A stretch of DNA of 64,000 nucleotides from Halobium salinum (lineage in GTDB: Archaea; Halobacteriota; Halobacteria; Halobacteriales; Haloferacaceae), in assembly GCF_026586625.1 (NCBI RefSeq), contig NZ_JAODIW010000006.1, positions 1,401,061 to 1,465,060 on the forward strand, written 5' to 3'. A model generated the notes under the pieces. It did no database searches and had not been told where the DNA came from. It saw only the letters and a program-made list of their open reading frames with translations. Positions 1 to 64,000 of this stretch are shown here, piece after piece. Position 1 is the stretch's first letter. Every line of letters starts with the position of its first letter. The translations under genes were made by a program, and so were the position numbers.

Positions 1-1
1 G

Positions 2-28
2 GGTGATGTCCGTGTAGCGGACGTCACC
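2..28. other. Hairpin downstream of tRNA-Leu
   Basis: Bases 2-12 and 18-28 form an 11-bp inverted repeat with one mismatch around a 5-base loop. It lies 3' of the leftward tRNA-Leu, so it could be a processing or termination structure. No function is shown by the sequence. Confidence 0.35.
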
Positions 29-45
29 GCACTGTATGGTGACAG

Positions 46-130
46 TGCGTGGGACCGGATTTGAACCGGCGGACCTCTACAGGACAGCGCCCTCAACGCT
101 GCGCCGTTGGCCTGGCTTGGCTACCCACGC
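46..130 (-). tRNA. tRNA-Leu (anticodon GAG)
   Basis: On the minus strand a 7-bp acceptor stem (GCGTGGG with CCCACGC) closes a class II cloverleaf. The anticodon stem CAGCG/CGCTG encloses the loop TTGAGGG, giving anticodon GAG. A long variable arm and a T loop TTCAAAT follow. The discriminator base is A, as usual for Leu. No CCA is encoded and no intron is visible. Confidence 0.93.
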
Positions 131-376
131 GCCGTGTGTCTTTCCGCACTACCACGTTCCCGACGCTCCATTAAAATCCCTTCCCTTTCGTCCCGTCCCT
201 GTCGGGGTCTCTCACCCCCGTCACGAGGCCGCCCGTCGGTCGGCCGGAATCCCGGACGGTCACGGGAGTCTGAGCAAGGATTATTCTCTCGGCCGGCGAA
301 TATACGGTCGAGTTCTACCAGGCCCTCGCTCACGCGAGCCGCGGGTGCGCCGGCGCTGGGGACCTCGGTGATACAC

Positions 377-589
377 ATGAGCAACACCTTCAACCTCGAC
401 TCCTTCGTGGGTCTACTGGCTCCCCTCCAGTTCAGCGGCGAGTTCCTCTACTACGCGCTGGTCTTCTTCGTCCTCGCGCTCGTCGCGGCCTTCGTCGGCT
501 TCCGCGGCGTCGCGGGTATCTCGATGGAGATCGCCCGAATCTTCGTGCTCCTGTTCGTGGTGCTCGCGATCGTCGCGATCATTCTGTAA
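377..589 (+). CDS. Small two-helix membrane protein, DUF1328-like
   Basis: A 70-residue protein that is almost entirely two hydrophobic helices (about residues 19-40 and 48-70) joined by a short loop containing FRGVAGISMEIAR. This layout and the central G-x-AG-I motif match the DUF1328 (UPF0391, YtjA) family of tiny inner-membrane proteins, whose role is unknown. I chose the ATG at 377 because it leaves a compact family-length protein; longer in-frame starts would add an unrelated arginine-rich stretch. It stands alone between tRNA-Leu and another small membrane protein gene. Confidence 0.72.
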   Translation: MSNTFNLDSFVGLLAPLQFSGEFLYYALVFFVLALVAAFVGFRGVAGISMEIARIFVLLFVVLAIVAIIL

Positions 590-706
590 CCGGCGCCCGC
601 CCTCACGAACGCATTTTCGTCCCGCACCCCCGCATCGACACAGTTCGTACCCGCACGGCTCTCCCCGACCGAACCGTTTTCGTCCGCTCGCTTCCTTTCG
701 ACAGCC

Positions 707-1267
707 ATGGAACTGCGAGCGCGCCGGCACGTCCCGGCGCTCACCGCTCTCCTCAGCGTCGTCTCGCTCGCACTCGTGTTCGGCGCCGTCCTCGGCGCTA
801 TCCCGGTCGACCGCGTCCCGCGGGCTCCTCCCGCCGTCCTCGACGCCATCCCGCACGTCAACGCGGTCGTCAGCGCCCTCGCCATCGGCACCATCGTCGC
901 CGGCGTCCGGGCGATTCGGGCCGGTCGGGTCGAACGCCACCGGACGCTCATGCTGGCTTCCTTCGGCCTCTTCGCGGTCTTTCTCGTCTGCTACCTCTAC
1001 AAGGTCGCGCTGACGGGGACCGCGGCGTTTCCCGGTCCGGAGGCCGTCTACCGGTTCGTCTACCTCCCGGTGCTGGGAGTCCACATCCTGCTCGCGGTCG
1101 TCTGCATCCCGCTCCTCTACTACGTGGCTCTCCTCGGACTGACCCGACCGGTCGCGGCCATCCGGGCGTCGAACCACCGGCGGGTCGGCCGCGTGGCGGC
1201 GGCGCTGTGGCTCGTCTCGTTCGTGCTGGGCGAGGTGGTGTACCTCCTGTTGTACGTGGTGTACTGA
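707..1267 (+). CDS. DUF420-family membrane protein
   Basis: A 186-residue protein with about five hydrophobic segments (near residues 10-32, 50-68, 79-100, 118-142 and 160-185). Histidines fall at membrane edges in the pattern IPHVNAVV, ERHRTLM and LGVHILLAV. This histidine-rich layout is that of the DUF420 family (YozB-like), sometimes linked to haem or cytochrome oxidase biogenesis; that link is inference here. The size is normal for the family. No oxidase gene is nearby, so context does not help. Confidence 0.7.
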   Translation: MELRARRHVPALTALLSVVSLALVFGAVLGAIPVDRVPRAPPAVLDAIPHVNAVVSALAIGTIVAGVRAIRAGRVERHRTLMLASFGLFAVFLVCYLYKVALTGTAAFPGPEAVYRFVYLPVLGVHILLAVVCIPLLYYVALLGLTRPVAAIRASNHRRVGRVAAALWLVSFVLGEVVYLLLYVVY

Positions 1268-1360
1268 CCCTCCCGGTCGTCGGTCTCCGGCCCTGCTACG
1301 GATTCCCGACATTCGACAATCGTCGCGGCTCCCTTGTCGCCCCGGAGCGTAGCCGTATCC

Positions 1361-1783
1361 ATGACGATACGAACCGAACCGACGACCGTTCCCGGAGACG
1401 ACGCGGAGGAGGACAGCGGACCCGACACGACGGTCGAGGTCCACGCGACCGGTCACGTCCGGACGGCACTCGGCCGTTCCCGGTTCGAGTTCACGTTCTC
1501 GGGGTCCACGCTGCGGGCGTTCCTCGACGCGTTCTTCGCGGAGTACGACCTGCGCGGCATGCTCCTCGCCGAGGGGGAAGCGGAAGCGACGCCCCGGGGA
1601 TGGGTCAAACTCGACCGTGACCCGCCAGGGACGTGGCGGAAGAACCCCGCGGGCGAACAGTCCCGACCGTACGCACGTATCCTGGTCAACGGCCGATTCA
1701 ACGAGAACCTCGACGGGTTCGACACCGAACTGCGCGACGGGGACCGCGTCGCACTCGTCTACCCCTTCATGTTCTGCTGTTGA
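1361..1783 (+). CDS. MoaD/ThiS-family beta-grasp protein ending in Cys-Cys
   Basis: A 140-residue protein. After an acidic N-terminus (about 25 residues) comes a beta-grasp-like region with the signatures LRAFLDAFF, YARILVNGRF and DTELRDGDRVALVYPF, as in MoaD and ThiS sulfur carriers. Family members end in Gly-Gly, the site of adenylation and thiocarboxylation; this one ends MFCC. It also has a roughly 25-residue insert rich in Pro, Arg and Lys. A normal E1/MoeB route is therefore unlikely as drawn. It may be a non-conjugating relative or use thiols instead. The ATG at 1361 is preferred to an upstream start at 1334. No partner genes are adjacent. Confidence 0.68.
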   Translation: MTIRTEPTTVPGDDAEEDSGPDTTVEVHATGHVRTALGRSRFEFTFSGSTLRAFLDAFFAEYDLRGMLLAEGEAEATPRGWVKLDRDPPGTWRKNPAGEQSRPYARILVNGRFNENLDGFDTELRDGDRVALVYPFMFCC

Positions 1784-1858
1784 GTCCGGCCGCTCGGTCA
1801 CACCACGGTGACGGTGTCGGGACGCGACGGACCGCGTCCCGGCTACGGTCGCTTCGGA

Positions 1859-3343
1859 CTAATCGTCCGCAGGTGCCGCCTCGGTCCCCACGTCCGGTCG
1901 CGTCACGTCGCGGTCCGACGGTTCGCCGTCGATGTCGTAGGGGTACTCCCCGGTCACACAGCCGAGACAGAGGTCGTCACGGGTCGAGGAGAGCGCGTCG
2001 GCGACGGCGTCGATGGAGAGATAGGAGAGGCTGTCGGCGCCGATGGCTTCGCGCACGTCCTCCGTCTCCCCGCCGGCGGCGATGAGCTCCTCGCGGCTCG
2101 CCATGTCGATGCCCATGTAGCAGGGGGCGACGATGGGCGGCGCGCCGATGCGCATGTGGACCGCCTCCGCGCCGGCGTCCTTCAGCAGGTCGACGAGCTG
2201 TGTCGAGGTGGTGCCGCGGACGATGCTGTCGTCGATGAGCGTCACCGACTTCCCCTCGACGGTCGAGCGGATGGGGTTGAGCTTGAGGCGGACGGCGCGC
2301 TCGCGTTCGTCCTGCGTCGGCATGATGAACGTCCGACCGACGTAGCGGTTCTTCATCAGCCCCTCCGCGAACTCGACGAGGTCGTCGTCGGTGGTCGCGT
2401 CCTCGTTCGCGGCCTCGGCGTACCCCGAGGCGAACGCCCGTCCGGAGTCGGGGACGGGCATCACTACGTCGGTCTCGACGCCGCTCTCCTCCCACAGAGC
2501 CCGCCCGAGGTCGCGCCGGGCCTCGTAGACGAGCGTGTCGTCGATGACGGAGTCGGGGCGGGCGAAGTAGACGTGCTCGAAGAAGCAGTGGGCGGTGTGG
2601 TCGCGCTCCACGAGCTGATAGGTGTCGAACCCGGTGCCTCCCTTCTCCAACACGACGAGTTCACCGGGCTTCACGTCGCGGACGAGGTCGCCGTCGAGCG
2701 TGTCGATGGCGGCGGACTCGCTGGCGAGGACGTAGCCGTCCTCCACCTCCCCGATGCAGAGCGGGCGGTTCCCCTCGGGGTCGCGAACGCCGAGCACCAC
2801 GTCGTCGTGCATCACGGTGAGGGCGTAGGAGCCGTGGATGCGCCCCATCGTGCGTTTGACGGCGCGAACGAGGTCCTCCTCCAGCAGGTTCCGGGCGAGG
2901 TCGTGGGCGATGACCTCGGTGTCGCCCTCGGAGGTGAACGCGTGGCCCATCCCTTCGAGTTCGTCGCGCAGTTCGTCGGCGTTGACGAGGTTCCCATTGT
3001 GCGCGAGACCGAGCGACCCGGACTTGAACGAGACGGCGAAGGGCTGAGCACAGCAGTTGTTGACGCCGCCGGCCGTCGGGTAGCGGACGTGACCGATGCC
3101 GGCGCTCCCGTTGAGGGAGTCGAGGTCGCCCTCGTCGAACACGTCGCCGACGAGCCCCATCTCGACGCGGCTGTGCTGCTGGAACCCGTCGTGGGTGACG
3201 ATGCCCGCTGACTCCTGGCCGCGGTGTTGGAGCGCGTACAGGGAGTAGTAGAGCGGCCGTGCGGCGGCCCGGTCGGCGAGGGAGACGCCGACGACGCCGC
3301 ACTTCTCGGTCATCCCGGTGGGTCGGACCCGCCCATCAGACAT
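1859..3343 (-). CDS. purF: Amidophosphoribosyltransferase
   Basis: Catalyses the first committed step of de novo purine synthesis, PRPP plus glutamine to phosphoribosylamine. The 494-residue protein has an N-terminal class II glutamine amidotransferase domain (nucleophile in TEKCGVVGV, then LQHRGQESAGI, HVRYPTAG, AHNGNLVN) and a C-terminal phosphoribosyltransferase domain with the PRPP loop VTLIDDSIVRGTT. The ATG at 3343 sits about 25 bases from a TATA-like element and puts the cysteine at residue 15, implying a short propeptide. The ATG at 3313 would put it at residue 5. A late CLGC motif lies near the C-terminus. Transcribed alone and convergent with the MoaD-like gene. Confidence 0.96.
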   Translation of the reverse strand: MSDGRVRPTGMTEKCGVVGVSLADRAAARPLYYSLYALQHRGQESAGIVTHDGFQQHSRVEMGLVGDVFDEGDLDSLNGSAGIGHVRYPTAGGVNNCCAQPFAVSFKSGSLGLAHNGNLVNADELRDELEGMGHAFTSEGDTEVIAHDLARNLLEEDLVRAVKRTMGRIHGSYALTVMHDDVVLGVRDPEGNRPLCIGEVEDGYVLASESAAIDTLDGDLVRDVKPGELVVLEKGGTGFDTYQLVERDHTAHCFFEHVYFARPDSVIDDTLVYEARRDLGRALWEESGVETDVVMPVPDSGRAFASGYAEAANEDATTDDDLVEFAEGLMKNRYVGRTFIMPTQDERERAVRLKLNPIRSTVEGKSVTLIDDSIVRGTTSTQLVDLLKDAGAEAVHMRIGAPPIVAPCYMGIDMASREELIAAGGETEDVREAIGADSLSYLSIDAVADALSSTRDDLCLGCVTGEYPYDIDGEPSDRDVTRPDVGTEAAPADD

Positions 3344-3365
3344 GGGCAATCGTCGGGTGGGGAAG

Positions 3366-3374
3366 CATAAAAAC
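3366..3374 (-). promoter_or_regulatory. TATA-like element of purF
   Basis: The minus-strand sequence GTTTTTATG is centred about 26 bases before the ATG at 3343. This is the spacing expected for a leaderless haloarchaeal transcript, and it supports that start. Confidence 0.6.
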
Positions 3375-3541
3375 CCCCGTCATCGTGCTCGTATCTCCAG
3401 TTCGGAGCGGAGAAATATTCGCGTTCGTGCATACATAGAGGGAGTCGAACGACGGCTCGCTCAGTCAACGGACAGCCGCCGAGATAGGTCACAGCACGTC
3501 GAAGAACGGTTATCTCTCGAGCCGACGTACTGGGCGTCGAG

Positions 3542-4072
3542 ATGAGCACTCAGAAGCACGTCAGAGCGGAAGCCGGCTCGGTCGGAACGAACCCCCTGCG
3601 TCTCGACCAGGAGAAGACCGAGCAGATAATCGCCGCGCTCAACGTCGACCTCGCCGACGCCTACACCCTCTACCACCAGCTCCACAAGCACCACTGGAAC
3701 GTCGCCGGCGCCGAGCACCTCGACATCCACCGCTTCCTGCAGGAGGCCTACGAGGAGATCGAGCACGCGGCCGACGAAATCGCCGAGCGCGTGCAGGCCA
3801 TGGGCGGCGTCCCTAACGCGAGCATGAGGGTCCTCGCCGAGGTCGCGACCGTCGAACCCGAGGACGAGGACGTGTACGACATCCGCACCTCCCTGACGAA
3901 CGACCTCGAGATGTACGGCGACATCATCGAGAGCTACCGCGAACACATCGAACTCGCGCAGGGGCTCGGCGACCACGCGACGGCCCACATGCTCCGCGAA
4001 CAACTCATCGAGGTCGAAGAACACGCCCACGTCATCGACCACTACCTCGAGAGCGACACGCTCGTCGAGTGA
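3542..4072 (+). CDS. dpsA: Dps-family ferritin (DpsA)
   Basis: A 176-residue Dps/ferritin-like protein that stores iron and protects DNA during oxidative stress as a dodecamer. It shows the ferroxidase pattern: YHQLHKHHWNVAG, then LQEAYEEIEHAADEIAERVQAMGG. The final helix is rich in His and Glu (EEHAHVIDHYL). Length and motifs match haloarchaeal DpsA. It is divergent from purF across about 200 bases, where a weak TATA-like GGTTATCT lies about 30 bases before the ATG. No binding site for a metal-dependent repressor is clear. Confidence 0.93.
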   Translation: MSTQKHVRAEAGSVGTNPLRLDQEKTEQIIAALNVDLADAYTLYHQLHKHHWNVAGAEHLDIHRFLQEAYEEIEHAADEIAERVQAMGGVPNASMRVLAEVATVEPEDEDVYDIRTSLTNDLEMYGDIIESYREHIELAQGLGDHATAHMLREQLIEVEEHAHVIDHYLESDTLVE

Positions 4073-4194
4073 GCGGTCGGGTCCCCGTCGACCGAGAGCG
4101 CTCGGTCTCTCGACCGGCCCGTCGTCGACCCGCGACCCCGGTCGCCGGTGCCGTGACTCGTTGACCCTCGCTAGCGGGCCGTGTTAACAGCGCA

Positions 4195-4371
4195 CTACCG
4201 GCGGAGGGGAACGGTCAGGTCGCTCGATATCCAACCGTCGGTGTTGCCCGACTCGAGGAACACCGACCGGTCGGGACAGCTCTCACAGACCGAGACATCG
4301 GGCCGTGAGCGCTCCTCCCGCACGATTTCCTCCGCGTCGAACTCGCGGCCGCGTCGCGTGGCTCCGTCCAT
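4195..4371 (-). CDS. Small conserved haloarchaeal protein with CxxC
   Basis: A 58-residue reading frame: a charged N-terminus (REFDAEEIVREERSRP) followed by SVCESCPDRSVFLESGNTDG and WISSDLTVPLRR. The CxxC pair and the ESGNTDGWI motif recall a family of very small haloarchaeal proteins with no known function; I recognise the style, not a named product. Two Cys suggest metal binding only if it dimerises or binds a partner. The start is the only in-frame ATG and lies just left of the L37e gene. Confidence 0.6.
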   Translation of the reverse strand: MDGATRRGREFDAEEIVREERSRPDVSVCESCPDRSVFLESGNTDGWISSDLTVPLRR

Positions 4372-4491
4372 CGAGCCGGATTAGGCAGACCTAAAAGAAA
4401 AAGGGCGCGGTCCGCGACGAGCGTCGCCGCGACTACCAGATGGGAGCACCGCCGCTCGACGGGGTGGAGAACGAGAGAGAAAGCCGGGGTG

Positions 4492-4665
4492 TTACTCGCC
4501 CTTCTTCGACTGCCACTCGTAGCTCCGACGCTTCGCCGACTTGCCGAAGCCACAGGAGGAGCAGACCTTCTTCTTCTTGTGGTAGGACTTCTCGCCGCAG
4601 CGACGACACTTCACGTGGACCTTCTTGTTCTTCTTGCCCTGGGTGGGTGTTCCGGCGCCCGTCAT
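4492..4665 (-). CDS. rpl37e: 50S ribosomal protein L37e
   Basis: A 57-residue basic zinc-ribbon protein with [20 protein letters not shown], two CxxC pairs that bind one zinc, then a lysine/arginine-rich tail ending YEWQSKKGE. This is ribosomal protein L37e of the large subunit. Its ATG overlaps the stop of the upstream lsm gene in an ATGA (4662-4665), so the two are translationally coupled. The lsm-rpl37e pair is a conserved archaeal arrangement. Confidence 0.95.
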
Positions 4666-4901
4666 GCTTTGATTGCGACGACGTTGTCGCCACGGATAAT
4701 CGTTGTGTCTTCGACCGACTCGACGTCCAGGTCGCCCAGGGCGTCGTCGAGGGTCGGGGCGTCCGCAGCGTCTTCCAGCACCACGTTCATGTGCTGGTCG
4801 TACCCGGCGAGCACCCCGAAGAAGGCGGTGCCGTCCTTCAGGGAGACGGTCACCGGTTCGTCGAGAGATGCCTCGAGCACGTCGAGAGGTCGGCCGCTCA
4901 T
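4662..4901 (-). CDS. lsm: Sm-like (Lsm) RNA-binding protein
   Basis: A 79-residue archaeal Sm-like protein, expected to form a heptameric ring that binds U-rich RNA. The Sm1 motif is visible as [20 protein letters not shown] with [10 protein letters not shown] following, and Sm2 as [12 protein letters not shown]. It is the first gene of the lsm-rpl37e operon and has a TATA-like element at the right distance for a leaderless start. Confidence 0.95.
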
Positions 4902-4923
4902 GGGTTCAACGCGTCCCGTCCGA

Positions 4924-4932
4924 CTATTAAAC
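4924..4932 (-). promoter_or_regulatory. TATA-like element of lsm-rpl37e
   Basis: Minus-strand GTTTAATAG is centred about 27 bases before the lsm ATG at 4901. Confidence 0.55.
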
Positions 4933-5015
4933 GTACCGGAAGACCGGTGGAAGCGGCGGTTCTCGGCCGGTTCACCCCCGGACTGCCCGCCAGCCGTGGG
5001 TGGGACCTTCGGCGC

Positions 5016-6110
5016 TCAGCGGTCGTCCCCGGCACCCTCGGCGCCGTCGAGACCAGTTCCATCGCCGTGGTCGGGGTCTCGGCCGTCGCCGACCCCGTTT
5101 CCGTCACCGTCCACCCGGCTCGCCGACGGCGGTTCGTCCGCCGTCGGCTCCGCCGCCCGCCGCTCCCCGTCCCTGACCGCGACGGCCGCCTCGCCGCTGG
5201 TCTCGTCGAAGACGAGGTGCTGGTGCGGGTAGGGTATCTCCACGTCGACGTCGGGTTCGTGGAGTCGGCCCCAGAGTCGCGTCTGGACCTTCGAGCGGAC
5301 CGTCAGCAGCTTGTAGGGGGTCTTCGCCCAGTACCGAAGGGTGAGGAGGACGCCGTGGTCGCCGTACTCGTCGATGTAGCAGGTGGGCTTCGCCGGGTAG
5401 CGGGCCGCACCGATACGAATGTCCGGCCCTCCTTCGACCACGTCGTCCACGCCGCCGGCGGCGGACTCTATCACGTCGCGGGCCTGTGGGATGTCCGACT
5501 CGTAGGTGACGAGGATGCTGAGTCGGAGTCGGGTCCTAGTGTCCTCCGCAGAGTAGTTGATGACGTCCCGTTCGCGGATGTCGGAGTTCGGGATGACGAG
5601 GAACGTGTTGTCGAGGGTGATGAGTTTCGTGTACCGAAGCGTGATGTCCTCGACGAACCCTCGCTGGCCGGAGTCGAGTTCGACCATGTCGCCCACCTCG
5701 TAGGGCTGGTCCGCGAGGACGAACAGCCCGCCGATGAGGCTCCCGATGATGGGCGCGAGCACGAGACCCAGGACGGCGGAGAACACCGTCACGGAGAGGA
5801 CGATGTCGGGGAAGCCGAGGCCGAGAATGGCGCCGGTGGCGACCGACCCGAGAACGAGCGTTCCGAGTCGAATCCCGCGCAGCACCGTCTGAGCGACGCT
5901 CTGTCGCTGGAATCGCCGAGCGATTGGTCGGCCCAGCAGTCTGACGAGGTACGTCGAGAGGTAGTAGAACGCGAGGAGCGTCAGGACCCCGAGGGCGACC
6001 TGGACGAAGGGGACGAACTCCCTCGCGAGGTACTGGCGGAGGAACGCCCGTACCGGGTCCGACGCCTGTCCGGCCTGCGCGACCCCGCCGAGCGCCGAAC
6101 CGAGTGTCAC
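5016..6110 (-). CDS. MscS-family mechanosensitive channel
   Basis: A 364-residue membrane protein. It has three to four hydrophobic helices in the first 150 residues. The MscS pore/beta-domain region follows, with IIGSLIGGLFVLADQPYEVG, VELDSGQRGFVEDITLRYT and FLVIPNSDIRERDVINYS. The C-terminus (about residues 315-364) is a low-complexity acidic Gly/Asp tail, presumably cytoplasmic and disordered. Family members open under membrane tension to release osmolytes. The start is a GTG; an ATG start is not available nearby. It stands alone between lsm and a divergent PAC2 gene. Confidence 0.9.
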   Translation of the reverse strand: MTLGSALGGVAQAGQASDPVRAFLRQYLAREFVPFVQVALGVLTLLAFYYLSTYLVRLLGRPIARRFQRQSVAQTVLRGIRLGTLVLGSVATGAILGLGFPDIVLSVTVFSAVLGLVLAPIIGSLIGGLFVLADQPYEVGDMVELDSGQRGFVEDITLRYTKLITLDNTFLVIPNSDIRERDVINYSAEDTRTRLRLSILVTYESDIPQARDVIESAAGGVDDVVEGGPDIRIGAARYPAKPTCYIDEYGDHGVLLTLRYWAKTPYKLLTVRSKVQTRLWGRLHEPDVDVEIPYPHQHLVFDETSGEAAVAVRDGERRAAEPTADEPPSASRVDGDGNGVGDGRDPDHGDGTGLDGAEGAGDDR

Positions 6111-6269
6111 GTTCGCCCCTCCGGCCCGCGTGAAAAAACGTTGTCGCTACTGGTCGCCACCGCTCGTCCCCGTCCGGGCCGGACGTCCCGAACCGCGTCG
6201 GATGGGGCTGGAGGGCACTGCCCTCGACGCCGGGCAACGGCTAAGCACGGGGCGCGAGTACCACGGTCC

Positions 6270-7010
6270 ATGCTCTTCGGAGACCGGCGGCTTCCCGACT
6301 TCACCGTCTCACACGACTCGACACCCGGCGGGACGCTCCTCGCCGGGTTCTCGGAGTTCGGCCTCGCCGGACTCACCGCGGTCGACTTCCTCGTCGACCA
6401 CCTCGACCTGGAGGAGACCGGCCACATCACCGCGGCGGGACTCCCCTCGATAACCCCGTTCGCGGACGGCAAGCCGCGACATCCCACGCGGCTCTACTCG
6501 CGCGACGACCTCGACGTGACCGTCCTCGTCGGCGAGCTGTACGTCCCGCCGGGGGTCGCCGGCCCGTTCAGCGAGGCCGTCCTCGACTGGACCGAGGGGA
6601 GCGGCGTCGAGGAGGTGGCCGTGCTCGCCGGCATCCCGGTCGCCCACGGCCCCGAGGGCCACCGGGCCTACTACGTCGCCAGCGACGACTACCGCGAGCG
6701 CCGGTTGGGCGACACCGACATCGAAGCGATGGGCGCCGGGTTCCTCGACGGCACCCGCGGGGCGCTGATGGAACGGGGGCTCTCCTCGCCGCTGGGTGTC
6801 TGTGTGTACCTCACGCCGGTTCACCGGCAGGCCCCGGACGTCGAGGCGGCGGTCCGGCTCGTCGACGCGGTGGAGTCGGTGTACGACCTCGGGGTGGACA
6901 CCGAGCCGCTGGCGTCGTTCGCCTCGGAGGTGAGCCAGTACTACCGAGAGCTGGCCAGCCGACTGGAGGATCGCGAGACCGAGGAGCCGGGCGACCGGAT
7001 GTACATGTGA
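6270..7010 (+). CDS. PAC2-family (proteasome assembly chaperone-like) protein
   Basis: A 246-residue protein with the PAC2 fold signatures: an early GTLLAGFSEFGLAGLTAVDF, IGELYVPP-like LVGELYVPPGVAG, and VAVLAGIPVAHGPEG. Archaeal PAC2 proteins resemble eukaryotic proteasome assembly chaperones Pba1/Pba2, but their function in Halobacteria is unproven. The ATG at 6270 gives family length; a far longer upstream extension in the same frame is ruled out because it runs antisense through the MscS, lsm and L37e genes. It may be monocistronic, with an inverted repeat at 7082 between it and the TrmB-like gene. Confidence 0.85.
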   Translation: MLFGDRRLPDFTVSHDSTPGGTLLAGFSEFGLAGLTAVDFLVDHLDLEETGHITAAGLPSITPFADGKPRHPTRLYSRDDLDVTVLVGELYVPPGVAGPFSEAVLDWTEGSGVEEVAVLAGIPVAHGPEGHRAYYVASDDYRERRLGDTDIEAMGAGFLDGTRGALMERGLSSPLGVCVYLTPVHRQAPDVEAAVRLVDAVESVYDLGVDTEPLASFASEVSQYYRELASRLEDRETEEPGDRMYM

Positions 7011-7081
7011 CAGTAGCCGCGCCGTCGCCCCGTCGACGGTCAGACGGGACGAACCTGCGAGGACGTTTCTGATACAACCGG

Positions 7082-7108
7082 CTTCCGAAAGTACGTGCTA
7101 CTCGGAAG
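7082..7108. promoter_or_regulatory. Inverted repeat upstream of trmB-like gene
   Basis: CTTCCGA at 7082-7088 and TCGGAAG at 7102-7108 form a perfect 7-bp dyad with a 13-base spacer. It lies 40-66 bases before the regulator's ATG and just upstream of a possible TATA element near 7117-7125. That position suits an autoregulatory operator. It could instead be part of a terminator for the PAC2 gene. Confidence 0.4.
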
Positions 7109-7147
7109 TCAGTAAACCACTTACGTGCGGAGGTCGGTGGTGCCCGT

Positions 7148-8203
7148 ATGGCAGACGACCTCCGCGTGACGATGGAACGCGTCGGGGAGCGGTTCAACCT
7201 CGGCGAGTACGAAATCGAGGCGTACCTCGCGGTGCTCGAACACGGCGAGCTCACCGCGAGCGAAATCGCCGACTCGACGGACATCCCCCAGCCACGCGTG
7301 TACGACACCGTCCGAAGCCTCTCGGACCGCGGACTGGTCGAGCTTCGGGAGTCCCGCCCGATGAAGATCGTCGCCGTCGACCCCGACGACGCCTTCGGCA
7401 ACATCCAGGACTCGCTGACGAACCTGGTCGACGAGCTCGGTGCACGTTACACCGCACCCGCACGCGACACCGAGGCCGTCTCGCTCGTGAAGTCGCGCTC
7501 GACCATCCTCCGGTACGTCGAAGAGGTCGTCGAGAACGCGGAGTTCGAACTCGTGCTCTCGCTGACGCCGGACCTGCTCCGACGGTTCTACGAGGACCTC
7601 GAAGCCGCCGTCGACCGAGGGGTGAGCGTCGACCTGCTCGTGACGCCCGCCAGTCGTGCCCCCGACCCGGAGGAGTTCGACTATCTCACGGTCGCGACTC
7701 ACGTCCGCGCCCGCCGCGGCATCACGACGCCCGTCGTCGCCGTCGCCGACGGGGAGTACTCCGTCTACGCCACGCAGGACGCCCTGCGCGACGACCGCGA
7801 CCGCTACGGCGTCATCTTCAACCGCTCCGCGCTCGGGTTCCTCGTCTCCGGGTTCTTCGGCACCGTGCTGTGGACCACCGCCGAGCCGCTCGTCTCGAAC
7901 CAGACCGACCAGCCGTTCCCGCGTCGGTACTCCTCCATCCGTCGCGCCGTCAAGGACATCCGCGAACTCGGCGGGGAGTTCTACGCCACCGTCGAGGGCC
8001 GACACGTCGAGACCGGCAACGACATCACCGTCCAGGGGATGGTCGTCTCGATAGACTTCGAGGAGAGCGAGGAGGTCGCCTCGATGGTCGTCGAGACCGA
8101 AGAGGGCGACGAGTACAGCGTCGGCGGCCTAGTCGCCGCGCTCGAGGACATCGAGGGCCAGGACATCCTCCTCGGGCGGGACGAAGTGCCGGAACGACAG
8201 TGA
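7148..8203 (+). CDS. TrmB-family transcriptional regulator
   Basis: A 351-residue regulator. The N-terminal winged helix (about residues 15-85) reads [20 protein letters not shown], then [20 protein letters not shown] and [11 protein letters not shown], typical of TrmB proteins. A central phospholipase-D-like sensor region (about residues 110-230) and a C-terminal TrmB sugar-binding-type domain follow. TrmB proteins control sugar transport and central carbon genes in archaea; the target here is unknown. An inverted repeat upstream may be its own operator. Confidence 0.9.
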
Positions 8204-8246
8204 ACGCGCGGCGTTCGTCGTTCCCGCGAGTGTAGCGAGCGGGGGC

Positions 8247-8270
8247 CAGCGAGAGCTTGCTCTCGCGCTG
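8247..8270. terminator. Hairpin between convergent genes
   Basis: CAGC-GAGAGC and GCTCTC-(GC)-GCTG pair around a 2-base loop with a 2-base bulge. A smaller stem (8223-8227 with 8239-8243) precedes it. Its position between the convergent trmB-like and methyltransferase genes suggests termination, but no T-run follows. Confidence 0.3.
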
Positions 8271-8286
8271 CCGCGCAACTTACCGT

Positions 8287-8397
8287 CGTGGAGGTAGAGC
8301 CGCCGGAGCGCCGATGAACGGCGAGCCGCTCGTCGGCTCGCCTATCACTGGCGTGGAGGTAGAGCCGCCCCGACCGCCGGAGCGCCGATGAACGGCG
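8287..8397. repeat. Imperfect intergenic tandem duplication
   Basis: The 18-base block starting CGTGGAGGTAGAGCC occurs at 8287-8304 and 8352-8369, and the 22-base block GCCGGAGCGCCGATG... at 8302-8323 and 8376-8397. The second copy carries a 5-base insertion (CCGAC) between blocks, and the two units are separated by 28 bases. They lie between two convergent genes. Confidence 0.8.
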
Positions 8398-8404
8398 CGC
8401 CAAC

Positions 8405-9247
8405 TCAGGCGGACGTTTTCCCCGAAATCACTTCGACCCGGGCGCGCTGTGTGAACGGCCCCCCGCCGAGAGCCGTCAGTCGTTCCCGAAGGTCGACCTC
8501 GAACGCCTCCTTCCGGCCGCCGAACGTCGCCGGCGACGCGAAGGAGAGCGAGAACACGTAGCCGACGACGCCGTCGACGCTCCACTCGCGGTCGACCGCG
8601 AAGACGCGCGTCTCGGTGTCGTCGAAGCCGAACGCTTCGAGCTTCGCGTCCCACGGGTCGTCGTACTCGACCGAGTCGGGGTCCACGCGCTCCGGCAGGT
8701 CGTCGAGGTAGTCGGCAGCGACGGCGTACACCTCCTCCTGCCACGACTCGCGGCCCTTCGTGAGCCACTCGCCGTCGGTGACCAGCGCGACGCCGCCGCC
8801 GGGTTCGGTCGCTCCGTGGAGGTGGTCGAGGGTTCGCCCCTGGTCCATCCAGTGGAACGACCGACCCATCGTCGTGAGTCGGAGCGGTGCGAGGTCGTCG
8901 CGCATCGTGCCGAGGTCGGCGTCGGAGCCGACGACCCACTCGGCGTTGTCGACGCCGGCGGCCTCGGCCCCCCGGCGGGCTTCCTCCAGCATGGCTTCGT
9001 TCGGATCGACGCCGACGACCTGCCCGACGGACGGGGCGAGGGGAATCGAGAGCTGGCCGGTGCCACAGCCGAGGTCGAGGACGCGGGCGTCGTCGTCGAG
9101 GGCGAAGCGGTCCCGGAGGTAATCGAGGGCCTGGTCGCCGTACGCCGGCCGATGCGCCGCGTAGTGGGACTCGGTGCTGGCGAAGCGGTCGGCGGGGTCG
9201 GTAGGGTCGGTAGGATCGGTGGGGTCGATGGGGTCTGCGGGGGGCAT
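8405..9247 (-). CDS. Class I SAM-dependent methyltransferase
   Basis: A 280-residue methyltransferase. After an odd proline/aspartate/threonine-rich N-terminus (residues 4-20, repeats of PTD) comes a Rossmann-type SAM domain with motif I VLDLGCGTGQLS, the acidic VGVDPNEAML, and FHWMDQGRTLDHL. The FHWMD pattern is common in small-molecule methyltransferases of the UbiE/YcgJ group; the substrate is unknown. The repetitive N-terminus comes from a 9-base DNA repeat and probably varies between strains. A start after the repeats is possible, but no ATG is placed there. Confidence 0.88.
   Translation of the reverse strand: MPPADPIDPTDPTDPTDPADRFASTESHYAAHRPAYGDQALDYLRDRFALDDDARVLDLGCGTGQLSIPLAPSVGQVVGVDPNEAMLEEARRGAEAAGVDNAEWVVGSDADLGTMRDDLAPLRLTTMGRSFHWMDQGRTLDHLHGATEPGGGVALVTDGEWLTKGRESWQEEVYAVAADYLDDLPERVDPDSVEYDDPWDAKLEAFGFDDTETRVFAVDREWSVDGVVGYVFSLSFASPATFGGRKEAFEVDLRERLTALGGGPFTQRARVEVISGKTSA
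9193..9236. repeat. Coding tandem repeat of about 9 bases
   Basis: Five degenerate copies of GGGTCGGTA-like units encode the PTD repeats at the N-terminus of the methyltransferase. Unit length is a multiple of three, so copy-number change keeps the frame. Confidence 0.75.
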
Positions 9248-9309
9248 GGGTACGGGGAGGCGAGCAGTGTTTTGGGGACGGGACGAGTTCTCCTCACGGA
9301 GTCGGCCGT

Positions 9310-10197
9310 TCAGAACTCGTAGACGACGGCGTCACACGCTTCGCAGGCGAGCAGTTCCTGTCCCGGCGTGTCGTAGATTCCCGACGTCCCGCCACAGCAG
9401 TCGGCGGCGACGGTCTCGGCGAGTCGGCCCGCACAGACGGGGCAGACGGGCGTGAACAGCCGGAGCGGCCGGGCCGCGGCGGTCCGAATCCCGTCCGGGA
9501 GGTCGTACTCCGCGAGGGCCCGCACGGCGGCCGTCTCGGCGATTGCGACGGGCCGAGAGAGCCACGCGAAGCGCTCGGAGGTGCCGCCGTCGAGCAGGAC
9601 GCCGCCGTCCTCGACCCGAGCGGGAGCGTCGAACGCCGCCGCGTCGGCGACGGCGGCGGCGAGTTCGTCGTCCGAGGCGTCCCGGAGGTCGGCCATTTCG
9701 GCCTCCCACGCGTCGTAGAACGCGTCACTCGGGGAGAGGTCGGGACCGTCGACGGCGAGCACGCCCGCCTCGACGAGGGCGCCGCTGACGGCTTCGGGGT
9801 CGGAAGCGGCCGCGTCGGAGGCGCCGGCGCCACCATCACCGTCGCCGGCGGTGAGGCTGTCGGACTCCCGAGCGACGGCCGCCGCGTCCGGGTCGGCCCC
9901 TTCGTGCTCGAAGCCGAGGGCGGCCGCGTCGACCGGGAGCGCGGCGACGAGTCGTGGCGCGAACGCGGGGGTGTAGGGGACGACGTACCCGCGAAGCCCG
10001 ATTGCGAGCGCGCCGCCGACGGCGACCAGCGCCGCGAGCGATGCCCACAGCGGCGCGAGGAGACCGACCGCGAGCGCGACGACGGCGGCGTTGACGACGG
10101 TGCAGGGTGCACACCGGTTCTCGCCGACGTACTCCGGGCTGACGAGCACGTCGCGGACGGTGTCGAGGACGGCCGAGCGGCGGTCCGGGTTCGACAT
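9310..10197 (-). CDS. Membrane protein with C-terminal zinc ribbon, unknown function
   Basis: A 295-residue protein I cannot assign. It has two adjacent hydrophobic helices (about residues 36-75), preceded by RCAPC. A long acidic alanine-rich middle follows. The C-terminus resembles a zinc ribbon, with CPVC near residue 253, a CC pair in ADCCGG and CEAC near residue 286. The arrangement suggests a membrane-anchored cytoplasmic metal-binding domain. It lies alone between the methyltransferase and a divergent small gene, 62 bases from the former. Confidence 0.7.
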   Translation of the reverse strand: MSNPDRRSAVLDTVRDVLVSPEYVGENRCAPCTVVNAAVVALAVGLLAPLWASLAALVAVGGALAIGLRGYVVPYTPAFAPRLVAALPVDAAALGFEHEGADPDAAAVARESDSLTAGDGDGGAGASDAAASDPEAVSGALVEAGVLAVDGPDLSPSDAFYDAWEAEMADLRDASDDELAAAVADAAAFDAPARVEDGGVLLDGGTSERFAWLSRPVAIAETAAVRALAEYDLPDGIRTAAARPLRLFTPVCPVCAGRLAETVAADCCGGTSGIYDTPGQELLACEACDAVVYEF

Positions 10198-10344
10198 GGC
10201 TCACACTGGTCGCCCGAGGGGTTTATCGGTTCGGTCCCGACGGTGGGCGACTCGGCGTCGTGAGCGTCGTTCCCCGGTCGCGGTCTCCCGGTCGCGAACG
10301 GTGGAGAGCGTAACGGCTTTGTCCCGTCCTGCCAAGGCTCCGGT

Positions 10345-10671
10345 ATGAGCGCCGACTGGCCACACGACCCCGACGGCGAGGAGGGGAGCGAGGGCGGCCG
10401 GAAGTACGGACACGCCGTGATTGCGAAGAAGATAGACGAAGACGAGGACTTCCCGCTCTCCCGGGAGGAGTTCGTCGCGGAGTACGGCGACGACCCCGTG
10501 CGCATCGACTACGAGACGGTCGTCTCCGTCCGCGACGTCTTCGACGGCATCGACCAGGACGAGTACGAGGACTTCCCGGACCTCCACAGGGCCCTCGGAC
10601 GCAACATGCGCGAGAAGGGGTACTGGTTCTACGAAGGGGCCGAGGAGTTCGTCGCGAAAAAGAGCCGCTGA
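10345..10671 (+). CDS. Conserved haloarchaeal protein, DUF5785-like
   Basis: A 108-residue soluble acidic protein with conserved-looking blocks DWPHDPDGEEGSEGGRKYGH, VIAKKIDEDEDFPLSREEFV and YGDDPVRIDYETVVSV. This resembles the haloarchaeal family annotated as DUF5785; I give that from memory and with moderate certainty. No function is known. It starts at the only suitable ATG and is convergent with uridine kinase, separated by a small CGGT tandem repeat. Confidence 0.72.
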   Translation: MSADWPHDPDGEEGSEGGRKYGHAVIAKKIDEDEDFPLSREEFVAEYGDDPVRIDYETVVSVRDVFDGIDQDEYEDFPDLHRALGRNMREKGYWFYEGAEEFVAKKSR

Positions 10672-10672
10672 G

Positions 10673-10692
10673 CGGTCGGTCGGTCGGTCGGT
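10673..10692. repeat. (CGGT)5 microsatellite
   Basis: Five perfect CGGT units lie directly after the stop of the DUF5785-like gene and before the end of udk. Confidence 0.85.
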
Positions 10693-10717
10693 CGGGTGGG
10701 AGCGAGTGGGGTGAGTC

Positions 10718-11440
10718 TCAGTTCTCGTCGTCGGTGAGGCCACCGGGTCCGGCGACTCCCTTCACGTCGTTTACGTCTTTCGCGTCGCCTTCGGCGTCCA
10801 GACGCTCCCACGTGCGCGTCTCACCGCCGTTCGCCTCCGCCTGAATCTTCTCCTCCAGCAGTTCGACGGCGACGCTGTTGGCCCCCTCGGGGATGATGAG
10901 GTCCGCGTGTTTCTTCGAGGGCTCGATGAACTGTTCGTGCATCGGTTTCACCGTCGAGAGGTACTGGTCGATGACCCCTTCGAGGTCGCGCCCGCGGTCG
11001 ATGACGTCGCGCTGGATGCGCCGAAGGATGCGCACGTCGGCGTCGGTCTCGACGTACAGCCGGAGGTCGAGCATGTCGTTGACCGCTTCGTCGTACAGGG
11101 CCAGAATCCCTTCGAGGACGATAACGTCGGTCGGCTCGACGCGGACGGTCTCGTCCTTGCGGTTGTGTAGTTCGAAATCGTACTGGGGCATGTCGACGGC
11201 ACGACCCTCTAGTAGCTCGCGGAGGTGTTCGCGCAACAGCTCCCATTCGAACGCCGAGGGGTGGTCGTAGTTCACCTCCTCGCGCTCCTCGATGTCGAGG
11301 TGGCTCAGGTCCTCGTAGTAGTTGTCCAGCGGAATCCGTGTCACCGACTCGCCGACGTTCTCCGTGACGAGGCGGGCGACGGTGGTCTTCCCGGCTCCCG
11401 TCCCCCCGGCAATCCCGATGACAAACGACGGGATACTCAT
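10718..11440 (-). CDS. udk: Uridine kinase
   Basis: A 240-residue P-loop kinase that phosphorylates uridine and cytidine in pyrimidine salvage. The Walker A motif is GGTGAGKTT (residues 11-19). Other family marks are IPLDNYYEDLSHL, NYDHPSAFEWELL, VIVLEGILALYDEAV and RRIQRDVIDRGRDLEGV. The last 30 residues are an acidic tail. A TATA-like GGTTCAAAC lies about 27 bases before the ATG. Confidence 0.94.
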   Translation of the reverse strand: MSIPSFVIGIAGGTGAGKTTVARLVTENVGESVTRIPLDNYYEDLSHLDIEEREEVNYDHPSAFEWELLREHLRELLEGRAVDMPQYDFELHNRKDETVRVEPTDVIVLEGILALYDEAVNDMLDLRLYVETDADVRILRRIQRDVIDRGRDLEGVIDQYLSTVKPMHEQFIEPSKKHADLIIPEGANSVAVELLEEKIQAEANGGETRTWERLDAEGDAKDVNDVKGVAGPGGLTDDEN

Positions 11441-11636
11441 TGCTCTCAGTACGAACAGCGCGGGGTTTGAACCTACTGTTTCGGCCGGAGGCCCAGCCCG
11501 GCCCGGTTCGCACCACCCTCACGACCGGTCCTTCGGCTCTCCGTCGCAGCGCTCACACCGAAGGTAGGATTACCCCGCCTCGGCGCTTAAGCCTGCCGGA
11601 GGTAGACTTTAGCCGTCGTCGTTCGAACTCTCGGGT

Positions 11637-12206
11637 ATGCGTGAAGACACCACGGTATACGACCTCATGGGCCGGGAGTTCGTGGGGGTGAGCGAATCCG
11701 ACTCCGTCGTCGACGCGGCGGAGTTACTCGTCGAGGAGGAGGTCGACTTCGTGGTGGTGGTGCGCGGTCGCGAACCGGTCGGGGAGATGACCGCTCGCGA
11801 CGCGGTCGAGGCGCTTCTCGACGGCGGCCCCGAGCGGGGAGAGACGGTCACCGTCGGCTCGGTGATGGACGAGGCGGCGGCGCGGATCGACGCTCGTGCG
11901 GACGTCGACGAGGCGGTCGACCGACTGCTCTCCGAGTCCGCCACCCACCTCCTCGTCGTCGACGGCGACGACATCGTCGGCGTACTGACCGAACGGGACG
12001 TGATGGCCGCGACGAGCTCCCGAGGACCGGAGTCGATGTCCGAAGCGGACGTCATCGAGACCAACGGCGGGTTCGACGTCGAGGAGTCGGCCCCCGTCGA
12101 CTCGGACTACTCGAACCAGAGCATCTGTGAGGTCTGTGGCGCGCTCTCTCGAGAGCTCTCGAACCGCAACGGCCAGTTGGTCTGTGCCGACTGCCGCGAG
12201 GTCTGA
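11637..12206 (+). CDS. CBS-pair protein with C-terminal zinc ribbon
   Basis: A 189-residue protein with two CBS domains (about residues 8-65 and 78-135; the second ends LLVVDGDDIVGVLTERDVMA), which usually bind adenosyl ligands. An acidic linker leads to a four-cysteine zinc ribbon (CEVCGALSREL with QLVCADC). CBS-zinc ribbon proteins are frequent single-gene regulators in archaea; the target is unknown. A TATA-like GACTTTAG about 27 bases before the ATG supports the start. Confidence 0.9.
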   Translation: MREDTTVYDLMGREFVGVSESDSVVDAAELLVEEEVDFVVVVRGREPVGEMTARDAVEALLDGGPERGETVTVGSVMDEAAARIDARADVDEAVDRLLSESATHLLVVDGDDIVGVLTERDVMAATSSRGPESMSEADVIETNGGFDVEESAPVDSDYSNQSICEVCGALSRELSNRNGQLVCADCREV

Positions 12207-12377
12207 AACGGTCGCGACGGAGACGGGAGTTTTCGACGCCGCCACCTCCGCTCTGTCGACCCGGCGGTCACCAGGGCCGGTTCGTAACGCACATCGTTGG
12301 AGGGTAACGACCCGACGTGTACGTAACCGTCGTCACCTGCTGGTTTTCCCCACGTTATCGTGTAACAAATAGGGTAC

Positions 12378-12385
12378 CTTTATAC
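12378..12385 (+). promoter_or_regulatory. TATA-like element of livK
   Basis: CTTTATAC is centred about 28 bases before the ATG at 12409, fitting a leaderless transcript. Confidence 0.65.
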
Positions 12386-12408
12386 GCAGGTGCCACAATC
12401 CGTGGGGT

Positions 12409-13767
12409 ATGGTTCGTGATATCGAACGACGCGACTTCGTGAAAGGGGTCGGGACCGCAGGCATCGTCGGACTCGCCGGCTGTACCGGCGGCGGTGGCGG
12501 TGGCAGCGACAACGGCTCCGACGGCGAGGAGACGACGACCGGTACCGACTCCGGCGGCTCCGGGGACGGCACCACGACCGGCTCCGACTCCGGCGGCTCC
12601 GGCGGGAGCGCCTCCCGCAGCGAGCCGATTCGCTACGGCGTGTTGCTCCCGACCACGGGCGACCTCGCCTCGGTGGGGAAGCCGATTCGCGACGCGGCGA
12701 CGCTGGTCGGTAAACAGCTCCAGAACGCCGACATGGGCGGCCTCTCGGTCGAGTACCAGGAGGAGGACACCCAGACCTCCCCGCAGGCGGGTATCAGCGC
12801 CGCCAACAGCCTCGTCAACGCCGGCGTCCCCGGCATCTGCGGACCGGCCTCCTCCGGTGTGAACATCCAAGTGAGCAAGCAGGTGTTCATCCCGAACGGG
12901 GTCGTGGGCTGTTCGCCGTCCTCGACGGCGCCGAGCGTCACGGACCTCGAAGACGACGGGTTCATCTTCCGGACCGCTCCCTCCGACGCCCTGCAGGGCC
13001 AGGTGATGGCACAGGTCGCGAACGAGAACCTCGGCTCGTCGACGGCCGCGACGATGTACGTCAACAACGACTACGGGCAACTGCTCTCCGAGTCGTTCGT
13101 CTCCGCCTTCGAGGAGGCCGGCGGCTCCGTCAACAACCAGGTCTCCTTCGAGAAGGAGCAGTCTTCCTACACCTCGAAGCTCCAGAGCGCGCTCGGCGAC
13201 GAGCCGGACCTGCTCATCGTCATCGGCTACCCGGCGTCCGGCATCCAGATATTCAAAGACTTCTACGCGGACTTCGACGCGAGCAACTTCGACGTGCTTC
13301 TGACGGACGGGATGAAGGACCCGGCGATGCAGAAGCAGGTCGGCAACCCGATGGAGAACGTCACCGGCACGGCGCCGGCGCCCGTCGGTCCAGCCGCCGA
13401 CGCGTTCGCGCAGCTGTACCAGGAGGAGTACAGCCGCGAACCCGGCGTGTTCAACGCCCACGCCTACGACGCCTCCGCCGTTCTCGTCCTCGCCAACGCG
13501 ATGGCCGGAGAGAACTCCGGCGAGAAGGTCGCCGAGATGATGCCGGAGGTCGCCAACCCCGAGGGGACGGAGGTCACCGTCGAGAACCTCGCGGAGGGCG
13601 TCCAGATGGCCGCGAACGGCGAACCGGTCATGTACCAGGGCGCGTCCAGTCCCGTCGACTTCGACGACGCCGGCGACATGGCTTCGGTCTCCTACGACGT
13701 GTGGAAGTTCGCCCCCGACTCCGAGTCCGGCATCGAGGTCTCCGAGACCATCGACTTCGAGAAGTAG
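12409..13767 (+). CDS. livK: Branched-chain amino-acid ABC transporter, substrate-binding lipoprotein
   Basis: A 452-residue type I periplasmic-binding-type protein. It begins with a Tat motif (ERRDFVKGVG) and lipobox LAGC (Cys25), followed by a Gly/Ser/Thr linker to about residue 65. This is the usual form for a haloarchaeal membrane-anchored binding protein. The binding domain shows YGVLLPTTGDLASVGKPI and GPASSGVNIQ. It should feed the permease encoded by livHMGF, whose genes converge on it from the right, although ligand specificity (amino acid, urea or amide) cannot be read from sequence. Confidence 0.92.
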   Translation: MVRDIERRDFVKGVGTAGIVGLAGCTGGGGGGSDNGSDGEETTTGTDSGGSGDGTTTGSDSGGSGGSASRSEPIRYGVLLPTTGDLASVGKPIRDAATLVGKQLQNADMGGLSVEYQEEDTQTSPQAGISAANSLVNAGVPGICGPASSGVNIQVSKQVFIPNGVVGCSPSSTAPSVTDLEDDGFIFRTAPSDALQGQVMAQVANENLGSSTAATMYVNNDYGQLLSESFVSAFEEAGGSVNNQVSFEKEQSSYTSKLQSALGDEPDLLIVIGYPASGIQIFKDFYADFDASNFDVLLTDGMKDPAMQKQVGNPMENVTGTAPAPVGPAADAFAQLYQEEYSREPGVFNAHAYDASAVLVLANAMAGENSGEKVAEMMPEVANPEGTEVTVENLAEGVQMAANGEPVMYQGASSPVDFDDAGDMASVSYDVWKFAPDSESGIEVSETIDFEK

Positions 13768-13960
13768 TCGGCTCGGGTCGCTCCAGAACGGTACTCTTTC
13801 GGCCGCAACGCCCCCGAGCGCCAGCCGTGGCGACCACCGAGCGAGAGCGGACGTACCGGCGGCTCGGCCGGGGCTCGACGGCCGACCGACGCCGGCCCGC
13901 GTGGCTCGCGCTGAGACGTCGACGACGAACGGAGACCGGGAGCGGAGCGTCGAGCGCCGC

Positions 13961-14722
13961 TCAGCCGCCGAGGAACCGCTGGCGGACCTCCTCGTCGTCG
14001 AGGAGGTCCCGACCGCTGCCGACGTACCCGTTCTTCCCGTTGACGAGCACGTACCCCCGGTCACAGCGCCGCAGTGCCTCCTTTGCGTTCTGCTCGACCA
14101 TCAGAATCGCCGTGCCGGCGTCGTTGATGTCGTCGATGCGGTCGAACATGTCGGCGACGAGGTCGGGTGCGAGCCCGGCAGAGGGCTCGTCGAGCAACAG
14201 GAGTTTCGGCTCGAGCATCAGCGCCCGACCCATCGCGAGCATCTGCTGTTGGCCGCCGGACATCGTGCCGGCCTTCTGCTCCTGGCGGCGTTCGAGGATG
14301 GGAAAGCGGTCGAACACCGCCTGCAGGGCGTCCTCGGGCACTTCGTCGAGGATGTACGCGCCCATCTCCAAGTTCTCGCGCACCGTCAGCGACGAGAACA
14401 CGTTGTCGTTCTGCGGGACGTAACCGAGCCCGTGGTGGATTATCTCCTCGGGGACCATCTGCGTGATGTCGGTGCCGTCGAAGGTGACGGTGCCGCCCAT
14501 GTGGGAGGTGAGCCCGAAGACGGACTTCATCGCCGTCGACTTCCCGGCGCCGTTGGGGCCGACGATGGTGACGTACTCACCCCGCCCGACCGTCATCTCG
14601 AGGTCGGTGAGAATCTGGAGGTCGCCGTAGCCGGCGTCGAGGTTCGACACCTCGAGGAGGGTCTCCCGCGCACGGGTCTCCTCGGCCTCGATGTCCGCGG
14701 CGGCCGTCTCGCTCTCGCTCAC
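13961..14722 (-). CDS. livF: Branched-chain amino-acid ABC transporter ATP-binding protein LivF
   Basis: A 253-residue ABC ATPase with Walker A GPNGAGKST, Q-loop YVPQNDNVFSSLT, signature MSGGQQQMLAMGRAL and Walker B LLLLDEPSAGLAP. The short form and MSGGQQQ signature are those of LivF. Last gene of the leftward livHMGF operon; its ATG overlaps the livG stop by ATGA (14719-14722). It is convergent with livK. Confidence 0.94.
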   Translation of the reverse strand: MSESETAAADIEAEETRARETLLEVSNLDAGYGDLQILTDLEMTVGRGEYVTIVGPNGAGKSTAMKSVFGLTSHMGGTVTFDGTDITQMVPEEIIHHGLGYVPQNDNVFSSLTVRENLEMGAYILDEVPEDALQAVFDRFPILERRQEQKAGTMSGGQQQMLAMGRALMLEPKLLLLDEPSAGLAPDLVADMFDRIDDINDAGTAILMVEQNAKEALRRCDRGYVLVNGKNGYVGSGRDLLDDEEVRQRFLGG

Positions 14723-15669
14723 TCGACCTCACCCCCGAGGTACGCCTCGATGACGCGTTCGTCCGCCTTGATTTCGGCCGGTTCGCCGTCCGCCAGTAGC
14801 TTGCCCTGGTGTAACACCAGCACGCGCGAGCAGTTCTCCATGATGAGGTCGATGTCGTGTTCGACGAGCAGGAACGTGTACCCCTGCTCGCGCAGTTCGT
14901 GGACGTGTTCGAGCAGTCGGTTCTCGAGGGAGGGGTTGACCCCCGCGAACGGCTCGTCCAGGAGCAGGATGTCCGGGTCGGTCATCAGCGCCCGGGCGAG
15001 TTCCAGTAGCTTGCGCTGGCCGCCCGAGAGGTTCCCGGCGTACTCCTCGGCGAGGTGGGCGATGTCGAAGAAGTCGAGCATCTCCCAGACGCGTTCGAGG
15101 ACTTTCTCCTCGTCACGCTTGACGCTCGACCGGACCCCGGGCGTCACCGCGCGCCAGAGGGACTCCCCGGACTGGTGTTGCGGGCCGAGCATCATGTTCT
15201 CGAGGACGGTCATCTCCTCCAGCTCGCGGGCGATTTGGAACGTCCGGACGAGCCCGCGGTCGGCGATTTCGTAGGGCTGTTTCCCCGTGATGTCGTCCCC
15301 GTTCAGGAGCACCTGCCCGGAGTCCGGGCGGTTGAACCCCGTGATGAGGTTGAACGTCGTCGACTTCCCGGCGCCGTTCGGGCCGATGAGACCCGTCATC
15401 TTCCCCGCCTCGACGGCGAAGGAGGTGCCGTCGACGGCGGTGATGCCGCCGAAGGTCTTGCGCAGGTTCTTCACGGCCAGCGCCGGCGTCCCGTCGATGT
15501 GGGCGCCGACCTCGTCGGCCTCGCGGCCCGTGGCCGTCACGCCGGCGTCGTCGTCGCGGCCGGTCGCGGAGGCGGGCGCTTCGGCGTCGGTGTCGGCACC
15601 GGACGCGTCCGATTCGGCGGTCGGCTCGTCGCCGGCGGCCGACCCGCTCCCGGCGGTGTCGGAGCTCAC
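14719..15669 (-). CDS. livG: Branched-chain amino-acid ABC transporter ATP-binding protein LivG
   Basis: A 316-residue ABC ATPase. A disordered acidic Ala/Ser/Asp-rich extension of about 60 residues precedes the core domain: FGGITAVDGTSF, Walker A GPNGAGKST, signature LSGGQRKLLELARAL and Walker B ILLLDEPFAGVNP. The C-terminal YLGGE is typical of LivG. The N-terminal extension is longer than in bacterial homologues. Overlaps livM and livF by ATGA at both ends. Confidence 0.94.
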   Translation of the reverse strand: MSSDTAGSGSAAGDEPTAESDASGADTDAEAPASATGRDDDAGVTATGREADEVGAHIDGTPALAVKNLRKTFGGITAVDGTSFAVEAGKMTGLIGPNGAGKSTTFNLITGFNRPDSGQVLLNGDDITGKQPYEIADRGLVRTFQIARELEEMTVLENMMLGPQHQSGESLWRAVTPGVRSSVKRDEEKVLERVWEMLDFFDIAHLAEEYAGNLSGGQRKLLELARALMTDPDILLLDEPFAGVNPSLENRLLEHVHELREQGYTFLLVEHDIDLIMENCSRVLVLHQGKLLADGEPAEIKADERVIEAYLGGEVE

Positions 15670-17033
15670 TGCTCCTCACCCCCGTCGGTCGCGGCGGTGG
15701 CGTCCGTCGTCTCGCGGCTCCGGTTCGGCCGCGAGAGCCCGATGCTGGCGGCGGTCTCCTTGCGGTGGCCCAACAGCCCCTCGGGGCGACGCTGCATCAG
15801 GACGATGAGCACGACGCCGACGAGGACCAGCCGAAGCGGCCCGATGTTGTCGATGCCGTACGCGACGAAGGCGAGCGGTTCGAGGTCGAACAGCGCGCCG
15901 ACCGCCCGCGCGAACGTCGGCGGCGCGGAGGGGAGCCCCCCGGTGTCGCCGGCGATGCTGGCGAGGTAGCGCGGGAGTTCGAAGAGGACGGCCGCGAACA
16001 TCGCGGCGCCGACGACGCCGCCGGTGTTCGAGCCGGCGCCGCCGATGATGAGCGCGATCCAGACGAAGAAGGTCACCTGCGGGAGGAACGTGTTCGGGTT
16101 GATGAACCCGTAGCTCCCGAACCAGAGGATGCCGGCCAGCCCCATCAGCGAGCAGCCGACCATGAACGATTTGATCTTGAACAGCCGGGTGTTCTTTCCG
16201 AGCGCGCGGGCCACGTCCTCGTCCTCCCGGATGGACTTCAGCACGCGGCCGAACGGCGAGTGACCGATGCGCTGGAGGAGCCAGTAGTACGCGACGACGA
16301 CGACGAGCAGGACGAACGCGTAGTACCAGTTGTTGATGACGCTCTGTTGGACCCCCATGCCGGAGAGAACGCTCCCGAAGGCGTCGAACAGGACGTTCAG
16401 CCCCGGCACCGAGGCGAGGAACTCCACGACGACGGTGTCGGGGTCGGCCTCGATGCCGATGCCGCTTCCCCCGCCGGTGCCGAGTTGCGTCCCGAACACG
16501 GTGAACGTCTGAACCGCCGAGGAGAGGTACGTGAGCCGAATGATCTCCGCCAGGGCGATGGTGACGATGGCGAGGTAGTCCGCGCGCAGGCGCAGCGCCG
16601 GGAGCGCGGCGACGAGACCGATGACCGCCGCCGCGGCCATCCCGAGGGCTATCCCAGCCCAGATCGGGAGGCCGAGACCCGGGACGCGAGCGTCCGGGGC
16701 GGCCGTCGCCATCGCCATCGTGTAGGTGCCGACGGCCATGAAGCCGGCGACGCCGATGTTGAACAGCCCGGTGTACCCCCAGTGGAGGTTCAGCGCGAGC
16801 ACGACCAGCGCGTACACCGCGGTGAGGAACGTCACCTGCGAGAGCGCGTTCACGATGCCGTTCGTGTCGTAGCCGAGTACGACCCCGATGGCGACGAAGA
16901 CGACGTACACCGCGAGCATGAGCCCGACGACGATGCCGAGGTCGGTCCCGGCGGCGCCGTCGCCCGGGGCGCCGGCGTCGGTGTCGGCCCGACCGGTTCC
17001 AGTGAGCCGGTCGAGGTAGTCGCGGACGCTCAT
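15666..17033 (-). CDS. livM: Branched-chain amino-acid ABC transporter permease LivM
   Basis: A 455-residue permease with about ten hydrophobic helices. The LivM hallmark HWGYTGLFNIGVAGFMAVG is near residue 105, and the coupling-helix region reads GRVLKSIREDEDVARALGKN. A central loop of about 45 residues is inserted between helices. The C-terminus ends in a basic/acidic cytoplasmic tail. Translationally coupled to livH and livG by ATGA overlaps. Confidence 0.94.
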   Translation of the reverse strand: MSVRDYLDRLTGTGRADTDAGAPGDGAAGTDLGIVVGLMLAVYVVFVAIGVVLGYDTNGIVNALSQVTFLTAVYALVVLALNLHWGYTGLFNIGVAGFMAVGTYTMAMATAAPDARVPGLGLPIWAGIALGMAAAAVIGLVAALPALRLRADYLAIVTIALAEIIRLTYLSSAVQTFTVFGTQLGTGGGSGIGIEADPDTVVVEFLASVPGLNVLFDAFGSVLSGMGVQQSVINNWYYAFVLLVVVVAYYWLLQRIGHSPFGRVLKSIREDEDVARALGKNTRLFKIKSFMVGCSLMGLAGILWFGSYGFINPNTFLPQVTFFVWIALIIGGAGSNTGGVVGAAMFAAVLFELPRYLASIAGDTGGLPSAPPTFARAVGALFDLEPLAFVAYGIDNIGPLRLVLVGVVLIVLMQRRPEGLLGHRKETAASIGLSRPNRSRETTDATAATDGGEEQ

Positions 17034-18148
17034 GCGGTCGTCCTCCCGGCGAACAGTCCCGACGGTCTGAACAGCAGGATGAGAATCATCAGGGCGAACG
17101 CCGCGGCCTTGGTGAAGTCACTCGGGATCCAGATGATGGACATCGAGTCGGCGAGTCCGATGACGAGCCCGCCGAAGATGGCGCCGTAGACCGAGCCGAT
17201 GCCCCCGAGGATGACGGCGGCGAAGATGAGCAGGAGGAGAATCCACCCGCGACTGTACGCGATGGTGCCCGCCTCGAGGATGAGCAAGTAGCCGGCGACG
17301 CCGGCGAGACCGGCGCCGATGATCCACGTCCACTTGATGACGCGCTCGGTCGGGATGCCCGTGACCCGCGCGAGGTCCTGGTTGTCGGACATCGCGCGCA
17401 TCGCCTTGCCGAGCTTGGTGCGCTGGAGCAGGACGTGGACGCCCACCATCAGCACCACGGCACAGACGACGAGCGTCAGCTCGTGGTAGCCGAAGCTGAA
17501 CGTGACTCCGCCGACGGTTGGTCTGAGTCCGCCGGCCTCGTCGGCCACAGAGGTGACGCTCGTGCCCCACACGAAGACGATGAGGTATCGGAGGATGAAC
17601 GCGACGCCGATGGAGGCGATGAGCAGCGCGATGCCGTCCTGGCCGCGCATCGGCTCGTAGACGAGCTTGTCGATGAGCAGCGCGATGGCGATGGCACCGA
17701 CGCCGGCCGCGACGAGCCCCAACAGCAGTGCCAGCGGCGCCCCGAAGATGCTCGTCCCCAGCTGTGGGGCGTACACGTCGGCACCCAGCCCGAGACTGAG
17801 GAGGCTCCCGATGTCGTACTCGCCGAGCCCGGCGACGAGCCACGCGACGGCCCAGCCGACGAAGGCGCCGCCCGTGATGTAGTCGCCGTGTGCGAAGTTC
17901 GCGAAGTTCAGGATGCTGTACGTCATCGAGAGGCCGACGCCCGCGAGCCCGATGACGAGCCCGTTGACGACCCCGCGCCACGCGAGGAGAACCACGTCGC
18001 CGACGCCGAGCGCCCCCGAGCCCAGCTTGGCGGCCAAGTCGGCGAACAGCGCCAGTACCAAGAGCACGCCGACGACCGCGGCGAGCGCCTGCCCGGGACG
18101 CTCGACGAGCAGTCGACGACCGCGGGAGTAGTTATCAGCTATCCCCAT
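17030..18148 (-). CDS. livH: Branched-chain amino-acid ABC transporter permease LivH
   Basis: A 372-residue permease with about nine hydrophobic helices. The LivH signatures are VNGLVIGLAGVGLSMTYSIL, NFAHGDYITGGAFVGW and KLGKAMRAMSDNQDLARVTG. It is the first gene of the leftward livHMGF operon. I chose the ATG at 18148 (MGIADNYS); the reading frame stays open upstream but gives unlikely sequence there. A TATA-like element about 40 bases upstream implies a short leader. Confidence 0.93.
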   Translation of the reverse strand: MGIADNYSRGRRLLVERPGQALAAVVGVLLVLALFADLAAKLGSGALGVGDVVLLAWRGVVNGLVIGLAGVGLSMTYSILNFANFAHGDYITGGAFVGWAVAWLVAGLGEYDIGSLLSLGLGADVYAPQLGTSIFGAPLALLLGLVAAGVGAIAIALLIDKLVYEPMRGQDGIALLIASIGVAFILRYLIVFVWGTSVTSVADEAGGLRPTVGGVTFSFGYHELTLVVCAVVLMVGVHVLLQRTKLGKAMRAMSDNQDLARVTGIPTERVIKWTWIIGAGLAGVAGYLLILEAGTIAYSRGWILLLLIFAAVILGGIGSVYGAIFGGLVIGLADSMSIIWIPSDFTKAAAFALMILILLFRPSGLFAGRTTA

Positions 18149-18185
18149 TGATAATGCACCACATGTTAGAGTTCCCCACTCAGAG

Positions 18186-18195
18186 CCATAAAAGC
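18186..18195 (-). promoter_or_regulatory. TATA-like element of livHMGF
   Basis: Minus-strand GCTTTTATGG lies about 40 bases before the livH ATG, so the transcript would have a leader of roughly 15 bases. It abuts an imperfect dyad, GGCCTTCGAAAAGGC. Confidence 0.5.
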
Positions 18196-18283
18196 CTTTT
18201 CGAAGGCCTCTGCGGAGGGTTTCTCGTTTCGTAGTGAAACAATCGGTAACAATAACCCACCCGGGCGCGCAGGAGGACACACG

Positions 18284-18802
18284 ATGGAGGTCTCTCCCGC
18301 CGTGACGGACGACGCCGACCGCGTCGTCGACCTGTGGGTCGACCTCGCCGAGGGACAGCGAGCGCACGGCTCGCACCTCCTCGCCGACGCCAACCGGGAG
18401 GCTATCCGGGAGTCCGTCCTCCAGCACGTCGTCACCGGCGGGCTACTGGTCGCGCGTGAGTCGGCGGACGCACGCGACGACAGTGGCGACGACCCCGGTC
18501 CGATCGCCGGGTTCGTCATGTTCGGCCCGGAGCTCGACGGGTACAGACAGGACGTGAATCGCGGCGTCGTGCGCAACATCTTCGTCGCCGCCGAGCACCG
18601 CGGGCGGGGGGTCGGCAGCGACCTCCTCGCCGCCGCCGAACGCGACCTCGAAGCGTCCGGCGTGGACGTGGTGAGCCTCGAAGTGCTCGCGCGAAACGCC
18701 GACGCGAGGCGGTTCTACGAGGCGCGCGGGTACGCCACACACCGCGTCGAACTGGAGAAGCGGGTGAGCTCCGAAAACGATACTGACTCAAGGGAGGGCT
18801 GA
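18284..18802 (+). CDS. GNAT-family N-acetyltransferase
   Basis: A 172-residue acetyltransferase. The acetyl-CoA binding motif A is RNIFVAAEHRGRGVGSDLLA (about residues 98-117), followed by LEVLARNADARRFYEARGY, which is typical motif B of RimI-like GNATs. The substrate is unknown. It is divergent from livH and ends just before tRNA-Thr. Confidence 0.88.
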   Translation: MEVSPAVTDDADRVVDLWVDLAEGQRAHGSHLLADANREAIRESVLQHVVTGGLLVARESADARDDSGDDPGPIAGFVMFGPELDGYRQDVNRGVVRNIFVAAEHRGRGVGSDLLAAAERDLEASGVDVVSLEVLARNADARRFYEARGYATHRVELEKRVSSENDTDSREG

Positions 18803-18820
18803 GTAGCCCGGGCTGTTCGC

Positions 18821-18894
18821 GCCAGGGGAGCATGGGTGGTTCATGCACTCGACTTGTAATCGAGACTTCGTGGGTTCGAATCCCACCCCTGGCT
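18821..18894 (+). tRNA. tRNA-Thr (anticodon TGT)
   Basis: A 7-bp acceptor stem (GCCAGGG with CCCTGGC), anticodon stem CTCGA/TCGAG around the loop CTTGTAA (anticodon TGT), and a T arm GTGGG-TTCGAAT-CCCAC. The discriminator is T. No intron. Confidence 0.95.
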
Positions 18895-18922
18895 TCGGGG
18901 CCGAGCGTCACCGCGGACGCGG

Positions 18923-19501
18923 TTACGACCGTTCGGAGTCCACCTTCGCGCGCCCCACGTCTTTCTCCGCCTCGAACTTCGGACTCACGACGCGCGAGTA
19001 CAGACCGAAGAGCACGACTCCGAGCAGCCCGCCGACGCCCACACCGACGGCCGTCTCCCCGTACAGCCCGCTGGCGACGACGAGGAGGAGAACCGAGACG
19101 AACCCGTAAACCAACAGCAGGACGTGGGGCATGTCGAGCGTCTTCTCCGCCTCGGAGTCCGACCCGCTCCTGAAGAAGCGCCAGTACTTCCGCGGGAGGT
19201 CGAGTTCGTTGATGGCGAACGCCTCCGACGAGAGTGCGAAGGCGAGAAACGGGAGCCGGAGCGAGTAGACGAGAAAGAACCCGAGTACGGAGAGTACGAC
19301 GCCGAAGAGCGCGACGGACGCCTTCGCGGTCCTGGGGAGGTTCGACCCGATTACCGTGAAGAGGCCGGTGAGGACGAGAGCCCAGATACGGGTGTCGGAC
19401 CACATCTGGTTCTCGACGTGACGGGCGTGCAGCCAGTACTGCTCGTACACGCACACGTCGGAGGGCACGTACGACGTCTCCCCCGGTTCGGTGGCGCTCA
19501 T
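18923..19501 (-). CDS. Four-helix membrane protein, unknown function
   Basis: A 192-residue protein with hydrophobic segments near residues 38-55, 61-82, 127-148 and 150-170, and charged loops between. I do not recognise the family. The ATG at 19501 overlaps the stop of the upstream SDR gene by ATGA, which fixes the start and indicates cotranscription. The C-terminus is a charged tail (KFEAEKDVGRAKVDSERS). Confidence 0.7.
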   Translation of the reverse strand: MSATEPGETSYVPSDVCVYEQYWLHARHVENQMWSDTRIWALVLTGLFTVIGSNLPRTAKASVALFGVVLSVLGFFLVYSLRLPFLAFALSSEAFAINELDLPRKYWRFFRSGSDSEAEKTLDMPHVLLLVYGFVSVLLLVVASGLYGETAVGVGVGGLLGVVLFGLYSRVVSPKFEAEKDVGRAKVDSERS

Positions 19502-20334
19502 CGCGACCGGGTCTCCTCTTCCGGCGGTCGGGACCAGTCCTCGGCCCGGTCCCGGGGTCGGTAGCCGAGCACGGCACGGGCGTGCTCGAGGTCGAACCAC
19601 CGGGACCGGTTGTCACTGACCCCGTAGAAGGTATCGAACGCGACCTCGTCGTCCGCCAGACAACACTCGACCAGTTGCGCGAGGTCCCGCCGGGAGTGCC
19701 ACGTGGCGCGCAGACGGCGGACCGCCCGGTCGTACGCGTCGCTGTCGGGGTCGAACGCCCCGGCGTCGACACCGCGCTCTGCGTCCCCGTACGGGTGGTC
19801 GTACCGCGGCGGGCGGACGCTCGCGATACGGAGCGCGTAGAACCGCCGCGGGAACTCGAAGTTCTCGACGTACTGTCGTCCGAGCCCCTCGCCGAACAGT
19901 TTCGAGGTGCCGTAGAACGAGTCCGGCCTGGGCGGGACGGTGTGGTCGAGGACCAGGTCGAAGCCGGGGTCGTATATCGCGGGAGCGAACTCCTCCTCGT
20001 ACATCCCGACGACGTGGTTCGAGGAGGCGAACACGAACGACTCCACCTCCGCCCGCCGAGCGGCCTCGAGGCAGTTGTACGTGCCGACGACGTTGTTCCG
20101 AAGGACCGACCCCCAGTCGGCGTCGGTGGAGGGGTCGCCGGCCAGGTGGACGACTGCGTCCTGCCCCTCGAACGCAGGGGCGATAGCGTCCAAGTCGGCG
20201 ACGTCCGCGACTCGGGCGTCGTGGTCGGGGTCCGGCCGCCGGTCCAGGTACGTGAACGAGTACTGGTCCGCGAGGTGGTCGATTATCGCGGTTCCGACGC
20301 AGCCGAACGCCCCTGTCACCAGTACCTCTCTCAT
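19498..20334 (-). CDS. NAD-dependent extended SDR (Azf/uronate dehydrogenase-like)
   Basis: A 278-residue extended short-chain dehydrogenase. NAD binding is VLVTGAFGCVGTAIIDHL at the N-terminus. The catalytic region is FASSNHVVGMYEE, then the YxxxK pair in SFYGTSKLFGEGLGR. The SSNHVVGMYE block and the overall length match the uronate dehydrogenase group, which in Halobacteria includes the NAD-linked glucose-6-phosphate dehydrogenase Azf. The exact sugar substrate is inference. ATG at 20334 gives the standard nucleotide-binding N-terminus. Coupled to the downstream membrane protein gene. Confidence 0.85.
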   Translation of the reverse strand: MREVLVTGAFGCVGTAIIDHLADQYSFTYLDRRPDPDHDARVADVADLDAIAPAFEGQDAVVHLAGDPSTDADWGSVLRNNVVGTYNCLEAARRAEVESFVFASSNHVVGMYEEEFAPAIYDPGFDLVLDHTVPPRPDSFYGTSKLFGEGLGRQYVENFEFPRRFYALRIASVRPPRYDHPYGDAERGVDAGAFDPDSDAYDRAVRRLRATWHSRRDLAQLVECCLADDEVAFDTFYGVSDNRSRWFDLEHARAVLGYRPRDRAEDWSRPPEEETRSR

Positions 20335-20436
20335 ACCTACGTCACACCCGTGGACTATCGTTGATAATCCTTTCCGGGCAGCACCTCGTTCCCGGCCGCA
20401 CTCGTTCGACACTACTCCCGGCCAGCACCGTCGGCG

Positions 20437-21903
20437 TCAGTCCGCCGAGACACCCGTCCCCCCGTCCGTCTTGATGGGCGTCGTCACCGCCTGGAGCACG
20501 AGGACGCCGACGATGAACGCGGCCCCGAGCGCTGCGGCCGCGACGAGCGTGGAGGTCATGTCGGCGACGACCCCGCTCCCGATGCGGAAGGGGATGCCCG
20601 CCACCGCCCGCAGCATCGAGACGACGCTGAGCACCGTGGCCCGCCCGACCGACTCGATGCGGTCGTTCATGTACCGACTCGAGATGGGCCAGACGAGCGT
20701 GAATCCGCCCTTCATCGCGAAGAACATCGGGAAGACGAGCAGGGGGACGAACGCCGGCAGGAGGTAGAAGACGGCGATGCCGAGCGGGAGGAAGAGCAGC
20801 ACTTTCCGGGCGCCGAAGCGCTCCTCCACGTCGCCGGCGTAGTCGCTGACGATGGCCCCGACGACCGAGAACGCCGCGTACAGCACGCCGAGAGTCGCCG
20901 GCTCGGGGACGCCCCACGAGTCCAACGTCGACCCGAGGCTCGATTCGAGCGCGTTGGTCGCCATCGGCTGGATGTACATGTCCGCGGTCATCAGCGCGCC
21001 GCCGACCAGCGCCATGTAGACGATGAACGAGCGCATGCTCGGCTTGGAGAGCTGTTCTTTGACGACCGGGAGCGCCTCGACGATGGTGAGCGGGCCGTCG
21101 TCGTCGGTCTCGTCCTCGTCGGCCTCGTCCTCGTCGTCACCGTCGCGCTCGCCCTCACTCCCGTCGGCCCCGTCATCGGCGGGTTCGGCGTCACCGCCCA
21201 CGTCTACGTTCTCCGCGCTTTCGGCGCCCTCGGCGCTCTCGGCGTCGTCGTCCCCAGCGGCGTCGGCGCCCGACCAGTCCGTCGGCGGTTCGGTTCGGTT
21301 CGCGTACTGTCGGTTCTTCGGAAGCGTGAGCACGACGCCGACGTTGACGGCCCCGAGGCAGACGGCGGCCATGAACGGGTAGAGTGGGTCGACGACGTAC
21401 AGTAGCCCGCCGGCGATGAGCGTGACCACACTCACCCACTGGCCGAGCGCGCTGGCACGGCCGCTGATGTACGTGAACTCGCCGGTCAGGTCGTACTCGT
21501 CGAGCGTGTCGTAGAGCCACGCGCTCGCACTCCCCGAGACGAACGTCTGTCCGAGCGAGAGCGTGGTGAAGGTGAAGAGGAAGCCGACGAAGTCGGTCGC
21601 GACGAGGTAGCTCGCACTCGATATCAGGAAGAGTACCGACGCCACGACGAGGCTGTTCCGCCGACCGATGCGGTCGCCGAGATACCCCGTCGGCACCTCG
21701 CCGGCGACGACGACCACCGACTGGACGCTCGCGATGGCGCCGATCTGCGTGAACGAGAGCCCGTTCGCCAGGAGGAACAGCGTGTAGATGGGGTAGAAGA
21801 AGCTGGCCCGGCCGGTCGCCCGGTAGAGATAGTACTTGAGAATCGGCCGGGGCCGGTCGCTGGAGGGGATAGGGAGGGTCGGGCGCACGGGGAAGTCCGT
21901 CAC
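20437..21903 (-). CDS. Major facilitator superfamily transporter
   Basis: About 488 residues with twelve hydrophobic helices in two bundles. The MFS loop 2-3 signature appears as GEVPTGYLGDRIGRRNSLVV. The central cytoplasmic loop (about residues 205-275) is extremely acidic, full of Asp, Glu, Gly and Ser. The substrate is unknown. Two GTG starts are possible: 21903 (VTDFPVRPTL) avoids overlap with the upstream lipoprotein gene, whereas 21948 overlaps it by 14 bases. I prefer 21903. Confidence 0.88.
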   Translation of the reverse strand: MTDFPVRPTLPIPSSDRPRPILKYYLYRATGRASFFYPIYTLFLLANGLSFTQIGAIASVQSVVVVAGEVPTGYLGDRIGRRNSLVVASVLFLISSASYLVATDFVGFLFTFTTLSLGQTFVSGSASAWLYDTLDEYDLTGEFTYISGRASALGQWVSVVTLIAGGLLYVVDPLYPFMAAVCLGAVNVGVVLTLPKNRQYANRTEPPTDWSGADAAGDDDAESAEGAESAENVDVGGDAEPADDGADGSEGERDGDDEDEADEDETDDDGPLTIVEALPVVKEQLSKPSMRSFIVYMALVGGALMTADMYIQPMATNALESSLGSTLDSWGVPEPATLGVLYAAFSVVGAIVSDYAGDVEERFGARKVLLFLPLGIAVFYLLPAFVPLLVFPMFFAMKGGFTLVWPISSRYMNDRIESVGRATVLSVVSMLRAVAGIPFRIGSGVVADMTSTLVAAAALGAAFIVGVLVLQAVTTPIKTDGGTGVSAD

Positions 21904-21934
21904 AATCGACGCGTGGCCGGCCTGAAGAGCGTTC

Positions 21935-22732
21935 CTATCCGCGTTCACCGACCGCGTCGACCAGCGAGAGCAGTGCCCCGCGGTGGTCGGGTCGGTCGAG
22001 CGGGAGAGAGACCTCGGCGGTCACGGTCACCCCGGTCTCGTCGTCGCCGGTGAGCGAGACGGGGTCCGAGACGGACTGGTACGGCGAGGTGGGGAACGCC
22101 CCACCCGCGACGTACACCTCGCCGCTCCGGGGGGCCCAAATGCCGTAGACGAGTCGCATGTCGACCGTCGCCGCCTCGACGGTCACCTCGGTCGTCTTCC
22201 CGTCCGGGAGCGGGTAGCCGCGCATCGTCTGGCCGTCGACGTGAAACGCCCCTTCGATGGCGTAGAGGTCGTCGGTTTTCTCGACGCTCCCGGTCGCCGG
22301 CCGTCGCTCGCCGAGGTCCTCCACGCCCTGTGACCGGAGTTGGTCTTTCACCACGGGCGTCACCTGCGTCTCCACGAGGTCGGGGACCGCGACGCCACCC
22401 AGCGGACCGACGAAGTTGACCCGCGTGACGAAGAACGTGCTCAGCGGCGCCGAGATGTCGGCCATCGCGAGCGTCGACATCTCTTCGAGAAACGCCCGGT
22501 TCTCGAACAGCGCCATGGACTGGTACACCGACAGCCCCGGTACCGGCACGTCGAGTTCGGTCTCCTGGACGTCGCCGACCTGCGCCCACCCCTCCAGCGC
22601 ACCCTCGGCGACCACCGGCGGGAGGAACGTCGCGTCCGACGCGCTCGCGCTCCCCGACCGGACCCCGTTGCAGCCCGCCGTGAGTGTGATTCCACCCAGT
22701 GCCCCCATCTTCAACGCCGCTCGCCGATTCAT
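21935..22732 (-). CDS. DUF6517-like haloarchaeal lipoprotein
   Basis: A 265-residue predicted lipoprotein with a twin-arginine start (MNRRAALKMGALGG) and a lipobox LTAGC near residue 21, so it is probably Tat-exported and lipid-anchored. The body is beta-rich with no enzyme motif that I can see; it resembles the haloarchaeal DUF6517 group. An AT-rich patch just before the ATG is a likely promoter. The MFS gene follows within about 30 bases and may be cotranscribed. Confidence 0.7.
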   Translation of the reverse strand: MNRRAALKMGALGGITLTAGCNGVRSGSASASDATFLPPVVAEGALEGWAQVGDVQETELDVPVPGLSVYQSMALFENRAFLEEMSTLAMADISAPLSTFFVTRVNFVGPLGGVAVPDLVETQVTPVVKDQLRSQGVEDLGERRPATGSVEKTDDLYAIEGAFHVDGQTMRGYPLPDGKTTEVTVEAATVDMRLVYGIWAPRSGEVYVAGGAFPTSPYQSVSDPVSLTGDDETGVTVTAEVSLPLDRPDHRGALLSLVDAVGERG

Positions 22733-22822
22733 ATACAAATATTGTACAGTCTCGATATTTGAACGTGGCGCCGGGAGAATCAGCGCCGAGAATCGGTCGG
22801 GAGTACGGAGTCGCCTTCGACC

Positions 22823-23062
22823 TCAAGCGATTCGGAGCACGCGCCAGACGTTGGCACGGGGGCCGAGCGGCTCGAGTTCGAGCGGAATCGACGAGCCACT
22901 CGGAAGTCGACTGAGGGTCTCGCGGGTCGACTCCGAGGCGTACTCGACGACGTGGCGCGCCTCGTTTCGATGAGTCACCTCGACCGTCATGGCGCCGTGG
23001 TCGTTCATCGGTCGTACTACCTCGACGGGGACCGCCGTCGACCGGGCGCGAGGCTGGGACAT
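22823..23062 (-). CDS. Small conserved haloarchaeal protein, unknown function
   Basis: A 79-residue soluble protein: VPVEVVRPMNDHGAMTVEVT, then HVVEYASESTRETLSRLPSG and a basic C-terminus ending WRVLRIA. I do not recognise a named function. The ATG at 23062 is chosen over an upstream start that would add an unconvincing N-terminus. It lies divergent from nothing, 90 bases left of a small HTH gene on the same strand. Confidence 0.6.
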   Translation of the reverse strand: MSQPRARSTAVPVEVVRPMNDHGAMTVEVTHRNEARHVVEYASESTRETLSRLPSGSSIPLELEPLGPRANVWRVLRIA

Positions 23063-23156
23063 TGAATTCACCACCACCCGCAGGCGCATAAACGTTGATA
23101 CGAGCCCACCCATCCGCTACCGAGCGCTCGATAGACGAGCCTGTGAAGAGCGAGAC

Positions 23157-23375
23157 TCAGTTGGCGACGTAGCGCTCGCCGTCGCGCTCGACCAAGTCGC
23201 GCTTGCGGAGGGTCTTGAGGACGCTGAACAGCGAGAGTTTCTGCATCTCGAGCCCGTCGCCGAGCTCCTCGACCGTCGCGTCGCCCTGTGTCGAGAGGTA
23301 CAGGTAGACGAGCTTCGCGCTCGACGAGTCGATATCCCCCGGCATCCGCGTCCGCTGTGTCGGCTTCTGCATCAT
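23157..23375 (-). CDS. Small winged-helix DNA-binding protein
   Basis: A 72-residue winged helix: SSAKLVYLYLSTQGDATVEE, LGDGLEMQKLSLFSVLKTL and RKRDLVERDGERYVAN. This is the compact MarR/TrmB-like DNA-binding domain seen in many stand-alone haloarchaeal regulators. No sensor domain is present. Two adjacent ATGs (23375 and 23372) are possible. Confidence 0.82.
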   Translation of the reverse strand: MMQKPTQRTRMPGDIDSSSAKLVYLYLSTQGDATVEELGDGLEMQKLSLFSVLKTLRKRDLVERDGERYVAN

Positions 23376-23581
23376 CGTGAGAGCCACCAGACATTCGACG
23401 ATAATAAATCTCTGCCTCGACAATCGTCGAACTCTCGAACCCGGGGATTTCGGGGTCCTCGTCGCGACGAGCGCCGATTACTTCACGTTCGAGTGAACAA
23501 TTGCCACTCGGCTTCGACGCCCCGGACACCCGTCGATTTCGACCACCGTCGATGGGCCCAGTCGCTATCGTTCGCAGAAAC

Positions 23582-23860
23582 AGGGAAGGGGCGGGAGTCG
23601 AACCGGAGCCGGACGGTCGCCCTCGCTTCGTCTCGCGGCTTCGCCGCTCGCCCCGCTCGGGCGCTGCGACCGGCAGGGTTCGGCTCCCTTCCGGTTCACG
23701 ACACGCCTCGCTGTCGCTCGGCGGTCGAAGGGAAGGGGCGGGAGTCGAACCACGGTCGCTTCGCTCACTTCGTTCGCTCCGCTCTCTGATTCGACTCCCT
23801 TCGTACACCGCTGGCGCTCACTGTCGTTCGCGCCAGCAGGGAAGGGGCGGGAGTCGAACC
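23582..23860. repeat. Three copies of a tRNA 3'-end-like repeat
   Basis: A 23-base block starting AGGGAAGGGGCGGGAGTCG occurs at 23582-23604, 23729-23751 and 23838-23860. Read on the minus strand it is a T loop plus acceptor 3' strand of a tRNA. The first two copies are followed by an imperfect inverted counterpart (GGTTCGGCTCCCTTCC, ATTCGACTCCCTTC), so each forms a long imperfect palindrome. The third continues into the tRNA-like sequence. Confidence 0.75.
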
Positions 23861-23937
23861 ACGCGAGAGTCGTCTCCACCGTCGATAGGCCACGAGGGCC
23901 CCGGTACGGTGACGCTCTACCACTGAGCTACCCTTCC
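23840..23937 (-). tRNA. tRNA-like sequence, possibly intron-containing or decayed
   Basis: On the minus strand a perfect 7-bp acceptor (GGAAGGG with CCCTTCC), a good D arm (GCTC-AGTGGTA-GAGC) and a T arm GCG(T)GG-TTCGACT-CCCGC with one bulged base. The 98-base span is about 26 longer than a simple tRNA, so it may hold an intron. I cannot find a clean anticodon arm or a convincing bulge-helix-bulge. It may be a real tRNA of unusual form or a decayed one left by integration events. Isotype not assigned. Confidence 0.4.
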
Positions 23938-23971
23938 AAACTCGCTTTGGACCGCCCCGGTCAAATACGTT

Positions 23972-24904
23972 TCACAACACGACGGCGACCCACCCGCCGA
24001 ACTGCGCGAGCGCGACCACGACCATCCCCGCGACCGTCGGGAGCGGGGAGCGTTGGCGGGTGAACACGAGCACCCCCCAGAGGAACGGCGGCGCCGCGAG
24101 CATCGTCGCCCAGCAGACCACCGTGGGCACGTGACCCCCGTGGAGGACGCCGAGCGCGACGAACCCGGCCAGAAGCGCGCCGGCGTGGAGCCAGCGGAGC
24201 GTCGAGGTCGGGAGCCGCGTCGGGAGCGTCCGCTTTCCCACCGCCGCGTCCGCCTCGCGGTCGGGCCACCCGGTCGCGAGCAGGTTCGCGAACACGAACA
24301 GTGCGAACGGGACGAACGCGACCACTGCGTCGAGGGAAAGCGACCCCGCGACGGCGACGAAGCCGTAGGTCGGGAGCACTAGCCCACCGAGTGTGGCGTT
24401 GTCGACCTCGCCGAGTCCACGCCAAGCGAGCGCGAGCGGCGGCAACGAGTAGCCGACGCCGAAGACGACGACCCCGAGCAGGAGCGCGAGCACCGGCCCG
24501 CCGAGGACGCCGACGGTGGCGAGGGTCAGAGTCGCGACGGTCCCGAGCAGGAGCGACGCTGCGGTCGCCCTGAGCGCGAGTCGACGGGAGAGTCCGGTGC
24601 GTGCGAGCGCTCCGCTCCCGCCCGAGAAGCGGGTCCGCTCGGTGAGCAGGTCGGTGCCGTAGTCGGCGAACTCGTTCGCGTAGTGGACGCCGGCCGCGAG
24701 CGGGAGGTACGCGAGAAAGGCGAGAGCGACGCGACCCGTGGGCAGGAGTCGTCCGTCCGCAACCGCCGCCGCGACGCCCATCCCGTAGACGACGACCATC
24801 AACAGGAGTTGGTCCGGTCGACTCATCTCGACGAGCGCGCGGAGGACGGTCAGGCGACGGTGACGGTGTCGGCGGTCGGTCGGATGGTCTGTCGTCGGTG
24901 CCAC
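23972..24904 (-). CDS. UbiA-family prenyltransferase
   Basis: A 310-residue polytopic protein of about eight helices. It has the two aspartate-rich prenyl-diphosphate motifs of the UbiA superfamily: NEFADYGTD near residue 77 and DREAD near residue 214. Starting MSRPDQLLLM after a short basic N-terminus, it most resembles MenA-like aromatic prenyltransferases of menaquinone synthesis; digeranylgeranyl transfer is an alternative. The start is a GTG. It follows sdhA by 40 bases on the same strand, so it may belong to that transcript, which fits a quinone-linked role. Confidence 0.85.
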   Translation of the reverse strand: MAPTTDHPTDRRHRHRRLTVLRALVEMSRPDQLLLMVVVYGMGVAAAVADGRLLPTGRVALAFLAYLPLAAGVHYANEFADYGTDLLTERTRFSGGSGALARTGLSRRLALRATAASLLLGTVATLTLATVGVLGGPVLALLLGVVVFGVGYSLPPLALAWRGLGEVDNATLGGLVLPTYGFVAVAGSLSLDAVVAFVPFALFVFANLLATGWPDREADAAVGKRTLPTRLPTSTLRWLHAGALLAGFVALGVLHGGHVPTVVCWATMLAAPPFLWGVLVFTRQRSPLPTVAGMVVVALAQFGGWVAVVL

Positions 24905-24944
24905 GAGAGAGAGCGAGAAGGCGCTGCGTCAGCGAGCGCGAGGC

Positions 24945-26822
24945 TCAGTAGCTCCGCTCTTTGGGCTCGTACTCCTTCTCCTCGCCCTGGAGGTCGACCG
25001 GCTTGTAGTAGAGCTGTGGGGAGCCCTCGTTCCAGTCGAGCAGCGTGTGCTTGAGCCACTCGTCGTCCTTGCGCTCCTGGTGCTCCTTGCGCCAGTGGGC
25101 GCCGCGGAACTCCTCGCGGGCGAGCGCGCCGACGGTGATGGCCTCAGCCACGTCGATGACGTTGCGCGTCTCGTAGGTCATCTGCAGGTCCGTGTTGAAC
25201 GTCTTCGAGGGGTCGGCGACGTACACGTCGGCGTACTCCTCGCGGGCCTCGCGGATGACCTCCAGCGCCTTCTTCAGGCCCTCCTCCTCGCGGAAGACGT
25301 TCACCCAGCGGGTCATCGCCTTCTGGACCTTCGCGCGGATTTCGGCGTGCTGGACGCCGGTGTCCTTGTTCATGAGGTACTCGACGCGCTCGACCTCGCG
25401 GTCGACGGCGCGGGAGATGATCGCGTCGGCGTCGGCGAGGGTGGCGCCGCCGTCGGCCGCGCGGTCGCGTTCGCCGCCGTCCGTCGCTGGCCCGGCCGTG
25501 ATGCCGGCCTCGCCGAGGGTCACCGGTGAGTCGACCTCGCCGATCTCCTCGTCGCCGGTGCGGCCCGTCGTGAGCGTCGGCTCGCCGAGGTCCTGGCCGG
25601 CCGCGTGCAGGCCAGCACGCTTGCCGAACACGATGAGTTCGGGCAGCGCGTTGCCGCCCAGTCGGTTGGAACCGTGGACGGAGACGCAGGCACACTCGCC
25701 GGCGGCGTAGAGTCCGGAGATACAGGTCTCGCCGTGCTCGTCGGTCTCGATACCGCCCATCTCGTAGTGCTGGCCAGGCTTGACCGGCATCGGCTCCTCG
25801 AGGCCGTTGACGCCCTCGAAGTCGCGCGCGAGGTGGAGGATGTTCTCCAGTCGGTCGAGGATGCGCTCCTCGCCGAGGTGACGCATGTCGAGGTGGACGT
25901 ACTCGTCCTCGATGCCGCGGCCCTCGTTGACCTCGGTGAGTTCCGCGCGGGCGACAACGTCGCGGGAGGCGAGTTCCCCGTCGTTGTTCGCGTACCCGTG
26001 TTCGAACATGAACCGCTCGCCGTCCTTATTGTAGAGGATACCGCCCTCGCCGCGGACCCCCTCGGAGATGAGGACGCCCGTCGACGGCAGGGTGGTCGGG
26101 TGGAACTGGACGAACTCCATGTCCTCCATCGGGACGCCGGCGCGGTAGGCCATCGCCTGTCCGTCGCCGGTACAGGAGACGGCGTTGGTGGTGTGGTCGA
26201 ACGCCTGCCCGGGACCGCCGGTCGCGAGGATGACCCCGCCGCTGGCTTTGAACCCGGCGATTTCGCCGGTCTGCACGTCGTAGGCGACGACCCCGTGACA
26301 GCTTCGGTCGCGGGGGTCCTGCTCGTCGGTGACGGCGACGTTCATCACGTACCACTCGTCGTAGACGGTGATACCCCGCTTGACGACCTGCTCGTACAGG
26401 GTGTGCAGCAGGTGGTGGCCCGTCTCGGCGCCCGCGTACGTGGTACGCGGGAACGAGAGGCCGCCGAACGGTCGCTGGGAGACGCGGCCGTCGTCCTCGC
26501 GGGAGAACGGCATCCCCCAGTGTTCGATCTGGATGACCTCGTCGGGGGCGTCCTTCGCCAGCGTCTCGATGGCGGCGGCGTCGCCGAGGTAGTCGGACCC
26601 CTTCATCGTGTCGTAGGCGTGCAGGTCCCACGAGTCGCCCTCGCGGAGCGCGGCGTTGATGCCGCCCTCCGCCGCACCCGTGTGCGAGCGGACGGGGTGG
26701 AGTTTCGTCACCATCGCCACGTCGGCGCCCGCCTCGTGGGCGGCGACCGCGGCGCGCAGTCCCGCGCCGCCGGCGCCGACGACGAGGACGTCGTGTTCGT
26801 ACATCGTGGTATTCGTGCTCAT
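24945..26822 (-). CDS. sdhA: Succinate dehydrogenase flavoprotein subunit
   Basis: A 625-residue FAD-binding subunit of complex II. Visible are the dinucleotide fold VLVVGAGGAGLRAA, the FAD-attachment region VRSHTGAAEGGINAAL, and the active-site segment SVHGSNRLGGNALPEL. The substrate is oxidised here and electrons pass to SdhB. ATG at 26822 puts the FAD motif at the N-terminus and leaves 14 bases to sdhB; an upstream in-frame extension lies inside sdhB. An insertion of about 40 acidic/Gly residues near 440-490 is unlike bacterial forms. Confidence 0.96.
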   Translation of the reverse strand: MSTNTTMYEHDVLVVGAGGAGLRAAVAAHEAGADVAMVTKLHPVRSHTGAAEGGINAALREGDSWDLHAYDTMKGSDYLGDAAAIETLAKDAPDEVIQIEHWGMPFSREDDGRVSQRPFGGLSFPRTTYAGAETGHHLLHTLYEQVVKRGITVYDEWYVMNVAVTDEQDPRDRSCHGVVAYDVQTGEIAGFKASGGVILATGGPGQAFDHTTNAVSCTGDGQAMAYRAGVPMEDMEFVQFHPTTLPSTGVLISEGVRGEGGILYNKDGERFMFEHGYANNDGELASRDVVARAELTEVNEGRGIEDEYVHLDMRHLGEERILDRLENILHLARDFEGVNGLEEPMPVKPGQHYEMGGIETDEHGETCISGLYAAGECACVSVHGSNRLGGNALPELIVFGKRAGLHAAGQDLGEPTLTTGRTGDEEIGEVDSPVTLGEAGITAGPATDGGERDRAADGGATLADADAIISRAVDREVERVEYLMNKDTGVQHAEIRAKVQKAMTRWVNVFREEEGLKKALEVIREAREEYADVYVADPSKTFNTDLQMTYETRNVIDVAEAITVGALAREEFRGAHWRKEHQERKDDEWLKHTLLDWNEGSPQLYYKPVDLQGEEKEYEPKERSY

Positions 26823-26836
26823 AGGTTGGCTGAGGG

Positions 26837-27724
26837 TTACCAGAACTTCAGGTTTCGCTTCACCGCTTCGCGCTTGAGCTCCTGGATGTGCTCGGTCAGG
26901 GGGATGTCCTTGGGGCAGACGTTGGTGCAGGAGAACTGGGTCTGACACCGCCAGACGCCGTGGTTCTGCTCGACGATTTCCATGCGCTCCTGCATGCGGT
27001 TCTCGCCCTCGCGTTCGTCCATCGCGAACCGGTAGGCCTTGTTGATGGCCGCCGGCCCGAGGTACTCGTTGTCGCCGGCGGCGATGTTACACGAGGACAT
27101 GCAGGCCGCACACCAGATGCAGCGCGTGGACATCTTGATTTTCTCGTGGTTCTCCTTGCTCTGGCGCTGCTCGCCCTCCGGGGTCTCCTCGGGGTCGAAG
27201 TACGGCTGCACCGAGTGCATCTGCTCGTAGAAGTGTTCCATGTCCACGACGAGGTCCTTCACCACGTCCTGGTGGGGGAGCGGCTCGATGCGAACCGGCT
27301 CCTCCAGGTCGGAGAGCTGGGTCTGACACCCTAATCGTTGACTGCCGTTGACGAACAGCGCGTCGGAGCCACAGACGGCCTGTCGGCAGGAGTGCCGGAA
27401 GGTGAGCGACGAGTCGTAGTGGTCGCGGGCGTACATCAGCGCGTCGAGGACGGTCATCCCCTTCTCGAAGGGGACGTAGAAGTCGTCGAAACGCGGCTCC
27501 TGTTTCGCCGCCACCTCGGGGTCGAAGCGGAACACCTTCAGGTGGTAGGTGTCGTCCGCGTCCATCTCCCGGCGCTGTTCCTCCTCTTGCAGGCGCTTCG
27601 CGGCGTCCTCCTGCCGCTCGCGCTTCTTGTCCTGGCGCTTCTGCTGCGGGGTCTGTTCGTGTGCCTGTGCGCTCTGTTCGGCCTCGGTCTCCTCGGCCTG
27701 TTGTTCGGGTACTTGTGTGCTCAT
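26837..27724 (-). CDS. sdhB: Succinate dehydrogenase iron-sulfur subunit
   Basis: A 295-residue iron-sulfur protein. A Gln/Glu-rich N-terminal extension (about 55 residues) precedes the [2Fe-2S] domain (RHSCRQAVCGSDALFVNG). The C-terminal domain has the cluster motifs TRCIWCAACMSSC and CTNVCPKDIPLTEH. It carries electrons from SdhA to the membrane subunits. The extension is long compared with bacteria and probably a salt adaptation. Confidence 0.96.
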   Translation of the reverse strand: MSTQVPEQQAEETEAEQSAQAHEQTPQQKRQDKKRERQEDAAKRLQEEEQRREMDADDTYHLKVFRFDPEVAAKQEPRFDDFYVPFEKGMTVLDALMYARDHYDSSLTFRHSCRQAVCGSDALFVNGSQRLGCQTQLSDLEEPVRIEPLPHQDVVKDLVVDMEHFYEQMHSVQPYFDPEETPEGEQRQSKENHEKIKMSTRCIWCAACMSSCNIAAGDNEYLGPAAINKAYRFAMDEREGENRMQERMEIVEQNHGVWRCQTQFSCTNVCPKDIPLTEHIQELKREAVKRNLKFW

Positions 27725-27734
27725 TGATTGCTGA

Positions 27735-28127
27735 TTAACCGAAGATGCCCTGCACGCCGATGTTGATGAGGTCGCTCCACGCGATGGCCGTCAGCACGCC
27801 GTTGACGACGAGGACGACGCTGGCGACGACGAGCGTCCACTTCACGACCGTCTTCTTCGTGCCGCTGAGCCCCTGGTTGACCAGCGCGTTGTAGATGCCG
27901 TTCGACCCGTGGAACGTCGCCGTCACGAGGAACGTAATCATCAGCGAGAAGTACGCGATGGAGCTCATGCGCGCCTGGCTCATCCCGAAGGTCACCTCGT
28001 CCGCGTGGTGGACGAAGTGCAGCAGGAAGAAGTGGAACGCCAGCACCACCACGAGGAACGCCGCGGTGATGCGCTGGAGCAGCCACAGGGTCCCGCCCGG
28101 GTTGAACGAGGAGTAGCGTTCCGCCAT
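27735..28127 (-). CDS. sdhD: Succinate dehydrogenase membrane subunit SdhD
   Basis: A 130-residue protein with three hydrophobic helices. The first contains LLQRITAAFLVVVLAFHFFL, with His residues placed for quinone or haem contact, and later TATFHGSNGIYNALVNQ. The ATG at 28127 leaves one base after the sdhC stop, so the two are coupled. Order sdhC-sdhD-sdhB-sdhA is standard for haloarchaea. Confidence 0.92.
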   Translation of the reverse strand: MAERYSSFNPGGTLWLLQRITAAFLVVVLAFHFFLLHFVHHADEVTFGMSQARMSSIAYFSLMITFLVTATFHGSNGIYNALVNQGLSGTKKTVVKWTLVVASVVLVVNGVLTAIAWSDLINIGVQGIFG

Positions 28128-28128
28128 C

Positions 28129-28521
28129 TCAGAACACCCCCGAGATGAACGTCGGCACCGACGCGACGACGATGGCACCCGTCAGCACCAGCGATGCGTA
28201 GAAGCTCTTGTCCTGGGAGTCCAGCCCGACGCCGAGGTCGACGAGGAGCAGACGGAGCCCGTTCAGGATGTGGAAGACGGCGACGGCGAGGAGACCGACC
28301 TCCAGCAGCCGCACGACCGCCAGGCTCTCCAGCGCGACGATGGTGTTCGTGTACGCGGCGTCGCCCTGCAGGGCCGTCGACAGGACGGCGATGTGCGTGA
28401 ACAGGTAGCCGATCAGCACCCACCCGGTGAACTTGTGGAATATCCAGGCCCACATCCCGGCAGAGAACTCGCGCCACCGCCCGAAGTCCTCGACGAGCCC
28501 TCGATTGTAAGACTGACTCAT
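28129..28521 (-). CDS. sdhC: Succinate dehydrogenase cytochrome b subunit SdhC
   Basis: A 130-residue protein with three helices. [19 protein letters not shown] and [14 protein letters not shown] carry the histidines expected for haem b and quinone binding. First gene of sdhCDBA, preceded by a clear TATA-like element. Confidence 0.93.
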
Positions 28522-28549
28522 ACTCGTCCGGGACTCGGGGGCGGTGCGG

Positions 28550-28560
28550 CATAAGGTTTA
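28550..28560 (-). promoter_or_regulatory. TATA-like element of sdhCDBA
   Basis: Minus-strand TAAACCTTATG is centred about 32 bases before the sdhC ATG. Confidence 0.6.
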
Positions 28561-28621
28561 ACGTGTGCGCGCGAAGCGCCGGCTCTGACCGAACACTAAC
28601 TCGGTTCCGAGTCCTATTTTC

Positions 28622-29647
28622 TCAGGTCCGGCCCTCCACCTCGGGCGACTGCTCCTGTTCGACCACCTGCAGGGTCGGGCCGCCGAGTTCGACGAGGTGA
28701 CAGAGGGGGTTCCCCGGGTAGACGACGGGGTTCTCGAGCACCCCGACGAGCAGGCCGGTGAACGGCGCCTCGACGTAGGTGTTGTCGTCCTTGAACGGGT
28801 TCGTGATGGTGCAGATGCGGTCGCCCGCGTGGACGAGCGCCCCGCGGTCGAAGTGCATGTCGACGATGCCGCCCACGTCGGCGCGAATCCACGTCTTCTC
28901 CTTGTCGCCCGTGATGACCGTCCGCCACCCGGGCCACCGGACGGCGGAGGTGTCCCGGAGGCCGTACTCCGCGAACACCGACTCCACGCCGGCGAGCGCC
29001 TCGTCGATGAGGCGGCGCTCGAAGCGGTGGGCCTCGCCCATCTCGATGGTGATGGTCGGAACGCCCACGTCGGTCGCCTCCCGTCTGAGGGTCCCTTCGG
29101 GCCCCTCGCTGTCGATGACGACGTTCGTCCCGAACGCCTTGGCGAGTCGGGCGGTGTCGGGGCGAGCCATGTCCGCCCGGACGTGAATCATGTTCGTCCG
29201 ACCCCGCGTCGAGGTGTGGAAGTCGAGGCCGTAGTCGCAGGGTTCGATGAAGTTCGCGAAGATGCGGTGGGCCATGCGTTTCGCGCTCGTGGAGTCCTCT
29301 CTGCCCGGGAACGAGCGGTTCAGGTCGCGGTCGTAGATGGGGAGATACCGCTGTTGGAAGAGGAACCCCGGGACGTTGAGAACGGGCATGCAGATGAGGG
29401 TGCCCGCGAGGTCCGAGAGGTCCCACTCGAAGGCCACTTCGCGGACGACCTCGATGCCGTTCAGTTCGTCGCCGTGTGCCGCCGCCGACAGGAACACCGT
29501 CGGCCCGTCGCGCGCCCCGTTGATGATGGTCACCGGGATGCGGATGGGGTCGCCGAGATACGTCTCGCTGATGCCGTAGCGGACGTTCTGCACGTCGCCA
29601 GGCTCGACCTTCCCCCCGTTGTAGGTGAAGGCCCGCTCGTCGCTCAT
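28622..29647 (-). CDS. Succinylglutamate desuccinylase/aspartoacylase-family zinc hydrolase
   Basis: A 341-residue M14-like zinc hydrolase. The metal site is AAAHGDELNGIEVVRE (HxxE, about residues 55-70), followed by NVPGFLFQQRYLPIYDRDLN and the third ligand in DYGLDFHTSTRGRTNM. The last 90 residues form a small beta domain. Starting at ATG 29647 gives family length; the frame is open far upstream but that part overlaps the divergent gene. It is divergent from a RimK/retropepsin-like fusion gene, and these three functions are known to cluster, suggesting a shared peptide-tag or amide-ligation pathway. Confidence 0.88.
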   Translation of the reverse strand: MSDERAFTYNGGKVEPGDVQNVRYGISETYLGDPIRIPVTIINGARDGPTVFLSAAAHGDELNGIEVVREVAFEWDLSDLAGTLICMPVLNVPGFLFQQRYLPIYDRDLNRSFPGREDSTSAKRMAHRIFANFIEPCDYGLDFHTSTRGRTNMIHVRADMARPDTARLAKAFGTNVVIDSEGPEGTLRREATDVGVPTITIEMGEAHRFERRLIDEALAGVESVFAEYGLRDTSAVRWPGWRTVITGDKEKTWIRADVGGIVDMHFDRGALVHAGDRICTITNPFKDDNTYVEAPFTGLLVGVLENPVVYPGNPLCHLVELGGPTLQVVEQEQSPEVEGRT

Positions 29648-29903
29648 ACTGTCCGATACTCCAGCGCCGTTCTTAACCTGTCGTTCTCGGGAGTCCCGGT
29701 GCCGGGCGCCGATAGGGGTCGTCGTAGCCGTGCAGCGGTTCTCGCCCCGCGCGGAGCGAGGAATCTCCGGAGACCGGCGACGGCCCCTCCGACCTCCCTG
29801 CCCCGAACCACCCGTCGTCGCCGGCGAGACGTTCTCTACTCGTGATACATCTGGGTTGAGATACCGGCACGCATTTGAAAGCCCGGCGGGAAACCCGGGG
29901 TAT

Positions 29904-31265
29904 ATGGCCACCGGAGACGACGACAAGGTCCGAGTCGGGGTGCTGAGCCTACACAACAGTAAGGAGACGAAGGCCATCCTGAACGCGGTCGAGGACCTCG
30001 GGCACAAACCCGAGTGGCTACGCCAGGAGAACACCGCCATCAACGTCGAGGACGGCGAACTCACGCTCGAACCGGAGGTCGACGTGGTCGCCAACCGCCT
30101 CCTGCTGTCGAACACGGAGGAGCCCGCCGAACTGCTCGGGCTGGCGACGACGTTCAACCGCATCCGGCCGATGCTGAACGAGCCGGAACCCGTCCTCACG
30201 GCCATCCATAAGTTCGCCACCGCGGCGACGCTGACGAACTGGAACATCAAGGTCCCCGACGCGCTGCTCGCGCTCTCGAACGAGCGGCTCAACCAGGACC
30301 GCGAACGCTTCGGCGAGGTCGGCGTCTACAAGACCGCCATCGGCACCCACGGCGGCGGCACGTGGAAGGTCGACCTCACCGAACCCGTCAACCCGAAAGT
30401 CGGCAACCGGCAGGCGTTCCTCCAGTCGCTCATCGAGCGCGACGAGCAGCGCCACCGCGACCTGCGCGTCTACATCGTCGACGGCGAGCTCATCGGCGCG
30501 ATGTACCGCTACGCCCCGGAGGGCGACTGGCGGACCAACGTCGCCCTCGGCGGCGACGTGGCCGACGCCACCGACGAGATGCCCGAGGACGCGAAGGAGA
30601 CCGCGCTGTACGCCGCCGAGGTGATGGGTCTCGACTACGCCGGCGTCGACCTCATCGAGGGCGAGGACGGCTGGTTCGTGCTCGAAGTGAACCCGACGGC
30701 CGGCTTCAAGGGACTCTACCAGGCGACGAGTCGAAGCCCGGCGCCCTACATCGCCAAGGCCGCCATCGAGCGCGCCGGCGGCGAGGTGGACGAAGAGCGC
30801 GTCGAGGACCTCTCGGCGACGCTCGACGACTCCGAGCCGTCCTGCAAGCCGCGGGTCGCCCCGCCCGAACAGGAGGAGGCGCCCATCGCCGGCTACATCG
30901 AGGAGGTCGTCGTCAGCGGCACCAGCGGCTCGAAGCAGACGTTCGCCAAGTCCGACACGGGCGCGACCCGAACCAGCATCGACACCTCGCTGGCCGCGGA
31001 AATCGGCGCCGGCCCCATCAAGAGCATGACCCGCGTCAAGTCGGGGAGTCTGAAGGGCGGGAAGGCCCGCCCCGTCGTCGACCTCGTCATCGGCATCGGC
31101 GGCAACCAACACACCGTCACCGCCAGCGTCGAGGACCGCAGTCACATGGACTACCCCATCCTGCTCGGCCGCGACATCCTCGAACACTACCGCGTCGACG
31201 TGCGACGCCGCGCGGACCGCGACAACCCGGCCGACAGGGACGACGAGGAGTTCTTGGAGGAGTAG
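29904..31265 (+). CDS. RimK-like ATP-grasp ligase fused to a retropepsin-like (RimK-associated) domain
   Basis: A 453-residue fusion. Residues 1-300 are a RimK/glutathione-synthase-type ATP-grasp ligase, with VYKTAIGTHGGGTWKV as the glycine-rich nucleotide loop, YAGVDLIEGEDGWFVLEVNP holding metal ligands, and NPTAGFKGL. Residues about 325-435 are a retropepsin-like domain of the PF05618 type with DTGATRTSI (351-359) and LLGRDIL (420-426). The two parts are often separate neighbouring genes. The ligase would add amino acids, usually glutamate, to a carboxylate and the second domain may cut the product. The substrate is unknown. Confidence 0.88.
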   Translation: MATGDDDKVRVGVLSLHNSKETKAILNAVEDLGHKPEWLRQENTAINVEDGELTLEPEVDVVANRLLLSNTEEPAELLGLATTFNRIRPMLNEPEPVLTAIHKFATAATLTNWNIKVPDALLALSNERLNQDRERFGEVGVYKTAIGTHGGGTWKVDLTEPVNPKVGNRQAFLQSLIERDEQRHRDLRVYIVDGELIGAMYRYAPEGDWRTNVALGGDVADATDEMPEDAKETALYAAEVMGLDYAGVDLIEGEDGWFVLEVNPTAGFKGLYQATSRSPAPYIAKAAIERAGGEVDEERVEDLSATLDDSEPSCKPRVAPPEQEEAPIAGYIEEVVVSGTSGSKQTFAKSDTGATRTSIDTSLAAEIGAGPIKSMTRVKSGSLKGGKARPVVDLVIGIGGNQHTVTASVEDRSHMDYPILLGRDILEHYRVDVRRRADRDNPADRDDEEFLEE

Positions 31266-31314
31266 CTCCCACCAGGTCGCCTCCGCGACACCCGCGTCAC
31301 ACCGCCCGACACCG

Positions 31315-32022
31315 CTACAGGACCAGTTCCTCCGGGTCCACCCCCAGTTCCTCGTCGACGTACCACCACCAGACGTACAGCGTCGCGTACGACCGGAACG
31401 GCGCCCACGGCTCCGCCGCCTCCCTGATTTCGGCCTTCGTCAGCTCCGCACCGTCCGCGACCAGGCGTTCGACCCCCTTCCGGAGCGCGTAGTCCCCGAC
31501 CGGGAACACGTCGGGTCGTTCGAGCCCCAACATGAGCACCATGTTCGCGGTCCAATCGCCGACGCCCGAAATCTCGGTGAGGTATCCGACGACTGCACCG
31601 TCGCTCATCGTCTCGAACGTCTCCCGGTCCGGGTCGTGCTCTCGCCACCAGCGCGCCGCGTTGTGGATGTACTCGATTTTCTGTCCCGACAGCCCCAGTT
31701 TGCGGAGGTCGCCCTCGTCGGCGTCGAGCATCGTCGCCGGCGTAATCTCGTAGCGTTCCCGCAGGTCGGCGACGATGCGGTCGGCCTGCTCGGTCGAGAT
31801 GAGTTGGCGGACGATAGAGACGACGAGGCGCTCGAAGAGGTCCCCCCGCGTCGATAGCGACAGTTCACCGTACTCCTCGACCAGCGGCGCGAGGTCGGTC
31901 CCGCGGAGGTGGTCGTAGGCGTCCGACGCGGCGGCGGTCGTCGGGTCGGCGCCGACGCCGCTCTCGGAGCCGGTGGCCTCGTCTCCCTCGCCGAAGTCGT
32001 CGAGCTCCGTGGGTTCACTCAC
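31315..32022 (-). CDS. HhH-GPD DNA glycosylase (AlkA-like), copy 1
   Basis: A 235-residue base-excision repair glycosylase. The helix-hairpin-helix motif is EISGVGDWTANMVLMLGL and the catalytic Asp lies in DVFPVGDYALRKG. This is the AlkA/3-methyladenine type without the iron-sulfur cluster. The GTG at 32022 (VSEPTELDDF) is more plausible than the ATG at 32067 because the extra residues look non-coding and overlap a tandem repeat region. A paralogue lies at 33276-33944. Confidence 0.87.
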   Translation of the reverse strand: MSEPTELDDFGEGDEATGSESGVGADPTTAAASDAYDHLRGTDLAPLVEEYGELSLSTRGDLFERLVVSIVRQLISTEQADRIVADLRERYEITPATMLDADEGDLRKLGLSGQKIEYIHNAARWWREHDPDRETFETMSDGAVVGYLTEISGVGDWTANMVLMLGLERPDVFPVGDYALRKGVERLVADGAELTKAEIREAAEPWAPFRSYATLYVWWWYVDEELGVDPEELVL

Positions 32023-32075
32023 GGGTGGCACTCGGGAGTCGGCGGGCAAAGGCGTCGCGGCCGCCACCTCGTCCG

Positions 32076-32125
32076 GGTCCGCCCGCCCTGTTCCGGTCCG
32101 CCCGCCCTGTTCCGGTCCGCCCGCC
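32076..32125. repeat. 19-base tandem repeat, 2.6 copies
   Basis: GGTCCGCCCGCCCTGTTCC at 32076-32094 and 32095-32113, with a partial third copy at 32114-32125. It lies between the glycosylase start and the asparaginase stop. Confidence 0.85.
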
Positions 32126-32171
32126 GTATCCCGACCAGTTCGCGCCTCCCGGGCGGTCAGCCGCGTCGTGG

Positions 32172-33158
<987 letters not shown>

Positions 33159-33275
33159 CGGTCTGAGTTCTCGGCCCGCCGGTAAAAAGGAGGGTCCGGC
33201 GAACGGGCCCCGGACGGAGTCCGCGGATGCTTCGGTCGGAGTCGTGTGTGGACCGGTCGAAGTCGTACGTGCGAC

Positions 33276-33944
33276 TCAGTCCGACTCGTACGCCCGCCAG
33301 ACGTACCGGGTGCCGAACGAGCGGTACGGTCGCCACGCTTCGGCGACCTCGCGCATCTCCGCCCGCGTCAGCTCCTCGCCGTCGCCGTATAGCTTCTCGA
33401 TACCCCGTCGAACCGCGAGGTCGCCGAGCGGGAGCACGTCCTCGCGCCCGAGCACGAACAGGAGATACATCCGAGCGGTCCAGTCGCCGACGCCGCGGAT
33501 GTCGGTGAGCGCGTCGACGACCTCGTCGTCGTCCAGGTGCGCCATCCCCGCCCGCGTGTAGTCCTTCTCGCGGAACGCCGTCGCGGCGTTGCGAACGTAC
33601 TCCACCTTCGAGGCCGAGAGCCCCGCATCGCGGAGCGCGTTCTCGTCGGCGTCGAGCATCGCCGCCGGCGTGACGTCCCCGTCGAACAGCGCGAACACCC
33701 GCTCGCGGACGGCGTCCGCCGAGGCGGTCGACAGCTGCTGGTTGACGATGGAGACGACCAGCCGCTCGTACTCGTTGTCCGTCGTCGGGGGGTCAAGCGG
33801 ACCGTGGCGGTCGACGAGGCGGGCCATCACGGGGTCCTCCCGGAGGACGGCCTCGTGGTCCGGTTCCGTCGCTCGAATCGTCGTGTCGCCGGTGTCGCCG
33901 TCCGAGCCCCGGCCAGCTCCGGCGTCGGAGTCGTCGTCGGTCAC
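33276..33944 (-). CDS. HhH-GPD DNA glycosylase (AlkA-like), copy 2
   Basis: A 222-residue paralogue of the protein at 31315. Shared blocks are ERLVVSIVNQQLSTASADAV, DIRGVGDWTARMYLLFVLG (helix-hairpin-helix) and LPLGDLAVRRGIEKLYGD with the catalytic Asp. It probably removes alkylated bases, possibly with different specificity from its neighbour. GTG 33944 is preferred because an AT-rich CCCTATTTC lies about 25 bases upstream; an ATG at 34040 would add 32 residues. Confidence 0.85.
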   Translation of the reverse strand: MTDDDSDAGAGRGSDGDTGDTTIRATEPDHEAVLREDPVMARLVDRHGPLDPPTTDNEYERLVVSIVNQQLSTASADAVRERVFALFDGDVTPAAMLDADENALRDAGLSASKVEYVRNAATAFREKDYTRAGMAHLDDDEVVDALTDIRGVGDWTARMYLLFVLGREDVLPLGDLAVRRGIEKLYGDGEELTRAEMREVAEAWRPYRSFGTRYVWRAYESD

Positions 33945-34362
33945 ACCGGTCAGTCGCGTCGTCGAGAAATAGGGGTTTCGGGCTCGTCGGTCGGACACCG
34001 TGGAAGGCGAGTCTGCGGCGGTTTCGACGGAGGAGGCCACACCCCGGGTCGACCGCCGTCCACATCCGCTCTAAGCCCGGGTCGCCCCCGGCCGCCGACA
34101 CGCGAGCGGGTTCGGCGTCGGTACCGCGGCGCATCGGCGCCGGAATCGGCTCGTAGAAAGCGACCGCGCGCGCGGTACCACTCAGTCCGAGAAGCGAGCG
34201 TCGCCGTGTCACGGTGAACGTCTCTCGCTCCGGCAGATGGGCTTTTTCGCCCCTCATAGGACTTCTCGCCCCGATCCCGGTCGATGGAAGCGGTAAACAG
34301 GAACCCCGTTGAAAAATCGTGAAAGGGGAACGTTGAAACGATTCACGTCTGTGGGTTCCCCC

Positions 34363-36345
34363 ATGGAACTCGACGAGGTCGAGACGATCGCCGTACTCGG
34401 CGCCGGAAACATGGGTCACGGTATCGCCGAAGTGGCCGCGCTCGCGGGCTACACGGTGAACCTCCGCGATATAAAGGAGGAGTTCGTCCAGAACGGGTAC
34501 GACAGCATCGAGTGGAGCCTGAACAAGCTCGCCGAGAAGGAGCGCATCGGCGCCGACGAGGCCGAGGCCGCCCTCGACCGCGTCACGCCGCTGGTCGACC
34601 TCGGCGAGGCCGTCGCCGACGCCGACGTCGTCATCGAGGCCGTCCCCGAGAAGATGGACATCAAGAAGGAGGTGTACGGCGAGGTCGAGGAACACGCCCC
34701 CGACCGGGCCGTCTTCGCCACCAATACCTCCAGCCTCTCTATCACCGAGCTGTCCGAGGTCACCGACCGTCCCGAGCAGTTCTGCGGGATGCACTTCTTC
34801 AACCCGCCCGTCCGGATGGACCTCGTCGAAGTCATCTCGGGGGCGCACTCCTCGGACGAGACGCTCGACCTCATCACCGAGCTCGCGGAGTCGATGGACA
34901 AGACCCCCGTCCGCGTCCGCAAGGACAGCCCTGGGTTCATCGTCAACCGCATCCTCGTCCCGCAGATGAACGAGGCGGCGTGGATTCTCCACGAGGACGC
35001 CGCGACGATGAGCGAGGTCGACAGCACCTCGAAGTACGGCCTCGGCCTCCCGATGGGCGCGTTCGAACTCGCCGACCAGGTCGGCATCGACGTGGGCTAT
35101 CACGTCCTCGAGTACATGCACGAGACTCTCGGCGACGCCTACGAACCGTGCCCCCTACTGGCGGAGAAAGTCGAGGAGGGGAACCTCGGGAAGAAGTCCG
35201 GGAAGGGGTTCTACGACTACGAGGACGGCGAGGGCGCACAGGTCCCGACCGACGAGGTTCGCGAGGACGTGGAGGAGCGCCTGCTCGCCGTGACGGCCAA
35301 CGAGGTCGCCGCGCTCGTCGGCGGCGACGTGGCCGACCCCGACGCCATCGACCGCGCGATGCAGCTCGGCGCCGGCTACCCGGACGGCCCGGCGAAGCTC
35401 GCCGACGACCACGGCATCGCCCCGCTCGTCGAGAAGCTGGACGAGCTCCACGAGGAGACCGGCGCCGCGCGCTACGAGGCGAACGACTACCTCCGCGAGC
35501 TCGCCGAGTCGGGCGCCGGCTTCCGCGGCGACGGCGCCGGCGCCGACGCGGGCGAGGGCTACGACTACGACACGCTCCGCGTCGAGGTCGAGGACCGCGT
35601 CGGCCACCTCGTCATCGACCGCGCCCACCGGATGAACAGCATCAGCGACGAACTGCTCGACGAGCTGAGCGACGCGGTCGACCGCCTGGCCGAGGACGAC
35701 GAAGTCCGGGCACTCCTCGTCACCGGCGACGGCGACCGGGCGTTCTCCGCCGGCGCCGACGTCCAGAGCAACATCCCGAGCCTCGCCGACGCCGCGACGG
35801 CGACGGAGTTCTCCCGGAAGGGTCAGCACACCTTCGGAAAGCTGGAGGAGTGCGGAAAGCCGGTCGTCGCCGGCATCGACGGCTACTGTCTCGGCGGCGG
35901 GATGGAGCTCGCGACGTGTGCGGACCTTCGGGTCGCCAGCGAGCGCTCCCAGTTCGGCCAGCCGGAGCACAACCTCGGTCTGATTCCGGGGTGGGGCGGC
36001 ACCCAGCGTCTCCAGCGCATCGTCGGCATGGGTCGCGCGAAGGAGATTATCTTCACCGCAGAACGCTTCGACGCGGAGACGATGGCCGACTACGGGTTCG
36101 TCAACGAGGTCGTCGCCGACGACGAACTCCTCGACCGGGCGATGGAGCTCGCGACGAGTCTGGCCGGCGGCCCGCCGATTGCCCAGCGCCACACCAAGCG
36201 CGCGATGCACAAAGGCTGGGACGACGTGGAGGCCGGCCTGGAAGTCGAGGCCAACGCCTTCGGACTCCTCCGGTCGACGGACGACCTGATGGAGGGCATC
36301 ACCGCCTTCTCGATGGACCGCGACCCCGAGTTCGAGGGGAAGTAG
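34363..36345 (+). CDS. 3-hydroxyacyl-CoA dehydrogenase/enoyl-CoA hydratase fusion
   Basis: A 660-residue bifunctional beta-oxidation enzyme. The N-terminal part (about residues 1-385) is 3-hydroxyacyl-CoA dehydrogenase: NAD fold VAVLGAGNMGHGIAEVAAL, then CGMHFFNPPVRMDLVEV and the second domain KSGKGFYDYEDGEG. The C-terminal part (about 400-660) is an enoyl-CoA hydratase: ADVQSNIP oxyanion region, GGGMELATCADLRVAS, QPEHNLGLIPGWGGTQRL. The order (dehydrogenase first) is the reverse of bacterial FadB. ATG 34363 starts right before the NAD fold. Confidence 0.95.
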   Translation: MELDEVETIAVLGAGNMGHGIAEVAALAGYTVNLRDIKEEFVQNGYDSIEWSLNKLAEKERIGADEAEAALDRVTPLVDLGEAVADADVVIEAVPEKMDIKKEVYGEVEEHAPDRAVFATNTSSLSITELSEVTDRPEQFCGMHFFNPPVRMDLVEVISGAHSSDETLDLITELAESMDKTPVRVRKDSPGFIVNRILVPQMNEAAWILHEDAATMSEVDSTSKYGLGLPMGAFELADQVGIDVGYHVLEYMHETLGDAYEPCPLLAEKVEEGNLGKKSGKGFYDYEDGEGAQVPTDEVREDVEERLLAVTANEVAALVGGDVADPDAIDRAMQLGAGYPDGPAKLADDHGIAPLVEKLDELHEETGAARYEANDYLRELAESGAGFRGDGAGADAGEGYDYDTLRVEVEDRVGHLVIDRAHRMNSISDELLDELSDAVDRLAEDDEVRALLVTGDGDRAFSAGADVQSNIPSLADAATATEFSRKGQHTFGKLEECGKPVVAGIDGYCLGGGMELATCADLRVASERSQFGQPEHNLGLIPGWGGTQRLQRIVGMGRAKEIIFTAERFDAETMADYGFVNEVVADDELLDRAMELATSLAGGPPIAQRHTKRAMHKGWDDVEAGLEVEANAFGLLRSTDDLMEGITAFSMDRDPEFEGK

Positions 36346-36362
36346 CCGTCCCGTAACGGAAT

Positions 36363-36370
36363 CTTTAAAC
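36363..36370 (+). promoter_or_regulatory. TATA-like element of tRNA-Glu
   Basis: CTTTAAAC lies about 30 bases before the tRNA 5' end. Confidence 0.6.
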
Positions 36371-36396
36371 GAATCCCGGCGCCAGTTTCAATCGTC

Positions 36397-36471
36397 GCTC
36401 GGTTGGTGTAGTCCGGCCAATCATTTCGGCCTTTCGAGCCGATGACACGGGTTCAAATCCCGTACCGAGCA
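36397..36471 (+). tRNA. tRNA-Glu (anticodon TTC), integration site
   Basis: Acceptor GCTCGGT with ACCGAGC, anticodon stem CGGCC-TTTCGAG-style arm giving anticodon TTC, and T arm ACGGG-TTCAAAT-CCCGT, with discriminator A. The 62 bases from 36410 to 36471 recur at 50203-50264, and integrase genes follow both copies. The tRNA therefore remains intact because the incoming element restores its 3' part. Confidence 0.95.
36410..36471 (+). repeat. Attachment repeat, left copy (in tRNA-Glu)
   Basis: The last 62 bases of tRNA-Glu, from the D loop to the discriminator, identical to 50203-50264. Bases outside differ on both sides (T versus G before, T versus C after). This is the signature of integrase-mediated insertion into a tRNA gene. 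Confidence 0.92.
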
Positions 36472-36625
36472 TCCCAAGTCGACGCCGTCTGGCATTTTTC
36501 GGTCGTGGTGTGAGCGAGAAAATGAACGCACCACAGGCCAATTCGATTCGAACGAACAGCCACCCCGACGCCGTACAGCGATTCGAGACGCGTCGGGCTT
36601 ACTACACATTCCCGGAGGGTAGCCC

Positions 36626-37735
36626 GTGAGCTACGACCCCGAGGACTTCGCTATTACGACGAAGAAGAGCCGGGAACTACTCACCGAGAAGGAACTCATT
36701 GACTACCGGAGTCACCGAGTTGACTTCCTCCGGTGGCTCATCCACCTCGGGAAGAACCCGGACATGGCCGTCGGGTACGGACGGGACACAATTCAAAACA
36801 CGGCGTACCGGACTGACCTCTTCAACCGGTGGGTATGGCAGGAGGAAGACGGCTACACCATGTCCCTCACGCACGCACAGGCTGACGAGTACATGGAGGA
36901 GCTGCTGTACTCCGATACTACCAGCACCCACAAGGCGAACACCCAGAAGTCGCTGAAGCGCTTCTACAAGTGGCTCTCCTTCGAGAAGAACGGCGACGAA
37001 TGGGAGCCGAGTCGGTCCTTCAGCGGCTCGAACGGGAGCAGTGGGCCTCGGGAGTTCCTGACCATTGAGGAGCGCAAGAAGGTCCGTGAAGCGGCGCTGC
37101 GGTACGGGTCGATTCCCTCCTACAGCAGCGTCTCCCCTGAAGAGCGAAGCGAGTGGAAAGCACACCTCGCCCAGCGCTTCGGGAAGCCGAAGTCCGAGGT
37201 CACCCCCGACGATTGGGACACCGCGAACAGCTGGAAGTTCACCTCGCTCGTGTGGGTGTCGCTCGACTGTGGCCTCCGGCCGGTTGAGGTCGAGCGGGCA
37301 AAGACCTCGTGGGTGGACACCGACAACGGCGTCCTCCGGATACCGAAGGAGGACTCTGCGAAGAACGAGGGAGACTGGGTCGTCGCACTTCAGGACCGTA
37401 CGGCCGACGCACTCGAACGGTGGATCGACGAGCGCGACCGGTACGCTGTGTACGACGGCATTGAGTCGCTGTGGCTGACGCGTGAAGCGAACCCGTATCA
37501 ATCGCAGAGTCTCCGCCGGCTACTGCTGAAGCTGTGCGACCTGGCCGAGATACGAACCGAGAACCGGAAGATGAGCTGGTACGCCCTTCGGCACTCGACC
37601 GGGACAGCGATGGCCCACGAGCGCGACCTCGCTGCGGCGAAGGCACAGCTCCGACACAAGAGCGAACAGACGACGATGAAGTACGACAACGTGCCTATCG
37701 AACAGCGACGGGAAGCCTTGGAGCGCATGGGATGA
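36626..37735 (+). CDS. int: Tyrosine integrase of element 1
   Basis: A 369-residue tyrosine recombinase. An N-terminal core-binding (SAM-like) domain spans about residues 20-125 and the catalytic domain about 145-369. Catalytic residues are Arg218 (CGLRPVEVE), Lys241, Arg322 (YALRHS), His344 (LRHKSEQTT) and nucleophile Tyr353. The usual His of HxxR is Tyr319 here. The GTG start has a good GGAGG seven bases upstream. It should recombine at the tRNA-Glu 3' end. A 373-residue relative lies after the second repeat. Stop overlaps the next gene in ATGA. Confidence 0.92.
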   Translation: MSYDPEDFAITTKKSRELLTEKELIDYRSHRVDFLRWLIHLGKNPDMAVGYGRDTIQNTAYRTDLFNRWVWQEEDGYTMSLTHAQADEYMEELLYSDTTSTHKANTQKSLKRFYKWLSFEKNGDEWEPSRSFSGSNGSSGPREFLTIEERKKVREAALRYGSIPSYSSVSPEERSEWKAHLAQRFGKPKSEVTPDDWDTANSWKFTSLVWVSLDCGLRPVEVERAKTSWVDTDNGVLRIPKEDSAKNEGDWVVALQDRTADALERWIDERDRYAVYDGIESLWLTREANPYQSQSLRRLLLKLCDLAEIRTENRKMSWYALRHSTGTAMAHERDLAAAKAQLRHKSEQTTMKYDNVPIEQRREALERMG

Positions 37736-38172
37736 ACGGAGACAACGAAGAGAACGAAGTCATGGTAGATAGTTGGCTGACTGGAACCGCTCTCATGAAG
37801 GCGCTCATTCGACTTCATCGGGAGATGGACGACGGGCCAGCACGGGACCTGATTTACGAGGAGATCCGCGCTACGGCAGTCGGATTCGTTGCTGTGCCTC
37901 GACCCAACGAGCGGCCCTCTGTTGATGCGTCCGTTGAGGAGATGATAGAGATACACGAGTCGATGTGGCATCAGCACAAGGATATCGCTCGGTACACGCG
38001 GCTCCGGATAGCCGAGGAGTTAGGTGCGTTCGAGCAGTCGGTCGAATCGGAATCGACTGACGACCGCTTCGACCCGTCCGGGCTGTCCGACGACGAGCTT
38101 CAGTACCTGCATGAAATGGGCGACACGCCCATTCGGTCTACTATCGAGGATTCTTTAGCTGAGGACGAGTGA
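37732..38172 (+). CDS. Integrase-coupled acidic protein, unknown function
   Basis: A 146-residue acidic, mostly helical protein. The ATG overlaps the integrase stop (ATGA at 37732-37735), so it is translated with the integrase. No domain is recognised. The central part (HESMWHQHKDIARYTRLRIA) looks like a helix pair, and the C-terminus is rich in Asp, Ser and Glu. Its position suggests a recombination accessory role, which is inference only. Confidence 0.7.
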   Translation: MNGDNEENEVMVDSWLTGTALMKALIRLHREMDDGPARDLIYEEIRATAVGFVAVPRPNERPSVDASVEEMIEIHESMWHQHKDIARYTRLRIAEELGAFEQSVESESTDDRFDPSGLSDDELQYLHEMGDTPIRSTIEDSLAEDE

Positions 38173-38254
38173 CGAACGGGTTGAACAAGCATCGTCCATC
38201 CCCGCTCAGTAGCGCCTCAATGTATTGGTCTCCCTTAATATTAGACGTCTGTCT

Positions 38255-38878
38255 TTATATCCTCTCTCCAGATATCTCTACAGACAATTCCGCTTTTTGT
38301 AACCCTTTAGCTTCACCGTATCCACTATTGTCCACAATGAGAACATAGTCTTCGGTATGAAGGTTCCCGGTTACGTTGGCATACTCAGTATCAAGTCGGC
38401 TTGCTTCAGGATAGTACTGAATCGATTGTCCCTGACGGAAGTATTCGAATTCATCACGGGAGGTCAACACAACGTCAACAGAGGGACCATTCCGAACGAC
38501 AACAGTATATGAGAGTTCAACACCAGATACGTCCAGTTCTGCATCCTCGGAAAAGAATAGCTCCCAATAACGGTAGTAGCCTTCTTCAATTTCGACATCT
38601 TCGTCCGCAGAGTAGAGTGGAAGCAACTCGTTGATATCTTGGAAATCTGTATCGGTTTCGTGCGGCGTAGTTTCCGCTGAGGTAGTTACTTCTGCGAGGT
38701 CATCAAGTGCAGAAGCGCCCTTCGGTACGCCTTGGCCTACATCGTCTGCACCACTTGCTACTTCATCCGCACCGCTTGCAGCTTCGTCAGCGCCCTTGAC
38801 TGCTACTTTGGCGCATCCAGAAATTGAGAGGAACCCGGCAGCAGTAGAGCTGAGAGCAGCACGACGAGTTAGCTTCAT
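38255..38878 (-). CDS. Predicted Tat lipoprotein of element 1
   Basis: A 207-residue protein with twin arginines (KLTRRAALSS), a hydrophobic stretch and lipobox SISGC (Cys22). It is followed by three near-repeats of ADEAASG/ADEVASG/ADDVGQG and then a beta-rich domain. It is probably anchored outside the membrane. Function unknown; surface exclusion or attachment is possible. The ATG shares one base with the stop of the upstream zinc-ribbon gene (TAATG), so the two form an operon. Confidence 0.72.
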   Translation of the reverse strand: MKLTRRAALSSTAAGFLSISGCAKVAVKGADEAASGADEVASGADDVGQGVPKGASALDDLAEVTTSAETTPHETDTDFQDINELLPLYSADEDVEIEEGYYRYWELFFSEDAELDVSGVELSYTVVVRNGPSVDVVLTSRDEFEYFRQGQSIQYYPEASRLDTEYANVTGNLHTEDYVLIVDNSGYGEAKGLQKAELSVEISGERI

Positions 38879-39282
38879 TATTGACCCCCTCGCGCGGCGT
38901 TTCGTCGCTTGTACATATAGTACGGTGAGATGATCAGCGAACCGATTCCAAGCGTCAGCGTAACGAAGATACCCGCAATCACCCATCTGCCTGAGCTAGG
39001 GTTCCATTCGGAGGTCTTTCGCATGAAGTTCATATCTCGCCAAATTGCAATTGGGTAAAGAAGAGCCAGCAGTAGCTGGAAGATGTAGGGATTAACACCA
39101 AGGGTGAGAATCGTAACTACTGCAAGGGGGAAGTACGCTGCCATCGCAGCGATAATATGCCACCAGTTTGACCGCAGGTTGGGTTCTTCAACATTCTTTA
39201 CTGACTTCAATTGATGTCCGCATCCTGGACACTCCAGTCCAGAACGTGAGACATCTGTACCGCATCCACGGCAATGAGCCAT
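38878..39282 (-). CDS. Zinc-ribbon membrane protein
   Basis: A 134-residue protein with an N-terminal zinc ribbon (HCRGCGTDVSRSGLECPGCG, four Cys) followed by three hydrophobic helices (about residues 41-60, 64-80 and 97-120). Zinc-ribbon plus few-helix proteins are common in archaea without assigned roles. A strong TATA-like element lies about 26 bases upstream. First gene of a two-gene operon with the lipoprotein. Confidence 0.75.
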   Translation of the reverse strand: MAHCRGCGTDVSRSGLECPGCGHQLKSVKNVEEPNLRSNWWHIIAAMAAYFPLAVVTILTLGVNPYIFQLLLALLYPIAIWRDMNFMRKTSEWNPSSGRWVIAGIFVTLTLGIGSLIISPYYMYKRRNAARGGQ

Positions 39283-39303
39283 GTGACCAAGTTCTCCGAA
39301 TTA

Positions 39304-39313
39304 CTTATAAAAC
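39304..39313 (-). promoter_or_regulatory. TATA-like element of the zinc-ribbon/lipoprotein operon
   Basis: Minus-strand GTTTTATAAG is centred about 26 bases before the ATG at 39282. Confidence 0.65.
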
Positions 39314-39419
39314 TTCTGTATGGTTACTTAATTTGATATTTTAGGAGCTTGAGTCCCAGTCGAATTGACAAATAATCGTAGCTTCGATGTTCGATAGGAA
39401 TCAACCGGATGGAAGACGA

Positions 39420-40155
39420 CGAGCGACCCCTTGGCTGTAGGCCGTTGACCGTGCCGAGATGCCGCTGACAGCGTAGATCGAGCTGGCAGAGAGCGGGTAC
39501 GCCGTTGACTCGCTCTGAGTGTCTTAGCACAGTAGGCTACGGAGATGATGTTCCCACTTCGGCGGGAGGGATTACTGGTGTGGAGCGAATACGTGTGCTT
39601 CGAGGCATTGAGCGGGGCGCGAGTACAGGTGCAGTCTCTCGGTGCCAGTCCCGTAGGTCGTCGAGAGTGGGCCGTAGTCCGTTTCTGACGCCATCCGAGT
39701 AAATCCGAGGGGGGACACTCGTTTCGAAGCCCTGTGGACCCGCTCGCGCTCCCTGATCCTCACCCTCGGCTTCAACTCCCATGACGATACAGGTGCAGAT
39801 GGCTGGTCACGTAGCGATATGTGACCCACACAGCCTTCGATCAATCCGGGTAGAGGTACGGCTCGTTCTCCCGACATTAACCACCACAAGACCCCTAGTG
39901 AAGGACTCGGGGTTAACCCCCACCTCAATGAAGTGAGTCACCCCGGTTGGAACATTCAGTTGAATAGTAAGTGTATATCATTGGGAACCTGGCACGAGAA
40001 TTTTCCGGATTTTCGGAGCGTCCCGAGAATATGCCTTCTCTCAGATTACTGGATTCTTCGGCACCTATTGACCTCTGGCGAACTACGAGAAGTGGTCGGA
40101 TGCAATCCATCATATCGATAAACTATCGCTCTACACACCTCAGATGCCGACATTT
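39420..40155. other. Stretch without a convincing gene
   Basis: About 740 bases between the zinc-ribbon operon and the replication region. Short open frames exist on the minus strand (for example 39572-39928) but they lack a promoter, good start context or a recognisable protein. Repeated CCGTTGAC-like words occur near 39440-39510. This could be part of a replication or partition region, but I see no clear iteron set. Confidence 0.4.
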
Positions 40156-40158
40156 CCA

Positions 40159-40201
40159 CTTTATATACTACCTGCGGGGGTCAGAGTGTATGGCCCCCCG
40201 C
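40159..40201 (+). promoter_or_regulatory. Rightward promoter with GC hairpin
   Basis: CTTTATATAC near 40159-40168 is a strong TATA-like box. Six bases further a perfect 7-bp stem (GCGGGGG at 40174-40180 with CCCCCGC at 40195-40201) covers the expected start of transcription. An ATG at 40190 at leaderless distance opens only an 11-codon frame. It directs transcription into the end of the primase-like gene. Confidence 0.5.
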
Positions 40202-40297
40202 CGTCTTGCACTTCTCGCATCATAACATAGGGGGAGAGCTTGTCCTACGATGGAGTAGAGACTCATCAGGAGTTACACCTCAAGGGAGGTGACAGAA

Positions 40298-40381
40298 ATG
40301 AAGAAATCTCCCGGAATCCACAGCATCAGAGGTTGGCTGGAATCTCAACGTGATCGTAGTCTGCAGGGAATGACCCAATGA
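40298..40381 (+). CDS. Putative 27-residue peptide with near-perfect Shine-Dalgarno
   Basis: A frame starting MKKSPGIHSIRGWLESQRDR, 27 residues, preceded by GGAGGTGA (40285-40292) five bases before the ATG. GGAGGTGA is fully complementary to the 3' end of 16S rRNA, and such sites are rare in this window. The peptide is basic. It overlaps the 3' end of the primase-like gene on the other strand, so transcription from the promoter at 40159 would also make antisense RNA. It may be a real peptide, a leader, or coincidence. Confidence 0.33.
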   Translation: MKKSPGIHSIRGWLESQRDRSLQGMTQ

Positions 40382-41957
40382 CGCTCTGAAACTGCTCTCG
40401 CGTTAATTCGGGGCTGAATTCGGCCCCAAACTGTGACTGGAACCATTCCCATGCTGGGTTCCAGCCATACAGAAGAAGTCGGCAAGCCACGCGCCATTTT
40501 TCCATGTGAGTCAATGTCTCGATTCCCTCCTGTTCTGCCTGCTGTTGGAGTTTGGCGGCCTTGGAACGTGGTGTCCGAATGGGCGGGATGTTGTCGCGGC
40601 GTTTTTTCGATCTCGTGGTCTCCGAGGCGCTTGTTGTCTCACTGGCGCCACCTCTGCCCACGTCGTATCCTTCGTCCACCAAATAGTCGAGAGCAGCTTG
40701 ACGACTCCCCTCTTTACCAGTAAGTGCGTGACCGGCGACGGTCGCCTGCCACGACTCTACGGTGAAGATGCGGGAGCTTCGACTCTGACCACCAATGATG
40801 ACTACCGGGTCACCGTTATGGAATTCCCATTTCTCGAAGTCTCGATCCGAGAGTTGGAGCGGGGCGTGTTCATCAGCCTTCGTGAACTCTCCGCCGTTGC
40901 AGCCTCGCGCCCCGTAGAAGTACGCCGGCACCATCGTTGCCGCATTTCGTTTTCCCCTCCGAGCGAACGCTCCACCCTTCACTTTCACAACTGCAACACT
41001 TCTGCCATTCCCGCTGGAGTGGGCGTACGGGGAAAATTCGTGGTAGTTGTACTGCGCCCACCTCGGAACATCAGTAGGATTAGTCGGGTGTTGTTCCTGC
41101 TCGATGAGGGGACAATCTATCACCCACTGAGTGTTACCGAACGACAGCACGGCCAGGTCACCGCCAAGTTTCTGTAGCAAGGCTGGTGCATTGGGTCCAA
41201 TTGAAGGGACACTCTCCGCGTTCTGCCGGCGCGGTGGACCGAACACACTCAACAGCACCTCAGCATATGTTGCCGGTCTTTTGGGGGTGCTGTTGGTCGC
41301 TTCCTGTATAATCCGGTCATGCTCCCACTCCGGTTCGACCTCGACCTTCGGAAAGCCTGTTTTCGGATGAAGAACACCAGGAAGTCGGAACTGACGCTTC
41401 CGAGAGTAAATACCGAGGTCAAACTCCGAACCGACCTCCTCCGAAAACCGTGCAGCTCGCTCTTTGAGTCGTTCTCGTGTTCGTTCAGTCGTGACGACAC
41501 GGGGGATATGAGCATGAATCGAGCGGTTTCCTGAGTAATAAAATGTGCAATCACCGACCATACATTCCAATTCGGTTTCTACAAACTCGGCGATATGCTG
41601 GATTGTTCTTTCAAATGGAATGTCTGGGAATGCGTCGCTTTCAACATGGATAGGGTATACCACCCGGTCGGCCTGTTCACATTCGTTTTGTAGAGCGGTT
41701 GCTATGCAGCTCGCATTTGCTACGGCATACGGATTCGTGAACGACTGATGGCGATCAAGTTGCTCGTCTGTGAGAAGGTAGATTGGGCTGGCTGTCTCGG
41801 CCTTCTCGGGGACTGGCGCGTCGACTGACCGAAGACTTGGAGCTTGGCGAGGTTTGTTGATTCCTTCGGGGAACCCGTATCGAACATATGGCGTATTCTT
41901 TGAGGGTGTATTAGTTATTGTATCAGTAGCAACATCAGAGTCGACGGTGTCAATCAT
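40326..41957 (-). CDS. Archaeo-eukaryotic primase-like replication protein
   Basis: A 543-residue protein with features of the archaeo-eukaryotic primase superfamily: YYSGNRSIHAHI near residue 140, resembling the S-G-x-G-x-H catalytic block, and RQFRLPGVLHPKTGFPKVEV near residue 189. An upstream acidic pair (YPIHVESDAF) may supply metal ligands. The C-terminal half is helical with a basic linker (TRSKKRRDNI). It is the most likely initiator or primase of the element. ATG 41957 is preferred to one at 42110, whose extra residues look non-coding. No helicase motif is visible. Confidence 0.72.
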   Translation of the reverse strand: MIDTVDSDVATDTITNTPSKNTPYVRYGFPEGINKPRQAPSLRSVDAPVPEKAETASPIYLLTDEQLDRHQSFTNPYAVANASCIATALQNECEQADRVVYPIHVESDAFPDIPFERTIQHIAEFVETELECMVGDCTFYYSGNRSIHAHIPRVVTTERTRERLKERAARFSEEVGSEFDLGIYSRKRQFRLPGVLHPKTGFPKVEVEPEWEHDRIIQEATNSTPKRPATYAEVLLSVFGPPRRQNAESVPSIGPNAPALLQKLGGDLAVLSFGNTQWVIDCPLIEQEQHPTNPTDVPRWAQYNYHEFSPYAHSSGNGRSVAVVKVKGGAFARRGKRNAATMVPAYFYGARGCNGGEFTKADEHAPLQLSDRDFEKWEFHNGDPVVIIGGQSRSSRIFTVESWQATVAGHALTGKEGSRQAALDYLVDEGYDVGRGGASETTSASETTRSKKRRDNIPPIRTPRSKAAKLQQQAEQEGIETLTHMEKWRVACRLLLYGWNPAWEWFQSQFGAEFSPELTREQFQSVIGSFPADYDHVEIPANL

Positions 41958-42145
41958 GGTCAGTATCGATGGAGGCGGATCATGTTCGGTCGGGATCAGT
42001 CGTTGAAGTGGTGCAGTCCTTGGGAAAACAGATTGTACAGACACTTTCCGATTGGAAAGTAGGAGCCAGCAACGTGAACCAGAGAGGGGGTTGTTGGATT
42101 GTGTCTTCAACCACCCCTCTGACCGCTACTGGGTCCTACCATTTC

Positions 42146-42355
42146 TTATGGTTTCACGATGAGTGCATGGCTGTCACTGTTTCGACCTGAACCAATGGAC
42201 ACACACCCCACCGGAATGGTTCCCGAAGCCCCGATAATCTTCAGAGTGGGGCTATCAATGATTTCATCAAGTGACTGTACAGTCCGTTCACGTCCTGTCT
42301 CGTCAAGGATGTTCAGTCGCTGGAGGTCAAAGTCAGAATGTTGAAGGATTTTCAT
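42146..42355 (-). CDS. Small protein upstream of the primase-like gene
   Basis: A 69-residue frame beginning MKILQHSDFDLQRLNILDET, with a plausible small alpha/beta pattern and ending SDSHALIVKP. No family recognised. A longer frame reaching 42523 exists, but the extra part looks less protein-like. Same strand and direction as the rest of the replication operon. Confidence 0.45.
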   Translation of the reverse strand: MKILQHSDFDLQRLNILDETGRERTVQSLDEIIDSPTLKIIGASGTIPVGCVSIGSGRNSDSHALIVKP

Positions 42356-42618
42356 GTATGTTACCTTCTTGAACGAGGTGACACTTGCACGGCTGGCGTC
42401 TCCCTCCAAGTGGATAGCTGTCTCTTTCTCATGCGGTTCCCGACGAGGGTCTTCGCAAAATTGCGGGCGGAGTGATTCGATAGCGTTGCAACTCTTTGCA
42501 TCATTATTTTCTTTAGCCAACATTCTTCAGCTACAGCGGTTGCTCTCAGGTCAATGAAACCAAACCCTCTGAGAAACCGCCTCACCCAACATAACAACGT
42601 AGCCTAAAATAAGTATTT

Positions 42619-42873
42619 CTATGACTGTATTGACGAGAATGTGGTCTGTGTGGTTGACACCTCGGCCTGTGGAATCACCGAGTCGTCGCCTTCCATGTAC
42701 CGCACGGCGTATCGAAGAGCCGTCGGAATATCCTCGAACCAGCGAACGTCCTTTTTGTATTCTTCGTAGACGTGGGAGTCTTGGTCGGGGTCGTAGTAGT
42801 GGGGATCGCTGAGAGTCCCACCTCCCCATCCCCGTATTTCATCACACCGAGTTTCGTCGTCGGACTGAGCCAC
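42619..42873 (-). CDS. Small acidic protein of element 1
   Basis: An 84-residue acidic protein (GTG start) with DPHYYDPDQDSHVYEEYKKD and RWFEDIPTALRYAVRYMEGD, which looks like a folded small domain. It starts inside the 51-residue gene upstream, overlapping by 32 bases. Function unknown. Confidence 0.55.
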   Translation of the reverse strand: MAQSDDETRCDEIRGWGGGTLSDPHYYDPDQDSHVYEEYKKDVRWFEDIPTALRYAVRYMEGDDSVIPQAEVSTTQTTFSSIQS

Positions 42874-42997
42874 ATCCCACCGCCCCGTGGTTCATCTGAG
42901 AGAGCGCCCGGTACAGTCGGACGAACCGGAACGGCCCATGCTTCGTCTCGACGTTCTCCGGCCAGCACTCCGGGGTATCCTCGGGGAGTTCCATCAT
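42842..42997 (-). CDS. Tiny coupled protein of element 1
   Basis: A 51-residue frame starting MMELPEDTPECWPENVETKH. The ATGA overlap with the DUF6884-like gene (42994-42997) suggests it is translated. The C-terminus is basic. Function unknown. Confidence 0.5.
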   Translation of the reverse strand: MMELPEDTPECWPENVETKHGPFRFVRLYRALSQMNHGAVGCGSVRRRNSV

Positions 42998-43557
42998 ACC
43001 TCCACCTCGTAGTTGTAGCGGTCGAGGCCGACCTGTCCGTTGTATTTCTCTCCGGGCTGTCGTAGATTCTCTCGCAGCGCCGTCTTCATCCACGATATCT
43101 GCTCGCCCATCCCCCCGAGGTTCGCCTGCTGGAACACTCCATTGACCGTGGGCGGGTCCTGAAACGCCGTGTCGCTGAGTTTCCCCCATCGGTCCTTGGT
43201 GTTCCGACACGCCTCTCGAATCGGCTTCACGTAGTCCTTCCCGGCGAGTACGTCAACCTCGTCGTACTCGAAGAGATCGGTGAATGCGCTCGTGACCGAC
43301 CCGAACGGCGTCCCGTGTTCGAACAGGGCGACTCGCTCGTCGTAGTCCATCTCCTTGATGTGCTTGTCGTAGGGTTCAACCTCCCGGTAGTGCGGGAGGA
43401 GGCCGTGCTTCGCCGAGGCGACGAACCACTTGCCGTTTGAAAACGTCTCGGCGTACTGCCGTTTGAACGCGAAGTACGGTGAAGTGTAGAGGTCTTCCGC
43501 CCGGCTCTCCCCGTCTCGCTTCTGCTTCCCACACCCAACGATGATTGCTCGCTTCAT
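42994..43557 (-). CDS. DUF6884-like protein (YaaA/TGT-associated fold)
   Basis: A 187-residue protein. Motifs AIIVGCGKQKRDGESRAEDL, FVASAKHGLLPHYREVEPYD and LAGKDYVKPIREA match the DUF6884 family, a relative of domains found with archaeosine/queuosine-type tRNA-guanine transglycosylases. Stand-alone members occur on plasmids and viruses, with unproven function, perhaps base or nucleotide chemistry. ATG 43557 starts right at the family N-terminus (MKRAIIVGCG). Confidence 0.72.
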   Translation of the reverse strand: MKRAIIVGCGKQKRDGESRAEDLYTSPYFAFKRQYAETFSNGKWFVASAKHGLLPHYREVEPYDKHIKEMDYDERVALFEHGTPFGSVTSAFTDLFEYDEVDVLAGKDYVKPIREACRNTKDRWGKLSDTAFQDPPTVNGVFQQANLGGMGEQISWMKTALRENLRQPGEKYNGQVGLDRYNYEVEV

Positions 43558-43613
43558 CACTTGTTCTAAATAAAAAAGGCCCCCCACCCCGGAGTGGGGT
43601 GAGGGGAAATGGG

Positions 43614-43811
43614 CTATGGAACTCGATACTTGAAGTTCGTCGTGTCGCTGACCGTCGAGTAGAATCCCGGTGGGTTGTCGCCGGGTCGAGGGTAGAATTC
43701 AAAGCCGTACTTCTCGGCCAACGCCGACAGCTCGTCGCTCGGTTCGTCCCACTCGCCTCGAAGGAGGACTACCATCAGCGATTTCGTTGCATTGAGGGTG
43801 TGAGCGTACAC
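43614..43811 (-). CDS. Small protein of element 1, unknown function
   Basis: A 65-residue frame (GTG start, or ATG at 43775) with LMVVLLRGEWDEPSDELSAL, AEKYGFEFYPRPGDNPPGFY and a basic end. It looks like a single small domain. Same operon direction as its neighbours. Confidence 0.5.
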   Translation of the reverse strand: MYAHTLNATKSLMVVLLRGEWDEPSDELSALAEKYGFEFYPRPGDNPPGFYSTVSDTTNFKYRVP

Positions 43812-43858
43812 GTGGGGGAGATGCGTCTAACCCGTTACTGAATCCCTCAATCGGGTCT

Positions 43859-43963
43859 TCACTCGTCGTCGTAAACTCGGAGAGGGTCGATTTCCTCATC
43901 GTCTTCATCTTCGTCTCGGTCGATTCCGGGCCAGTTCGCCGGTCGTGCTGTTGGGTGTCTCAT
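43859..43963 (-). CDS. 34-residue acidic peptide coupled to a zinc-finger gene
   Basis: Starts MRHPTARPANWPGIDRDEDE and ends in an acidic tail. The ATG overlaps the upstream stop (ATGA at 43960-43963), the main support for it being real. Confidence 0.45.
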   Translation of the reverse strand: MRHPTARPANWPGIDRDEDEDDEEIDPLRVYDDE

Positions 43964-44130
43964 TCGTCTCTCCTGTTCGGGGGTGTGTTCCCCTCGGCAG
44001 CTTCTTCGATCTGTTTCTTCCCACAGTCGAGACAGATGTATCGGGCGGTTCCATCGTCGTCTCGTCGGAAACAGAAGCAGTACCCACCGCACTTCTCTCG
44101 GGCCGACTCACCACAGACGGTGCAGGGCAT
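43960..44130 (-). CDS. 56-residue zinc-finger protein
   Basis: MPCTVCGESAREKCGGYCFC, then RYICLDCGKKQIEEAAEGN: seven cysteines, including CxxC pairs that can bind one or two zincs. The ATG overlaps the stop of the 141-residue gene by one base (TAATG). Small zinc fingers of this type are typical of haloarchaeal plasmids and viruses and may be regulators. Confidence 0.68.
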   Translation of the reverse strand: MPCTVCGESAREKCGGYCFCFRRDDDGTARYICLDCGKKQIEEAAEGNTPPNRRDE

Positions 44131-44555
44131 TACGCCCCTCCGAAGGCCGCCAGCCCCATCTGCTGCTGCCCCTCAATGGCTGCATCCACATCCACGTCAA
44201 CCGCGTCGAGGATATCCACCATCGGGTTGCGAATCAGCACGTCCCGCATTCGGGGTACGTCCAGGGAGATTTTATCTCGAATTGGGGCGAGCTGGGCGGG
44301 GCGCTCGTACCCAATCGTATCGACTCTAAAGGCGCGGTCCTCAGCCTCCAGCGTCACACCCTTGAGGTAGAGTCGGTTCACCGTGTTCCCTTCTCCGAAG
44401 TTCACGTCGTTGAGGAACGTGTTCCCGAAGAACCCCGCTCGGGGTGAGGCTCCCTTCGGGGTGCCGTCGGTCCACTCGTACTCGTCGAGTTCCTTTCCGA
44501 GTCCGCCCGGAATCCCGATACGGGAGAAGTCCGGGTTTGAGGCGTCGACTTCCAT
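44130..44555 (-). CDS. First gene of the element 1 replication operon, unknown function
   Basis: A 141-residue protein with DFSRIGIPGGLGKELDEYEW, NRLYLKGVTLEAEDRAFRVD and a Gly/Ala/Gln-rich C-terminus. It may be an all-beta domain; no family is recognised. A TATA-like GGTAATAGC lies about 30 bases before the ATG. It heads a leftward series of coupled small genes leading to the primase-like gene. Confidence 0.65.
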   Translation of the reverse strand: MEVDASNPDFSRIGIPGGLGKELDEYEWTDGTPKGASPRAGFFGNTFLNDVNFGEGNTVNRLYLKGVTLEAEDRAFRVDTIGYERPAQLAPIRDKISLDVPRMRDVLIRNPMVDILDAVDVDVDAAIEGQQQMGLAAFGGA

Positions 44556-44771
44556 CGCGCCGTCGCGGCTGATCTTCCGGCTATTACCTTCGGCGCCTCT
44601 CAGAGAGCTGCTTCGAACACCGCACTCTGAACGCCCTTCGTGCCAAGAAACGCCCCGTGATTTCGACCGTTACGGAGGTGCGGAAACAGGATGAATGGAG
44701 ACGGCTTTTCTCGACAGGTTGGCCCACCAAGGGACAGCTCGTCAATCGACTCTTAGAAGAGAAATACAGAG

Positions 44772-47700
44772 TCAGAACACTTCGAGGTAGTCCTCGATGA
44801 CCGCCCTCTCGTCCTGGGTGAGGTCGAACAGGTCGTACACCACTTGGTCGATTTCGGCTTCCAGTTCCTCGATGTCGGTCTCCTCAACGGTCCGACGGTC
44901 GGACTCCAAGGCGTCAATGAGTTGCTTCACGCCGGTCGAGGACTCGGGGATGGGTATAGTCTGCTCTTCACCCTTCTTCATGTTTCGACCGTTGACGGCG
45001 GCATGAACGTACCTCGAACGGAGTTTCTTTTCTTCTCGATCACCCTTGTCCATCTGTTGGTGGGTGATTTCGTCAGAGCGACCGGCAGTTACTGCGAATC
45101 GACCATCTGATTTCTCTTGGATGTCCGCATTGACTGGATACCGCCGTGTTTGCCACTCGTAGTCTATGTAGCCGAGATCACCGTCAAAGTCTCCGAGATA
45201 TGCTTCAGGGAATCGTTCCATTCTGTTTTTGACATCCAGAGTATTCAGAATCGGTCGAACTCTGTTTTGTAGCTTCTCCGCCGACAAAGTGGTCACATCG
45301 GTATACGGAAGTTCATTGAGATATCGAGCCTGGTATCGGTATTTTCCCCCAAGAAGCATTGGAGCTATGTGTTTTAGGTAGAAGTCAAGCGGCTTTGAGT
45401 TCACCAGACATGCTACACTTTCAGTATTCGGTCGCAGGTCTTCATTCAGGTAGATTCCGTATGGGGTTTTGAAATACCAATGTCCTTCTTCATCAATCAT
45501 GAACCGAGCATTGCTCGCCATGTCCGCATTGATGATCTTCGGAAGTCGGAATTTTTCTAAATTCTGTGGACGACCAAACTCCCACCAGACATCGCTATTC
45601 TCCCACCGGCCACTCTCTCTTCCTCGAAGAGTGTCCTCATGTTCAGTCAGGAACTTCCAGGTTTTAGGGTATGATTCTTTTAGTTCCATTTCACCATACA
45701 AACGGGCACTAAATTCACCACTATCATCTTTTTCGATGGAGTATGGGAAGAGAACGTGTTGACCTGCCCAATCACCCCGCCACCGCTGAACATCGATTCC
45801 TTGCAGCCACGGATGGAGCAAATCTGTCTCGATTTCATACTCTTTTGACTCACCGGTCGGTACAATCCGTACCGTGTCCCCACGATCGTGTGACTCAATT
45901 CGATCAGCGTCCTGGGGAACGACCACATAGGTCTTGTTGGAACTCGTCTGTGTTCCTGAAGATATCGAATCAGTTACATCCCCTAAGGTAGCATCACGTT
46001 CCTGTTTGAGTTTCTCGAAGACACCAAGCTCCTCGGGTGGCATCAACGACCAGAATTGCTTATTAAGCTTTGACTGAGGGAAGTCAAAGACATCAATAAA
46101 TGCGTCGCTGTACCCAGGGTCATCATTATGTTTTCGGACGCTCAGAACAACTTCTTCATCCAGTTGATTCTGACTATGTTCACCAATATTTGATTTCACT
46201 CTTACACATCGGATGTTGTTTTCTTGCCGAGCGGACTCATCCGGCTCGTCGCGTGCAAATAAAATAACAGGAAGGTTCGCTGCATCTTCGAATACCCCAG
46301 AGTCTCGGAAATCATACACCTCCTCGATAGCTGCTTCGTCTTGTAACACTTCTCGGATACCTTCACCGTAGTCCGTCAGCAAAAACTGATTCGACGTAAT
46401 GTATCCGAGTTTCCCGGTACCCTCTTTCAGAAGCTGCAGTCCCCGCTCGTAGAATGTGCAATAGATATCATAATTGCCAGTCGTGGAGTCGTAGAGCTGG
46501 TTTAGTACCTTCTTCTGCTCGTCAGGTAGATACTGAACTCGAACATAAGGAGGATTGCCGACGACATAGTCGTACTCCATGTAGTTCTTCACGACGAGCG
46601 CGAGGACGCTGTCTTCAAACATCTTGAACAGCCGCCCGTCTCCGTGGTCCTCACGAAGATATCGAACCGTACCCAGCACGTCGTTCACGTACGGCTCGAA
46701 GAAGTCCTCCACCCCCTCGTACTCGCGCGTTGTGTACCGATTGATGCCCGTTTCGAGACCTCCTGTGTATTCCCACATTCCTTCGTGCATGTGGTACTTC
46801 ACCACGTCGAGAACACCCTGCAACGCGGCGAAGTATTCCCCGAAGTTTCGGACTCCCGCGTTCACCTTCGCGGTGTCGTACTTCGGCATTCGAACTCGCT
46901 GAACGAGGAACCCGTCTTCGATATCCGACTCGTCTACCTCGTCCTCGTCGACCTCAATGGGAAGAGGCACCGGAATCATTACGTCTTGGTTGTCCTCGGT
47001 AATCGAGTCGAACGTCATCTGCGTCTTCCCCTCGTCACCGAGGTTGATACCGGTCAGCTCGCGCTCGTTACGAAGTGAGTCCGTACGGAAGATGGGAAGC
47101 CGCCGAATGGTGAAGTCCTCCCTGCCCCGCTTAGCTTGCTTATACTCAGGGAGAATCGTCACCATGAACCGAATCTGCGCCATCAGGACGGCGAACGGAT
47201 GGATGTCAAGTCCAACGATATGCGGGCGGGTACAAAGTTCGGAGAGGTGCTTTGCCCAATCGGGGTCGTCGTTGTACCGGCGTACGTCTTCGAGATAACG
47301 GTTTACCGCTTCAACGAGGAACGTACCCGAGCCACAGGAGGGATCGATGATACGCTCCCCGGAGACACCGACGTTGTAGTCCACGCCGTCCATAATGTAG
47401 TCGATCACCGGCTGTGGAGTATAGAACTCTCCCAGGGCTTTGCGTGTCTCGGGGTCGAAGTAGCGCTGGTAGAGGTTCCCAAGTGGGTCCCCTTCGATTC
47501 GCGAGAAGTCGAACTTCAGCACGGCGAACGAGACGTTTGCGATAGCACGGCTGAAGCGTTCCCGAGTAGCAGGGGTGACACGAGATACGTCTGTCCCTTC
47601 CTCAGCGACCTCTCGGAATCGGTTGTAGGGGTTCTCGTGCTGACTGGCGGTCTGCTCACCGTAGCCGTCGGTCCACCAGATGAAGATGTCGTCCTCAAAG

Positions 47701-48650
47701 AGGCTCTCGACGAGCTGGTTCCGCATATCTTCGATCATGCCGTTCGCCGCGATAGGGTATGCGTCGAGAGTAATGGTTCCGCTGAAGCCACCAAGTTCGT
47801 CAAAGTATCGTCGGAGACCCTTCTCGGTGGGGAAGAAATCGTGGTCGTCTGTGGCTTTCGCCAGTAGTAGCCGAGCGAGAAGGGCGTGCCCGGACTCCAG
47901 GCAGAACATGAAGTCACGGAGAGACTGCTTCCCGTCAATAAACGAGTCCCACGAATCAGGAGTCTCGTCGGGTTCGCTCGCGTAGCTCGCCTCCCAGAAG
48001 TCGTACGCTCCTTCGACGAACTTCGCGTGCTGCTCGTCGCGTAGCTCCTCCAGTAGGTCCATCATCGCCGTGACGAGGCTGGCGAAGGGACTACCCTTCT
48101 CTAAGCGGAAGGTGTCGAAAAAGTGGTCTCGACCAAGTTCACCATCGAGTTCGACTTCATCGAGACCATCGAGGTACCGGCTGACACTCTCCGGGTCTGT
48201 AACGTCCCAGGCCGGTTTCTGAAGTGCCGACCCGATATCAGCCGCGTCACTCTCCGTCGCCTCTTCGAGTGAGATTGTGAGGAGACGCGCGCGGTTCTCT
48301 CGTCGGTAGAGCCGAAGTTCCTCTCCGTTCGTCAGGACACCGTAGTCGGCCTTCAGCTCGTCAACGTAGTGAAACAGCTGGTCCTCGTGTGGAGCGAGAT
48401 CTCGGCCGGTGGTCTTGAACTCGTAGACGGCGGTGACCGTTTCATTTGAGTCAAGCGTCACATAGTCGGGGCGTCGATTGTCAGGGAGAGTGAACTCACT
48501 TCGGAGGTCGGTACCTGCGCCCTTGTAACCAAGAAGAGTGTAGAAGTCCTCGTTGAGGAAGGCGTTCTCAACGTCCTTCTCGCTCATGTCGTCATCAAGT
48601 CGAGCCGCGACTCCATGAAGTGAATCGAGAATGGCCGATGTGTCGGGCAT
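44772..48650 (-). CDS. Type IIG (Eco57I-like) restriction-modification enzyme
   Basis: A 1292-residue single-chain enzyme. N-terminal nuclease: RRPDYVTLDSN then AVYEFKTTGRDL (PD...ExK, about residues 60-78). A helical linker is followed by an N6-adenine methyltransferase with motif I IIDPSCGSGTFLVEAV (about residue 435) and motif IV VVGNPPYVRVQYL (about 698). The C-terminus is a target-recognition region with TaqI-like sequence. One protein should both methylate and cut a specific site, so it protects or stabilises the element. ATG 48650 is supported by a TATA-like element about 27 bases upstream. Its DNA target cannot be read from sequence. Confidence 0.9.
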   Translation of the reverse strand: MPDTSAILDSLHGVAARLDDDMSEKDVENAFLNEDFYTLLGYKGAGTDLRSEFTLPDNRRPDYVTLDSNETVTAVYEFKTTGRDLAPHEDQLFHYVDELKADYGVLTNGEELRLYRRENRARLLTISLEEATESDAADIGSALQKPAWDVTDPESVSRYLDGLDEVELDGELGRDHFFDTFRLEKGSPFASLVTAMMDLLEELRDEQHAKFVEGAYDFWEASYASEPDETPDSWDSFIDGKQSLRDFMFCLESGHALLARLLLAKATDDHDFFPTEKGLRRYFDELGGFSGTITLDAYPIAANGMIEDMRNQLVESLFEDDIFIWWTDGYGEQTASQHENPYNRFREVAEEGTDVSRVTPATRERFSRAIANVSFAVLKFDFSRIEGDPLGNLYQRYFDPETRKALGEFYTPQPVIDYIMDGVDYNVGVSGERIIDPSCGSGTFLVEAVNRYLEDVRRYNDDPDWAKHLSELCTRPHIVGLDIHPFAVLMAQIRFMVTILPEYKQAKRGREDFTIRRLPIFRTDSLRNERELTGINLGDEGKTQMTFDSITEDNQDVMIPVPLPIEVDEDEVDESDIEDGFLVQRVRMPKYDTAKVNAGVRNFGEYFAALQGVLDVVKYHMHEGMWEYTGGLETGINRYTTREYEGVEDFFEPYVNDVLGTVRYLREDHGDGRLFKMFEDSVLALVVKNYMEYDYVVGNPPYVRVQYLPDEQKKVLNQLYDSTTGNYDIYCTFYERGLQLLKEGTGKLGYITSNQFLLTDYGEGIREVLQDEAAIEEVYDFRDSGVFEDAANLPVILFARDEPDESARQENNIRCVRVKSNIGEHSQNQLDEEVVLSVRKHNDDPGYSDAFIDVFDFPQSKLNKQFWSLMPPEELGVFEKLKQERDATLGDVTDSISSGTQTSSNKTYVVVPQDADRIESHDRGDTVRIVPTGESKEYEIETDLLHPWLQGIDVQRWRGDWAGQHVLFPYSIEKDDSGEFSARLYGEMELKESYPKTWKFLTEHEDTLRGRESGRWENSDVWWEFGRPQNLEKFRLPKIINADMASNARFMIDEEGHWYFKTPYGIYLNEDLRPNTESVACLVNSKPLDFYLKHIAPMLLGGKYRYQARYLNELPYTDVTTLSAEKLQNRVRPILNTLDVKNRMERFPEAYLGDFDGDLGYIDYEWQTRRYPVNADIQEKSDGRFAVTAGRSDEITHQQMDKGDREEKKLRSRYVHAAVNGRNMKKGEEQTIPIPESSTGVKQLIDALESDRRTVEETDIEELEAEIDQVVYDLFDLTQDERAVIEDYLEVF

Positions 48651-48672
48651 ATTTCGTCCCGAGACAGTCATC

Positions 48673-48682
48673 CAATAAAAGT
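48673..48682 (-). promoter_or_regulatory. TATA-like element of the restriction-modification gene
   Basis: Minus-strand ACTTTTATTG is centred about 27 bases before ATG 48650. It argues against the in-frame ATGs at 48671 and 48746. Confidence 0.6.
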
Positions 48683-48696
48683 CATGTGTTGGGTAC

Positions 48697-48924
48697 TCAT
48701 TCGAGAGGTGGACGGAGGTCGCGTCGTCGGAAATCTCCAGTTCCACCCTCGTCGAACTTGATGCGGAACAGCGCTCCGTCGCGGTCGTCTCCTGTGGTCC
48801 TCGATGCGTCGTCCTGTATGACTTTGACCACAGTTCCGTGTCTCCCGTGGTGCAAGTCGTGGTCGGGATCGGCTTCGTCGGGAATATCGACTCGAACCCG
48901 GTCCCCCTTGGCGATACGGTTCAT
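48697..48924 (-). CDS. Small SH3-like barrel protein
   Basis: A 75-residue protein, IAKGDRVRVDIPDEADPDHD then GRHGTVVKVIQDDA and FRIKFDEGGTGDFRRRDLRP. The pattern resembles small SH3/KOW-like barrels that bind nucleic acid or proteins. It ends 46 bases before the restriction-modification start and reads the same way. Possibly a controller or accessory protein; inference only. Confidence 0.6.
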   Translation of the reverse strand: MNRIAKGDRVRVDIPDEADPDHDLHHGRHGTVVKVIQDDASRTTGDDRDGALFRIKFDEGGTGDFRRRDLRPPLE

Positions 48925-49041
48925 GGACAGAGAGTAACGACCCTACTGCTTCACTCCTCTCGTCTGCGTACAGAGCTGAGGTTGACCTCGGCACCTCAAT
49001 GAAGTTCCACCATCACCGATCAGGGGATGAGTGGAGCGTCC

Positions 49042-50016
49042 TCAGTATTCGGACAGGATCTCCGACTTCTTGTTTTCGAATTCATCGCTACTTATCACAC
49101 CATCCGACTGTAATTCGCTCAGCTCTCTCAGTTTGTCAGCCGAGCTTTGGTTCAAACTATCCGGTTCATCGTCTTCGTGGTCACTTTCCATGACTCCGGC
49201 TGTCTTCCGTATAACTACACCTCGCTTAGCTTGCCGTCTCTTCTTGAATGTGTCATGTTCCATCGCGACTCCGAAAGGTGCAAGAAGAGTCATCAGGAGA
49301 CCGATACTGACGGTCTGCCACACGAATCCTCTCGTGTCCGACTGCGGATGGAAGTTACAATGCGGGCAACGTTCGATATTTCTATCCACTTGTTCCATGC
49401 ACTTCCGACAAACGAATATCGTCTCCAATTCGGGACCGTCGCTTCGGGGGTCATATTCGACTTCTGGTTCAAATTCCTCGATCTCCCCGCCGTTGAACTC
49501 GCGGCTGTAAGCTTCGATATGATGGCTTCCTCGCTCAACGTCTTCCCAAGTGGCCCGTATTACAGGAATCGAGTATTCACCATCGGCAGTCTGTATCGAG
49601 ATTCGGCTAACTCCTGCGACTCCGATCCAGTTCGACCCGAGTAAGGATGCTTTGTACGAACTACCCTGAATGACTCCATGAGGAATGCTTACCACACGGT
49701 CGGTTTCTTCCTCGCCGATCAGGAGAATCACTCGTTTGTCCGTGATTATCAAAATCGTTCCTCGGGACTCACTTGGTGAATAGTCCGGGATGTTCGGTGG
49801 ATCACCTCGGACGCCTTCGCTCCGATTAAAGAAAACAAACTGAACGCATTCGTCACGAGAGAGTACAGCAACAGGTGGGGTCGAGTTTAGAAACCCAAGT
49901 GTGTTGTCTAATATCCCACGCTTTACCGAAGAATGCTGCGCTGAATTTGCTATTTTCTCCGCCCGTTCTCCGAACTGCTTCTTTGCTTCTCCCATATCTA
50001 ACCTACCAGTACCCAT
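49042..50016 (-). CDS. PH-like, zinc-ribbon, SHOCT-domain protein
   Basis: A 324-residue protein with a mosaic layout. A PH-like beta domain (about residues 80-165, GTILIITDKRVILLIGEEET) is followed by a zinc ribbon (FVCRKCMEQVDRNIERCPHC), one hydrophobic helix (about residues 232-250) and a C-terminal SHOCT motif (KLRELSELQSDGVISSDEFE). SHOCT domains often mediate oligomerisation at membranes. The last gene of element 1 before the right repeat. An alternative ATG is at 49995. Function unknown. Confidence 0.7.
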   Translation of the reverse strand: MGTGRLDMGEAKKQFGERAEKIANSAQHSSVKRGILDNTLGFLNSTPPVAVLSRDECVQFVFFNRSEGVRGDPPNIPDYSPSESRGTILIITDKRVILLIGEEETDRVVSIPHGVIQGSSYKASLLGSNWIGVAGVSRISIQTADGEYSIPVIRATWEDVERGSHHIEAYSREFNGGEIEEFEPEVEYDPRSDGPELETIFVCRKCMEQVDRNIERCPHCNFHPQSDTRGFVWQTVSIGLLMTLLAPFGVAMEHDTFKKRRQAKRGVVIRKTAGVMESDHEDDEPDSLNQSSADKLRELSELQSDGVISSDEFENKKSEILSEY

Positions 50017-50202
50017 ACATTCATTTTCACAAGTACTTTTCGTCGATGAATATGTACCGAGTCTAAGTGTGGCTCAACGTCACTTGGCTGGGGGCCAACA
50101 TAGTGGGTTTTAAGTACCAACGAGTTGTCTAATGAGTATCCACGGCTGAAAGAAGCCAGATTTCGGCGCTCTACGCTCGACATACCGCGCCCTCGGCGCG
50201 GG

Positions 50203-50264
50203 AGTCCGGCCAATCATTTCGGCCTTTCGAGCCGATGACACGGGTTCAAATCCCGTACCGAGCA
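50203..50264 (+). repeat. Attachment repeat, second copy
   Basis: Identical 62 bases to 36410-36471 (3' part of tRNA-Glu), without the 5' half of the tRNA. It forms the right end of element 1 and the left end of element 2. Confidence 0.92.
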
Positions 50265-50371
50265 CTTTCACGGCTTCTACGCGCTGTTTCCGGCCTACTC
50301 AGGAGTTTCACCAAATGCACCCGTTAGGCCGATGCGATAACTCGGAAGTACCACCCCGACGCCGTCCCGTG

Positions 50372-50381
50372 GTTTTAAAAG
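50372..50381 (+). promoter_or_regulatory. TATA-like element of the second integrase
   Basis: GTTTTAAAAG lies about 55 bases before the integrase ATG, implying a leader of about 30 bases with a GGAG motif. Confidence 0.45.
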
Positions 50382-50431
50382 AGTCAGGCCGAAAGAATTC
50401 TAGTTCTAGCCATACGGAGACGCGATAACCT

Positions 50432-51553
50432 ATGGCAAACCTACCAGAAGACATCAAGCTCGTACCAAAACCCGCAGAAAAACAGTTGAACCAGCGCCAG
50501 CTACTCGACTACGAAACACACCGAGAAACCTACCTCGAATGGCTCTACCACCTCGGGAAGAACCCCGATCAAGCCGAGGGCTACAGCCAATCTACAGTCA
50601 AACGTGACGCCTACCGACTCGACCAGTTCTACCGCTGGGTCTGGAGCCAAGAAGACGGCTACACCACCTCAATTACACACACGCACGCGGGCAACTATAT
50701 CGATCACTTGGCGTACGGTGAGAACAGCAACTCCCACAAATCCAAGTGCCTGAAGGCGTTGAAACGGTACTTCAAATGGCGGCACCACGAACGCAGCAGC
50801 GAGCTCTGGAAGCCGAAACGCAGCTTCTCCTCTGAACCTACGCAGCCACAGAACTACCTCACTCTCGAAGAGCGTCAAAAGGTACGTGAAGCCGCATTAG
50901 AGTACGGCAGCATACCGGCCTACAACGATCTGAGTCCTGAGGAGCGTGATCGGTGGAAGGCGTATATCGCCCAGCGGTTGGATAAGCCGAAGACCCAGGT
51001 CAAACCCAGTGATTGGCAGCGGATGAACAGCTGGAAAATCCCGAGCATGGTAATGGTCTCACTCGATGTAGGCCTACGACCAGTCGAAGTCGAACGAGCA
51101 GTCGTCCAATGGGTTGACGTTGAGAATGCCGTGCTCCGGATTCCGAAGCAGGACTCCGCGAAGAACCGGGACAACTGGACACCCGCATTACGCAGAGACA
51201 CCGCGAAAATATTGAGCCGCTGGCTGGATGAACGCAGCCAGTACAGCAAATACAACGACCGAGATGAGTTGTGGTTGACCCGGTATAGCAACCCGTACGG
51301 CAGCAGCTCGCTCAAACGGATACTCGAAAGCCTGTGTACTGAGGCCGGTATTCCACACCGGAACGACGACTCCACAAGCAGCGAACGAGGAATGTCCTGG
51401 TACGCCATCCGCCACAGCGTCGGCACCTACATGCGCCACGCAGAAGACCTCAAAGCCGCCAAAGAACAACTTCGACACAAATCAGAAATAACCACAATGA
51501 AATACGACCATGCACCCGTCGAAGAACGCAGAAACGCACTCGACCACATGTAA
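50432..51553 (+). CDS. int: Tyrosine integrase of element 2
   Basis: A 373-residue tyrosine recombinase related along its whole length to the one at 36626. Shared blocks include HLGKNPD, QEDGYT, VREAALEYGSIPAY and GLRPVEVERA. Catalytic residues are Arg of GLRPVEVE, Arg of WYAIRHSVGT, His of LRHKSEITT and Tyr of MKYDH. As in the first, Tyr stands where the HxxR His is usual. Using the same tRNA-Glu repeat explains the tandem array. Confidence 0.92.
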   Translation: MANLPEDIKLVPKPAEKQLNQRQLLDYETHRETYLEWLYHLGKNPDQAEGYSQSTVKRDAYRLDQFYRWVWSQEDGYTTSITHTHAGNYIDHLAYGENSNSHKSKCLKALKRYFKWRHHERSSELWKPKRSFSSEPTQPQNYLTLEERQKVREAALEYGSIPAYNDLSPEERDRWKAYIAQRLDKPKTQVKPSDWQRMNSWKIPSMVMVSLDVGLRPVEVERAVVQWVDVENAVLRIPKQDSAKNRDNWTPALRRDTAKILSRWLDERSQYSKYNDRDELWLTRYSNPYGSSSLKRILESLCTEAGIPHRNDDSTSSERGMSWYAIRHSVGTYMRHAEDLKAAKEQLRHKSEITTMKYDHAPVEERRNALDHM

Positions 51554-51564
51554 TTCGGTTTTTC

Positions 51565-52218
51565 CTATTGCCAGTCGATTTTGAATCTCACCTGATCAGA
51601 GATAGTTCCAGTCTTCTGGAGTGCATCTCCTAATTTGCTCTGACGGATTTGCTTCCCTGTGGTGGCTCTCACTTTTAGTCGATATACCACCGATCCAGAC
51701 GTATTCATATTTGTTGATTGTAATGCAAGTAGTAATGCGGTTTCAAGGTTAATTGAGAATGATCCGGGGCTTCGACGCCACTTTTTCACGCTCCATTTTC
51801 TTTCCTCCTTTGCAGTTATTTTCTTCCTTGCCGTTTTCCCAATATGGCCGCTACCACCCACTTGTGCGAATGCTGCGTTTAGGAAGATACCAAAAATTGG
51901 GTTCACGTTCCCTGCAGCGAATTTAGCAGTTTCTATTACCAACGGTTTCCCCCACTTTGGAACCAGTTGCTTGAGACGACTTGAGCCGCCTCTAAGTACA
52001 TTCGAATCGCGTATCTTAAACTCGGTCTCAGCAGAACTGATTCCGCTTACCTCCTCCACAGTTATCGATAAATCCCGAAGAACCGGAGAGTAGTACCCAC
52101 CTTTCTTATCATCAAATGAATAGATAGTACATACTTGCAGATGATTCCCGTAGACACCAGCCATCGGTTTGTTCAGATAACCGACCGACAACGCCAGTCC
52201 TACATCGTTATCTACCAC
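51565..52218 (-). CDS. Unknown protein of element 2
   Basis: About 217 residues (GTG 52218; ATG 52164 is an alternative). A beta-rich N-terminal half (AGVYGNHLQVCTIYSFDDKK) and a basic middle (KTARKKITAKEERKWSVKKW) flank a short hydrophobic stretch (NPIFGIFLNAAFA). No family recognised. Convergent with the integrase and next to the 140-residue gene upstream on the same strand. Confidence 0.6.
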   Translation of the reverse strand: MVDNDVGLALSVGYLNKPMAGVYGNHLQVCTIYSFDDKKGGYYSPVLRDLSITVEEVSGISSAETEFKIRDSNVLRGGSSRLKQLVPKWGKPLVIETAKFAAGNVNPIFGIFLNAAFAQVGGSGHIGKTARKKITAKEERKWSVKKWRRSPGSFSINLETALLLALQSTNMNTSGSVVYRLKVRATTGKQIRQSKLGDALQKTGTISDQVRFKIDWQ

Positions 52219-52241
52219 TCCTGACCGTTCTCGAGAATAGA

Positions 52242-52664
52242 TCACTCTAATATATTTTCTAGCTCGTAATCTCGTGCCTCTAACACCACATCGCCATCCC
52301 ACTCATCTACTACACAATCCGGCATGAGTTCATGGTTTGTATAAAACTCGGTTAGCAAAAGATTCCTGTCTCGCAGGTAACCAACTGTCTCTTGCATACC
52401 CTTTTCTGGGAAGAAGACCTGAACGTTTAGAGAGAGGTCCTCTGACCCATCTCTTCCAACTACATCGTATAGAAAATCGACTCTATGCGCTGATTCATTG
52501 GTTTCCCGATCGTAGAGGCAGATAGCAGAATTATTTGTCTCCTCACGGCTTTCGACATATGACTCCGTCTCATCCAAAATGGCTTCAAATTGGGCTGACT
52601 CACGGGCTTCTCTAATATACTCCGTTGGATCGTCTACCTTCTCAGCCCGCATATCAACCGCCAT
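52242..52664 (-). CDS. Unknown acidic protein of element 2
   Basis: A 140-residue acidic protein with SAQFEAILDETESYVESREE, SAHRVDFLYDVVGRDGSEDL and SLNVQVFFPEKGMQETVGYL. It looks like a folded alpha/beta domain; no family recognised. Strong TATA-like element at leaderless distance. It probably heads an operon with the gene at 51565. Confidence 0.68.
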   Translation of the reverse strand: MAVDMRAEKVDDPTEYIREARESAQFEAILDETESYVESREETNNSAICLYDRETNESAHRVDFLYDVVGRDGSEDLSLNVQVFFPEKGMQETVGYLRDRNLLLTEFYTNHELMPDCVVDEWDGDVVLEARDYELENILE

Positions 52665-52684
52665 AAGTACTACTGGACATGCAA

Positions 52685-52694
52685 ACTTTTATAC
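52685..52694 (-). promoter_or_regulatory. TATA-like element for the gene at 52242-52664
   Basis: Minus-strand GTATAAAAGT is centred about 26 bases before ATG 52664. Confidence 0.65.
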
Positions 52695-52955
52695 GTTGGC
52701 CCCAATTTAGCCGGCTGGAATTGACAGAAAGCTATATTGCTACCTTCATCTCTCCTCCAAATCCCAAAGCAAAACCCATACTCTCTCAGCCAACAATTCT
52801 GTTACACCTGCAATCATATACAGCCTGCGCTGGAATTCAGTCAGAATCGACAGTAATTCCGTCACAAGCCATATTGGATGCGTCCATCATTATAACTCAA
52901 TAACTGGCAGAGAGAAAATTATTACTGTCTATAATCTGCCAACCATAGGAATAGG

Positions 52956-53183
52956 TCAGCTTGACAGCACTTTTTCGATGGCTTGGTCTCGAAGGCAACG
53001 GGAGAGATATGCCAGAAAAATTGCTCTCTCAACTGAGTTGAGCTGGCTGTAAGCTTCTTGAAACCGTTCTGAGTCCAGCTGATTTGCGGAGCCTTTCAGG
53101 ATTGAGTCGACCAGCTCTATCAAATCCTCTTCGCTGTCCTGAGCAGGGAATTTGTTGAAAATCTCATCTACTGTGTTAGTCAC
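52956..53183 (-). CDS. Small helical protein of element 2
   Basis: A 75-residue protein (GTG start), all helical by pattern: TVDEIFNKFPAQDSEEDLIE, LVDSILKGSANQLDSERFQE and a final leucine-rich helix. No family recognised. Confidence 0.5.
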   Translation of the reverse strand: MTNTVDEIFNKFPAQDSEEDLIELVDSILKGSANQLDSERFQEAYSQLNSVERAIFLAYLSRCLRDQAIEKVLSS

Positions 53184-53293
53184 GGTTTGGCCGCCTCGAG
53201 TGTCTTATTCTGGCGTGTGAAACTTTTAATTCTCTCCTAGCACCGGCTATGCTAGAGTACTTAACCATGAACCGACCCGTTTCTCGACTTTCT

Positions 53294-53683
53294 TCAGTCG
53301 AATACCGGGTACTGGAGCTCTGCACCGGGTAATTCGGATTCGAAAACCACGACGTACGTCGGGTACTCGATTTCAAGGAACTCTTCAACGCTGATATCGT
53401 TGTACCTGACTGTGGAGTTGAACCGATAGCCACCCAAATCCTTTCGTGAGAGATATTTCCGGTCTCGGCCGTGGATGCTGATTTCACAGTACGGATGCTC
53501 CAACTGTTCACCGGTACGTAGATCGTATTCCCTGATCTCAGGGTTCAATAGCACCGAGAGATCTTCTTGTTCGATTCCGAAGTCGGTCATCCATCTCTTC
53601 AGTGATTTCAGCTGGTGGCGTGCCGCCCATTCAGCAATAGAGTAAACACCTCCATGTCCGCAGAAACAACACCGCAAATTCAC
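53294..53683 (-). CDS. Unknown protein with N-terminal CxxC
   Basis: A 129-residue protein (GTG start) beginning MNLRCCFCGHGGVYSIAEWA, followed by an acidic beta-rich region (EISIHGRDRKYLSRKDLGGY). The C-x-x-C plus nearby His could bind a metal, but no second pair is present. No family recognised. Confidence 0.55.
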   Translation of the reverse strand: MNLRCCFCGHGGVYSIAEWAARHQLKSLKRWMTDFGIEQEDLSVLLNPEIREYDLRTGEQLEHPYCEISIHGRDRKYLSRKDLGGYRFNSTVRYNDISVEEFLEIEYPTYVVVFESELPGAELQYPVFD

Positions 53684-54599
53684 ACTACCCCCGGCAGACC
53701 AAGCTTCGGATGGAAGAACAAGGACAGCAGAACCTCATCAACACAAGATCGAAAGGTACGAGTCTACAAAATAGTGCTTATTTGGTAATTTTGTGGGGGG
53801 AATAGTATTGACGCCTTCATCAGTTCAATCAGTACCTTCAAATCAGGTACCTTACACTAGTGCGGCGTGGGGACTACACGCCAGCCCAGAGCATCAGTTG
53901 ATGAAGTTCTCTCCACATTTCGTCACTCAGCACGTCTCGGAGTAGTTCTCAATGCCCTCCGGCCTACGCATCTCATTTCCTGACTAACCGGGATTGAGCG
54001 AGCGAACGACGGAGGAGTCACACTCGACGATATGTCTGACCAATGGAGGAGTAGTGCTTCGCGAGATAGACCAGAGCAAGATCACGTGACTCCGGTGAGT
54101 CGGGGAAGTCGTCCTCGATAGTCCTCTAGGTCATTCAGCTAGACCAGCAACCCCAACCACGACTATACTGAACGTGAGTAGCAAGAGACGGACTTACCGC
54201 GGTCTGTCGACGCTGGTAACGCTCTGCGTCATGTCGGCAGACTAAGCCCCAGTTCCTCTTAATAACTTATAGCGAATCAGAGGATCCCACCACTCGGAAC
54301 TGCAGAGGCCGACTGGCCACAAAAAGACGGCTAATCGGTAAGGAGTGAAGAATTGACGAATTCATCCTTGATGAAGACGACGCGAATTCCTAATCCTTTA
54401 GTCGGTCACGGTTACAGTACATTCTCTCTATTCTCAGCAGCGACAAAGAAACTCGAATGACGGGGTTACCATCTCAAGGCATGCCTATTAACCCCCACAC
54501 CGTCGTTTCGGTCTCTATTGGCAATCCTGATTGAATCGGCCTACACGATACGCTCCAGTAGAACATCTGGAGGTTACGTGCTTTGAATCTGTACAAATT
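53684..54599. other. Gene-free stretch left of the CBASS-like operon
   Basis: About 900 bases with frequent stops in all frames. I see no gene, tRNA or clear repeat array. Lower GC than its surroundings. It may hold remnants or an untranslated RNA. Confidence 0.45.
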
Positions 54600-55640
54600 C
54601 TATTCACTTGAATTGGCCTCACGTAGATTTTCAACCACCTCTGGAAGGTGTCGAACGCGGTAATACATGAGCATTAGGCGGAACACCCACAGAGCATTGA
54701 ACAAAGCGAGTAATCTCAAGACTTCGTCTTGGAACTCCGAGTAATCTAGTTCAGCTACCGGGTCACCACGGTCAAAGAACTCGATTCTGTTCTCTATCGG
54801 ATTCACTATGAACTCCCCGTGAACAATCGAGTTCCGAAGCTCCCGATCAATACCGTCGGCAAGCTCGTTGAAACGGTTGAACTTCTTGCTCTGTAATTTC
54901 TGGAGTAGATTATTCAATCCCATCTTCGACAATGCTTCATACGTCTCCTCTCGGCCGCTGACGATCTGTAGAACCGCGATGAACTGAGGGAGGATGTCTC
55001 CAACAAGCTCAGCCAATTTATGATACATATCGGCGTACTGCCGAGCCTCGTTGGCACTTGAAATTTCAGAATGTTCCTCAAGATAGTCGTAATATTCCGT
55101 GAGAACCGGATTAAATAACCGCTGTAACATCATCTGCTGAGAACCATTTTCCAACCCGTCAAAGAATTCCTTGACGTCACCCGCCTGACCGGCTTCTACG
55201 ATCTCCTTCGCAAACTCATCAAGTAAATCAAAGTAGTTGGCGTGCCCGAGTTCTTTCATCCCTTCACGGTTAACTTCGAGAGATGACCGAAGCTGCTCGG
55301 TAATGAATGTCAAACCACTATCGAACTCCTGTCGATCATCGGGCTCCATCATGTACTGTTCGATCACGTCGCTTTGGAGGTCGAATATGGCCATAACCGT
55401 CTCGTCCTCTGATTCTGCAGCCATCGCATCTCGGAACCCAGTGAGAAACCCCGCTATCCGCTCAGAGAATTCCTCCTCAAACTCATCTGGTTCACTTGCT
55501 CTAGCACCGCTAAACAAGTCTAGACCCAACGTTCTTCCCAGCGCCTCTGGAACTGCCTCGGTAAATTCTTGTGAGAGATCTTGAATCTCCTCGTCTGAGA
55601 GGTCTGTAAAGTTCTCTGAATCGTTTGAGTCCTCAGTCAT
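54600..55640 (-). CDS. Helical protein with Rx4H (HEPN-like) motif, fourth gene of the CBASS-like operon
   Basis: A 346-residue acidic protein, nearly all helical. Near residue 265 it has IDRELRNSIVHGEFIVNP, with Arg269 and His274 in the Rx4-6H pattern of HEPN ribonucleases and the usual following Gly. The C-terminal helices (LRLLALFNALWVFRLMLMYY) would complete a HEPN bundle. It follows the TIR-SAVED gene by 48 bases without a clear promoter, so it is probably cotranscribed. It could be an RNase effector or toxin, or a structural HEPN protein. The HEPN assignment rests on the motif only. Confidence 0.62.
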   Translation of the reverse strand: MTEDSNDSENFTDLSDEEIQDLSQEFTEAVPEALGRTLGLDLFSGARASEPDEFEEEFSERIAGFLTGFRDAMAAESEDETVMAIFDLQSDVIEQYMMEPDDRQEFDSGLTFITEQLRSSLEVNREGMKELGHANYFDLLDEFAKEIVEAGQAGDVKEFFDGLENGSQQMMLQRLFNPVLTEYYDYLEEHSEISSANEARQYADMYHKLAELVGDILPQFIAVLQIVSGREETYEALSKMGLNNLLQKLQSKKFNRFNELADGIDRELRNSIVHGEFIVNPIENRIEFFDRGDPVAELDYSEFQDEVLRLLALFNALWVFRLMLMYYRVRHLPEVVENLREANSSE

Positions 55641-55688
55641 CTTTGCCGGAGTCTTTAGTTGGGCACAACAAGGTGCTTTTGAGTGTAG

Positions 55689-56906
55689 TCAATTTCCTAG
55701 TGAGGCAGCAGGTTGGTAAGTTCTTGCTCCGTCCGTAGTCTCCAAGAGATACGTCTGGATTTCGGGGAAGGTGTTGCTCTGTTGGCCGAATAGGAACGCG
55801 AGGCCCGCTGGGACCGCCATGAAGAGGTGTATTGTAGATATGGCAGATAGTTCATTCAATACCGATTGAACCTTTTGGCGAAACACATGTGCAGTATGTG
55901 CGGCCTCTGAAGCACTCAGTACCGACCCGCTGTCATCGCCAAGCGAGAGTTCAAGAACACCGCCGAAATTAGGAAGCGATGATTTGGATCTCCCGACAGC
56001 TGCGTCTACATCATTCGTGACACTGACCAGAACGGCCAAGTCAGAACCAGTAATGTCATTCACATGAAAGTCGATCTCCAATCCACTGTCTTGCTGATCG
56101 GTATGGACGTTCCATGGACAATGCTGGCCTGCGCTGTGTTGCAGCCACGTCGCATCGATCCCTCTCGTCGTTCGCAGGCATCGTCCAAGTGCGAACACGG
56201 CTGGCAAGTGAGCCTGTCCGCGGACGCGCAGAGATCTCCCGGGAGCAGATTCTTCCACAAGGTCGATGACTCTCTGGAGTCTGGGGAGAAGCCGTCGATT
56301 CCAGCGATAAGACGTTGGAGGACCGTCTGTGAAATACGATGACCAATCTATGGTAATCGCTGGCTGAGATGCATAGGAGGGGGGAGCGTACGTATCGAGA
56401 GATACGTCGAGCGGGTGGTCCGTATCAAGTCGTTCATGGTTGAGACGAACCCGTTCAGAGAGAACGGCCGTGGCGACGTCATCGGCTGCTGCTGGCTCCG
56501 CTGTAGACCCCAGCTTAATCATGTTCCAATCAGAGAAGTCAAGCAGTGTAGGGGATTTAGAGAGGATTGCGTTCGCGTCATCATAGTCAATTCCGGGACA
56601 GAGTGCGACTACCACGAAGAACTCTTCTTCGTTCTTCCACCGATTATGAAGGCCCGGGAGTTCCAGTTCGAGAATGATTCCAGAATCGACAACGTCCCCA
56701 CTTACCAGTACAACACCACCGGCGAGTTCAGGATTCTCCACCTCTAACACTTCCCTGATCTCGGACTGCGTTGGCTCGGTACGCAGATCGGAAATATCCT
56801 GCCAAGTCCGTATCCCATGCTCGTGTAACGACGTGACGAGCGCTTCAGCGATGTCAGCTTGGCTCCTTCGGTAGCTGACGAACATTTTTCCCGTCGGGTT
56901 AGTCAT
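55689..56906 (-). CDS. TIR-SAVED CBASS effector
   Basis: A 405-residue protein. The N-terminal TIR domain (about residues 1-150) has KMFVSYRRSQADIAEAL, a typical box 1, and VVDSGIILELELP around a candidate catalytic Glu. The C-terminal SAVED domain (about 225-400) ends in the hallmark STIHLFMAVPAGLAFLFGQQ followed by a conserved strand. In known CBASS, SAVED binds a cyclic oligonucleotide and activates TIR to destroy NAD+, aborting infection. It sits 40 bases after the E2-E1-JAB gene. No transmembrane helix. Confidence 0.87.
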   Translation of the reverse strand: MTNPTGKMFVSYRRSQADIAEALVTSLHEHGIRTWQDISDLRTEPTQSEIREVLEVENPELAGGVVLVSGDVVDSGIILELELPGLHNRWKNEEEFFVVVALCPGIDYDDANAILSKSPTLLDFSDWNMIKLGSTAEPAAADDVATAVLSERVRLNHERLDTDHPLDVSLDTYAPPSYASQPAITIDWSSYFTDGPPTSYRWNRRLLPRLQRVIDLVEESAPGRSLRVRGQAHLPAVFALGRCLRTTRGIDATWLQHSAGQHCPWNVHTDQQDSGLEIDFHVNDITGSDLAVLVSVTNDVDAAVGRSKSSLPNFGGVLELSLGDDSGSVLSASEAAHTAHVFRQKVQSVLNELSAISTIHLFMAVPAGLAFLFGQQSNTFPEIQTYLLETTDGARTYQPAASLGN

Positions 56907-56946
56907 AGTCGGTCACCGTTGATCTGAAGAGATGGTTACTCGTATC

Positions 56947-59262
56947 TCACTGACTATCTTCCGGTTCGTCCTCCGGGTTCGCACGATGGAGTTCTTCGAA
57001 GTCGCCTTCGCGGTGGAAAACGTACACGTTCACGGAGAGGTCATCGGGTGGTGTTCCGCCGACAACGACGAGGATTGGATCGGGGCAGTGGTAACTCTCG
57101 TTCGTTGCGATGGACACCATCTCGTCTTGGTCGTCATCACTTGCTTCCGGTGGCGCGGCCGGGTGATAATGCCACTCACCGAGATACTGGATGCCGAGGC
57201 GTTCGTTAGCCGTTTTGAGCCATTCATCTACTTGCTCGGTTCCCCGGTGAAAGGTCGTCGGCCCGTGAGCCGAATCGCTCGGCGGATCTGTCGCCCGAAC
57301 AACGAGCGCTCCACTCCCCGAGAAGTACGTCCCCGCTAGAATCCCGCCGGTTTCCACCCCTCCTGCTTCGGTACACAAGTTTTTCACAGCGGCGAGACGA
57401 TTCGCCGGGAGTCTCACAGTAATCGACGAGTTTGCGGATGTCCACTCTATCGCGTCTTGGAATGGCGGCTCGGCTTCAGACACAAGTGGTACTTCGCCTT
57501 CTGCTTGGGTTTCAAGAATAGTGAGGTCGGATTGTCCGTGCCCGAGGTCTATTGCTTGGTTGAGGAGGCGAGAGATCGTCCCTGCCCACGTGGTCACTCG
57601 GTCCATCCGAACGACGGACGCCGGGTGCCAACAGCCAACTCGTTCCGGCACAGCATCCTCGCCATGCGACCACTCTAATCGTTCTTGGAGCAGCCACGGT
57701 TTGAGTGCCTCCCGGAAGCGATCATGTGGGAAGGCAGTATCGTACGTAGAATAGACGAACAGCCGGTTACCGCGTCGTCCCATTGAGGCGGAGGTGAACA
57801 GCGTCGAGTGCTTCCACGGGAAGCGGCGAAGTGCTTCCAGCACGGCGTTCGACCCAGTGCAATCGATAACAATCTCTGATGAAGCGACTGCATCCCGTGA
57901 TTCGCCGGTCGGTGGGAAATCCTCGGTTATCGCTTCGACGCAGGCGTGCGGGGAGAGTGACTGAAGTCGCTCAGCGAGCGCGGTGGCTTTCTTTTCGCCA
58001 ACGTCGGAGAGCGTCAGCGTGTGTCGCGCGAGATTCCCGATTTCGAATGTTTCACCATCGATGAGCGTCAACTCCTGAACACCTCCTCGTACAAGGCATT
58101 CCGCAAGTGTACTTCCCAACGCGCCAGTCCCAATGAGAAGTACCTTCGTCTCAGAGAGAGGCTTCGACAGCGATCCACGCCGTGCGAGTTGGTCGTGCGC
58201 CCAGTTCTCCGAGTCCAGCCATTGAATCTCCCTGTTCACTAAATCGACCCGGGCAAGGATTTCGCGGTTTCGCTCGGTATTCCGATATCCACCGACGTGC
58301 TCGACTGGTCGTTTGAGACTAAGAAGCTTGACAGCCTGCCACCGGATGAGAGCGTCAGGGCCACCAATCTCTTCGGGAATCGGAAACCCAATGAGTAGGA
58401 TTTGAACATCTTCCTCCGTGACAGTTGAGCTGACCTTTCCCATGAGTTCGTACAGCTCAATGGGAGCATCTTCGAAGACGTTCTCCAGTGCACGCCATGT
58501 TCCTGGTGCTTCCCAGGGTGGTTCGAACGGTGTCGAATCGAGGCGAATCCAAGCTCCTGGGAATACGTCCTCGGTATTGTCCTTGATGTAGTCGCCCCAC
58601 TCGGGGTGATGAACGACGTGACCGTCCTGATCTCTAAATTGTCCGGTGGCGAGTGTTCCCGTGGGCTCGGCTAACTGGCGAAGTTCGACAGTGCCCCATG
58701 ATTCGCTAACTGATTCCCAGTCTTCGAATGAGTCGTAGGTCTCGTTGAACGCGAGCGTTCGATTCGGGGCTGCTCCGATATCGAATTCTGGCACTTCATA
58801 CGGATCGCCTGGCTGCTGAAGGTTTCCGTGCGCGGCAGTCTCCAACCACGCGAGGGCTCTCTCTAGGTGCCACCAGAGCCGTTCGTCAGGGTCGTATGGT
58901 TCGGCAATTGCACCTGACCGGCCAAGGATGTGGCCGTATTGAGAGACACAGATGTTCCCCCTCCGCCACGGCTCATCTTCACTACCGGGGTGGTTCCGTC
59001 GTTGATGGGGGAAGGTTGCGGTGATGCTATTTTCCTGAGACGGATGAATCTCGATTGATCCCCACGGATAGGTATCTTCGATCAGGACATACCAGTCGGT
59101 CTCTCGTGGAACCTGCGTGTCCGCTGGGAGGTCGGTGAGGCGAAGCTGGACCTTGAGTATCCATTTACGCCCGTCCTCTTGCTGTCGGAGGTCTTCACGC
59201 ACCGTGACTGCGTCGAGTTTGTCAAGCGCATCTACTGCTCGCGTTAGTTCCTTAGGAGGCAT
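56947..59262 (-). CDS. E2-E1-JAB fusion (Cap2-Cap3-like) of CBASS
   Basis: A 771-residue protein joining three ubiquitin-type modules. E2-like domain (about 1-150): candidate Cys105 in RRGNICVSQYGH. E1/ThiF domain (about 370-575): VLLIGTGALGSTLAECL (GxGxxG 378-383) and candidate Cys544 in VGCWHPASV. JAB/JAMM protease (about 610-755): Glu637 and H698-x-H700-x7-S708-x2-D711 in YLGEWHYHPAAPPEASDDD. In type II CBASS Cap2 links the CD-NTase C-terminus to targets and Cap3 removes it; here both are one chain. It starts 19 bases after the CD-NTase stop. Confidence 0.9.
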   Translation of the reverse strand: MPPKELTRAVDALDKLDAVTVREDLRQQEDGRKWILKVQLRLTDLPADTQVPRETDWYVLIEDTYPWGSIEIHPSQENSITATFPHQRRNHPGSEDEPWRRGNICVSQYGHILGRSGAIAEPYDPDERLWWHLERALAWLETAAHGNLQQPGDPYEVPEFDIGAAPNRTLAFNETYDSFEDWESVSESWGTVELRQLAEPTGTLATGQFRDQDGHVVHHPEWGDYIKDNTEDVFPGAWIRLDSTPFEPPWEAPGTWRALENVFEDAPIELYELMGKVSSTVTEEDVQILLIGFPIPEEIGGPDALIRWQAVKLLSLKRPVEHVGGYRNTERNREILARVDLVNREIQWLDSENWAHDQLARRGSLSKPLSETKVLLIGTGALGSTLAECLVRGGVQELTLIDGETFEIGNLARHTLTLSDVGEKKATALAERLQSLSPHACVEAITEDFPPTGESRDAVASSEIVIDCTGSNAVLEALRRFPWKHSTLFTSASMGRRGNRLFVYSTYDTAFPHDRFREALKPWLLQERLEWSHGEDAVPERVGCWHPASVVRMDRVTTWAGTISRLLNQAIDLGHGQSDLTILETQAEGEVPLVSEAEPPFQDAIEWTSANSSITVRLPANRLAAVKNLCTEAGGVETGGILAGTYFSGSGALVVRATDPPSDSAHGPTTFHRGTEQVDEWLKTANERLGIQYLGEWHYHPAAPPEASDDDQDEMVSIATNESYHCPDPILVVVGGTPPDDLSVNVYVFHREGDFEELHRANPEDEPEDSQ

Positions 59263-59281
59263 ACGTTAGTTCAGCAGTGGA

Positions 59282-60400
59282 TTAGGCGAATCGCTGGTCG
59301 GAAACACTAGTAGATCCTGACGAAGAGCGGAACTGTGAAGAATGACGCTCGCCGTCGCTGTCGTCGTCATCGCTCCCGTACGGTGGGAATTCGTCTCCGA
59401 GAAGAGAGTGCCACAAATCACGGGAGGTAGACGGATCTTCCTCATCGAGGGCCTGCCGGGCGACCTCGGCGGCTTCAACGATGTTCTCGTGGAACGCAGC
59501 GAAATCTTCGCCATCGATGCGGGCCAAGACGTTGTTGTCGGGGAGGCCCCTGGCTCCGAGGAATGGTGTTTCCTCGTTCTGTGCATGGGCGGCGTAGCGC
59601 TGCGCGATGTCTTCGAAGGTGAGGGTTACACCTTCTGCAACGCTCTCGATGTCGTCCGGACAGCACCAGCCGACGATGTGCTCAAGGGGGTAGCCCTTTG
59701 GGCGCTTTGGCTCTGAGACTTGGGTCCGCCGCCACCACTTGATGGTCTTCACGACGTTGACGTAGTGCTTGTTGGTGCGGGCGTTCTTGTCGATGGTCCA
59801 AGCGGTGGTGTAGAGTGGGTGGGTTTTCTCCCAGATTTCGAGTTCGCGGTCGGGGATGTCGAGCGGATCGACTTTCCACTCGTCGCTTTTCGTGCCGGGT
59901 TCGAATCCGAGCCCTTGCAACAATTCTTCGGTCTGTCCCATGTCCAAGGCTGCATCGACTGACAGTGATCCGATGGAGCCGTCTGGGCCTATCGCGTCCT
60001 GCATCGCTTCACTGGGTGCGGCGGTCAACACGAGGTCGAGTTCGACGCTCTCTTCGTCGATTTGGTAGGCTCGGTGTTTCCGCTCCCATTGCCCGCTGTA
60101 GTGTTCCTTCAGGAAGGGCTCGCAGTTCTCCATCGCTTCGGCGGGAGAATGGTCGTTCTTGTCGAGTTTCGTAACGAGAATAATGTCCACGTCGGATTTC
60201 TCGTCTCCAATTGGCTTCACGGCAGTCCAGCGTCGATAACTACCCTGGAGGAAATCTCCGACGTAGTACTCACTCATCGTGTCGTCCTCATGCAACCGCT
60301 CACGAAGCGTCTCGTGGCCGTCCTTGTAGTCCTGCTTGTTCTCTTCTGTCGGACGGATATCCGATAGGAATTGCTTGAAAAGGGACGGGAGAGTAGCCAT
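59282..60400 (-). CDS. CD-NTase (cGAS/DncV-like cyclic oligonucleotide synthase)
   Basis: A 372-residue nucleotidyltransferase. The active site is DFLQGSYRRWTAVKP (Gly53-Ser54), then SDVDIILV (Asp70, Asp72) and ELDLVLT (Asp122), the GS...DxD...D triad of CD-NTases. On sensing infection such enzymes make a cyclic di- or trinucleotide that activates the effector, here TIR-SAVED. The C-terminus is a Ser/Asp-rich flexible tail ending DQRFA, suitable for E1/E2-type conjugation. It has its own TATA element and heads the operon. Product identity is not readable. Confidence 0.9.
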   Translation of the reverse strand: MATLPSLFKQFLSDIRPTEENKQDYKDGHETLRERLHEDDTMSEYYVGDFLQGSYRRWTAVKPIGDEKSDVDIILVTKLDKNDHSPAEAMENCEPFLKEHYSGQWERKHRAYQIDEESVELDLVLTAAPSEAMQDAIGPDGSIGSLSVDAALDMGQTEELLQGLGFEPGTKSDEWKVDPLDIPDRELEIWEKTHPLYTTAWTIDKNARTNKHYVNVVKTIKWWRRTQVSEPKRPKGYPLEHIVGWCCPDDIESVAEGVTLTFEDIAQRYAAHAQNEETPFLGARGLPDNNVLARIDGEDFAAFHENIVEAAEVARQALDEEDPSTSRDLWHSLLGDEFPPYGSDDDDSDGERHSSQFRSSSGSTSVSDQRFA

Positions 60401-60422
60401 ATCGAATCCATGTACTGTCTGT

Positions 60423-60431
60423 AAAAATATG
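60423..60431 (-). promoter_or_regulatory. TATA-like element of the CBASS-like operon
   Basis: Minus-strand CATATTTTT is centred about 27 bases before the CD-NTase ATG. It shows that the operon can be expressed apart from the QueC operon upstream. Confidence 0.65.
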
Positions 60432-60621
60432 TAGCGGGAGTAGGGTGAAAGTGAAGAGGTCTACAATTCAGAAGTGGGAAACGAGTCGATAGCGGTTGAT
60501 TCTATCCACCAACTCGGCGCTCAATTGATTAGTACCCTTTCTACGGCTTCGAATACGGTGTCAAGACTAACCGGGACGGCAAATGCCAAGAATATTTCAC
60601 CAAATCCAAGCATGCGGAATG

Positions 60622-61209
60622 TCAGTAGATGCGTGTGAGGACACGTTGCCGTTTCTTGCAGCTACGGCATTCGCCGCAAGCGGCGTTCGATGCTGTACAG
60701 GAGTGAGTCCACCCGAGGAGTGATTCAGGTGGGTTCGCCTCGCGTACGAACTCCTCTGTTGTTCTATCGATTGCAGGAGTCTCAACCCTGAGATTGCCTT
60801 CCTGAAAGGAGAGTAGTGAATCCATCAGTTCGAAGAATTTTGCCTGTCCGTCAGCATGGCTCTGATCGTCGGCAACTGCTCCAACAAGCAATCGATCTGC
60901 ACCTCGACGGACGACATCCATTGCTACCAGTGTGATTACGAGCTGATTTCGATACGGCCACCACTCTGGAGCATCACCGAGGTCGATTCCCTGTCGTCCT
61001 GCCATTGTGCCAGCACCGAGACTCTGGCAGTCCACTTGGATTACTTTGTGGTCCAGACCAAGCTGACCAGCGATTTGTGATGAAGCTTGAATCTCCGCAT
61101 CCGCACAGCATTGCCCGTAATCAACTGTCACCGTAAGATCCGGTTGGTGTGTATACGCGAGTGTCGCAGAATCCAGCCCGCCTGATAATAGTAAGACGGA
61201 CTCAGACAT
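60622..61209 (-). CDS. QueC-like PP-loop enzyme
   Basis: A 195-residue QueC-family protein. PP-loop SGGLDS (residues 9-14), VDYGQ, the substrate-side WWPYRNQL, and a C-terminal zinc site CTASNAACGECRSCKKR (CX6CX2CX2C). QueC makes preQ0 from carboxydeazaguanine with ammonia and ATP. No other queuosine gene is here, and element-borne QueC homologues occur in defence systems such as Qat and type IV CBASS. It overlaps the PfkB-NDT gene by 8 bases. It is 221 bases from the CD-NTase start, so its link to CBASS is positional only. Confidence 0.85.
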   Translation of the reverse strand: MSESVLLLSGGLDSATLAYTHQPDLTVTVDYGQCCADAEIQASSQIAGQLGLDHKVIQVDCQSLGAGTMAGRQGIDLGDAPEWWPYRNQLVITLVAMDVVRRGADRLLVGAVADDQSHADGQAKFFELMDSLLSFQEGNLRVETPAIDRTTEEFVREANPPESLLGWTHSCTASNAACGECRSCKKRQRVLTRIY

Positions 61210-62422
61210 ACGCCCTCCAAATCGCATTGAAAATCGCTGACGACAGATCCTCGTACACCTCGCACCCAGAGCCGCTAATCATAGTCTCACTACCGGTTTC
61301 GAAATCGTTCGCGTAACCGACGACTGGAATCCCAGTCTTCCGAGCATATCCCAACTCAAAGTGTGTTCCCGAGTCTAAATGATCCAACAACGCAAACACC
61401 AGATCCGCTCGTTCAATTGCCTCCAGATCTTGTTTCGCCACCTCCTCAGCACTGTCGTAGTCGGCTGCTCGTCCGAAATCGTGAACGGGAGAAATCACGT
61501 TGGCTCCCTCGCTCTCCAAGATGTGTTTGACCTCCTCGACGACGTACCGCTCTCCAATGTCAAAGAACGGTCCTGCCAGATAGATTGTCGGAGGAGTAGC
61601 GTCTGGTGAGATGAACGTTGATGAAGCACTATTGGTTACTGTTCCGATAAGTTCTCTGGAAATCGGCAGGTGACGGTGTCTACAGTAGTATGCTGTCGCC
61701 TTCGACGCTGTCAGTGCCGCGTCTACAGCAGCTTCGCCATTTTCTGCCCACTCTCCAGCAAAGACAGCACTGAACACATCCCCGCTTCCAATTCCCCAAA
61801 CGGACTCCGTTTGAAAAACTGGGATTTGAGTCGTCGTGCTGGCTGTTTTGACGAGTGCCCCTCTCGCGCCTCGCTTAAGGACGACCACGTCCGCACCAGT
61901 CGTGCCTGCCATGAGGTCTGTGAGAATCGATTCTACGTCGTCCTCTCCAGCCAGCTGCTCGGCTTCGTGGCGGTTCAGAACGAGAGCAAGCTCATCGGCA
62001 GTTGAGCCGTTTGAGTCGAATGGAACCGGGTCTGCGGACTGAGGATCGTAGACCACGCGTTCGCCGGAGACGATAGCAGTCCCTTCAACGAGTCCGAACC
62101 GCAGGACAGCGTCACCATTAATTCCTGATAGCTTGCGACCATAATCAGGTGCGTCTGGTGGAGAAAGCGTAGGATGCGAGTGGTTATGCAGGTAGTCGAA
62201 GGTGACTGTCTCAGGTATCTCAGTTGTATGGATGTCGAAATTAAACGTAGCTGCGTAGGTCTTGAGTGTCTCTATGTCTTCAGCGGCGATGCAGGTGTGG
62301 AGTTGGTTCCGGGAAGAGACGATGCCCTCAGTAGCCGCAGCTGCTCGTACCCCTGAGCCGAAGAACGCTGAGTCGGAAGGGAACTGACACAGCTCGTGGT
62401 ACGCGCCACCCGTGATTATCAT
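61202..62422 (-). CDS. PfkB-family kinase fused to nucleoside 2-deoxyribosyltransferase-like domain
   Basis: A 406-residue fusion. Residues 1-265 are ribokinase-like: LNRHEAEQL, VVLKRGARGALVK and the catalytic/anion-hole GIGSGDVFSAVF (210-221, Asp215). Residues 279-406 are a nucleoside 2-deoxyribosyltransferase-like domain: IYLAGPFF, ADLVFALLD and SGTHFELGYA with the candidate nucleophile Glu356. Together they could process a nucleoside or sugar-base: phosphorylate the sugar and cleave or exchange the base. Its ATG overlaps the stop of the acidic protein gene (ATGA), and its end overlaps queC-like by 8 bases. Confidence 0.85.
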   Translation of the reverse strand: MIITGGAYHELCQFPSDSAFFGSGVRAAAATEGIVSSRNQLHTCIAAEDIETLKTYAATFNFDIHTTEIPETVTFDYLHNHSHPTLSPPDAPDYGRKLSGINGDAVLRFGLVEGTAIVSGERVVYDPQSADPVPFDSNGSTADELALVLNRHEAEQLAGEDDVESILTDLMAGTTGADVVVLKRGARGALVKTASTTTQIPVFQTESVWGIGSGDVFSAVFAGEWAENGEAAVDAALTASKATAYYCRHRHLPISRELIGTVTNSASSTFISPDATPPTIYLAGPFFDIGERYVVEEVKHILESEGANVISPVHDFGRAADYDSAEEVAKQDLEAIERADLVFALLDHLDSGTHFELGYARKTGIPVVGYANDFETGSETMISGSGCEVYEDLSSAIFNAIWRAYV

Positions 62423-63507
62423 TCGTCTATGGAGCCGTTCCGGATATTAACCGTACAAGAGTCCGGTGTTACGTCACGAACCTCTGCCCTGTACGACTTG
62501 CCTTCATCAATACACTCGCTGAGCAGTTCCGCCCATGGATCAGGAACGTTACCGACTCGGCTGCCGTCAGCCATGACTACAACTACCTCTTCGGTAGTCG
62601 CTTCGACTAGAAGGGAGAGTTCTGGGTGAAGCTGGTCTTGCACAGCCGTGTTAATGAAATATAAGTTGAAATTATGGTTTAGAAGGCACTTATTCGTTAC
62701 CCGGACTTCGCATTTTCCCCCCTCGATGTCGAGAATCCGGGCGCGGTACTGTCGGCCCTCCTCAATACACTGCTTCAATGTGTCAATCCACGGTTCAGCG
62801 ATTGCACCGATAGTTCGGCCCTGCGAATCTACGACACAGACCACCTGCTCTCGGAGGCATACCGAACAGATATCGCCTTCAGTTGCATCTCCCAGCGGTT
62901 CTGGGTTTGGCGAGTGGAGAAGCGCCGATTCCGCAATTAAGCACTCGTCCTCCTCTTCTTCATCATCCTCATCGTCATTATCATCCTCCTCTTGGTCCTC
63001 TTCGTCGTCCGTCTCGTCTTCTTGGTCTCCTTCCTGCTCTTCCTCACGATCTTGCTGACCGTCCACTTGTTCATCTCTTCCAGAATTGGGCTCTTCGTGT
63101 TCGTCGTCCGTACCTGGGTCTGTCCGTTCCTCCTCCTCGGCCCCCTCGTCACCTACCGGATCGTCTGGGCTCTCTATTTCTTCCTTCTCACCGTTGTCAT
63201 CTTGTGGCGTTTCCTCTTCACCAGTCTCTGAACCATCGTCCTCAGGTGCACCATCAGTATCTCCTCCGGGACCAGCTACTGGTGCACCACCGCCTCCACC
63301 ACCCCTTGGCGGTGAGTCGTCTGGAGTCTCTTCTGGTTCGTCGGTTGAATCATCCGACTCATCAGTCTGGTCTCCAGTCGTCTCTTCCTCAAGCCCTGAC
63401 CCAGGGGCAGGAACACTATCTGGTTCATCCTGACCAGACCCCCCAGTATCTCCTCCTGATTCACCACCTCCAGACGGTCGATGATAACCGCCGCTCCCTC
63501 CGCCCAT
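62419..63507 (-). CDS. Acidic protein with MGGG N-terminus and two C-terminal repeat domains
   Basis: A 362-residue protein. It starts MGGGSGGYHRPSGGGESGG and remains Gly, then Asp/Glu-rich and disordered to about residue 190. Two related domains follow (about 221-272 and 306-356), each with a VVxVVDxxGRxIG-like strand pair, a Pro-Trp helix and CIxEGxxYRAxxxD, then C-x-V-x-I/V. They resemble small HIRAN-like beta domains, though I cannot assign them. First gene of the QueC-like operon with a strong TATA element. A free Gly after Met removal makes it a candidate target for modification by the QueC-like enzyme. Confidence 0.75.
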   Translation of the reverse strand: MGGGSGGYHRPSGGGESGGDTGGSGQDEPDSVPAPGSGLEEETTGDQTDESDDSTDEPEETPDDSPPRGGGGGGAPVAGPGGDTDGAPEDDGSETGEEETPQDDNGEKEEIESPDDPVGDEGAEEEERTDPGTDDEHEEPNSGRDEQVDGQQDREEEQEGDQEDETDDEEDQEEDDNDDEDDEEEEDECLIAESALLHSPNPEPLGDATEGDICSVCLREQVVCVVDSQGRTIGAIAEPWIDTLKQCIEEGRQYRARILDIEGGKCEVRVTNKCLLNHNFNLYFINTAVQDQLHPELSLLVEATTEEVVVVMADGSRVGNVPDPWAELLSECIDEGKSYRAEVRDVTPDSCTVNIRNGSIDE

Positions 63508-63523
63508 AGTGTTGAATCGTTCG

Positions 63524-63533
63524 TAATTTAAAG
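63524..63533 (-). promoter_or_regulatory. TATA-like element of the QueC-like operon
   Basis: Minus-strand CTTTAAATTA lies about 22 bases before ATG 63507, supporting leaderless transcription of the three-gene unit. Confidence 0.6.
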
Positions 63534-63816
63534 CGCTTAAGAGTAACGAAAATAGCTATGAATAGCTCACCCAAACTACATCGCATATGAATGAACTCGG
63601 CTTCTGAAACTAGCCTTACCAAATCATCCCTATCTTCTTCGTCAAGGTGGAGAATGTCGCGGTGAATCCTCGAAATCATCCCGGTTACGTTTATACCCAT
63701 CCCAACCTTCCGAACTTATGTCAACTGGCCTCTAACTTCTTGGAGGCCGGCACCAGCCTTGATCGCTCAATTATGAGACAGAATATTCAAATATACGGAT
63801 ATTGCTCGTCTATTTC

Positions 63817-64000
63817 ATGCCGATAAACAAGAACTGGTCCAAGGCGACAAAAAAGCATATCGAAGCGAATGTGCCGGCAAAGGGCGGTGTCTATGAACTG
63901 AAATCGTTCGGAGAACAAGTCTACGTTGGAAGCAGCCGGAATCTGCAGGAACGTCTGCTAACCCATCTCGAAAAACGAAGCCCGAACAAGTACCGCTTCG
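63817..64000 (+). CDS. GIY-YIG nuclease-domain protein (partial, cut by window end)
   Basis: The first 61 residues of a gene running off the window. After MPINKNWSKATKKHIEANVP comes GGVYELKSFGEQVYVGSSRN and LQERLLTHL, the GIY-YIG core (Val-Tyr ... Tyr-Val-Gly ... Arg). Such nucleases are found in homing endonucleases, restriction enzymes and repair proteins. Which one applies cannot be told from this fragment. It is divergent from the QueC-like operon. Confidence 0.72.
   Translation, partial: MPINKNWSKATKKHIEANVPAKGGVYELKSFGEQVYVGSSRNLQERLLTHLEKRSPNKYRF

Follow-up and report, generated by a model that had tools for sequence, protein, structure and literature searches.

Layout of the tRNA-Glu locus

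The window analyzed here, a 64,000-nt stretch of the genome of the haloarchaeon Halobium salinum, contains an intact tRNA-Glu(TTC) gene, a second copy of the 3′ part of this gene, and two tyrosine integrase genes (int1 and int2), one following each copy (Table 1). The initial annotation had described a 62-base identical repeat derived from the tRNA gene, a related tyrosine integrase within about 170 bases of each copy, and a second element running past the window. All of its coordinates hold: the repeat (36410–36471 and 50203–50264) is identical at 62 of 62 bp, and int1 and int2, whose products share 55% identity, start 154 bp after the tRNA gene and 167 bp after the second copy, respectively. 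Moreover, the search for a third repeat to the right in the full genome, proposed there as a check, yielded an identical copy of 46 bp on the same 1.63-Mb contig as the window, which confirms that element 2 extends beyond it. This third copy corresponds to positions 30–75 of the tRNA.

The three copies (75, 62, and 46 bp) are identical wherever they overlap, a feature that would fit recent insertion or later conversion alike. Searched in the window, a 40-base stretch of this repeat gave two exact matches, against 0 expected from shuffled sequence, and self-comparison detected no further repeats above the threshold within the 82 kb besides the three tRNA copies. The array, 82,077 bp in total, lies entirely within the 1.63-Mb contig, without N runs; the assembly consists of 14 contigs. 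As for a tRNA-targeting integrative element, a direct repeat of the tRNA 3′ end is present opposite the intact tRNA. Before the tRNA gene, on its left side, the G+C content is about 0.68; it is 0.45–0.58 over the region of 38–118 kb and rises from about 0.52 to 0.67 at the third copy; these boundaries coincide with the tRNA gene and the third tail.

Table 1 Features of the tRNA-Glu(TTC) locus, in window coordinates (positions above 64,000 lie outside the window, where genes were predicted with a simple, purpose-written program based on codon usage)
Feature	Position	Strand	Evidence or remark
Intact tRNA-Glu(TTC), attL of the array	36397–36471	+	ARAGORN; 100% repeats
Element 1, small integrative element with restriction-modification cargo	36472–50264		13,793 bp
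35-codon ORF between tRNA and int1, overlapping the int1 start codon	36521–36628	+	
int1, tyrosine integrase of element 1, 369 aa	36626–37735	+	Pfam PF00589 Phage_integrase, E 3.6e-16
Weakly primase-like protein, 543 aa	40326–41957	−	PHROG primase, E 4.6e-5 only
Type IIG restriction-modification enzyme, 1,324 aa	44772–48746	−	Eco57I, N6_Mtase, HSDR_N, TaqI_C; REase_MTase_IIG
SHOCT-like protein at the right end of element 1	49042–49995	−	PF09851 just below cut-off
62-bp tRNA-Glu 3′ copy, right end of element 1 and left end of element 2	50203–50264	+	100% repeats
Element 2, in-window part	50265–64000		Whole element 68,284 bp (by subtraction), to 118548
int2, tyrosine integrase of element 2, 373 aa	50432–51553	+	Pfam PF00589 Phage_integrase, E 1.1e-12
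Type II CBASS operon (TIR-SAVED effector, E1-E2-JAB fusion, CD-NTase)	55689–60400	−	Element 2
VirB4	68546–70507	+	Element 2, outside window
VirD4/TraG	71466–73400	+	Element 2, outside window
Second tyrosine recombinase of element 2	87183–88418	−	Outside window (L008)
Orc1/Cdc6	99233–100294	+	Element 2, outside window
Third tRNA-Glu 3′ copy, 46 bp, identical	118503–118548 (G000:C11:1519563–1519608)		Outside window

Integrases and gene content of the two elements

Both int1 and int2 are full length, uninterrupted, and located next to an att site, as in the classical, non-suicidal type of integration. In a tree of 34 integrases, they fall into separate supported clades. Every other member of the int1 clade is located at tRNA-Glu(TTC). 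int2 pairs with a Saliphagus integrase at tRNA-Glu(TTC), beside integrases at tRNA-His. Because the clades differ, element 2 did not arise as a second copy of element 1; judged by the tree, the array is a joining of two integrase lineages with a common target, not a duplication. The wider integrase family also occurs at tRNA-Glu(CTC), -His, -Gly, -Leu, and -Pro, and int1-like integrases (E up to 1e-80) were found in 43 of the 119 genomes of the family. No extra copy of int1 or int2 was found elsewhere in the assembly. No relative of the VirD4-like protein occurs in the Saliphagus genome that encodes the integrase closest to int2; this int2-like integrase is thus not from the same element.

Among viruses, the integrases nearest to int1 are of the HSTV-2 kind (51% identity) and the HF2 kind (40%), aligned over nearly the full length. 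In HSTV-2 (L146), a tRNA-like 3′ tail can be recognized by eye just upstream of the integrase gene (around 1310–1395), for which ARAGORN makes no call; this tail is likely the viral attP. Assignment of the integrases to the SNJ2 type was unsupported: the phage search gave HSTV-2- and HF2-like matches and no SNJ2 record, and the collection may lack SNJ2. The second tyrosine recombinase of element 2 is too distant from int1 to be retrieved with it, and no repeats were found to flank its gene. Separately, in two other genomes (L104 in G058 and L105 in G020), two convergent integrase genes, about 35% identical, adjoin tRNA-Glu(TTC) with their ends almost touching.

Two small features accompany int1 and the tail of element 1. 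One is the 35-codon ORF, similar versions of which (31–35 codons, with a SIRxNxHPxAVxR-like core) precede the integrase gene in six relatives of the int1 kind. A codon comparison counted 44 synonymous and 113 non-synonymous differences and did not show strong purifying selection, so that the reality of the ORF rests on its constant length, start, and overlap with the integrase gene. It is possibly a helper or a directionality factor. Another is a perfect hairpin, CCGCGCC CTC GGCGCGG, at 50184–50201, directly 5′ of the tail; L095, L096, and L097 have hairpins with the CGCGCC/GGCGCG core in the corresponding position, with different closing pairs.

The main cargo gene of element 1 encodes the type IIG enzyme. 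No transfer gene or clear replication gene was found in this element, the sole hint being the weak primase-like match. A confident primase identity for that protein was rejected, since the PHROG match is weak and nothing was matched in Pfam or PDB. In relatives, the constant parts of this kind of element are the integrase and the type IIG enzyme, the latter occurring with 58–79% identity in four of the five single elements at this tRNA-Glu, and also near related integrases at tRNA-His (G093) and tRNA-Leu (G074). From these comparisons, element 1 is best described as one representative of a small, recurring type of element that usually carries a type IIG restriction-modification enzyme of about 1,300 residues.

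Element 2 carries a five-gene transfer-like block (67240–73825) that includes the VirB4 and VirD4/TraG genes, together with Orc1/Cdc6 genes, a Cdc48-like AAA protein, the second tyrosine recombinase, a P450, and defence genes, among them two CBASS-type modules. The block, with one or two nearby genes, recurs with its content kept in five other genomes, where it adjoins related integrases at tRNA-His, tRNA-Thr (three), and tRNA-Gly. Therefore, element 2 is a member of an ICE-like element family of haloarchaea. For the related VirB4 elements, the 17–38 kb examined per locus contained no tRNA tail, so their far ends lie elsewhere. No relaxase was recognized among the proteins of element 2 scanned against Pfam, and no virion-protein assignment was obtained among the tested proteins beyond a weak terminase-like match of the VirB4/VirD4 ATPases. 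We infer from its gene content that element 2 is ICE-like and spreads in a conjugation-like manner.

Several other genes of element 2 deserve mention. A QueC-like gene and a PfkB/nucleoside deoxyribosyltransferase fusion (60622–62422, minus strand) lie directly upstream of the type II CBASS operon. A TGT-like gene, a second CD-NTase gene, and a small protein gene lie outside the window at 90821–93352 (L012), 30 kb from the QueC gene; they look like a type IV CBASS core, in which the small protein may be a membrane effector, and a core of this appearance also occurs in a related element of G072. A cytochrome P450 gene is located beside a FilR1-type regulator gene as cargo at 81940–83283 (outside the window, L008). 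The 578-aa protein encoded at 105561–107297 has no relative in PDB. The presence of a fusexin (fsx1) in element 2, which comparable elements in the literature had led us to consider, was rejected: HAP2-GCS1 (PF10699) stayed below the cut-off, and the weak matches lie outside the element.

The same tRNA gene in related genomes

As no other genome of the genus was found, 119 genomes at the family level were used as relatives. The flank markers were the gene to the left of the tRNA gene and a gene block starting 3.1 kb to the right of the third tail; the first 3.1 kb beyond this tail is not conserved in relatives, and the genes beyond it are. The right-flank block was found downstream of tRNA-Glu in nine genomes from four other genera, and the left gene was in place in all seven genomes checked, with 70–75% protein identity. 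The comparison with empty tRNA-Glu sites that had been suggested initially could thus be made: in four genomes (G041, G009, G079, and G043), the chromosomal genes are conserved and no integrase gene lies between the flanks. Four others (G033, G021, G006, and G035) carry one element of 8.5–11.5 kb ending in a tRNA tail, and G059 has only a short degraded tail. In G078, a 10.8-kb element with a 68-bp tail is present, and the right flank is not conserved. A 3.6-kb remnant at tRNA-Glu in G090 (L100), consisting of an imperfect tail and an N-terminal integrase fragment only, represents a decayed element. Among the matches listed for the 119 family genomes, from which short or diverged tails could escape, two tails at tRNA-Glu were found only in the genome of the window.

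The tails also provide a clue to the crossover site. In the occupied relatives, they match the tRNA of their own genome to the last base. The tails of the element 1 kind start at tRNA positions 8, 13, 14, 19, 20, and 20, that of element 2 starts at position 30, and all of them reach the exact 3′ end. The anticodon stem is formed by positions 30–34 with 42–46, and the loop by positions 35–41; every tail therefore contains positions 30–46, the complete anticodon stem-loop. As the start of the shortest tail coincides with the first base of this stem, strand exchange by the integrases probably takes place in the anticodon stem-loop, which is among the three sub-sites known to be used in tRNA integration (PMC8371274, a review). 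Two exact-pattern searches covering both circles found no attP of excised circles in viral contigs.

Formation of the array and comparison with known systems

We conclude with high confidence that two different integrative elements are arranged in tandem at one haloarchaeal tRNA-Glu(TTC) gene, in the order of the tRNA gene, int1 with the rest of element 1, the 62-bp tail, int2 with the rest of element 2, and the 46-bp tail. Each circular element would have an attP that is a copy of the tRNA 3′ part, located beside its own tyrosine integrase gene. Recombination with the 3′ half of the tRNA gene would restore a whole tRNA gene on the left and leave a tail on the right, and the intact tRNA gene or a tail could then act as attB for the next element. 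Three circles would be possible (13.8, 68.3, and 82.1 kb), and element 1 would serve as the carrier of a restriction-modification enzyme. The earlier proposal of two integrated units in one tRNA gene is borne out by the third repeat and by the conserved flanks in relatives with no or one element; that the two were inserted successively is the simplest reading.

The identity of the three copies where they overlap would also be expected if one composite 82-kb element, formed elsewhere either from two circles that fused or through accretion in a previous host, had been integrated once with its internal tRNA tail kept, and conjugative transfer of CIME-ICE tandems has been described in bacteria (PMC5704250). 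However, this origin needs an additional step, elements of the element 1 kind stand alone at this tRNA in five genomes, and blocks like that of element 2 lie beside other tRNAs, so that we give it only a small chance. Also unlikely is the idea that the array acts as a unit in which element 1, with no transfer genes seen, is carried in cis by element 2 as an 82-kb composite, and in which the conserved 35-codon ORF encodes a recombination directionality factor of a type new to archaea that chooses the circle.

The relatedness of int1 and int2, each located after a tRNA copy, might alternatively suggest one element with an internal duplication of the integrase gene and att, in which the middle repeat separates nothing. 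This reading is strongly disfavoured by the integrase tree and the lone elements of relatives, to the point of being highly improbable: the two integrases are only 55% identical and belong to different clades, there are no other repeats within the 82 kb, and in relatives a tail of this very sort terminates the lone elements that resemble element 1. A further alternative would be an artefact of assembly, or else an ordinary genomic island in which tRNA fragments occur by chance. The division of the genome into 14 contigs might raise this concern, but no matches are expected by chance, the array lies within one 1.63-Mb contig without N runs, and both ends agree with the G+C shifts and with the empty sites in relatives; its probability is negligible.

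One tRNA-Glu site in the family repeatedly gathers defence genes, namely the type IIG enzyme in the small elements and the CBASS modules in the large element. With three att copies and two integrases, the array lends itself to asking which element each integrase excises, and whether a conjugation-like element can take a small neighbour along.

In layout and gene content, the closest described counterpart of element 2 is, by analogy, genomic island 3 of Haloquadratum walsbyi HBSQ001, a 52-kb island with an integrase gene adjacent to tRNA-His, a 43-nt repeat of the tRNA 3′ end at its far end, homologues of Cdc6 and Cdc48, type IV secretion genes, and a second integrase gene (PMC3119063). That island is a single element in tRNA-His, whereas element 2 is in tRNA-Glu, behind a second, different element. 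In other haloarchaea, related integrases have been reported beside tRNA-Glu, with truncated tRNA copies 5–48 kb downstream (PMC3119063). Element 2 also resembles the fusexin-bearing integrated elements of haloarchaea, which exceed 50 kb and encode an XerC/D-type recombinase, VirB4, and TraG/TraD/VirD4 (PMC9259645), in its size and its integrase/VirB4/VirD4 make-up, but no fusexin was found in this genome (Pfam HAP2-GCS1). The integrases of HSTV-2, HRTV-7, HCTV-6, and HF1/HF2 resemble int1, but these are tailed viruses.

In bacteria, the accretion of ICEs, IMEs, and CIMEs stacks elements with a common specificity and distant integrases in one tRNA gene, and cis-mobilisation has been described (PMC5704250). 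The Halobium array is like these tandems in its stacking, but it is archaeal. In archaea, too, several elements are known to share one integration site, which has been proposed as a driver of module exchange (PMC8371274, PMC6563490); those tandem cases concern other phyla and element types, whereas the present one is a haloarchaeal pair. Since site re-use and tandem accretion at tRNA genes are already known in both archaea and bacteria, the array is of a known kind and is well bounded: it provides a fully bounded haloarchaeal example, with empty and single-element relatives as controls, of a known route of genome island growth.
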